A stretch of 32,759 bases of DNA from assembly GCA_017615245.1 (NCBI GenBank), contig JAGAAL010000048.1:1-32759 (forward strand), given 5' to 3'. Below the pieces are notes generated by a model. The model had not been told where the DNA came from and did not search any database. It worked only from the letters and a program-made list of their open reading frames with translations. Numbering within the stretch: the first letter of the stretch is position 1; every line of letters begins with the position of its first letter. The stretch is from Bacteroidaceae bacterium (GTDB lineage: Bacteria > Bacteroidota > Bacteroidia > Bacteroidales > Bacteroidaceae). Both the position numbers and the translations under genes were made by a program. Shown in pieces: positions 1 through 32,759 of this stretch.

Positions 1-1
1 A

Positions 2-469
2 GAGACGCTCTCACTTCGTGACATGGCCAAGCACATCACCAGTCACGGTTCACCCTACACGGTGGATGTAGTAATGGGTGTGCTCGAAGTGTTCCGCAGT
101 TGCTGCATCGAGCAGTTGCTGGAGTCGAAGAAAGTCAAGGTGGAGGGACTGGGCACCTTCTACGTGACCATCGCCAACAAGAAGGGCGGCGAGAAAGACC
201 TCTCGAAGTTCAACATCAACAGCATGGCCGTAGGTCTTCGCCTGCGTTTCCTCCCCGAGACAGCCACCGAGGAGAGCATCTCGCAGAGGGAGTTCCTCAA
301 GAAAGCACGCTTCATCGATGTGGCTGACTTGGCCAACCTCGACGAGACTCCCGAGAACGAGGAAGGCGGCACCGTGATTGAGGACGATGGTGGCAACACA
401 GGTGGCGACAATGGTTCGGGCAGTAGCGGCAATGGTGGCGGAGGTTCTGGTGGTGTGGATCAGAACTAA
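2..469 (+). CDS. HU-family DNA-binding protein, 5' end cut off by window edge
   Basis: Seen: the frame is open from base 2 and reads E-T-L-S-L-R-D directly before the ATG at 23. That ATG is therefore probably internal and the true start lies left of the window. The visible part carries HGSPYTVDVV and KVKVEGLGTFYV, the hallmark core of the Bacteroidetes HU-like family, followed by LRLRFLPE. The last 35 or so residues are acidic and then a Gly/Ser/Asn-rich tail ending in VDQN, which is a disordered extension beyond the HU core. Known of the family: small basic nucleoid proteins that dimerise and bend DNA without strong sequence preference. Inference: a nucleoid-associated or HU-like accessory protein; the tail may mediate contacts but nothing shows with what. 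A hairpin terminator follows at 551-578, so it is a separate unit from hisG. Confidence 0.85.
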   Translation, partial: ETLSLRDMAKHITSHGSPYTVDVVMGVLEVFRSCCIEQLLESKKVKVEGLGTFYVTIANKKGGEKDLSKFNINSMAVGLRLRFLPETATEESISQREFLKKARFIDVADLANLDETPENEEGGTVIEDDGGNTGGDNGSGSSGNGGGGSGGVDQN

Positions 470-473
470 GGGA

Positions 474-533
474 TTAGTGTAGAGTTCAGAGTGTAGAGTT
501 TATAGTAGTTGAAAAAGTGTAGAGTCTGCCACT
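474..533. repeat. Low-complexity spacer repeat (gtgtagagtt type)
   Basis: Short degenerate tandem copies of a gtgtagagtt-like word lie between the HU-family stop codon and the terminator hairpin. The same style of drifting, diary-like repeat recurs in other spacers of this window (1611-1745, 5879-5914, 10041-10085, 13303-13333, 24026-24062). No gene is seen in it. Confidence 0.55.
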
Positions 534-550
534 CCAGTACTCCTGAAAAG

Positions 551-578
551 AAAAAGGATGCAATCGCGCATCCTTTTT
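551..578 (+). terminator. Rho-independent terminator after HU-family gene
   Basis: An 11-bp perfect stem (aaaaaggatgc paired with gcatccttttt) with a 6-nt loop ends in a run of six T. It lies 82 bases after the HU-family stop and ahead of the hisG promoter. The A-rich left arm means it could also act on the opposite strand. Confidence 0.85.
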
Positions 579-634
579 TCATGCCCATCTGCAAAAAATA
601 GTCAATAGTAAATGGCTAAATGGTAATTTATTTG

Positions 635-642
635 TACCTTTG
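635..642 (+). promoter_or_regulatory. Bacteroidetes -7 promoter element for hisG
   Basis: TAccTTTG followed by CAC matches the Bacteroidetes sigma-ABfr -7 consensus TAnnTTTG. A clear -33 TTTG is not seen about 20 bases upstream. The predicted transcript start is near 649, giving hisG a leader of about 110 bases that includes a GC-rich interspersed element. Confidence 0.6.
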
Positions 643-710
643 CACTCGCTTAGTAACCTTGAAAGGTTGAAAGATTGAATAGTTAAAGCATTCTTCTCTT
701 CTTATTTAAC

Positions 711-742
711 TTCCCCCATAGAGGGGGAAACGGGAGGGGGGC
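711..742 (+). repeat. GC-rich interspersed element, copy 1
   Basis: A C5/G5 inverted core (TTCCCCCATAGAGGGGGAA) is followed by a G-run ending GGGGGGCT. It belongs to the same family as the copies at 13184, 22859, 24136, 26625, 26747 and 28722. Here it sits in the hisG leader, 17 bases before the start codon, where its hairpin could affect translation. It has no coding capacity. Confidence 0.65.
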
Positions 743-758
743 TAATTGTTATTAGATT

Positions 759-1610
759 ATGATTAGGATTGCGATACAGTCGAAAGGTCGTCTCTACGAG
801 GAGACGATGAATATCCTGCAGGAGGCAGGAATCAAGATATCGAGCGTGAAGCGCACGTTGCTGGTTGAGGCATCGAACTTCCCGCTGGAGGTGTTGTACC
901 TGAGAGATGACGACATCCCTCAGACGGTGGCCGACGGTGTGGCCGACATCGGTATCGTGGGCGAGAACGAGTTTGTGGAGCGTGGCGTGGATGCCGATAT
1001 CATCTCACGTCTGGGCTTCAGCAAATGCCGTCTGTCGCTTGCCATTCCGAAGCACGAGAACTACACGGGTCTGCAATGGTTCGACGGCAAGAAGATTGCG
1101 ACGAGCTACCCGAAAATCCTGAAGGACTACATGAAGTCGCAGGGCATCAAGCTCGACGTGCATGTGATTCAGGGGTCGGTGGAGATTGCCCCGGGTATCG
1201 GACTGGCCGACGGTATCTTCGACATCGTGAGCAGCGGTTCGACCCTCGTGAGCAACAACTTGAAAGAGGTTGAAGTGGTGATGAAGAGCGAGGCTCTGCT
1301 CATCGGCAACAAGCACATGGATGCGGACAAGCAGGAAATCCTGAAGGAACTGCTGTTCCGCTTCGAGGCTGTACGTGCTGCCGAAGACAAGAAGTATGTG
1401 CTGATGAATGCGCCGACGGACAAGGTGAAGGAAATCATCGAGGTGCTGCCAGGCATCAAGAGTCCGACCGTCATGCCATTGGCGACGGAAGGGTGGAGCA
1501 GCATCCATACGGTGCTCGACGAGAAGCGTTTCTGGGAGATTATCGGACAACTGAAACGTCTGGGCGCAGAAGGTATCCTCGTGCTGCCGATTGAGAAGAT
1601 GATACTTTAG
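759..1610 (+). CDS. hisG: ATP phosphoribosyltransferase, long form (HisG)
   Basis: Catalyses the first step of histidine synthesis, joining ATP and PRPP to give phosphoribosyl-ATP. At 283 residues it is the long, homohexameric form that does not need HisZ. The N-terminal catalytic part begins IAIQSKGRLYEET; the PRPP-binding region is at residues 140-163 (SVEIAPGIGLADGIFDIVSS then GSTL). The C-terminal regulatory domain, about 190-283 (ending EGILVLPIEKMIL), is the ACT-like domain that binds histidine for feedback inhibition in this family. The ATG at 759 gives the expected N-terminus; no strong ribosome binding site is visible, which is normal in this phylum. First gene of the hisG-hisD-hisC-hisB cluster, with a promoter near 635. 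Confidence 0.96.
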   Translation: MIRIAIQSKGRLYEETMNILQEAGIKISSVKRTLLVEASNFPLEVLYLRDDDIPQTVADGVADIGIVGENEFVERGVDADIISRLGFSKCRLSLAIPKHENYTGLQWFDGKKIATSYPKILKDYMKSQGIKLDVHVIQGSVEIAPGIGLADGIFDIVSSGSTLVSNNLKEVEVVMKSEALLIGNKHMDADKQEILKELLFRFEAVRAAEDKKYVLMNAPTDKVKEIIEVLPGIKSPTVMPLATEGWSSIHTVLDEKRFWEIIGQLKRLGAEGILVLPIEKMIL

Positions 1611-1749
1611 TAAAGTTGATAGTTGATGGTTGAAAGTTTATAGTCAGTTTAACGAGTTGAGAGTCAACGATAGACTTTAAACTATAAACTTTAAACTTAT
1701 TCAACTGACTTTGAACTATAAACTATAATCTTTAAACTTAAAAGTTATC
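1611..1749. repeat. AT-rich low-complexity spacer between hisG and hisD
   Basis: Drifting copies of words such as gttgaaagtttatag, aaactataaactttaaac and tcaactgactttgaac fill the whole spacer. Several copies lie in opposite orientation, so the transcript could fold into an imperfect long hairpin. The array runs to within 2-4 codons of the hisD start. No terminator or promoter of the TAnnTTTG type was found in it, so hisG-hisD read-through is likely. Confidence 0.6.
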
Positions 1750-2994
1750 GTGATAACGCGACCACATAAAGAAGCGAAGGAGCTGAACAGCATCGTTGGA
1801 GGTGTGCTCGATGACATCCGTCAGCGAGGCGATGCGGCTGTGAAGGAGTATGAGCTGAAGTTCGACAAGGTAAGCCTGACGAACCTGAAGGTGACCGATG
1901 AGGAAATCCGTGAGGCGGAGACATTGGTAAGCCCCGAACTGAAAGCGGCTCTCGAGATGGCGCATCAGAACATCAAGACCTTCCACGAGGCACAGCGGTT
2001 CGTAGGGAAGAAGGTGGTGACGCAGCCGGGTGTGACCTGCTGGCAGAAAGCCGTAGCGATAGAGAGGGTAGGGCTGTATATCCCAGGCGGAACGGCTCCG
2101 TTGTTCTCTACCGTGCTGATGCTGGCTACGCCTGCCAAGATTGCAGGATGCAAGGAAATCGTGCTTTGTTCGCCCCCAAACCGTGAAGGCAAGCTCCATC
2201 CCGCCATCCTCGTAGCTGCGAAGATAGCAGGGGTGAACAATATATATAAAATAGGTGGTGTGCAGGCAATAGGTGCGATGACCTACGGAACTGAATCGGT
2301 ACCGAAGGTGTATAAGATATTCGGCCCGGGCAACCAATACGTGATGGCAGCCAAGCAGATGGTGAGTCTGCACGACGTGGCCATCGATATGCCGGCAGGA
2401 CCGAGTGAAGTGGCGATTATAGCCGACGAAACTGCCAATCCTGCCTTCGTAGCAGCCGACTTCCTCTCGCAAGCCGAGCATGGATTGGATTCGCAGGCGG
2501 TATTGGTGACGACCAGTCAGGAGTTGTTGGATGCAGCCGAAAAAGAGGTGAAGCGTCAGTTGGAGTTGCTGCCAAGAAAAGAAATCGCAAGAGTCTCGCT
2601 CACCTATAGCAAGATGATTCATGTGGACACGATGGACGAAGCTGTGGAACTCATCAACGACTATGCCCCAGAGCATCTCATCATCGCCACGAAAGACTAT
2701 ATGGAAGTGGCAGAGCGAATCGTGAATGCGGGTTCCGTGTTCCTCGGCAACTACTCGTGCGAAAGTGCAGGCGACTATGCCTCAGGCACGAACCACACCC
2801 TGCCCACCAGCGGCTATGCCAAGGCGTATAGCGGTGTGTCGCTCGACAGTTTCATCCGCAAAATCACCTTCCAGGAACTCACCGCAGAAGGCATCCGCAA
2901 CATCGGTCCGACCGTGGAACTGATGGCTCAGCACGAGCAGCTCGATGCACACAAGAATGCGATGACGATAAGACTTAGCGAGTTGAATAATTGA
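1750..2994 (+). CDS. hisD: Histidinol dehydrogenase (HisD), apparently short at the N-terminus
   Basis: Catalyses the last two oxidations of histidine synthesis (L-histidinol to L-histidine) with NAD+ and Zn2+. Visible motifs are IPGGTAPLFST (111-121), FGPGNQYV (191-198), DMPAGPSEVA (213-222), Zn ligands Q241 and H244 in SQAEHGLDSQA, the catalytic pair E308-H309 in YAPEHL, D342 in SAGDYASGTNH, and H401 near the end. All key residues are present. The only usable start is GTG at 1750: upstream in frame there is no ATG before a TAA at 1726. The product is 414 residues, and it begins at what is normally the conserved R-P about 15 residues into Bacteroidales HisD. The usual N-terminal segment seems replaced by spacer repeat. 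The core looks intact, so it is probably functional. Confidence 0.93.
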   Translation: MITRPHKEAKELNSIVGGVLDDIRQRGDAAVKEYELKFDKVSLTNLKVTDEEIREAETLVSPELKAALEMAHQNIKTFHEAQRFVGKKVVTQPGVTCWQKAVAIERVGLYIPGGTAPLFSTVLMLATPAKIAGCKEIVLCSPPNREGKLHPAILVAAKIAGVNNIYKIGGVQAIGAMTYGTESVPKVYKIFGPGNQYVMAAKQMVSLHDVAIDMPAGPSEVAIIADETANPAFVAADFLSQAEHGLDSQAVLVTTSQELLDAAEKEVKRQLELLPRKEIARVSLTYSKMIHVDTMDEAVELINDYAPEHLIIATKDYMEVAERIVNAGSVFLGNYSCESAGDYASGTNHTLPTSGYAKAYSGVSLDSFIRKITFQELTAEGIRNIGPTVELMAQHEQLDAHKNAMTIRLSELNN

Positions 2995-3144
2995 AATTAA
3001 AGGAATGGAAGAGAATGGAAAGGAATAGAAGGGAAGTTAAAAGGACGAATGATTTGCGACTTTCAAGTGTCGTCCCTTCAATTCCCTTTAACTTCCAAGC
3101 GGTCAAAGACCGCGATAACTTCCCTTCAACTTCCCTATAATAAT
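2995..3144. repeat. Repeat-rich spacer between hisD and hisC with two inverted repeats
   Basis: Purine-rich ggaatgga/gaagggaa copies are followed by their complements. GGAAGTTAAA (3032-3041) pairs with TTTAACTTCC (3087-3096). A tight hairpin GCGGTC-AAA-GACCGC lies at 3099-3113. An open frame crosses this region in phase with hisC, but its composition is repeat, not protein-like. The structure could modulate hisD/hisC expression; no T-run typical of a terminator follows either stem. Confidence 0.6.
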
Positions 3145-4182
3145 ATGATAGAATCATTAGTTAGAAAAAACATACAGCAGTTGAAGCCTTACAGCTCGGC
3201 ACGCGACGAGTACAAGGGCAAGACGGCATCGGTGTTTCTCGATGCGAACGAGAACCCGTACGGCTCACCTTTGAACCGCTATCCCGATCCGCTGCAGGAG
3301 GAACTGAAGCGAAAGATAGCTGAGGTGAAGCAAGTGCCTGCCGAGAACATCTTCCTCGGTAACGGGTCGGACGAGGCCATCGACCTTGTGTTCCGTGTGT
3401 TCTGCGAGCCGCGCATCGATAATGTGGTGGCGATAGATCCAACCTATGGCATGTACGAAGTTTGTGCCAACATCAACGATGTGGAATATCGTAAGGTGGC
3501 GCTCGACGAGCATTTCCAAATCAAAGCCGAGCAGTTGCTGAAAGCATGTGACCAGCACACGAAGCTCATCTTCCTCTGTTCGCCCAACAACCCGACGGGC
3601 AACGACATCTGCCGCGAGGAAATCGTGAAGGTGATTGAGCAGTTCCGTGGCATCGTGATTGTGGACGAAGCCTACTCCGACTTCTCGGAGCAACGTCCAT
3701 TCCGACTGGATTTAGGTAAATACGAGAATCTGATTGTCTACAACACCTTCTCGAAAGCATACGGTCATGCAGCAATTCGTCTGGGTATGGCATTCGCTTC
3801 GACGGAAATCATCGCGTTGTTCAACAAGGTGAAGTATCCGTACAACGTGAACGAACTGACGCAGCAGAAGGCCAAGGAGCTGCTGGCGGAAGGTATGTCG
3901 AAAATCTGCCAGCGTATCAACCTCATCCTCGATGAACGGACAACGGTGATGCAGGCGTTTGCTCAGCTGCCGTTGTGCGAGCAGGTCTATCCTTCGAACG
4001 CCAATTTCTTCCTTGCCAAAGTCAGCGATGCCAACCGCATCTATAACTACTTGGTCGATAAGGGCATCATCGTGCGCAACCGCAATTCGGTTCATCTCTG
4101 TGGCAACTGCCTGCGTGTAACGATAGGTACGAAAGAAGAGAATACGCAACTCCTGAGTGCGCTTAGAGTATACAAACCATAA
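3145..4182 (+). CDS. hisC: Histidinol-phosphate aminotransferase (HisC)
   Basis: PLP-dependent class I/II aminotransferase that converts imidazole-acetol phosphate and glutamate to histidinol phosphate. Motifs: [11 protein letters not shown] (32-42) for phosphate/substrate binding, [10 protein letters not shown] (71-80), CSPNNPTGN (145-153), IVDEAYSDF (172-180) with the PLP-ring Asp and Tyr, and [17 protein letters not shown] with Lys204 as the PLP Schiff base. The ATG at 3145 gives a 345-residue protein starting [10 protein letters not shown], the normal family length. The longer in-frame start at 3049 would add 32 residues encoded by spacer repeat and is rejected. hisB follows after 12 bases, so the two are cotranscribed. 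Confidence 0.95.
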
Positions 4183-4194
4183 CCCCACAAACCT

Positions 4195-5298
4195 ATGAAG
4201 AGAGCGTTGTTTATCGATCGTGACGGAACCATCCTGGAAGAACCCGCAGACGAACAAATCGATACCATCGAGAAGTTCCGATTCCTTCCTCATGTCATCA
4301 GTAGCCTGAGTTTCCTGCGTAAGAATACCGACTACGAGTTTGTGATGGTGACCAATCAGGACGGACTGGGTACATCAGCCAATCCGCAGGATGTGTTCGA
4401 CCAGTTCCAGACCCTGATGCTGCATACACTCAAGATGGAAGGGGTGGAGTTCGACGATATCCGCATCGATGCATCTTATCCGGAAGACAACCTGCCTACC
4501 CGCAAGCCGGGTATCGGGATGCTGGCCGACTATCTCGGCGGCGACTACGACTTGGCGAACAGCTATGTGATAGGGGATAGGGCGACCGATGCTCAGCTGG
4601 CAAAGAACTTAGGCTGCAAGGCCGTCATCCTCAAAAGCCGCTTCACAGAAGGGCTGGACGAGCCTCATGTGGCATTTGCTGATGATTGGCAGCAAGTCAC
4701 AGAACTTGTCTATGCAGGCGAACGTGTGGCAGAGATGCACCGTCAGACGAAAGAGACGGATGTGTATGTCCGCATGAACCTCGACGGTAGCGGAAAGGGT
4801 TCTATCGATACAGGTGTGGGTTTCTTCGATCACATGCTGGAGCAGATATCCAAGCACGGAGGTATCGACCTCGATGTGAAGGTGAAGGGCGACCTGAACG
4901 TGGACGAGCATCACACCATCGAAGATACAGGTATCGTGCTGGGTGAATGTCTGCTGAAGGCATTGGGCGACAAACGCGGTATCGAACGCTATGGCTACAC
5001 CCTCCCGATGGACGATTGTCTATGTCAGGTAGCCCTCGATTTCGGAGGTCGTGCATGGCTGGTATGGGATGTGGAGTTCAAGCGCGAGAAGATAGGTGAT
5101 TTCCCTACAGAAATGTTCCTACATTTCTTCAAATCGTTCAGCGATGCAGCCAAGATGAACCTCAACATCAAGGCCGAAGGAGAGAACGAACATCACAAGA
5201 TTGAAGGAATCTTCAAAGCGGTGGCGCGTTCCATCAAAATGGCAATTCGACGTGACATTTCCCATTATGAACTTCCTTCAAGTAAAGGAATTTTGTAA
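4195..5298 (+). CDS. hisB: Bifunctional histidinol-phosphatase / imidazoleglycerol-phosphate dehydratase (HisB)
   Basis: One 367-residue polypeptide catalyses two steps. The N-terminal HAD phosphatase (about 1-165) has the nucleophile motif FIDRDGT (D8, D10), VTNQDG (52-57) and GDRATD (127-132); it dephosphorylates histidinol phosphate. The C-terminal dehydratase (about 180-367) has [25 protein letters not shown] (237-246) and [10 protein letters not shown] (331-340), the duplicated metal-binding His motifs, and ends SSKGIL. The Cys/His zinc loop of the E. coli phosphatase is absent: the equivalent stretch reads [16 protein letters not shown], with no Cys. As I recall, other Bacteroidetes HisB proteins also lack it. 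Last gene of the local his cluster. Confidence 0.95.
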
Positions 5299-5323
5299 AT
5301 AAATACTTTTTTCTCGCATATCA

Positions 5324-5341
5324 TTTTCTCATATGAGAAAA
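5324..5341. promoter_or_regulatory. Perfect 18-bp palindrome, candidate operator
   Basis: TTTTCTCATATGAGAAAA is a perfect inverted repeat ending 6 bases before the TAatTTTG promoter element at 5348, so it covers the region where the -33 box would lie. No T-run follows on the plus strand, which argues against a terminator for hisB. A second TTTTTTCTC (5307-5315) could compete for pairing with GAGAAAAAA. A binding site for a dimeric regulator of the methylmalonyl-CoA decarboxylase operon is an inference. Confidence 0.4.
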
Positions 5342-5347
5342 AATGCT

Positions 5348-5355
5348 TAATTTTG
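5348..5355 (+). promoter_or_regulatory. Bacteroidetes -7 promoter element for the methylmalonyl-CoA block
   Basis: TAATTTTG matches TAnnTTTG. It would start a transcript near 5362 with a leader of about 100 bases before the epimerase ATG at 5460. The -33 position falls inside the palindrome TTTTCTC..GAGAAAA. The leader is AT-rich; no recognisable riboswitch was seen. Confidence 0.55.
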
Positions 5356-5459
5356 CTTGATTTTTTGCGAACCTCCTCATGGAAAGGTTGCGAAAGTCAG
5401 GCATTTTTTAGATTGTTAAAGCATTCAAACAAATATAATTCAATTAATTTATCAACAAA

Positions 5460-5870
5460 ATGAAAATTTCACGTATTGATCACCTGGGTATAGGTGTTGA
5501 GAGCATCGACGCTGTGCTCCCTTATTTTGAGAACGTATTAGGTCTCAAGTGTTATGCTGTAGAAGAAGTAGCCGACCAGAAAGTAAAGACTGCTTTCCTG
5601 AAGGTAGGCGAAGTAAAACTGGAGCTTCTCGAACCAACATCTCCTGAATCAGCTGTTGCAAAATGGCTTGAAAAGGGCGGTAAGGGCGTACATCATGTAG
5701 CTTTTGCTGTAGAAGACGGAGTTGCAGAGGCACTCGTTGAGTGTGAAAGCAAGGAAATCCGTCTCATCGACAAGGCTCCACGTCCAGGTGCTGAGAACAT
5801 GATGATTGGTTTCTTGCATCCAAAGTCAACAGCAGGTATTCTTACAGAACTATGCGAACCAAAGAAGTAA
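5460..5870 (+). CDS. mce: Methylmalonyl-CoA epimerase
   Basis: Interconverts (R)- and (S)-methylmalonyl-CoA, linking the B12-dependent mutase product to the decarboxylase encoded next. The 136-residue protein is a single VOC/glyoxalase-fold unit of usual length. It starts MKISRIDHLGIGVESID, with metal ligand candidates H8, E55 (in VKLELLEPTSPES), H79 (in GKGVHHVAF) and E130 (in GILTELCEPKK), arranged as in the characterised family. The first gene after the promoter at 5348; the carboxyltransferase starts 51 bases on, across a small ttaatagttta repeat. Confidence 0.94.
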   Translation: MKISRIDHLGIGVESIDAVLPYFENVLGLKCYAVEEVADQKVKTAFLKVGEVKLELLEPTSPESAVAKWLEKGGKGVHHVAFAVEDGVAEALVECESKEIRLIDKAPRPGAENMMIGFLHPKSTAGILTELCEPKK

Positions 5871-5921
5871 TATCTAAATGGTTTAATAGTTTAAAAGTTT
5901 AATAGTTTAATCGTATATAAA

Positions 5922-7493
5922 ATGAGTATTCAATCACAGAAAATCAAGGAACTTGTTGAAAAACGTGAGAAAGCACGTTTAGGTGGTGGTGAAAAGGCTA
6001 TCCAGAAGCAGCATGAGAAAGGTAAGTATACTGCTCGTGAGCGTATTGCATTACTGCTTGATGAAGGTAGCTTCGAAGAAATGGACATGTTTGTCACTCA
6101 CCGTTGTCACAACTTCGGAATGGAGAAGAAACAATTTGACGGTGATGGTGTCGTAACAGGTTGCGGTACTGTCAACGGTCGTCTTGTTTATGTATTTGCA
6201 CAGGACTTTACAGTCAATGCCGGTTCTCTCTCTGAGACCATGTCGCTCAAGATCTGTAAGGTGATGGATATGGCTATGAAGATGGGTGCGCCTGTTATCG
6301 GTCTGAACGACTCGGGTGGTGCTCGTATTCAGGAAGGTATCAATGCCCTTGCCGGTTATTCAGAGATTTTCGAACGTAACATCCTTGCAAGTGGTGTCAT
6401 CCCACAGATTTCCGGTATTTTAGGCCCATGTGCCGGTGGTGCCGTTTATTCTCCAGCGTTGACCGACTTCACCTTGATGATGGAAAACACATCTTATATG
6501 TTCCTTACAGGTCCTGCTGTTGTAAAGACAGTCCTTGGTGAGGTTGTAACTCAGGAAGAACTCGGAGGTGCATCTGTTCACTCTACCAAGTCGGGTGTTA
6601 CTCACTTCACCGCTAAGACCGAGGAAGAGGCTATGGCTATGATTAAGCAACTTCTCAGCTACATTCCTCAGAACAACCTCGAGAAGACTCCACGTGTTGA
6701 ATGTACCGACCCGATTGACCGTAAGGATGACTATCTCAACGAGATTATTCCAGACAATCCAAATATGCCATACGATATGTATGAGGTGATTTCTGCCATC
6801 GTTGATAACGGTGAATTCTTCGAAGTACAGAAGGATTTCGCACGCAACATCATCGTAGGTTTCGCTCGCTTCAATGGAGAGTCAGTTGGTATCGTGGCTA
6901 ACCAGCCAAAGGCACTCGCAGGTGTGCTCGACTGCAACGCATCACGTAAGGGTGCTCGTTTCGTTCGTTTCTGCGATGCATTCAACATTCCTATCGTAAC
7001 ACTCGTTGACGTTCCTGGATTCCTTCCTGGTACAGGTCAGGAGTACAATGCCGTTATCCTGCATGGTGCTAAGCTGCTCTATGCTTACGGAGAATGTACA
7101 GTACCAAAGGTAACCGTTACCTTGCGTAAGTCATACGGTGGTTCACACATCGTGATGAGTTGTAAGCAGCTACGTGGCGACATGAACTATGCATGGCCAT
7201 CAGCTGAAATCGCTGTGATGGGTGCTGCAGGTGCTGCTGCTGTTCTCTATGCAAAGGAAGCAAAGGCTTTGAAGGACGAAGGTAAGACCGAGGAAGCAAA
7301 GGCATTCATTCAGGAGAAGGAAGACGAGTACACGAAGCTCTTCGCTAATCCTTACAATGCTGCTAAGTATGGTTATATCGATGATGTCATCGAACCACGC
7401 AACACACGTTTCCGCATCATCCGCGCCCTCGCTCAGCTTGCTGACAAGAAACTGACGAACCCTGCTAAGAAACATGGTAACATTCCATTGTAA
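5922..7493 (+). CDS. mmdA: Methylmalonyl-CoA decarboxylase alpha subunit / acyl-CoA carboxyltransferase
   Basis: Carboxyltransferase that moves CO2 from (S)-methylmalonyl-CoA to the biotin of the carrier protein, leaving propionyl-CoA. The 523-residue length fits the family. Two crotonase-like halves are visible: the N-terminal half has [12 protein letters not shown] (128-139) and [18 protein letters not shown] (166-183), the glycine-rich oxyanion-hole regions. The C-terminal half has [10 protein letters not shown], then [20 protein letters not shown] and [20 protein letters not shown]. The adjacent epimerase, membrane subunits and biotin carrier, and the absence of a biotin carboxylase, favour a Na+-pumping decarboxylase over propionyl-CoA carboxylase beta. 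Codons are more T-ended than in the his genes, compatible with high expression. Confidence 0.93.
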
Positions 7494-7530
7494 TCTGACC
7501 GATTGTTAAATGACTAAATGGTAAAAGATT

Positions 7531-7890
7531 ATGGTATTGAATTTATTAGCAGACGTAGTTTGGGCTGATGCATGGGCACGTACAGGCATGGGCTTCGGTG
7601 TGGTTTTCACCGTGTTGCTCGTTCTTGTGTTTGTGCTGGTGGCATTTGGCATCTTCTCTCGCCTCTCTGGTAATAAGGCTCCCAAAGTAGCAAAGGTGGT
7701 TGAACAGCCAGCCGTTAAGCCAGTTGCACAACCTGTCGCTTCGGCATCCGATGCCGACAAGGCAGCCATCGCTACCGCTTTGTATCTCTATTTCCAGAAC
7801 GTACACGACGAGGAAAGCAATGTGATTACAATCCGTCACAATGCCAGCTCTGCATGGCATCATGAGTTGAATCCGCGTTATAACTCATAA
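7531..7890 (+). CDS. OadG-family small membrane subunit of the decarboxylase
   Basis: A 119-residue protein with a short N-terminal segment, one strong membrane helix at about 20-43 (GMGFGVVFTVLLVLVFVLVA), a Lys/Val/Pro-rich linker and a conserved-looking soluble C-terminus (IATALYLYFQNVHD, then a His-containing segment near SAWHHELNPRYNS). This is the layout of OadG/MmdD subunits, which hold the carboxyltransferase on the membrane beta subunit. It lies between the carboxyltransferase and biotin carrier genes, as in other Bacteroidetes operons. The assignment rests on layout and context more than on sequence, because the family is poorly conserved. Confidence 0.85.
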   Translation: MVLNLLADVVWADAWARTGMGFGVVFTVLLVLVFVLVAFGIFSRLSGNKAPKVAKVVEQPAVKPVAQPVASASDADKAAIATALYLYFQNVHDEESNVITIRHNASSAWHHELNPRYNS

Positions 7891-7920
7891 AAGTAATAAT
7901 CGTTAAACAGAAATAATTCG

Positions 7921-8652
7921 ATGAAAGATTTTAAATTCAAGATAAACGGTACTGAATACGCAGCATCTGTAGAAGAGCAGGATGGCAACATGGTTCAGGT
8001 TACTGTAAACGGCAATACATATAGTGTTGAAGTTGAGCACGAGGCACCAAAGGCTGCTCCTATGGCACGTCCTGCAGCTGTCGCTGCTCCTGCTGCTGCA
8101 GCTCCTGTAACAGCTGCAAGCGCAAAAATTACCGCTCCACTCCCAGGCAACATCACTAAGATTCTCGTTTCTGTAGGTCAGAAAGTAAAGAAGGGTGACG
8201 TTGTGATGACGATGGAAGCAATGAAGATGGAGAACAACATCACGGCTGAGGCCGACGGCACCGTAAAGGCTGTTGTGGCTCAGGTAGGTCAGTCTGTCAA
8301 CCAAGGCGATGTGCTTGTAGAACTTGAAGGCGCTGCTGCTCCTGCTCCTGCTGCCGCTCCAGCACCAAAGGCAGCACCTGCTGCTCCAAAGGCTGCTCCT
8401 GCACCAGCACCAGCTCCAGCTGCTAAGCCAGCTGCTGGCGCAAAGACCGTCAACGCTCCACTTCCTGGCACCATCACAGCTGTGAAGGTAACCAACGGTC
8501 AGGCTGTAAAGAAGGGTGATGTACTCATCGTGATGGAAGCTATGAAGATGGCAAACGACATCACAGCTGAATGTGACGGAACCGTGAAGAATGTATTGGT
8601 ACAGCAAGGTGCATCGGTCAATGTAGGTGATGCACTCGTTGAGATTGCATAA
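7921..8652 (+). CDS. Biotin carboxyl carrier protein with two tandem biotinyl domains
   Basis: Carries the carboxyl group from the carboxyltransferase to the sodium-pump beta subunit. Domain order in 243 residues: a small N-terminal segment (1-42), an Ala/Pro linker, biotinyl domain 1 (about 68-136) with EAMKM and biotin Lys102, an Ala/Pro/Lys linker (138-175), and biotinyl domain 2 (about 176-243) with EAMKM and Lys209. Both domains show the flanking KKGDV and the C-terminal G-Q/A-S-V-N-x-G-D hairpin. The usual carrier in this operon type has one biotinyl domain, so this is a duplicated version. The two copies differ at many positions, so the duplication is not very recent or was followed by divergence. 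Biotin protein ligase must be encoded elsewhere. Confidence 0.94.
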   Translation: MKDFKFKINGTEYAASVEEQDGNMVQVTVNGNTYSVEVEHEAPKAAPMARPAAVAAPAAAAPVTAASAKITAPLPGNITKILVSVGQKVKKGDVVMTMEAMKMENNITAEADGTVKAVVAQVGQSVNQGDVLVELEGAAAPAPAAAPAPKAAPAAPKAAPAPAPAPAAKPAAGAKTVNAPLPGTITAVKVTNGQAVKKGDVLIVMEAMKMANDITAECDGTVKNVLVQQGASVNVGDALVEIA

Positions 8653-8672
8653 TCTATAAAAGGAAGTAAACA

Positions 8673-9941
8673 ATGAGAAAGATATTTTGTTTATTGTTCA
8701 TGCTGATGCTCGTGTCTGTCGGCTGCTTTGCAGAGAGTTTCAATTTCGGAGAAGCTGCAGAACAGTTTGCCAATGGCATGGGAATCGTTCAGATCTTCCA
8801 AGGCGATGGTTGGAAATATCTGGTGATGGTAGCCCTCGCCTGTTTCCTGCTCTATCTCGCCATCAAGAAGCAATACGAGCCGCTGCTCCTGTTGCCGATA
8901 GCTTTCGGTATGTTGCTCACCAACTTGCCTGGAGCCAATATGTTCCATACCGAAATGTGGAACGATGAGTTCCTCAATCCCGACAGCCCATTCTATCACA
9001 GCTATCGTCATGTATTGGCTGAGGGTGGTTTGCTCGACGTACTTTATATCGGTGTGAAGGCAGGCGTCTATCCTTGCCTTATCTTCATCGGCGTAGGTGC
9101 CATGACCGACTTCGGTCCGCTGATTGCCAATCCAAAGAGTTTCCTCCTTGGTGCTGCTGCTCAGTTGGGTATCTTCATCACTTTCATTACTGCACATGCA
9201 CTTGGATTCACCAGTACGGAAGCAGCATCCATCGGTATCATTGGTGGAGCTGACGGACCTACCTCCATCTTCCTCACGACCAAGCTGGCTCCACATCTCT
9301 TAGGTCCAATCGCCATCGCTGCCTATAGCTATATGGCACTTGTTCCTGTGATTCAGCCACCTATCATGCGTCTGCTCACAACGAAGAAGGAGCGTATGAT
9401 TGAGATGAAGCAACTCCGTACGGTTAGCAAGACCGAGAAGATTATCTTCCCAATCGCTATCACCATTGTCGTAGCCTTCATCCTGCCAGATGCAGCACCA
9501 TTGATTGGCTGCTTGATGCTGGGTAACCTTATGAAGGAATCAGGTGTCGTAGAGCGCTTGGCAAAGACGGTTCAGAACGAGTTGATGAACATCGTGGTCA
9601 TCTTCCTCGGAACTACCGTCGGTGCAACAGCAACAGCAGGTACTTTCCTCGACATCAAGACCATCAGCATTCTTTGTATGGGTATCGTTGCATTTGGTGT
9701 CGCTACCGCAGGCGGTATAATCTTCGCTAAGATTATGAACCTCTTCCTCAAGGAGAAGATTAACCCGCTGATTGGTTCTGCAGGTGTGTCAGCCGTTCCT
9801 ATGGCAGCACGTGTGAGCCAGACAGAAGGACAGAAAGCCAATCCTCGCAACTTCCTCCTCATGCACGCCATGGGACCGAACGTAGCAGGTGTGATTGGTT
9901 CAGCTGTTGCAGCAGGTATTCTCCTCAGTATGCTCGGATAG
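8673..9941 (+). CDS. mmdB: Sodium-translocating decarboxylase beta subunit (OadB/MmdB family)
   Basis: Integral membrane subunit that decarboxylates carboxybiotin and exports Na+. The 422-residue protein has a signal-like first helix (MRKIFCLLFMLMLVSVGCFA) and many further hydrophobic helices. Family motifs are IIGGADGPTSIFLTTKLAP (includes the essential Asp of the GGADGP loop), YSYMALVPVIQPPIMRLLTT and SAVPMAARVSQTEGQKANP followed by NFLLMHAMGPNVAGVIGSA. The gene starts 20 bases after the biotin carrier stop and is the last in the operon; a strong hairpin follows at 9973. All pieces of an Na+ pump are thus encoded together, with no frameshift. Confidence 0.95.
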   Translation: MRKIFCLLFMLMLVSVGCFAESFNFGEAAEQFANGMGIVQIFQGDGWKYLVMVALACFLLYLAIKKQYEPLLLLPIAFGMLLTNLPGANMFHTEMWNDEFLNPDSPFYHSYRHVLAEGGLLDVLYIGVKAGVYPCLIFIGVGAMTDFGPLIANPKSFLLGAAAQLGIFITFITAHALGFTSTEAASIGIIGGADGPTSIFLTTKLAPHLLGPIAIAAYSYMALVPVIQPPIMRLLTTKKERMIEMKQLRTVSKTEKIIFPIAITIVVAFILPDAAPLIGCLMLGNLMKESGVVERLAKTVQNELMNIVVIFLGTTVGATATAGTFLDIKTISILCMGIVAFGVATAGGIIFAKIMNLFLKEKINPLIGSAGVSAVPMAARVSQTEGQKANPRNFLLMHAMGPNVAGVIGSAVAAGILLSMLG

Positions 9942-9972
9942 AGTTGTATCCAGACCTTTATTTCTATATAAT

Positions 9973-10007
9973 AATAAGGTGTAGCTCATATTGAGTTGCA
10001 CCTTATT
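9973..10007. terminator. Hairpin terminator between the convergent decarboxylase operon and GH29 gene
   Basis: A stem of 9 perfect pairs (AATAAGGTG with CACCTTATT) continues through six more pairs, two of them G-U, to a 5-base ATATT loop. It begins 31 bases after the mmdB stop. The following T-tract is weak. Its position between converging genes suits a two-way terminator. Low-complexity 'caaaggtcaaagg' repeat fills 10041-10085. Confidence 0.75.
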
Positions 10008-10092
10008 GATTTCTACTTATTGTGAGCCTGTTTGTACTGAGCTTGTCAAAGGTCAAAGGACTAAGGTCAAAAGCCAAAAGTCTAAATTCCTG

Positions 10093-13000
10093 TCACTCCT
10101 TTATTAGGATTTTTCGATTATTCAAGATGTAGATGCCCTTAGGCAATTTACCATTTATAATGTGCCGACCACTTAGCTCATACCAACCACTTCCATTAGA
10201 GGGATATTGTATGTTCTCAATGCCGTCGGGCATGTCGTAGCGGATGAGTGTCACCTTGGAGGCACGGAACTCTTGTTGAGCGGCTCCTCCGGCAAGGTTG
10301 GCTTGAAAGCCGAGGAGTACGTCTTGGGGATGGTCGAGTTCGAAGTAGATGCCATGAAAGGTGGTGTTGTCCTTTCCAGCTTCAGCGATGGGGGCGTAGG
10401 CGATGGAGAGGGTAGGGATGTCTGCTGTGGGGAGCAGGTCGGAGGCTGCGAAGATGTAGGCTTGGTTGAGTTGGTAGTTGGCTTCGTATGCTGCTCCGAA
10501 ATAGTAATTGCCTTCCTCAAGACTCACTTTGCGATAAACGCGGGCATTGGTGAGGTCGCCTTCTATGTTATTCTGGCGGTCGTCCCATACGCCGAGGGTC
10601 AGGCAGTCATAGCCTGGGTAGCGGTCGAGTCCGTTACGGGTACCGTCACCTCCTGCGGGTATCTTGTAATTTTCAACAATCCAGTTCTTGGGCGTACCAT
10701 AGCGTGTGGTGGTGGATTGTCCGCTCTTACGTGAGAAGCTACTGGCTTGCAGTAGCTTCTCATTGGTGATATCAACTTGGGTGCGATAGGCTTCGTCGGC
10801 GGTATAAAGCAGTTTTACCTCGTCGATGCGGAATTCCTGATTGGCATTGCCTCCCTGCATGTTGGCTTGGAACACGAGAACTACATCCTGCTCGCGGTCT
10901 AGGGTGAAATTGATGCCGTAGAATTTGCCATCGTTGGCACAGCTGTTCATAGAGAGGTAAGCGATTGCTTTCTTTGTGACTTCTGAGGTGTTGACAGGCT
11001 CTGATGCTACATAGACGTAGGCTGTGCCGAGTTGATAGAGGGCGTTGAAGGTGAATCCGAAGTAGTATTGACCTGCGTTCAGATGTACCTTGCGGTAGAT
11101 GCGTGCATTGGTCATGTTCTTGCTGGTTGACGCATCCTCACCGCTCCACTTGCCCAACATCAGGTCGTTACGTCCGGGATAGTTGTCGATGCCGTTCTTG
11201 GTGCCTTTCGATGCGTCGTTCTGAGGAATGGAGAAGTTCTCTACAACCCAGTTGACGGGCTTGCCGAATCGGCTGCCCATGTCGGTTGCAGAGAAGTTGC
11301 TCTTCTCGAGCAGATAGTCGAGGGTGATGTCAGTACTTCCTACCTCATTGGGTGTCCCTGCTGGGTTAAAGCCTGTCTGACAGAACGCATCGTAAGTATC
11401 ATGTAGGCGATTGATGGCATCGTTTTGTTCTTCTTCTGAACCGTTAATCGCACTACGGGCAGCTTCGATCTGCTGGGTGAAGACGGCTACTTTTAAGGCG
11501 TTGGGTTTGCCTGTGTTGTTTGATGCAATGGCAGCAAATTCCGTGGCCTTTTGTTCGTAGATATCGATGACTTCCTGCAAGGAAAGGGTTTTGGGTGCGT
11601 TAGAGTCGAAGGTGATGCAAACCACAGGAGCAATTTCGTTAGGATGTTTGGTAGGTAGGGTGACAGTCAGTCCGTTAGTATCTTGTGTGAATGTAACCTT
11701 ACCGTGTCCCAGCAGACTTACTTCTTGCACCTTACCAGAATAGTACTTAGAAAGTTTTCCCAATGACTTGAATGTGAATTGGGTGCCTGCAGGCCAGCGC
11801 ATGATGGTGGCATAGACGGCTCCTTCCTTCTGTACATAGCGCACATCGTCAGCAGAGTAGTTGATGCCTTCGTTGAAGCCCTGTGCATTCAGCGGATTGG
11901 CGCTGTCGAAGAGCGGTCCCTCGCCATACGTCTTCCAAGGGCGTGTGCCGTAGATGCTCTCTCCGTTTATGTCCATCCATGCCTTGATACCGGCTACGAT
12001 ACGTTTCTCGTTGTTGTCGAGCGTACCATTACCACGAACAGGGATGCTGAGCAGCAGGTTTCCGTTTTTCGATACGATGTCGACCAGCATGCGGATGACC
12101 GTCTCGGCTGACTTGTACATGTTGTTGTCGCCCTCGTACTTGCTGTAATGCCAGCCGCCGATACAGGTACAGGTCTGCCAGGGTAGCTCCTGACAGCGGT
12201 CGGGAATGCCGCGTTCTACGTCCCAAAGCATAGCCTGCTTGTGCATGTCCTGCAATATCTTGCCTGTCACCACCACTTGCTGCTTGCCGTCATGCTGTGC
12301 GGCACTTCGGTTGTAGAAGTGTTGCAGGATGCTCAGACTGTACTTGTCATTTGTATTCGTGCTGGCTCCATAGAACGGCAGAACGGTATCGTCGAAGTAG
12401 AGCATGTCAGGATTGTACTTGTCGATACATTGTAGCACACGGTTCTGGAATTTCTGCATGTATTCTTTCGATGGCGGACACACTCCGTTGCCCCATCCCC
12501 ATTGGGTGTGTATAGTACCCCAATCGCTCCAGTTAGCGCTATGTGCATGGTTCTGCGCATAGAGTTCCTGTGGGTCATAGCCGTGCCACCAGTACTTGAA
12601 CGAACCGTCGGCATTGGTTGCCATTCCATCCTCTTTCGTCATATGCACGTCGTAGGCATCTCCCACTTCGAAGAAGGTCCATGCGTGTGCTCCATGCATC
12701 GAAACACCCAGTTTCAGACCGTGACGCCGACAGGCTTCAGCCCATCCGCCTACGATGTCCTTCAAGGGACCTATACGTGTAGAGTTCCATTCTTGGTAAG
12801 GGCTGTCCCAGCAGTCGAAGTTGTCGTGGTGCTGACCCATCGCCATGAAATACTTTGCACCAGCATCGGCATAAAGCTGAATAAGTGCTTCAGGGTCCCA
12901 CTTGTCAGCTTTCCAATGGTCACATAGGTCTTTATAACCCATTGTTTTGCTTGGAGGTGTGCCGAAAATGTTCTTGAAGGTGTTCCACTGGCTACTATTC

Positions 13001-13254
13001 GGTCCGTACATGCTTCGGGCATACCAGTCGCCGTCTTCTGCCTCACACTGGGGGTCCCAATGTGCCCAGATGCCGAACTTGGCATTACGGAACCATTCAG
13101 GACATTCCCATGCTGACAGACTCTGCCAGTTGGCGGTAAATTGTCCGGTTGCTACTTGCACATTGTCAGTCTGTGCATAGAGAAGCCCCCCTCCGACTCC
13201 CCCGAGGAGGAGTGACGAAAAGGCAAAAATATGCAAAAAAACTCTTTGTTTCAT
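10093..13254 (-). CDS. Secreted GH29 alpha-L-fucosidase-like glycosidase with tandem C-terminal domains
   Basis: A 1053-residue secreted protein. The signal peptide (1-28, ends LLYAQ) is followed by the GH29 catalytic domain (about 45-440): WFRNAKFGIWAHWD, GQHHDNFDCWDS (140-151), and the nucleophile region PDMLYFDDTVLPF with D288 the likely nucleophile. GH29 enzymes remove alpha-L-fucose with retention. After a helical FIVAR-like stretch (about 570-635) come two copies of a domain of about 180 residues (641-820 and 826-1000), recognised by G-x-P-x-N-W-x-V-E-N and Y-P-G; they resemble accessory domains of Bacteroidales glycosidases. The C-terminus has the shared tail LSGRHIINGKLPKGIYIL. Part of the signal peptide is encoded by a GC-rich interspersed element. 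Substrate is uncertain; no SusCD pair is present nearby. Confidence 0.85.
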   Translation of the reverse strand: MKQRVFLHIFAFSSLLLGGVGGGLLYAQTDNVQVATGQFTANWQSLSAWECPEWFRNAKFGIWAHWDPQCEAEDGDWYARSMYGPNSSQWNTFKNIFGTPPSKTMGYKDLCDHWKADKWDPEALIQLYADAGAKYFMAMGQHHDNFDCWDSPYQEWNSTRIGPLKDIVGGWAEACRRHGLKLGVSMHGAHAWTFFEVGDAYDVHMTKEDGMATNADGSFKYWWHGYDPQELYAQNHAHSANWSDWGTIHTQWGWGNGVCPPSKEYMQKFQNRVLQCIDKYNPDMLYFDDTVLPFYGASTNTNDKYSLSILQHFYNRSAAQHDGKQQVVVTGKILQDMHKQAMLWDVERGIPDRCQELPWQTCTCIGGWHYSKYEGDNNMYKSAETVIRMLVDIVSKNGNLLLSIPVRGNGTLDNNEKRIVAGIKAWMDINGESIYGTRPWKTYGEGPLFDSANPLNAQGFNEGINYSADDVRYVQKEGAVYATIMRWPAGTQFTFKSLGKLSKYYSGKVQEVSLLGHGKVTFTQDTNGLTVTLPTKHPNEIAPVVCITFDSNAPKTLSLQEVIDIYEQKATEFAAIASNNTGKPNALKVAVFTQQIEAARSAINGSEEEQNDAINRLHDTYDAFCQTGFNPAGTPNEVGSTDITLDYLLEKSNFSATDMGSRFGKPVNWVVENFSIPQNDASKGTKNGIDNYPGRNDLMLGKWSGEDASTSKNMTNARIYRKVHLNAGQYYFGFTFNALYQLGTAYVYVASEPVNTSEVTKKAIAYLSMNSCANDGKFYGINFTLDREQDVVLVFQANMQGGNANQEFRIDEVKLLYTADEAYRTQVDITNEKLLQASSFSRKSGQSTTTRYGTPKNWIVENYKIPAGGDGTRNGLDRYPGYDCLTLGVWDDRQNNIEGDLTNARVYRKVSLEEGNYYFGAAYEANYQLNQAYIFAASDLLPTADIPTLSIAYAPIAEAGKDNTTFHGIYFELDHPQDVLLGFQANLAGGAAQQEFRASKVTLIRYDMPDGIENIQYPSNGSGWYELSGRHIINGKLPKGIYILNNRKILIKE
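13184..13212 (-). repeat. GC-rich interspersed element, copy 2, inside the GH29 signal peptide
   Basis: The element (core CTCCGACTCCCCCGAGGAGG on plus) lies in frame and encodes residues 15-24, the LLLGGVGGGL stretch of the signal peptide. Copy 5 in the GH30 gene does the same. Confidence 0.7.
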
Positions 13255-13275
13255 ATGTTATTTCGTTTAATTGTT
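13255..13275 (-). promoter_or_regulatory. Short 5' leader shared with the esterase gene
   Basis: The 21 bases before the GH29 start codon match the 21 bases before the esterase start (24005-24025) at 20 positions; the common word on minus is AACAATTAAACGAAATAAC. In both cases 'taaagtctagc' low-complexity repeat follows upstream. The role is unknown: a translation-enhancing leader or a copied segment. Confidence 0.45.
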
Positions 13276-13332
13276 AATGTCTACTTGTGGTGAGTCTGCC
13301 GAACTAAAGTCTAGCGTCTAAAGTCTAATGTC

Positions 13333-16300
13333 TTACTTTACCCACACCTTTTTCCCGTCAATGATATATACTCCCTTCTTGAGCGACATTTGAGAAGATG
13401 ATACACGTCTGCCACTCAAATCGAAAATGGTTTCGCCAGTCTCTGATACTTCTTTGTTGACTTCTACGATACCGGTTGTGAGCGTTGTAATCTGCGCAGC
13501 CGATAGGAATGCCCAATGTTGCGTGGTGGCTGTGTCGTAGAAGTTGAGTTGAGGAGCCGAGATGCTGGGGCTGGTTGCTGATACCGTCGATAGTACCTCC
13601 GGAGATTCCACCCGATTGCCTCGTGCCATCCAATATGGTTTGATGGTCAGCGTTGTGTCTTCCGTTTCGATGGTCATCATCTGGCGTGAAGGCATCAAAT
13701 GTATGTCTTCTGCCTCGGTGAGCGTGCTTACTTCGCGTGTTGTGAAAGTTCCTGAGCGGAAGGTGAGATAATACCCTGTCTGAACATTCTTGATGTGATA
13801 GAAACCTGTCTTCGGTTCGTAGTTCACATACCAAGCGTAAGCGTCATTGTCGACCAGTTCGTTCAAGTCAATTGGTTTGTAGCTCACCCTGCCTGTCGAC
13901 AGTACTGTGAGGAATCGAGCAGCTGTTCCGTATTGTTCGTTGGTGAGATAGTATTTCTCTCCTTCCTTGCAGTCGAACGAGTAGAAGGGGCATGCTCCGT
14001 CGCCAACTGCTGGCATACCGTCCTCGTACATACCTTGATAGAAAGCCGCCTGACGTAGCAGGTCGATTGGTGCCGTGACACCGCTCAGTCCGTAGCATAC
14101 ATGTACGCGGTCGCCGTCAGCCACCGTATGGTTTCCACCGCTGGCGAATGTTCCGTCGTCGTTATACACGTCGGGTTGGTTTTCGAAGAAGGCAAACACA
14201 CGGTTGGCTCGTTCGCCTGTCCAGTACATCGTGGGGTGGAGCGGGCTGTCCCAACTAGTGTATCGCCAGTGTTGTCCCACACCGATGCCGTGTCCCATCT
14301 CGTGCATCACCGTGCCAGGATTCTGAGCGAAAGCCGCACCAATGGTAATCCATCCTCCATAGCTGCCATGAGCACCGTCGTCACCTGGGTCGTAGTTCAC
14401 GCTTGGGCGGTATCCACGAATGCTGGTCCATGTATTCAGGTAGCTGACAGCTGTCTTGCAGGCGTTGTCGATGCGCTCATTGGTGGCTTCGTCGCCTGCC
14501 ATGTTGTAGGAATATTTTACGTCTGCTTCGGGAAGGGTGATGATACGTACTACCTCGCCATAACCGATAGCATACTTCTTTGTAATGGCGTATGCACGGA
14601 CGTAATAGGTGGTTGAGGGCAGCAGGTCAGGAATAAGATATATCTTTCCGTTGAAGTCGTAGGATGTCGTGCTTCTGTTGTCGAGAACGGTAGGCTCGGG
14701 GTGTGTGCTCCAGCAGAAACCTCGTTCCAACAGATTGCTGACGTTCACCGTCAGGCGCCCCACGGCTGCCTTGCAACCATAGATCACTTCGGGATAAGTG
14801 GTCACGACAGGTACTGTGCCCGATGCGTTTGCCAAGCGGAAGACGAAGAGTGCCCGCTGTACGACGGCTGTAGCATCCGTGAGAGCTTCGCCCGTTGTGT
14901 ACAGATTGTCATAGGTCGCTTGGGCCTCTGCGATAGCCTGTTCGAAAGCGGTACGTTCATTCGCGTTCTCAGTTCCGTCAAGTACCTCCTGTGCCCCTGC
15001 AATAGCAGCAGCCAGTTGTTCATAAGCAGCGATGCTGACTTTTGCTTCAGCAATGGCCTGCCCCAAAGCCGAAGCCACAGCCGTCAAGTCTTGCTCAGCC
15101 GTATAGGCTTTTGCATTTTCTAGGGCTTGGGTCAGCATGGATAGTATGTCGGCATTCATGTGTTTGTCTACCAGCCCTTCTGCTTCCTCGATGCGGGTGG
15201 CCAGCTGAGCTGTATTAGCCTCTTCGGAAGCACCAAGGAATAGGAGTTGGAAATTGTCGACTGCAATCCAGTTGCCCTTGGCATTCTTGGCTTCGAAACC
15301 GATTTCCGCCTCACCTGTAATGCAGGTGAAGTCCACGCGGTACAGGGCAGCCTTGTGGACGGTCCTCTTTTTATCGTTAGCGTAGATCCATGCACCCGTC
15401 TGGTTGGTTGTAGGCGAGTCTTCCTGAATGTTCTGGGCAACTGCGGTCAGGCGATAGTTACCAATAGGCAGTCCTGTAATACGTTGCCGCACACTACCGT
15501 CACCCACAGCGTTTCCTTGCCATGTCCAGCCCTCTACATAAGTGGAACCGGCTTTCTGACTGAAAGAATTGTTGGTCTGCGTATTCATTCCCACAACCGT
15601 CCAGCCCTTTGTGCCGCTATCTTCGAAACTGGGGTTCACGATGGCATAGGTCATATCAAAGGGATTCTTATCGGAAGCCATACTGAGTTTGTATGCTTTA
15701 ATGGCATCCTTGAGCCGAACCATCGCCTCCACCAGTCCTTCTGTCTGTTGGCTGCCTACATAGGATGTCAATGCTGCTTTTGCTTCGTCCAATTCTGTCT
15801 GTTGAGGTGACGACAAGTGTTGGTCCTCCTTTTCTGCCTCAGAAATCAATAGGTCGATATATGGTTGCAGCGAATCAGCCACTACCGTATAGCTCAGCCG
15901 GAAATTATCCACGGCTATCCAGTTACCTGTGGCACCTTCGAGCAACACGCCCAATGTCAGCGTGCCGTCACCAACCGTTGTGGTTACCTCGTATTCTCCG
16001 TCCACTTCAATTGTCGTGCGGCAGTTGTTGGCAAACAGATAAGCACCTGTCTGTTTCGCGTTTGGTGTATCTTCCTGGATATGATGACCTACAGCAGTCA
16101 CCGTGTACACCCCGTATGGAATGCCTTCAATGGTTTGTCGCAGGTAGGTATCCGACAGCTTACTGCCGCGTCCAGTCCAATTCTCGGCATACGTCGTGCC
16201 GTGTTTCAGTTTAAAGGACGAATTCGTCTGCGGCCCGATGCCAATAGTTTTCCATCCCTGAATGCCCTCCTCTTCGAAGTCAGGGTTCACAATTAAATGA

Positions 16301-16374
16301 GTCACGTCAGTCTGTGCCATGACTGATGCCGTATAAGTGAATACGGCTACCAATGGTATAAGTAATCTATTCAT
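13333..16374 (-). CDS. Secreted multidomain zinc-metallopeptidase-like protein
   Basis: 1013 residues with a signal peptide (MNRLLIPLVAVFTYTASVMA). Two related carbohydrate-binding-like beta-sandwich domains follow at about 25-165 and 240-385; both contain NPDFEE/NPSFED, G-W-x-x-x-G, Q-T-G-A and GNWIAVDNF. Helical FIVAR-like segments lie at 170-240 and 385-540, then an Fn3-like domain at about 545-640. The catalytic part has VMHEMGHGIGVGQHW (HEMGH at 691-695), a gluzincin/metzincin-like zinc site with E692 as candidate base. A ricin-like trefoil region (about 785-965; KYYLTNEQYG, FYHIKNVQTGYYLTF) and the tail LSGRR..KKGVYIIDGKK end the protein. The family is not one I can name. A role in degrading glycosylated or surface proteins is an inference from the lectin-like domains and the zinc site. 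Confidence 0.7.
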   Translation of the reverse strand: MNRLLIPLVAVFTYTASVMAQTDVTHLIVNPDFEEEGIQGWKTIGIGPQTNSSFKLKHGTTYAENWTGRGSKLSDTYLRQTIEGIPYGVYTVTAVGHHIQEDTPNAKQTGAYLFANNCRTTIEVDGEYEVTTTVGDGTLTLGVLLEGATGNWIAVDNFRLSYTVVADSLQPYIDLLISEAEKEDQHLSSPQQTELDEAKAALTSYVGSQQTEGLVEAMVRLKDAIKAYKLSMASDKNPFDMTYAIVNPSFEDSGTKGWTVVGMNTQTNNSFSQKAGSTYVEGWTWQGNAVGDGSVRQRITGLPIGNYRLTAVAQNIQEDSPTTNQTGAWIYANDKKRTVHKAALYRVDFTCITGEAEIGFEAKNAKGNWIAVDNFQLLFLGASEEANTAQLATRIEEAEGLVDKHMNADILSMLTQALENAKAYTAEQDLTAVASALGQAIAEAKVSIAAYEQLAAAIAGAQEVLDGTENANERTAFEQAIAEAQATYDNLYTTGEALTDATAVVQRALFVFRLANASGTVPVVTTYPEVIYGCKAAVGRLTVNVSNLLERGFCWSTHPEPTVLDNRSTTSYDFNGKIYLIPDLLPSTTYYVRAYAITKKYAIGYGEVVRIITLPEADVKYSYNMAGDEATNERIDNACKTAVSYLNTWTSIRGYRPSVNYDPGDDGAHGSYGGWITIGAAFAQNPGTVMHEMGHGIGVGQHWRYTSWDSPLHPTMYWTGERANRVFAFFENQPDVYNDDGTFASGGNHTVADGDRVHVCYGLSGVTAPIDLLRQAAFYQGMYEDGMPAVGDGACPFYSFDCKEGEKYYLTNEQYGTAARFLTVLSTGRVSYKPIDLNELVDNDAYAWYVNYEPKTGFYHIKNVQTGYYLTFRSGTFTTREVSTLTEAEDIHLMPSRQMMTIETEDTTLTIKPYWMARGNRVESPEVLSTVSATSPSISAPQLNFYDTATTQHWAFLSAAQITTLTTGIVEVNKEVSETGETIFDLSGRRVSSSQMSLKKGVYIIDGKKVWVK

Positions 16375-16394
16375 AGTTTGTTAATAAATAGTTC

Positions 16395-16419
16395 CCCCCT
16401 GCCTTTTATGGGCAGGGGG
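16395..16419. other. Strong GC hairpin upstream of the metallopeptidase gene
   Basis: CCCCCTGCC pairs perfectly with GGCAGGGGG around a 7-base loop. It lies 20-45 bases before the metallopeptidase start and 22 bases after the small peptide gene (minus direction). No T-run follows on minus, so it is more likely an RNA-stabilising or expression-setting stem between cotranscribed genes than a full terminator. It resembles the GC-rich element family but lacks the CTCCGAC part. Confidence 0.55.
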
Positions 16420-16441
16420 TAATAATTAGATAGAAGAAATA

Positions 16442-16594
16442 CTAAAACTCTTCTTCTTCTTCTTCGAAATCATCGAACGGATCACGGCTGAGTCCTGGCT
16501 CAGTGCCTGAACCTCCAAGCTCAGTACTTATGCAGAGTATGCCGGTTGTCTTTATTTCGATAACGTTACAGGTTGGTTTGATATATGTTTTCAT
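16442..16594 (-). CDS. 50-residue acidic peptide of unknown function
   Basis: Start ATG at 16594 overlaps the stop of the preceding giant gene as ATGA. A near-consensus Shine-Dalgarno AAAGGAGG lies 7 bases upstream, inside the last codons of that gene. The 50-residue product starts MKTYIKPTCNVIEIKTTGIL, continues CISTELGGSGTEPG and ends DPFDDFEEEEEEF. It has a basic/hydrophobic first half, a Gly-Gly at 27-28, two Cys (9, 21) and a strongly acidic end. It has no signal peptide or membrane segment. I recall short Bacteroidales proteins with the same K-P-x-x-x-V-x-x-I pattern but cannot assign a function. A secreted or modified peptide cut after Gly-Gly is one possibility; a chaperone-like or regulatory partner of its neighbours is another. 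Confidence 0.7.
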   Translation of the reverse strand: MKTYIKPTCNVIEIKTTGILCISTELGGSGTEPGLSRDPFDDFEEEEEEF

Positions 16595-19500
16595 TTGATA
16601 ACCTCCTTTCTACCATTATGAATATACACTCCCTTTATGGTCGGCTGTTTGTCCAGCTTGCGTCCATTCATGTCGTACCACTGCTCTGTGCCGTCAGCAT
16701 CCGTGGTGTGGATGTATCTGATGCTAGTGCTGCCATCACCTATTGAGCTGTCTAACGATCGGGCATTGCTTCCTGATTCAATGTATGCACGGAATGGTGG
16801 AAGATAGACGTTGGCATTGCCTTCAGGAACCTGTCCCCACTTACCGCCGTGCTGCAGGATGTACTTGCTTTCTGCCTCGGCATTAGTCAGGCCCGTGAAC
16901 GTACCTTTGAACGTGTAGCCATCGACAGTCGTGCTTGCAATCTCCGTTGATGTCACGGCTATGTTGTTACAGCTCTCTGTGAAGTTAGTACTACCCATTA
17001 CAGCAACAAGGTACGGCGTGTTAGCAGTGGGTGCTTCCACCTCTTCGAAGTTCAGTGATGTGCCATTGGCACCGCTTACGACACTGCCCAGGGTATAGTA
17101 CTTGACAGTTGTGCCAGTTTCTGGAGTGAATGGCAGGCATACGGTGAAGAGGTTGGCAGCATTACCATCGATGGTCTTGTCACCCTCGCTATTACCCGGA
17201 GCCTTCAGCGTACGGCTATAGGTCAAGTAGTCTGGCCCTACCTCCTTTGGTAGTGGATTGGCACTTGACATACTTTCGTCAATGTCGACGGTGTAGCCGT
17301 TTTCATCCTGAGTGATGATACCATCCTCATAGTCGATGTCCTTCGCCTCTACGGTCAAGATACCGGCAGCGTAAGTAATACTGTAGTTTTCGTTGTACAA
17401 TCCGCTAGGGATGATGTAGTAGGTTCCTACAGGACTATTGGCTGTGTAGGTTATACCAGTGCCGTCTTTAGCGCTATTATAAGTATAGCGGAGTGTTCCG
17501 CTGAGCACTGACAGATCCTCGTTTTCTGCAAAGCCGTCGTAAGAGACGTCGTCATTGGCAGCATCATCTCCGTAGCTGATGGTCTTCTCGTTGGCAGTTA
17601 CGACCAATGGCCTCTCTGTGACTCCTGCCACGGTTGTTCTCTGGCTGCCAGTCGTAGCGAACTTGTAGTTGCCTTTGTCCTTACCTCTAAGAGTGACGTC
17701 GACAATCGACACGGTCTTTTTCTTGCCGACATCCTTTGTGTTGAACAGACCCGAGGCGGTGAAAGTCAAATCCTCGCCATCAATCTTTCCGTTAATCACT
17801 GCGTTGGTGAAGTCAAGCGTGGCGGTTCTTTCACCATCGTAAACCTTGTCCTTGGCTTTGACTCCTGCTATGGTGATTGTTTTCTGTACGATGGTCAGCG
17901 TACCGAATCTTGCTATTATGTTAGCATACTGGTCGGCATTTGTCAATGTGTAGGTGAAGGTGTTCTTGACTTTGTCCCCTACATTCTTCACTTCCTCAGC
18001 CGTCGGAGTAATTGTCACCACATCGCCTGTGCCCAGGGTGAATATCTTGCCGGTATCATCTGCAGGAATCTCTGTTCCATTATACGTTACTGTATAGACA
18101 TCTTCCTTATGTGTCTGTGCATCATATTCCCAACTTCTTGTGGCAGAACTGATTATCAGTGCTTTCGTGCTGGCGACGATGGTCAGTGTACCGCCTTCCA
18201 CAATTACTGTGTAGTTGGGGTTCGTGCCTGCCGTGACAGTAATCGCATAGTCACCGATGGATTGACCTGCCTCTCGGCTCAGCGTATAGTTAATCTTATC
18301 TCCTTCCACTGCTCCTGTGACAGTTGCTGTCAGTTCTGGGTCAGTTGATTCATCGTTGTCATAGACCTTCGTCTGGTCGTCGGCCTTGATGGTGATGGAT
18401 TTCTGTGTAATCAAGAAGTTTCCGCTTTCCACGTTTACCGAGTAGTTGGGGTTCGTGCCTGCTGTGACAGTAATCGCATAGTCACCGACATTCTGTCCAT
18501 CCTCGCGGCTTAGGCTGTAGTTGATCTCGTCTCCTTCCACAGTTCCTGTTACGGTTGCTGTCAGCTCAGGATCGGTTTCGCCGTAGACCTTTGTCTTGTC
18601 ATCAGCCTTGATCGTGATTTCTGCAGGCGTGATGCTGAAGGTACCGGCTTCAACGTTCACCGTGTAGTTCGGGTTGCTGCCCTCTTCCACGGTCACGGTG
18701 ATGTCGTAGTCGTCAACATCCTGTCCATCTTCGCGGCTCAGGCTGTAGTTAATCTCGTCTCCTTCTACAGCTCCTGTAATGGTTGCTGTCAGCTCTGGGT
18801 CAGTTGAAGCATCGTTGTCATAGACTTTTGTCTTGTCGTCCGCACTAATCGTGATTTCTGCAGGCGTGATGCTGAAGGTACCGGCTTCAACGTTCACCGT
18901 GTAGTTCGGGTTGCTGCCCGCGGTGACGGTGATGTCGTAATCGTCAACATCCTGTCCATCTTCGCGGCTTAGGCTGTAGTTGATCTCGTCTCCTTCTACA
19001 GCTCCTGTTACGGTTGCCGTCAGCTCTGGGTCAGTTGAAGCATCGTTATCATAGACCTTTGTCTTGTCGTCTGCACTAATCGTGATTTCTGCAGGCGTGA
19101 TGCTGAAGGTACCGGCTTCAACGTTCACCGTGTAGTTCGGGTTGCTGCCCGCGGTGACGGTGATGTCGTAGTCGTCAACATCCTGTCCATCCTCGCGGCT
19201 CAGGCTGTAGTTAATCTCGTCTCCTTCTACAGCTCCTGTTACGGTTGCTGTCAGCTCTGGGTCAGTTGAAGCATCGTTGTCATAGACTTTTGTCTTGTCG
19301 TCTGCACTAATCGTGATTGCTGCAGGCGTGATGCTGAAGGTGCCGGCTTCAACCGTTACTGTGTAGTTCGGGTTGCTGCCCTCTTCCACGGTGATTATGT
19401 AGTCGTCAACATTCTGTCCATCCTCGCGGCTCAGGCTGTAGTTGATCTTGTCTCCTTCCGCAGCTCCTGTTACGGTTGCTGTCAGCTCTGGGTCAGTTGA

Positions 19501-22500
19501 TTTATCATTGTCATAGACCTTCGTCTTGTCGTCGGCCTTGATGGTGATGGACTTCTCCGTAATTTTGAAGTTTCCGCCTTCCACGCTTACCGTGTAGTTG
19601 GGGTTCGTGCCTGTCGTGACAGTAATCGCATAGTTACCGACGGCCTGGCCTGCTTCTCGGCTCAGTGTATAGTTAATCTCGTCTCCTTCCACAGCGCCAG
19701 TTACTGTCGCCGTCAGCTGAGGATCGGTCGTTGCGTCGTTATCATAGACCTTGCTCTTGTCGTCAGCCTTGATTGTAATCGCTGCAGGATTGATTTTGAA
19801 CTTACCCTTCTCCACCGTCACTGTGTAGTTCTGGTTCGAGTTCGCAGCCGCGGTCACGATGATGTCGTACTCGCCAACATTCTGTCCCGCAGTGCGGTTC
19901 AGGCTGTATGAAGGCGCTACGCCGTTCGTCGGCTTACCCGTCACCGTCGCCGTCAGTTGAGGATCGGTCGTTGCGTTGTTATCATAGGTCTTTGTCTTGT
20001 CATCAGCCTTGATTGTGATTGCTGCAGGATTGATTTTGAACTTACCCTTCTCCACCGTCACTGTGTAGTTCGGGTTCGAGTTCGCAGCTGCGGTCACGGT
20101 GATGTCGTACTCGTCAACATCCTGTCCCTCAGCTCGGCTCAGGCTGTATGAAAGCGCTACTCCGTTCTCCGGTTTGCCCGTCACCGTCGCCGTCAGCTGA
20201 GGATCGGTTGTCGCGTTGTTGTCATAGACCTTCGTCTTGTTGTCTGCCGTTATCTTGATTGCTGCCGGCGTGATTGTGAACTTCGCACCTTCCACCGTTA
20301 CCGTGTAGTTCGGGTTGCTGCCCGCGGTGACAGCGATCTCATACTCGTTCACGGCCTGGCCTGCTGCTCGGCTCAGCGTATAGTTGATCTCGTCGCCTTC
20401 CACAGCGCCTGTTACTGTCGCCGTCAGCTGAGGATCGGTTGTCGCGTTGTTGTCATAGACCTTCGTCTTGTTGTCTGCCGTTATCTTGATCGCTGCTGGC
20501 GTGATTGTGAACGTGCCGGTCACATACTTAACTTCGTAGTTCCCCTGCAGATAGGTGTTCTCTTTGCCTTCTACTGCTGTATAGGTTCCACTCGGAGCCG
20601 CAGTGATGGTGTATGGCCCGACTGCCTCGCCTGTAGCTCTGCTGACCGTGTAGGCCGTGAAGGTTTCGCCTTCGGACAGACCTGTTACTGTCGCGGTGTA
20701 GCTGGCAGGATTCGTCGGGTCGTTATCGTAGACCTTGTTGTTGTTGTCCGCCGTTACCGTAATCGCTGCCGGCTTGATTGTGAACGTGCCGGTCACATAC
20801 TTAACTTCGTAGTTCCCCTGCAGATAGGTGTTCTCTTTGCCTTCTACTGGTGTATAGGTTCCACTCGGAGCCGGAGTAATCGTGTATGGCCCGACTGTCT
20901 CGCCTGTAGCTCTGCTGACCGTGTAGGCTGTGAAGCTGTCTCCAGCCTCAGCTCCTGTTACGGTCGCGGTGTAGCTGCCAGGATTCGTTGCGTTGTTATC
21001 ATATACCTTCTCCATGTCATCAGCCTTGACCGTGATTGCCTTCGGCGTCACCTCCAGCGTGCCTGCTTCGATGGTGACTAGGTAGTTGCCTACCTGTGTG
21101 GCTTGTGTGCTGCTGACAGTTACGCCATCGACGGTGGCTATCACGTTAGATGTGCTGCCCACATTGGTGATTTCGCTTTCTGATGTCATGGTCACAGTGA
21201 AGGTATGATTATCACCATCAGGTAACCCATTGACTTCAAAGTTACCATACGTCAGTGGTGTGCCGTTGTACTCTTTGCTGGTAGAGCCTGCTGTGATGGT
21301 GACGGGAATTTGATTGGAAACCGTGGCGTTGACGGTTACATCGTAGATAGGCATGGTAAGTGTAGTGCTGCTGATGACGTCAGAGGTCACGTCGGTACCA
21401 CCGTTGGTTTTCGTTGCTGTATAGACCACGTTACTACCTGTGCCGCTATAGCCGAGGGTGAACGTGGTACCTTCGGCGTAATAATCTGTGTTGTTGTATG
21501 TTATAACAGGAGAACTGATGCCAGTGGGAGTACTGCTAACGGTAGCTGTAACGTTTGTGCCGGTGGTAACTTTGCCAATATGTATTTGATTAGCATAATT
21601 GTTGCCAGTACCGTAAATGTAAACTGTGCATCCTGCTGGTATTCCGGCATAACTAAGATCCGGCTGGTCGGAAAGCATATAGATGCTCTTAAGGTTTGTG
21701 CAACCAGAGAAGGCATTGCTGCCGATAGCCGTCACGTTGGCGGGGATGATGATTGATGTCAACTTGGAGCAGCTATCGAAGGCTTTGTTGCCGATGGTCG
21801 TCACGCTGGTGGGGACGGTATAGGAGGTTCCTGTTTTGCCTGCGGGATAGGCTATGAGTTGAGTGCCAGCTTTGTTCATCAGCACGTTATCCACGGCCTT
21901 GAAAGATGAATTGTTGGTATTAACCGAAATCGTTGTCAACTTGGTGCAACCAGAGAAGGGATTGCTGCCGATACTTGTCACGTACCTAGGGATGGTAATT
22001 GATGTCAGGCTGGTGCAGCCATCGAAGGCATAGTCGCCGATGCTTGTCACATTGGTAGGGATGGTGACTGAACTCAACTTGGTGCAACCAGAGAAGGCAT
22101 TGTCGCCGATGGTCATCAACTGCGTGCCATTTGCGAAGGTGATTGAACTCAAACTGGTGCAACCAGAGAAGACATTATTGCCGATGCTTGTCACGCTAGC
22201 AGGGATGGTGATTGATCTCAAACTGGTGCAACCAGAGAAGACATCGTTGCCGATGGTATTCAAGTTGGTGGCTTGGATATTAATAGTCCTAACGCGGGTT
22301 CTTCCAGAAAAGACATCGTCATTGATGGCCGTTACGGTCTTTTGATTACTTCCATTACCGACCTTATTGGGAATATTAATAGTTGTTGTATTTGTCCTGC
22401 CATTGTATTTCGTTATCGTGGCATTATTACCACTCACTACGTATTCCCAGTCTCCATACGTTTCTGCCCACGCTATAGCGGAGGTGAACACACATACGAG

Positions 22501-22557
22501 CAGCAGTATGGCTGTCCGCATGAACTTTGTTTTGTTTTTGGTATAAGTTTCCATCAT
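16591..22557 (-). CDS. Giant surface protein: BspA-type leucine-rich repeats plus MBG/YDG repeat array
   Basis: 1988 residues. The signal peptide is MRTAILLLVCVFTSAIAWA (from Met13; Met1, Met2 or Met13 may be the true start). BspA/Treponema-type leucine-rich repeats (about 75-312; consensus SIGNNAFSGCTSLSSITIP) come first, then a linker, then about 15 MBG/YDG-type beta domains (about 414-1737), most with A-x-I-T-I-x-A-D-x-K-T-K-V-Y-D-N-x-A and NPNYTV. A beta-rich C-terminal region and the tail MNGRKLDKQPTIKGVYIHNG complete it. Known of such domains: BspA repeats are found in host- and partner-binding surface proteins, and MBG arrays act as stalks. Inference: an adhesin whose stalk length varies by recombination. 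Promoter near 22715. The 3' end carries the ribosome binding site of the following peptide gene. Confidence 0.88.
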   Translation of the reverse strand: MMETYTKNKTKFMRTAILLLVCVFTSAIAWAETYGDWEYVVSGNNATITKYNGRTNTTTINIPNKVGNGSNQKTVTAINDDVFSGRTRVRTINIQATNLNTIGNDVFSGCTSLRSITIPASVTSIGNNVFSGCTSLSSITFANGTQLMTIGDNAFSGCTKLSSVTIPTNVTSIGDYAFDGCTSLTSITIPRYVTSIGSNPFSGCTKLTTISVNTNNSSFKAVDNVLMNKAGTQLIAYPAGKTGTSYTVPTSVTTIGNKAFDSCSKLTSIIIPANVTAIGSNAFSGCTNLKSIYMLSDQPDLSYAGIPAGCTVYIYGTGNNYANQIHIGKVTTGTNVTATVSSTPTGISSPVITYNNTDYYAEGTTFTLGYSGTGSNVVYTATKTNGGTDVTSDVISSTTLTMPIYDVTVNATVSNQIPVTITAGSTSKEYNGTPLTYGNFEVNGLPDGDNHTFTVTMTSESEITNVGSTSNVIATVDGVTVSSTQATQVGNYLVTIEAGTLEVTPKAITVKADDMEKVYDNNATNPGSYTATVTGAEAGDSFTAYTVSRATGETVGPYTITPAPSGTYTPVEGKENTYLQGNYEVKYVTGTFTIKPAAITVTADNNNKVYDNDPTNPASYTATVTGLSEGETFTAYTVSRATGEAVGPYTITAAPSGTYTAVEGKENTYLQGNYEVKYVTGTFTITPAAIKITADNKTKVYDNNATTDPQLTATVTGAVEGDEINYTLSRAAGQAVNEYEIAVTAGSNPNYTVTVEGAKFTITPAAIKITADNKTKVYDNNATTDPQLTATVTGKPENGVALSYSLSRAEGQDVDEYDITVTAAANSNPNYTVTVEKGKFKINPAAITIKADDKTKTYDNNATTDPQLTATVTGKPTNGVAPSYSLNRTAGQNVGEYDIIVTAAANSNQNYTVTVEKGKFKINPAAITIKADDKSKVYDNDATTDPQLTATVTGAVEGDEINYTLSREAGQAVGNYAITVTTGTNPNYTVSVEGGNFKITEKSITIKADDKTKVYDNDKSTDPELTATVTGAAEGDKINYSLSREDGQNVDDYIITVEEGSNPNYTVTVEAGTFSITPAAITISADDKTKVYDNDASTDPELTATVTGAVEGDEINYSLSREDGQDVDDYDITVTAGSNPNYTVNVEAGTFSITPAEITISADDKTKVYDNDASTDPELTATVTGAVEGDEINYSLSREDGQDVDDYDITVTAGSNPNYTVNVEAGTFSITPAEITISADDKTKVYDNDASTDPELTATITGAVEGDEINYSLSREDGQDVDDYDITVTVEEGSNPNYTVNVEAGTFSITPAEITIKADDKTKVYGETDPELTATVTGTVEGDEINYSLSREDGQNVGDYAITVTAGTNPNYSVNVESGNFLITQKSITIKADDQTKVYDNDESTDPELTATVTGAVEGDKINYTLSREAGQSIGDYAITVTAGTNPNYTVIVEGGTLTIVASTKALIISSATRSWEYDAQTHKEDVYTVTYNGTEIPADDTGKIFTLGTGDVVTITPTAEEVKNVGDKVKNTFTYTLTNADQYANIIARFGTLTIVQKTITIAGVKAKDKVYDGERTATLDFTNAVINGKIDGEDLTFTASGLFNTKDVGKKKTVSIVDVTLRGKDKGNYKFATTGSQRTTVAGVTERPLVVTANEKTISYGDDAANDDVSYDGFAENEDLSVLSGTLRYTYNSAKDGTGITYTANSPVGTYYIIPSGLYNENYSITYAAGILTVEAKDIDYEDGIITQDENGYTVDIDESMSSANPLPKEVGPDYLTYSRTLKAPGNSEGDKTIDGNAANLFTVCLPFTPETGTTVKYYTLGSVVSGANGTSLNFEEVEAPTANTPYLVAVMGSTNFTESCNNIAVTSTEIASTTVDGYTFKGTFTGLTNAEAESKYILQHGGKWGQVPEGNANVYLPPFRAYIESGSNARSLDSSIGDGSTSIRYIHTTDADGTEQWYDMNGRKLDKQPTIKGVYIHNGRKEVIK
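16602..16609 (-). promoter_or_regulatory. Near-consensus Shine-Dalgarno for the 50-residue peptide
   Basis: AAAGGAGG on minus, with 7 bases to the ATG at 16594. It is formed by the codons for R-K-E-V at the end of the surface-protein gene (GRKEVIK then stop). None of the large neighbouring genes I checked has a comparable site, so it decides this start and suggests translational coupling or high expression of the peptide. Confidence 0.7.
18616..19314 (-). repeat. Three nearly identical tandem MBG units (231-237 bp)
   Basis: The word gatttctgcaggcgtgatgc recurs at 18616, 18853 and 19084, and in slightly changed form at 19315, with spacings of 237, 231 and 231 bases. Comparing the units at 18853 and 19084 I count about seven differences, all synonymous. 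The 6-base length difference adds two residues (V-T-V-E-E-G for V-T-A-G). This indicates recent duplication or gene conversion within the array. Confidence 0.85.
20507..21052 (-). repeat. Two long-form MBG units (273 bp each)
   Basis: gtgaacgtgccggtcacata occurs at 20507 and 20780, 273 bases apart. These two units are 14 residues longer than the others, with an added segment containing EGKENTYLQGNYEVKYVTGT. They form a separate subfamily at the N-terminal side of the MBG array. Confidence 0.8.
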
Positions 22558-22580
22558 GTTGTATTGTTTTATTGATTGAT

Positions 22581-22694
22581 TTATTTATTGGCAAATTGAT
22601 AGCTGTCACCCGTAAGGCTGACGATATAGTCAATGTCTACGTGCTTCAAATCGAACACGAATCGTAGCAGGTAGATGTCATATCTTACTTCCAT
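22581..22694 (-). CDS. Possible 37-residue upstream ORF in the surface-protein leader
   Basis: An ATG at 22694 opens a 37-codon frame starting MEVRYDIYLLRFVF and ending SLTGDSYQFANK, stop at 22581. It lies between the predicted promoter (22715) and the giant gene start (22557), so would be translated first on the same mRNA, 23 bases ahead. No Shine-Dalgarno is visible. It could be a leader peptide, a remnant of another gene's 3' end, or chance; the amino acid composition is protein-like but the length is too short to be sure. Confidence 0.3.
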   Translation of the reverse strand: MEVRYDIYLLRFVFDLKHVDIDYIVSLTGDSYQFANK

Positions 22695-22714
22695 AAGCTG
22701 TAGGTTTTCGGCTC

Positions 22715-22722
22715 CAAAGATA
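22715..22722 (-). promoter_or_regulatory. Bacteroidetes -7 promoter element for the giant surface-protein gene
   Basis: TATCTTTG on minus matches TAnnTTTG, giving a leader of about 150 bases. A second match, TAAATTTG followed by CACC, lies at 22829-22836. No clean -33 TTTG is seen for either. Two starts are possible. Confidence 0.5.
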
Positions 22723-23158
22723 CGCTTTTTCTCGGAATTAGCAGATAAAAAAGTACCAAAAAGTGCAAAATAGTCTAAAAATGTTCGTTCTTTCCCCCTT
22801 TATTATTATAATTAGGTGTAGAATGGTGCAAATTTAATGGTTATCGGTTATTGCTTAGCAGCCCCCTTAAGGGGGAGGATATGTTCTCTTGTTGTTCGAT
22901 GTGTACGAGGGAACAGGTACAAGACTTGTGGTGAGCCTGTCGAATCTGTATGAGGGGTAACAGGTACAAGTATAGGGTATAATAGGGAAAGAGATAGGGT
23001 GTAACAGGGGGAGATATAGGGTTGTTTCAGGTTCGGGCGGTCGAACCTATAAATAAGGGCGGGCGCCCTTACATCTGCGAGCGTCCGTCCTTATATGCGT
23101 GAGCGTTCGGTCGTAACCGACTTTTACTCTATGTGTGTTATCTCTACTATACGGGCCG
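22723..23158. repeat. Gene-free, repeat-rich spacer
   Basis: No credible gene is seen here. From the left it holds an AT-rich promoter region; a GC-rich element copy (22859-22879, CCCCCTTAAGGGGG core); drifting gggaacaggtacaag / ggggtaacaggtacaag / agatagggtgtaacaggg repeats (22910-23020); an inverted repeat AGGTTCGggcggtCGAACCT (23029-23048); a palindrome AAGGGCGGGCGCCCTT (23056-23071); and two related gcgagcgtccgtcc / gcgtgagcgttcggtcg words. The hairpins at 23029-23071 follow the esterase stop in the minus direction and may serve as its terminator. Confidence 0.6.
22859..22879. repeat. GC-rich interspersed element, copy 3 (short)
   Basis: AGCCCCCTTAAGGGGGAGGA keeps the C5/G5 inverted core but lacks the CTCCGAC segment of the longer copies. 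It lies upstream of the giant surface-protein promoters. Confidence 0.55.
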
Positions 23159-24004
23159 TTATTTCGCAAACCCTTTGGCGCGTAGCCATTGCATCAGTTG
23201 CTGGCTCCATGCCTCCGTGGTGGTATTGCCTGTGTCGGGCATCAGAGAGTAGGGACCTCGTCCGTCACCATACATGTGCATTTCGGCATTGGCTCCTGCC
23301 TTCTTCCATTCGAGGAACAGGGCCAACAGACCTGCGGCTACGTTGGGATGTTCGGCACGTGTCATGATGAGGAGTGGAGGAGCCTGCTGTGGAACGGTCA
23401 CCTTCATGAGTGAAGGACCGTAGCACGTGCAGAGGAAGTCGGGACGCTCCACAGGATCTGTGGCTGTGATGGTAGCTCCGATGGCTACGCCGCCTCCTGC
23501 CGAGAAGCCGAGGAAGCCGATCTTATGCTCGTCGAGATTCCATTCCTTGGCATGCTGGCGTACGAACCGTATGGCTGCCTTGCCGTCATCGGCTGCCAGT
23601 TGGATGATGCTGTCGCCGGCAGGGTAGTGCATCGGGTTAGCATCTGCCTGTGGGAACTGCTCAAACTTCGTGACATCCACCATCGGAGCCATCTGCATAC
23701 CGCCCTGTGGACGAGCCGTTTGTGTGTAGAGGTGATACTTCAGCCCAATGGCTGCAATGCCTCGCTCGTTGAGGAACGCTGCCATCTGTCGCACGTCGCT
23801 GTCCCATGATAGTGCACGCATGCCGCCACCGGCACACAGCACAACGGCACATCCGTTTGCCTTGTCGGCTTTTGGCAGATACACCTCGATGGTTCCTGCC
23901 CCTGCATCTTTCGTCGGCAGGTCGTACGTCGTTTGAGCCTTTATTGGCGAAAGGCAAAAGGCAAAAGGCAAAAGCCCAATAAATAGAATAGTTCTTCGTT
24001 TCAT
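23159..24004 (-). CDS. Secreted alpha/beta-hydrolase (esterase-like) with altered catalytic residues
   Basis: A 281-residue protein of usual length for acetylxylan-esterase-like alpha/beta-hydrolases. The signal peptide is 1-23 (ends IKAQ). Visible parts: CAVVLCAGGGMRALSWDSD (oxyanion region 57-61, AGGG in place of HGGG), DDGKAAIRFVRQHAKEWN, the nucleophile elbow GFSAGGG with Ser168, and TRAEHP (215-220). Where relatives have the catalytic Asp (A-D-D-D/E-x-x-V) and the GGHGFG His, this protein reads TRAEHPN and YGDGRGPYS. Neither expected residue is in place. It may use other residues (several Asp and H219 are nearby) or have lost activity. It shares a leader with the GH29 gene and lies beside the GH30 gene, suggesting a role in acetylated hemicellulose removal by inference. 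Confidence 0.75.
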   Translation of the reverse strand: MKRRTILFIGLLPFAFCLSPIKAQTTYDLPTKDAGAGTIEVYLPKADKANGCAVVLCAGGGMRALSWDSDVRQMAAFLNERGIAAIGLKYHLYTQTARPQGGMQMAPMVDVTKFEQFPQADANPMHYPAGDSIIQLAADDGKAAIRFVRQHAKEWNLDEHKIGFLGFSAGGGVAIGATITATDPVERPDFLCTCYGPSLMKVTVPQQAPPLLIMTRAEHPNVAAGLLALFLEWKKAGANAEMHMYGDGRGPYSLMPDTGNTTTEAWSQQLMQWLRAKGFAK

Positions 24005-24085
24005 ACGTTATTTCGTTTAATTGTTTCTAAAGTCTAGCATCTAAAGTCAAAGGTCAAAGGTTAACGTTAGCGTTAACGTCAAGGT
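24005..24085 (-). repeat. Spacer with shared leader and low-complexity repeat
   Basis: The first 21 bases (24005-24025) copy the GH29 leader. Then taaagtctagcatctaaagtcaaagg-like repeat runs to 24062. A near-palindrome GTTAACGTTAGCGTTAACG follows at about 24061-24079. No promoter of the TAnnTTTG type is visible, so the esterase is probably cotranscribed with the GH30 gene. Confidence 0.5.
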
Positions 24086-26713
24086 CTATTTCACGAATAC
24101 TTTCCGTCCGTCAATGATGTTGATTCCATTGGGCAGACTCCCTCCGTCTCCTCCTTTATGGGGAGTGATATGTTTTCCGCTGAGGTCAAAGACATTACTT
24201 CTCACCTCTAACCTCTCACTTCTTACCTCTTTTATGGCTGTGTCTTCTCTCTTCAGAGGAATGAAGTCGTCGGTGGAGTCGAACTGTGCATAGATGCTGA
24301 ACGGAGGCAGGGTGGTAGCTTCGGTTACCCGGACGAATCCAAACTGTTCGTTATCAAACACATAATCACCAGGATAGACAGGTGTATCGGTGTAAGAATA
24401 CTGTATCTTAGTTGTTGAAGGACATTTCTCAGGAGCAACTTCTCCGCCACCATGTATGGTCATAGGTTCAGAAAACTCTGAACGGGTTGGAGCTTCGGGT
24501 ATCACATTTTCGAAGAGCAATATTGGCTTGTTGGCTGGAATGGACCGCATTTGGGTTGTCGAGAGGTCGTCATTGATGACGAATGCAATATATCCTGCGG
24601 GTATTTGTGCAGAGAACGGACTGACGAAGATCCATATTCCATCGCCTTCGATGGTGAGTGTCGCCTCGTTGGCTGTGAATGCCGATAATGGACGGAAGTC
24701 ACCGCCTGTCGTACTCAGCTCGAGCTGGTTGCAGATGCCGTTTTTGATGATGTTTGGGTTGCTGCCTGCGTAATCATCGGACACATATACCACTTTGTTC
24801 GTGCCTGTGAGCCACGGCAGTTCAGCTGGTATCTCGGTTACTGACGTGAGGTCGATGCTGGTGCATGAGGGATCGGTGGTATAGTCGAGCAAATAACTGT
24901 CGTCGGCTACGTAAGCTCCGCTGAGGGTTGCAGAATACTGCCCTTCATTCGCGAAGTAAACATCTCCGAAGTTGATGGTCAGCTTGGAGTTGTAGTTGTT
25001 GTTAGTGAGCGAGACGACGCCGATACATCCGTCGGGAAGTGTACGTGGCGAGATGTCGAACACGATGCTGAAGTTCTCGCGTGCTCCGAGGTTGATTTCT
25101 CCGTAGTCGTGCTTCGCCAGTTTCCCTTCACGGTTGACATATACCAGTGTGGTTTGCGATGACGTATAGTTAGCAGCCGAGGTCACTTTCTTGATGTTGA
25201 ACACAAGTTTTGAGTAGCGATTGTCGAGTTCCAGATAGCCCAGCGCGATGTTGGTGCGTGTAGAGATGAGCGGGTTTTCGTGGTCGAAGGTCTTTGACTT
25301 ACCGCTTAGCTTGTAGTTCGTACCGAACGTGTTGCGTGATGGTGTCATGTCGTCAATACGGTCGAAACGCTTTGTCGTACCCTTCATGTTCGATGCCATG
25401 CGTTCGCGGCTCCGTGTGAAGAGCAACGTGACGACACTTTGTGCTGCTACCGTGGCTACTGGACGACAGGTCTCAACATCGGGCTTGATGTTGGTGAGTG
25501 TGAAATTCTTTGTCTGCGTAGTGGTGTACTGCTTGCCTTCCTCGGTATAGAACGGCAGATCGACCGTCAGCGTGTAGGTCTCATCGGAATTGTTCGCAAG
25601 GACTGCTACGATGGTGTCGCCCGAAGCTGACTGGTAGTATGTTCCCTCCATACCGCCATCAGTGAAGGTGCCTTCGATGCGTGTCATGCCTGTGACGAAC
25701 TTCGCGAAGTGGGCCATGATATAGCCGCGCTTGGTGATGGTGCCGCTGCTACCTGCCCCACGCTGACCATCGCCCATCATGGCATAGTAACGCTTGGCGG
25801 CATAGTGAATCCATGCGTTGAAGTCGCCGAGCATGCAGGTGTTGATGGCTCGATAGAAATTGAAGAAATCCTTTGTGAAGTCGAAGTTGCGTTCGTTGTT
25901 CTCTATCTCGTTCCAGTTGATGAGGTATTCGGTCATCCATATCTCCTTGCCTTTCTTGGCGAGGTTTTTGTATGCCGACCCGATGCCACCATATTGGTGT
26001 CCACCATAGATGTCGAAACCGTCGATGACACCGCTTGCATTGAGCGCATTGACATACGAATCGCTGCATCCTATGCTCTCAGGGGCCATAATCTTACAGC
26101 TGATGGTGCGGCCGTAGGTCTTGACAAATTCCGCCATTTCGCTGGTTGACCACAGACAGCCGGCATAGCTGGCAGCCCAGTCGGGTTCGTTCTGGATGGA
26201 GATGGCATCGAGTTCTACGCCATTCTGTCGCAGATACTTCACATAGTCATCAAGGTATTTTGCATAGTCGGCCCAGTTCTCGCGCTTTAGCCGTCCTTCC
26301 TTGCCGTCGTCAGTCTTGGCGTTGCTCGAATTGTTGGTCTTCCACTCGGCGGGTTGTCCCCAAGGCGAGGCGAAGACAATCAAACCCATCTGCTTCGCCA
26401 GTTTGGCGGTATTGAGCGACTGTCCCCAGGCGTTCTTGCCGATAGGAATGTATAGGCGCATGATGTTGCAGCCGACGGTACTCGACTTTCCCCACATCTT
26501 CTTGATTTCCGATTCCGACATGTGGTTGTAAGTAAACTGTGGCGAGCAGACAAATCCGCCGAAGCCAGTAATGTGTTGATGCGTTTTAGTGGCATCAATG
26601 CGGAGTGTAGACTTTGTCTGAGCAAGCCCCTCTCCGACTCCCCCGAGGGGGAGAGATAAAAAGGCTAAAACCAAAAGTTTAGCGTTTACTGTGTAGCGTT
26701 TAAAGATGTTCAT
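24086..26713 (-). CDS. Secreted GH30 glycosidase, xylanase-like (GH30_8-like)
   Basis: 875 residues. Signal peptide about 1-32 (SLPLGGVGEGLAQ at its end). The GH30 catalytic barrel (about 35-430) begins HQHITGFGGF and has SIQNEPDW with acid/base E176 and EIWMTEYLINW with nucleophile E262. The later stretch KRGYIMAHFAKFV resembles glucuronoxylanase members (subfamily 8), so endo-xylanase activity on glucuronoxylan is the best guess; other GH30 activities cannot be excluded. A long beta-rich region (430-820) of unknown role follows. The C-terminal tail VFDLSGKHI...LPNGINII is interrupted by a GC-rich element (residues 849-859), and the linker before it (about 827-839, EVRSERLEVRSN) is encoded by low-complexity repeat. 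Next to an esterase-like gene. Confidence 0.87.
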   Translation of the reverse strand: MNIFKRYTVNAKLLVLAFLSLPLGGVGEGLAQTKSTLRIDATKTHQHITGFGGFVCSPQFTYNHMSESEIKKMWGKSSTVGCNIMRLYIPIGKNAWGQSLNTAKLAKQMGLIVFASPWGQPAEWKTNNSSNAKTDDGKEGRLKRENWADYAKYLDDYVKYLRQNGVELDAISIQNEPDWAASYAGCLWSTSEMAEFVKTYGRTISCKIMAPESIGCSDSYVNALNASGVIDGFDIYGGHQYGGIGSAYKNLAKKGKEIWMTEYLINWNEIENNERNFDFTKDFFNFYRAINTCMLGDFNAWIHYAAKRYYAMMGDGQRGAGSSGTITKRGYIMAHFAKFVTGMTRIEGTFTDGGMEGTYYQSASGDTIVAVLANNSDETYTLTVDLPFYTEEGKQYTTTQTKNFTLTNIKPDVETCRPVATVAAQSVVTLLFTRSRERMASNMKGTTKRFDRIDDMTPSRNTFGTNYKLSGKSKTFDHENPLISTRTNIALGYLELDNRYSKLVFNIKKVTSAANYTSSQTTLVYVNREGKLAKHDYGEINLGARENFSIVFDISPRTLPDGCIGVVSLTNNNYNSKLTINFGDVYFANEGQYSATLSGAYVADDSYLLDYTTDPSCTSIDLTSVTEIPAELPWLTGTNKVVYVSDDYAGSNPNIIKNGICNQLELSTTGGDFRPLSAFTANEATLTIEGDGIWIFVSPFSAQIPAGYIAFVINDDLSTTQMRSIPANKPILLFENVIPEAPTRSEFSEPMTIHGGGEVAPEKCPSTTKIQYSYTDTPVYPGDYVFDNEQFGFVRVTEATTLPPFSIYAQFDSTDDFIPLKREDTAIKEVRSERLEVRSNVFDLSGKHITPHKGGDGGSLPNGINIIDGRKVFVK
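24136..24165 (-). repeat. GC-rich interspersed element, copy 4, inside the GH30 C-terminal tail
   Basis: Plus-strand core CTCCGTCTCCTCCTttatGGGGAG. It is in frame and codes for TPHKGGDGGSLP between the L-S-G-K and N-G-I-N halves of the tail. Confidence 0.6.
26625..26654 (-). repeat. GC-rich interspersed element, copy 5, inside the GH30 signal peptide
   Basis: Core CTCCGACTCCCCCGAGGGGG on plus, coding SLPLGGVGEGL (about residues 20-30) on minus. It is nearly the same as copy 2 in the GH29 signal peptide. Confidence 0.7.
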
Positions 26714-26746
26714 ATTGTTATTGGTTATTGATGATGTTCATATTCC

Positions 26747-26776
26747 TTCCCCCTTCGGGGGAGTTGGAGGGGGGCT
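26747..26776 (+). repeat. GC-rich interspersed element, copy 6, between ygiQ and GH30 genes
   Basis: TTCCCCCTTCGGGGGAG followed by TTGGAGGGGGGCT, in the opposite orientation to copy 5 only 92 bases away. Its end overlaps the ygiQ stop codon (TAG on minus at 26775-26777). The CCCCC-TT-CGGGGG core could form a hairpin after ygiQ. Confidence 0.65.
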
Positions 26777-28568
26777 ACTTCTTATACCAGAAGAAATACT
26801 GGTTCTGCTCCTTCTTCTGCTGTGGCGTCTTCGCCGAGTAGACCGGTTCGAGCGTGTAAGGATGGAATCCCGTGTACCACGTCTCCGTACTTACGGTCAT
26901 CGGTGTCGGCGTAAAGTCCTGCACCTGTTCGAGCTTGTAACCCATTTTGCGTGTCAGTTCTGCCAGTTGTGCCATATCCTTGTTCGTACACCCTGGGTGA
27001 CTGCTGATGAAGTAGGGGATGAGCTGCTGGTTGAGGTGCGCTTCGCGGTTCACCTTGTCGAACAGCGCCTTGAAGTCGTAGAACAATTGGAACGAGGGTT
27101 TGCGCATCAGTCGCAGTACCGCATCGCTTGTGTGTTCTGGGGCTACCTTCAGTCGGCCGCTCACGTGGTGCTCAATCAGCTCGCGTGCATAGCGGCGGTT
27201 CACCTTATTTATATTTATATCACCAGTGTCGTGCAGGATGAGGTCGTAGCGCACACCACTACCGATAAAGCTCTTCTTCACTCCCTTCATCGCATCAACA
27301 GCATGATAGATGTCGAGCAGGGCGCTGTGGTCGGTATTGAGGTTTTTGCATACCTTCGGGTGGATACACGACGGTTTTTTACATTGCTGGCACACGCTGA
27401 GGTTCTTGCCGTGCATACCGTACATGTTGGCACTTGGTCCGCCCAGGTCGCTGATGTATCCCTTGAAGTCAGGCATTGCGATGATTTGCTGCACCTCACG
27501 CAAGATGCTCTCCTTGCTACGGCTGGCGATGAACTTCCCCTGATGGGCGGAGATGGTGCAGAAAGCACAGCCGCCGAAACAGCCGCGATGCATATTGACG
27601 GAGAATTTAATCATGTCGTAGGCAGGAATGCGTTTGCCACGGTACTTGGGGTGAGGCAGACGTGTGTAGGGTAGGTCGAATGAGGCATCAATCTCCTCTG
27701 TTGTCATAGGAGGGTAGGGCGGTGTCACTACGACATACTGCCCTTCCACTTCCTGCAGCAACCGCTGGGCATGAATCATGTTCGACTGCTCCTCGATGTG
27801 CCGGAAGTTCTCTGCCTGACAGCGCTTGTCGTGCAGACACTCCTCATGGCTATGGAGCACGATGTCCTTGTTGGTTATCTTCACTTCACCCTTCTGCATC
27901 AGCATCACCGTTTGCGGTTGTGGGTGTCGCAACATGAGATTGCGGAATAACTGACAGTCGATATTGTCCATCCCCTTTGATAGCAACTCATCATTTAGCA
28001 AGCGAAGGAGGCTCTGGATGGGCCGTTCGCCCATTCCGTAGATGAGCAAGTCGGCTCCGCTGTCCACTAGGATGGATTTGCGCAGTCGGTCCTGCCAGTA
28101 GTCGTAGTGGGTGAGGCGGCGCAAAGAAGCCTCGATGCCGCCAATCACTACAGGTGTATCGGGATACAGCTGCTTCAGTATCTGGGTATAGACAATCGTA
28201 GGGTATTCCGGTCGCTTGTCGTGTCGCCCGTCAGGACTGTATGCATCCTCCGAGCGCAGACGTTTGGCAGCAGTATATTTGTTCACCATCGAGTCCATAC
28301 ATCCGGGCGAGATGGCAAAGAACAGGCGTGGTCGCCCCAATTTCGTGAAGTCGCGATAGTCGCCGTGCCAGTCAGGTTGAGGAACGATGGCAATCCGCAT
28401 CCCCTCACCCTCGATAACCCTACCAATCACAGCAGCTGCGAATGAAGGGTGATCCACATAGGCATCACCCGAGAACAGGATGACATCCAGTTCATCCCAT
28501 CCTCGCCCTTCCACCTCCTTCTTCGTTGTCGGCAGAAACTGCTCATATCTCTGACTATCTACTTGCAT
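26775..28568 (-). CDS. ygiQ: YgiQ-family radical SAM protein
   Basis: A 597-residue protein with the N-terminal YgiQ domain (FLPTTKKEVEGRGW, FSGDAYVDHPSF at 32-43, MDSMVNKYTAAKRLRSEDAY, VIGGIEASLRR at 141-151). The radical SAM cluster is MHRGCFGGCAFCTIS with Cys330, Cys334 and Cys337 binding the 4Fe-4S cluster. Extra Cys-rich residues follow (SVCQQCKKPSCIHPKVC), typical of the family. It cleaves S-adenosylmethionine to a radical; the substrate is not established. The start ATG overlaps the end of the upstream amidase gene by 10 bases, so both are translated from one mRNA. Length and motifs are normal. Confidence 0.94.
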   Translation of the reverse strand: MQVDSQRYEQFLPTTKKEVEGRGWDELDVILFSGDAYVDHPSFAAAVIGRVIEGEGMRIAIVPQPDWHGDYRDFTKLGRPRLFFAISPGCMDSMVNKYTAAKRLRSEDAYSPDGRHDKRPEYPTIVYTQILKQLYPDTPVVIGGIEASLRRLTHYDYWQDRLRKSILVDSGADLLIYGMGERPIQSLLRLLNDELLSKGMDNIDCQLFRNLMLRHPQPQTVMLMQKGEVKITNKDIVLHSHEECLHDKRCQAENFRHIEEQSNMIHAQRLLQEVEGQYVVVTPPYPPMTTEEIDASFDLPYTRLPHPKYRGKRIPAYDMIKFSVNMHRGCFGGCAFCTISAHQGKFIASRSKESILREVQQIIAMPDFKGYISDLGGPSANMYGMHGKNLSVCQQCKKPSCIHPKVCKNLNTDHSALLDIYHAVDAMKGVKKSFIGSGVRYDLILHDTGDININKVNRRYARELIEHHVSGRLKVAPEHTSDAVLRLMRKPSFQLFYDFKALFDKVNREAHLNQQLIPYFISSHPGCTNKDMAQLAELTRKMGYKLEQVQDFTPTPMTVSTETWYTGFHPYTLEPVYSAKTPQQKKEQNQYFFWYKK

Positions 28569-31450
28569 AAAAAGTTTGTAATGGCGCGCATCAGTGCATT
28601 GCGTGAATCGGCTTCGCGAATGCTCTCGATGGGGAATCCAACAACGACGGATTTATAGTCTGTTCCGTCGTAGGCTACTGCTGCTGGCATGTAGTTGCTG
28701 TATTGGAGCATGGCGAAACTGGTTCCCTCCGACACCCCCGATTGGGGGAGAGGTGATATTGAGGTCAACTTTGGCACGGCATAGCTGTAGGGGTTCATCT
28801 CACGATAGATGGTGAAATCGAGATTGCTGCCGTTTACTCCTATTATTTCCTTATCAGTAACGACGGATGAATTAAAAGTCTGAAAGTTTGAAGAATTGAA
28901 GTTCTTGGAACTTGAAGCATTGAGGTTGGCTCCGCTGACGAGCAGACGTCCTCCTTGTTCGGTGTAGCGTTTCAAGAGCTGGAGGGTCTCGGCATTGAAC
29001 TCTTTCTGCACGCCATAGATGACATCAATCATGGTATATTCGTGTGGTACGATCACGTTGGAACGAAACGCTTCCTCGCTACAGCTGCAGAACGAATGGT
29101 TGCGGAGCTGTGCGATGCCTCGTCCGTGTAACGCTACATAATCGAAAGTGTTACCCATCATGACGGTTCCTTCAAGTTCAGTACCGCTATAGCCTGTTCC
29201 CGTAGGGAGTTCAGAACCCATATTGGTCTTGTCGAACGTAATCTGCCGTCCGCAGAATCCTGCAAATTTACCATATGGCACACCTGGGTCGGCATCGAGG
29301 TCGAATCCTTGATTCATGTCATCTGAGACCTTAGCTGGTCCTTCGAGTCGTGTGAACGCATTGACCAGCAGGATAGTTCCTGTGTTTTTGGGGGCTGCGT
29401 ATGCTGAGAGTACTTCGGATGGGAAACTGATACCTCCATCGTTCATTGCTGCGATACGGAACGAATAGAGTTTGTCTTTTTCTAATGGTGCTAGATAGGA
29501 TGTGCCGTTCACGACTGTTCCGTTGTCGAAATCGCCATCATCGATGCGCGTATAGACAATATATTTCGTCGGGGCGGCTGTCGGTTCGAGTGGGTCGGGT
29601 GTGGGTTCCCATGTCAGATTCGCCCATTTATCCTGATCGTTGAGTGTGATGGCGAAGTTGTGGACGGGTAAGGGCTGGATGACATAACTGCGTTGATGCA
29701 TCGTGGCAATATATTTGACAATCGACTTATATACTGAGCGGCAGAAATCGAACTTAAAGTGTGGGTCGTAGCCGAAGCAGAGGTCATCGAAACTCTGATG
29801 GGAGAGCATCTCGAGGATGATGGATGGTACTTGGGGTTCACGGGATTCACAGTAGTTGCGATTCCACACTTGTCGGATGCGCCAGTTCCATTGTTTCATG
29901 TCAATAGTCAGATTGTACTGAATGGTGCTCGCCAAGTCGTAACTGGCAAGACGACTGATGCCAGCATCGGTTTGTGCGTTGTAGTAGTCGGGTAGGGCGG
30001 TGCAGATAGCGAGCGTGCCGGTGATGTCGCCAGTACGTGAGTATCCTGCATCGGTGTGGCAAGCGATTGAGAGTTCGAAAGGAACATGACGCCCTGGACG
30101 GTTGGGAACATAAGGTGACCCTCCTGCGAGTGTGTTGAGCGTCTCGCATCTCGCCCACATATCGTTGTTGTAGTCGTTATCGTTGTTGAAGTGATTGTAC
30201 ACCGAGTCGGGCATTCCGTTCCACTGAGCATAATAAAGTGATGCTTCGGCCCATCGTGGTTTCCCACTGGTGGAGAACTCTGCGTACGAGTTGTCCTTAT
30301 TGGCTGCACCACGAGCGATATTCCCTATTCCGCTTCCGAGTCGGATAGCATCAGCTGTGATGACACCTTCTTTTTCGCTGTGGTTGTTGAGCAGCACGCA
30401 GTTGTTCTCGCTTTTCCCTTTGGCAAAGTCGAACGTGCCAAGATATACCCAGGTGCTTCCACCCATTTGCTGATTCACTTTGAAGTCGGTTCTAACTCCT
30501 CGATGTACGATTGTATAAGTTGCATCGTCTACGCTGTTGGGCATAGTCTGGTAGGAAACATAGACGGCATAACGTCCGTCTTCGGGGATATCGGGTGTCC
30601 AGGTGATGACGGCATGAGGATGATTCGACCGTGTGGTGGCTGTATATCGGGCTGTTCCGTCGCTGAACGGATGATCGCCCATGTAATATGCTTCTTTTAA
30701 ATGTGCAAATCCTGCTGAGTCGCAAGTGTGCCAACGTCCTTCTTCTTGATAGGTACCATGTTTTTCGGGCGCATCGTTGTCGACCACCACTTCATGGTTT
30801 TGCCAATCGCGGTCGCGTGGAGAATAGACCACAGCACCTGCATTCTCAAGCATCGGGATGATATACGGAAGGACGAAAGTCTGCGAGAACAGGTCCTCGG
30901 TTGTACAGAACAGGTGTGGACGTTGCCAGGCCCACGTTTTCTGATCTTGTTTCCAATAGGTGCCGTGACTCTGGGCGATTGAAATATGATTGCCTTCCAA
31001 ACCCTTGCTGGCTGATAGCGGCGAACTGGCGTTTTTCACCCACGGCTGTCCGTGATAGGTGTTCTGCCACATACGTCCCTCGTCTTTCGGCCCTTTTCGA
31101 ATGGTATTAGGTATGAGTTGCTGAATGGGCTGTCGGTCGGTGAATACGGTGACAGAGAGGTGAGCAAGTGAGTCGGGCACGAACGACCGTATGCTATCAT
31201 AGATACACTCTACGACCTCATCGGTGAAATACTGCTCTTTGAAACCTCCGTTAGCATAAACGCGGATTTCCCTGCGTGTTGTGTCGACAATCAGACTGTC
31301 GAGTGTACTGCGCATCAATTTCTGCTCGTTGCGGGTGTAGTTGTCTAAATAGTAAGTCAGCCGGCTTCTCATCGTTTGTGCGTTTAACACGATGGTTAGG
31401 GTTAGCAGGCTGGCAATGATGTATAGTCGTTTCATGTATGTATGGCTCAT
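28559..31450 (-). CDS. Exported amidase-type hydrolase split by a golvesin-like domain, with Fn3 and C-terminal domains
   Basis: 963 residues with a signal peptide (best read from Met6, MKRLYIIASLLTLTIVLNAQ; ATG at 31435). The 31450 start gives an ATGA overlap with the upstream stop. An Amidase_3-like zinc site is spread over the chain: H162 (IAQSHGTYW), E185 (CTTEDLFSQ), H465 (SIACHTDAGYS) and E547 (IILEMLSHQSF). Between E185 and H465 sits a golvesin/xanthan-lyase-like beta domain (about 217-375: GRYAVYVSYQTMPNS, WVYLGTFDFAKG, ADAIRLGSG). An Fn3 domain (about 598-690) and a Rossmann/GATase-like C-terminal domain (about 695-963) follow. A role in peptidoglycan cleavage in the periplasm is inferred. 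Its C-terminal part holds low-complexity repeat (SSKNFNSSNFQTFNSS) and a GC-rich element (SPLPQSGVSEGT). Confidence 0.78.
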   Translation of the reverse strand: MSHTYMKRLYIIASLLTLTIVLNAQTMRSRLTYYLDNYTRNEQKLMRSTLDSLIVDTTRREIRVYANGGFKEQYFTDEVVECIYDSIRSFVPDSLAHLSVTVFTDRQPIQQLIPNTIRKGPKDEGRMWQNTYHGQPWVKNASSPLSASKGLEGNHISIAQSHGTYWKQDQKTWAWQRPHLFCTTEDLFSQTFVLPYIIPMLENAGAVVYSPRDRDWQNHEVVVDNDAPEKHGTYQEEGRWHTCDSAGFAHLKEAYYMGDHPFSDGTARYTATTRSNHPHAVITWTPDIPEDGRYAVYVSYQTMPNSVDDATYTIVHRGVRTDFKVNQQMGGSTWVYLGTFDFAKGKSENNCVLLNNHSEKEGVITADAIRLGSGIGNIARGAANKDNSYAEFSTSGKPRWAEASLYYAQWNGMPDSVYNHFNNDNDYNNDMWARCETLNTLAGGSPYVPNRPGRHVPFELSIACHTDAGYSRTGDITGTLAICTALPDYYNAQTDAGISRLASYDLASTIQYNLTIDMKQWNWRIRQVWNRNYCESREPQVPSIILEMLSHQSFDDLCFGYDPHFKFDFCRSVYKSIVKYIATMHQRSYVIQPLPVHNFAITLNDQDKWANLTWEPTPDPLEPTAAPTKYIVYTRIDDGDFDNGTVVNGTSYLAPLEKDKLYSFRIAAMNDGGISFPSEVLSAYAAPKNTGTILLVNAFTRLEGPAKVSDDMNQGFDLDADPGVPYGKFAGFCGRQITFDKTNMGSELPTGTGYSGTELEGTVMMGNTFDYVALHGRGIAQLRNHSFCSCSEEAFRSNVIVPHEYTMIDVIYGVQKEFNAETLQLLKRYTEQGGRLLVSGANLNASSSKNFNSSNFQTFNSSVVTDKEIIGVNGSNLDFTIYREMNPYSYAVPKLTSISPLPQSGVSEGTSFAMLQYSNYMPAAVAYDGTDYKSVVVGFPIESIREADSRNALMRAITNFLCK
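28722..28752 (-). repeat. GC-rich interspersed element, copy 7, inside the amidase-type gene
   Basis: Plus-strand core CCTCCGACACCCCCGATTGG then GGGAGAG. It is in frame, coding SPLPQSGVSEGT about 55 residues from the end of the protein, in the C-terminal domain. Confidence 0.65.
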
Positions 31451-32748
31451 TCCTTATAGTTCATGCTCTTAAATCCCACCAGTTTGTCGTAGCGACCTCC
31501 GAACGGACGATGATACACATACACGCAGTATTCGTTCTCCGTCTGATGGAAATCACCTTCGGTGGGGCCTGTCTGTCCTACCGCTTCACCTGTGCGAACA
31601 AACAGATACTGATAGTTGTACGATCCTTGTTTCAGCGGAATCGAGATTTCGTACTGATGTTCTATCAGATTGTACTCCATACGGGTATCGTCCCACATCA
31701 TGTTGTCGGTGAGGTCACCGAAGAGGTAGAGGTCGCCATCTGCCAACTGTGGAGCTTTCAGTACGAAATGGGTGATGAAGTAATCGCTCTGAGTATCGTT
31801 TTCGCTGTTGTCGCCGTTACGGATGAGAAACCGCCCGTTCTGATCCTGGTCGTACTTGTAGTTCTTCACAGGCAGGTCTTCGAGGATATAGGCATGATAA
31901 TAGGGGTCTTCGTACTTCATCTTGTCCACACGCATCGTAGGCACGTATGGGCTTAGGATTTCAAATCGTCGGTATTCGTTTCCTGCTGCAAATATCAGGC
32001 TACGGTTGTGAGTGTAGACCAACTGATTGGGTCGCAAGTATGAGGGTTTCAGGTTCATCACTCGGTTGTCCCATCTTCGATTCTGCATCACTACAGGTAT
32101 CAGTTCGCTCTCTGGATTCGAGGTCGTCAGAGTCTGGTAGTTGATGTTAAGGTCCACCTGCTGATGATTCTGGTAGGAGTCGATATCTGTATTGGCACTC
32201 ACTTTGATATCGATGCCAACTTTAGGTTCCAACAGACTGAAACATACGGTAGCTACGGGGTTTTCATCATCGTCCTCGTCAAAGATATCCACCTGATAGT
32301 TGCCGCTTAAGAGCAGTCGATGGGTAGCATTTGGCAAACGGAACTGATAGTGGTTGTACAGCATCTCAGTGTTTATTGATGGCTCGTAGCTCTCAATCAC
32401 CGTACTGCCGTTGATGCCTGTCATGTAATCGCCTTCATACAATCCCGACGACTCCCAGCTGGCGTTACAATGTGTGATGCGATAGGTGTAGCGCACGTAG
32501 TTGCGTTGCAGGTCATCAAACGAGATGTCAATATACTGCCCGCTTCCCAATAGCATCACAGGCGGTTCGCCCCATTTGCCGTTTACCTGCGCCTGAATTG
32601 TGCGGATGTTCTCGACAAATGACACGTTGACCTGTGAGCTGACGCGTAGGACATAACTCAACAGGCATAATGTCAACAATATGTATCGTTTACTTTTCAA
32701 TAGTCTTATATTCTTACCACTTACCTCTAACCTCTTACCTCTAATCAC
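31447..32748 (-). CDS. Type IX secretion system plug protein (DUF5103), start uncertain
   Basis: A 433-codon frame of normal family length. Signal-like segment RYILLTLCLLSYVLRVSSQ, then beta-rich sequence typical of DUF5103: QYIDISFDDLQRNYVRYTYR, ITHCNASW, EGDYMTGING, NHYQFRLPNATHRLLLSGNY, QNRRWDNR, and the C-terminal FGDLTDNMMWDD and GSYNYQYLFV. Known of the family: it includes the Flavobacterium protein that plugs the periplasmic side of the SprA translocon; general binding or export roles have also been suggested. No ATG is available at the 5' end: candidates are GTG at 32748 and TTG at 32700, or a start beyond the window, since the frame is still open at the edge. The first 15 codons are gaggtaagaggttag-type repeat. 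It overlaps the downstream amidase-type gene by ATGA. Confidence 0.85.
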   Translation of the reverse strand: MIRGKRLEVSGKNIRLLKSKRYILLTLCLLSYVLRVSSQVNVSFVENIRTIQAQVNGKWGEPPVMLLGSGQYIDISFDDLQRNYVRYTYRITHCNASWESSGLYEGDYMTGINGSTVIESYEPSINTEMLYNHYQFRLPNATHRLLLSGNYQVDIFDEDDDENPVATVCFSLLEPKVGIDIKVSANTDIDSYQNHQQVDLNINYQTLTTSNPESELIPVVMQNRRWDNRVMNLKPSYLRPNQLVYTHNRSLIFAAGNEYRRFEILSPYVPTMRVDKMKYEDPYYHAYILEDLPVKNYKYDQDQNGRFLIRNGDNSENDTQSDYFITHFVLKAPQLADGDLYLFGDLTDNMMWDDTRMEYNLIEHQYEISIPLKQGSYNYQYLFVRTGEAVGQTGPTEGDFHQTENEYCVYVYHRPFGGRYDKLVGFKSMNYKE

Positions 32749-32759
32749 TAACCTCTCAC

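Follow-up and report, generated by a model that had tools for sequence, protein, structure and literature searches.

The 50-codon gene at the centre of this analysis belongs to a large, multi-copy and common family of small genes, as yet unnamed, in Prevotella-like bacteria. It lies on the minus strand of the window, the whole 32,759-nucleotide stretch of Bacteroidaceae DNA that was analysed. We consider it probable, at roughly 60%, that the gene encodes a leader-bearing precursor, which on the strength of sequence comparisons would be bound by a PqqD-like protein, cleaved and exported, and would then function next to the surface protein encoded beside it. The main new evidence is a module of kinase-like, peptidase and PqqD genes, which lies on another contig and was outside the view of the earlier note on this DNA.

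The peptide gene and its family

The features of the window that bear on the gene are as follows.

16442..16594, minus strand: 50-codon precursor-like peptide gene (ORF list, relatives, purifying selection between relatives)
16526..16594, minus strand: leader, residues 1-23 (MKTYIKP...ILCIS), a conserved module (alignments A1 and A2)
16445..16525, minus strand: acidic tail, residues 24-50 (composition)
16602..16609, minus strand: AAAGGAGG, Shine-Dalgarno sequence within the 3' end of the upstream gene (sequence)
16591..22557, minus strand: BspA-type LRR / MBG repeat surface protein, 1988 codons (domain matches)
16594..16695, minus strand: C-terminal tail of the 1988-codon protein, WYDMNGRKLDKQPTIKGVYIHNGRKEVIK, T9SS-sorting-like (own tail profile)
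16395..16419, minus strand: hairpin 3' of the peptide gene, 9-bp stem, without a T run (-20.7 kcal/mol, z -3.46)
13333..16374, minus strand: 1013-codon exported-looking protein, next on the strand (ORF, C-terminal tail)

The product of the 50-codon gene is MKTYIKPTCNVIEIKTTGILCISTELGGSGTEPGLSRDPFDDFEEEEEEF. The start codon of the gene and the TGA stop of the 1988-codon gene overlap as ATGA, and AAAGGAGG, which falls in codons R-K-E-V of that gene, is separated from the ATG by 7 nt (TTATCAA). Re-reading the sequence bore out the earlier note on the gene, the overlap, the Shine-Dalgarno sequence and the product, as well as on Gly-Gly at residues 27-28 and the C-terminal end of six Glu plus Phe in this copy. 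The upstream protein consists of BspA-type leucine-rich repeats plus many MBG domains. The 1013-codon protein ends in KKGVYIIDGKKVWVK, a tail similar to that of the 1988-codon protein and with a weak resemblance to TIGR04183 (E 0.029, below cut-off); Pfam and NCBIfam searches with this protein gave no match, and it carries HEMGHGIGVGQH, an HExxH-like or zincin-like motif. The hairpin is a possible 3' end or a barrier ahead of the next gene, and the start region of the peptide gene has no special folding (z 0.45). Elsewhere on the minus strand of the window, 10093-13254 encodes an alpha-L-fucosidase with DUF5013, and 31447-32748 encodes a T9SS plug protein domain (PF17116), upstream of genes for a Golvesin_C/fn3 protein and a radical SAM (PF08497) protein.

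A tblastn-like search of 16 further genomes of the genus returned one match to the peptide (E≤0.01), and 2 further genomes of the 201 from the bacterial family gave matches at E≤0.001. Together these searches yielded four relatives, and a profile (A1) built from the resulting five sequences matched 118 of the 201 genomes (E≤0.01), with up to 12 matches per genome; a scan of named genome contigs added one relative, L035, from an uncultured Prevotella sp. The gene proposed in the earlier note is thus real by the test of homologues. The own genome holds a second copy, L165, whose counterpart in another species of the genus, L025, is flanked by similar genes, forming a syntenic pair. We extracted 94 peptides, 93 of them distinct and 92 shorter than 100 codons; the set of 92 used below comprises the better-scoring matches of the A1 profile and L035, leaving out a 208-codon ORF (L057) and one duplicate. 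No member of this set matched Pfam, and neither Pfam nor NCBIfam holds a model for the peptide family as such. Three NCBIfam models each match one member, two of them being lasso-precursor models, and only one of the 92 members matches a lasso-precursor model (E 2e-5). Solved structures gave no match to the family, a scan of viral contigs with the peptide alignment gave no usable stretch, and PHROGs gave one weak match, phrog_29970 (E 0.0084).

Family members share a leader of the pattern YxxP-x3-V...(I/L)(L/I)(C/A)xS, followed by an acidic, Cys-poor tail. Every sequence in the alignment of all 92 members (A2) has M1 and Y4, and at least 90% have P7 and S23. A regular expression found YxxP in 91/92 members, a count that is biased because the family profile itself selects for the motif. 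The Pro-to-Ser spacing is 16 in 78 of the 91 YxxP members, the position two before Ser is Cys in 54/90 and Ala in 24/90, and the part after Ser is net negative in 84/90 and contains Cys in 5/90. We infer that the leader of the window peptide ends after S23. The K-P-x-x-x-V-x-x-I opening that the earlier note likened to that of short Bacteroidales proteins proved to be that of a recurring family whose members adjoin genes for exported proteins. The alignment that the note had called for shows the acidic character of the tail to be kept; Gly-Gly is absent as a conserved feature from the A2 consensus and is unsupported as a conserved cleavage site, and the six-Glu run is peculiar to the window copy, the corresponding part of its relatives being merely acidic.

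The far end of the tail is also patterned. An Arg...[WF]...[WFLI] end occurs in 31/53 members that lie behind genes with the C-terminal tails described below (500 shuffles: mean 5.6, maximum 13) and in 10/37 other members (mean 1.9, maximum 5), and by eye the Arg...Phe-Asp-Asp-Phe end of the window peptide resembles this motif. In some genera the tail end is fixed as RRGxWGNLW (many members, e.g. L021, L023, L063, L065, L090). Leaders are more alike than tails (similarity 69% vs 51% over 13 pairs), and pN is below pS in 14 of 16 related peptide pairs (exceptions, L062/L071 and L019/L055), showing purifying selection on the peptide between relatives. At L041, two family peptides (3722-3880 and 7379-7525, plus strand) stand in tandem before two lipoprotein genes; their leaders are identical at 26/26 positions, their tails at only 11/27.

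Neighbouring genes and the Shine-Dalgarno sequence

Members of the family sit next to genes for surface proteins of two kinds. First, 55 of 78 members, those with an upstream ORF of at least 80 codons ending no more than 300 nt away, follow a gene with a T9SS-like C-terminal tail, compared with 32 of 750 control genes (Fisher 2e-44; control stretches L098-L157 from three genomes). The tail profile was home-built from 41 of these 55 positive tails, the other 14 being non-seeds, and the tail is named T9SS-like by resemblance. The gap from tailed gene to peptide is 60 nt or less in 45/54 cases. Among five tails searched with the standard tail models, none scored above cut-off; one matched TIGR04183 (14.4 bits, cut-off 23) and PF18962 (13, cut-off 27), the tail of the 1988-codon protein matched neither, and no Pfam or NCBIfam model recognized its WYDMNGRKLDKQPTIKGVYIHNGRKEVIK. 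The neighbour proteins share a KG[IV]YI.NGKKV-type tail with T9SS cargo that carries a C-terminal sorting domain, whereas the peptide lacks both this kind of tail and an apparent signal peptide. T9SS components are present in the own genome (SprA_N) and in the window (the plug domain). Most T9SS-like-tailed genes have no peptide: a family member follows only 2 of 32 in the control stretches and 0 of 15 in the stretches from the own genome. Second, a lipobox gene lies within 150 nt downstream of 19 of the 36 judgeable other members, compared with 94/747 in the background (2.7e-8), and six members behind tailed genes also precede a lipobox gene. Five members from another order (L159, L160, L163, L164, L166) all stand, by eye, before lipoprotein-like genes. 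The homologue search suggested in the earlier note thus places relatives beside T9SS-like-tailed genes, and the coupling to a surface-protein gene that it had proposed is supported.

The Shine-Dalgarno sequence, which the same note had singled out as unusual, recurs in the family. AGGAGG stands 4-20 nt before the ATG of 11/92 members but only 2/644 control genes (Fisher 4e-9), with 10 among the 55 members behind tailed genes and 1 among the 37 others. It precedes 1/215 genes in the peptide neighbourhoods, and around the stops of control genes it is found at 0/31 tailed and 14/716 other genes. In the 11 members, which come from 7 genera, it lies 7-9 nt from the ATG; a single genome, G026, contributes three of them, including two near-identical peptides. 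The presence of AGGAGG before family members is more than chance. A study of rpsU/bS21 control in Bacteroidia describes strong Shine-Dalgarno sequences as exceptions among bacteria that seldom use them, and reports that ribosomes without bS21 favour strong Shine-Dalgarno starts and that no Bacteroidales genome meets its rpsU criteria (PMC9976891). The genes under that control and the peptide genes are alike in being strong Shine-Dalgarno exceptions in Bacteroidota, and by analogy the peptide genes may be read by ribosomes of the bS21-lacking type. The family adds strong-Shine-Dalgarno genes of Bacteroidota to the ribosomal ones discussed in that study (PMC9976891).

The kinase-like, peptidase and PqqD module

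We looked for a PqqD-like protein because the leader is of the lasso type. Two studies describe lasso leaders in which YxxPxL is read by a PqqD-like B1 protein, with Tyr at -17 and Pro at -14 (PMC10368454), and a PqqD-like protein, PadeB1, that binds its own lasso leader tightly (PMC5067487). PqqD-like proteins were found in 180/201 genomes, including the own genome (G000:C22:24697-24915), where the gene is part of this module:

L171 7787-11057 (G000 contig 22): P-loop kinase-like protein, Peptidase_S24, PqqD and ABC exporter

In this module, Peptidase_S24 scores above the Pfam cut-off and PqqD scores 58.4 bits (cut-off 23.4). The peptidase is a soluble, S24/S26-like protein of 157 residues, resembles the archaeal/SipW signal peptidase (TIGR02228, E 6e-6, below cut-off), and has S35, H74 and D89 invariant in 11 sequences. 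Among PDB entries the PqqD-like protein matches TfuB1, a protein of lasso-peptide systems, best (E 0.011); the NCBIfam models that score highest with it are those for lasso PqqD, at scores below cut-off. The kinase-like protein falls below every curated NCBIfam cut-off; its matches to ScmC (E 0.0018; 17.7 bits, cut-off 125) and HprK_rel_A (E 0.016; 14.3 bits, cut-off 200) are a weak likeness to the SynChlorMet cassette and the HprK-related families (TIGR04249, TIGR04352, TIGR04353, TIGR04355), and one PqqD weakly matches TIGR04353, with all such matches below the curated cut-offs. Kinase-like, peptidase and PqqD genes recur together in most listed PqqD loci, some of which have no ABC gene, and fused forms occur (kinase-like/S26 in L175 and, by eye and alignment, S26/ABC in L174). 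The RRE-Finder paper takes a PqqD-like protein found close to enzymes and transporters as a strong suggestion of an RRE-dependent cluster (PMC7470986).

Two kinds of evidence tie this module to the peptides. The first is linkage. In L175, PqqD, the fused kinase-like/S26 gene, a family peptide and a lipoprotein gene follow one another on the same strand, as do a family peptide, a lipoprotein gene and PqqD in L174. Among the matches listed (about 150 peptides), at least five peptide-PqqD pairs lie within 3.5 kb (0.43 expected) and at least six within 10 kb (1.22 expected); these expectations assume about 150 peptides, 1.1 PqqD per genome and 2.7 Mb, and the pairs were read by eye. Most members are unlinked to the module, since a scan of 1.5-4 kb around the peptides found it once (L087), and in the majority of genomes the module has no peptide next to it; in the own genome, the 50-codon gene is on contig 30 and the module on contig 22.

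The second is co-occurrence, for which the p-values overstate independence because the genomes are related and some are incomplete. A peptidase profile (A3) matched 163/201 genomes, 112 of the 118 with the peptide and 51 of the 83 without it (2.4e-9), leaving as exceptions six peptide-positive genomes with no peptidase match and those 51 peptide-negative ones. The association holds among genomes at least 90% complete (74/76 with vs 34/55 without the peptide), among SprA-positive genomes (100/105 vs 36/49, 2e-4) and among SprA-negative ones (12/13 vs 15/34, 0.003). SprA itself is found in 105/118 peptide-positive and 49/83 peptide-negative genomes, and the idea that T9SS is the sole partner of the peptides is weakened because the peptidase tracks them also in SprA-less genomes. 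Among 21 chosen genomes from other groups, the peptidase was present in both that had convincing peptides and in none of the other 19. In 395 genomes of the phylum, scored with at most nine peptidase candidates per genome, the peptide was found in 6, the peptidase in 12 and both in 5 (6e-8); a strong-match cut leaving 5 peptidases in 395 was set after the list had been seen, and counting all 12 leaves the overlap unchanged at 5. The sole peptide-positive genome of the six without peptidase, G427, is presumed to be a chance match, the hit (L161) being the start of an unrelated 151-residue ORF. Seven weaker peptidase genomes (E 1e-7 to 1e-10) had no peptide match. The eight peptidase loci examined there contained a PqqD-like ORF in six cases, a kinase-like ORF in three and a family peptide in none. 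Beyond the own bacterial family, the agreement comes from a single genus (G207 and G561); in each of these two genomes a PqqD-like gene follows the peptidase.

Comparison with known peptide systems places the family near, and apart from, two of them. Split-B1 lasso systems of the paeninodin type share the YxxP leader and a small separate PqqD-like protein, and they too have kinase-like and ABC genes near PqqD. They differ in having a B2-type peptidase where the module has an S24/S26-like one, in a shorter spacing from Pro to the cut, and in gene order, as the family precursors lie beside surface-protein genes and mostly away from the module. No B2 peptidase (PF13471) was found in the own genome, which is 62% complete, and Asn-synthetase-like matches in this incomplete genome are on contigs 28, 43 and 60 only, with none on contig 22 or 30. 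A true lasso peptide was rejected because there is no B2 and no cyclase beside the module. Double-glycine (C39) peptides, such as bacteroidetocins, carry a GG leader; they resemble the family in having a leader, a variable tail and an ABC exporter, but Gly-Gly is unconserved here and the module peptidase is S24/S26-like. A Gly-Gly leader peptide was rejected on the A2 consensus. Two other loci were noted by eye. At L190 (G047), PqqD is accompanied by an Asn-synthetase-like ORF and by a peptide reading KREWVTPEII..., and the locus looks like a true lasso-type cluster; G047 has no match to the S26 peptidase profile. In L199, a small ORF at 347-620 of the minus-strand reading (MKWEKPRIVDFSD...LFCASNGN...) is next to an S26/kinase-like locus from another class; its KP and LFCAS recall the family, its profile E is 4.9, and it is possibly a RiPP precursor.

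Candidate maturation pathway and alternatives

In the pathway that we propose, the peptide would be made in step with the surface-protein gene through translational coupling, reinforced in some members by the strong Shine-Dalgarno sequence. The PqqD-like protein, an RRE of the kind that binds leaders in many RiPP systems, would bind the YxxP leader, and the soluble S24/S26-type peptidase would cut near (C/A)xS, a -3/-1 pattern that fits signal-peptidase rules. The cut may alternatively fall before Cys/Ala, by analogy with lasso spacing, because the distance from Pro to Ser is 16 residues in most members and the lasso Pro is at -14. The ABC exporter, which is beside the module in the own genome, would carry the acidic peptide out of the cell after its release, and there, at the cell surface, it would act with the adjoining T9SS-type cargo or lipoprotein. 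Of the possibilities offered in the earlier note, a secreted peptide that is cleaved or modified now fits best, though without Gly-Gly as a conserved cleavage site.

Three other explanations make use of part of the same evidence. An RRE-dependent peptide with a role of its own, as a pheromone or antibacterial, would share the leader and the module, and the surface-protein neighbour would be merely a convenient site of expression; the variable tails and the two kinds of neighbour, tailed proteins and lipoproteins, fit such a peptide. We consider it unlikely, as the neighbour types are strongly non-random (55/78 vs 32/750), members are scattered over many surface-protein genes per genome, unlike a single pheromone locus, and the family tails are acidic, unlike most antibacterial peptides. 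Somewhat less probable is a small protein that stays unprocessed in the cytoplasm and aids or limits the folding or export of the adjoining cargo. Such a protein would account for the absence, by eye, of a signal peptide, the tight coupling (gap of 60 nt or less in 45/54), the acidic, flexible tail and the tracking of SprA (peptide in 105/154 SprA-positive and 13/47 SprA-negative genomes), but the peptidase co-occurrence is stronger and holds without SprA, there are one-operon cases with PqqD, and the same leader occurs beside lipoproteins, which take another route. A cis-acting coupled or arrest ORF, in which translation and not the product matters, would suit the ATGA overlap, the strong Shine-Dalgarno sequence and the hairpin; it is very improbable, given that both ends of the sequence are conserved over genera, that pN is below pS in 14/16 pairs and that the peptide comes after, not before, its neighbour in 55 cases. 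A spurious ORF, for which the short length and the single tblastn match in the genus might speak, is already contradicted by the profile matches in 118/201 genomes, the syntenic pair L025/L165 and selection at the codon level.

If the favoured reading of an RRE-bound, cut and exported precursor is right, it may be one case of a general RRE-guided maturation and export system in Bacteroidota, with dispersed substrates, one acidic peptide delivered per surface adhesin or lipoprotein, and some members read, through a full Shine-Dalgarno sequence, by ribosomes with a free anti-Shine-Dalgarno; we put this extension forward tentatively, as possible but less likely than not. A literature search found no description of the peptide family or of the kinase/peptidase/PqqD module, and one search on the pair found no paper common to peptide maturation and surface-protein display. 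A term search in the main text of a survey of Bacteroidales RiPP clusters found neither S24 nor HPr kinase, and found PqqD only in a reference (PMC10352776). The proposed pathway would give a small-gene family of abundant gut, oral and rumen bacteria a testable biochemical context, and would link peptide maturation to surface-protein display.
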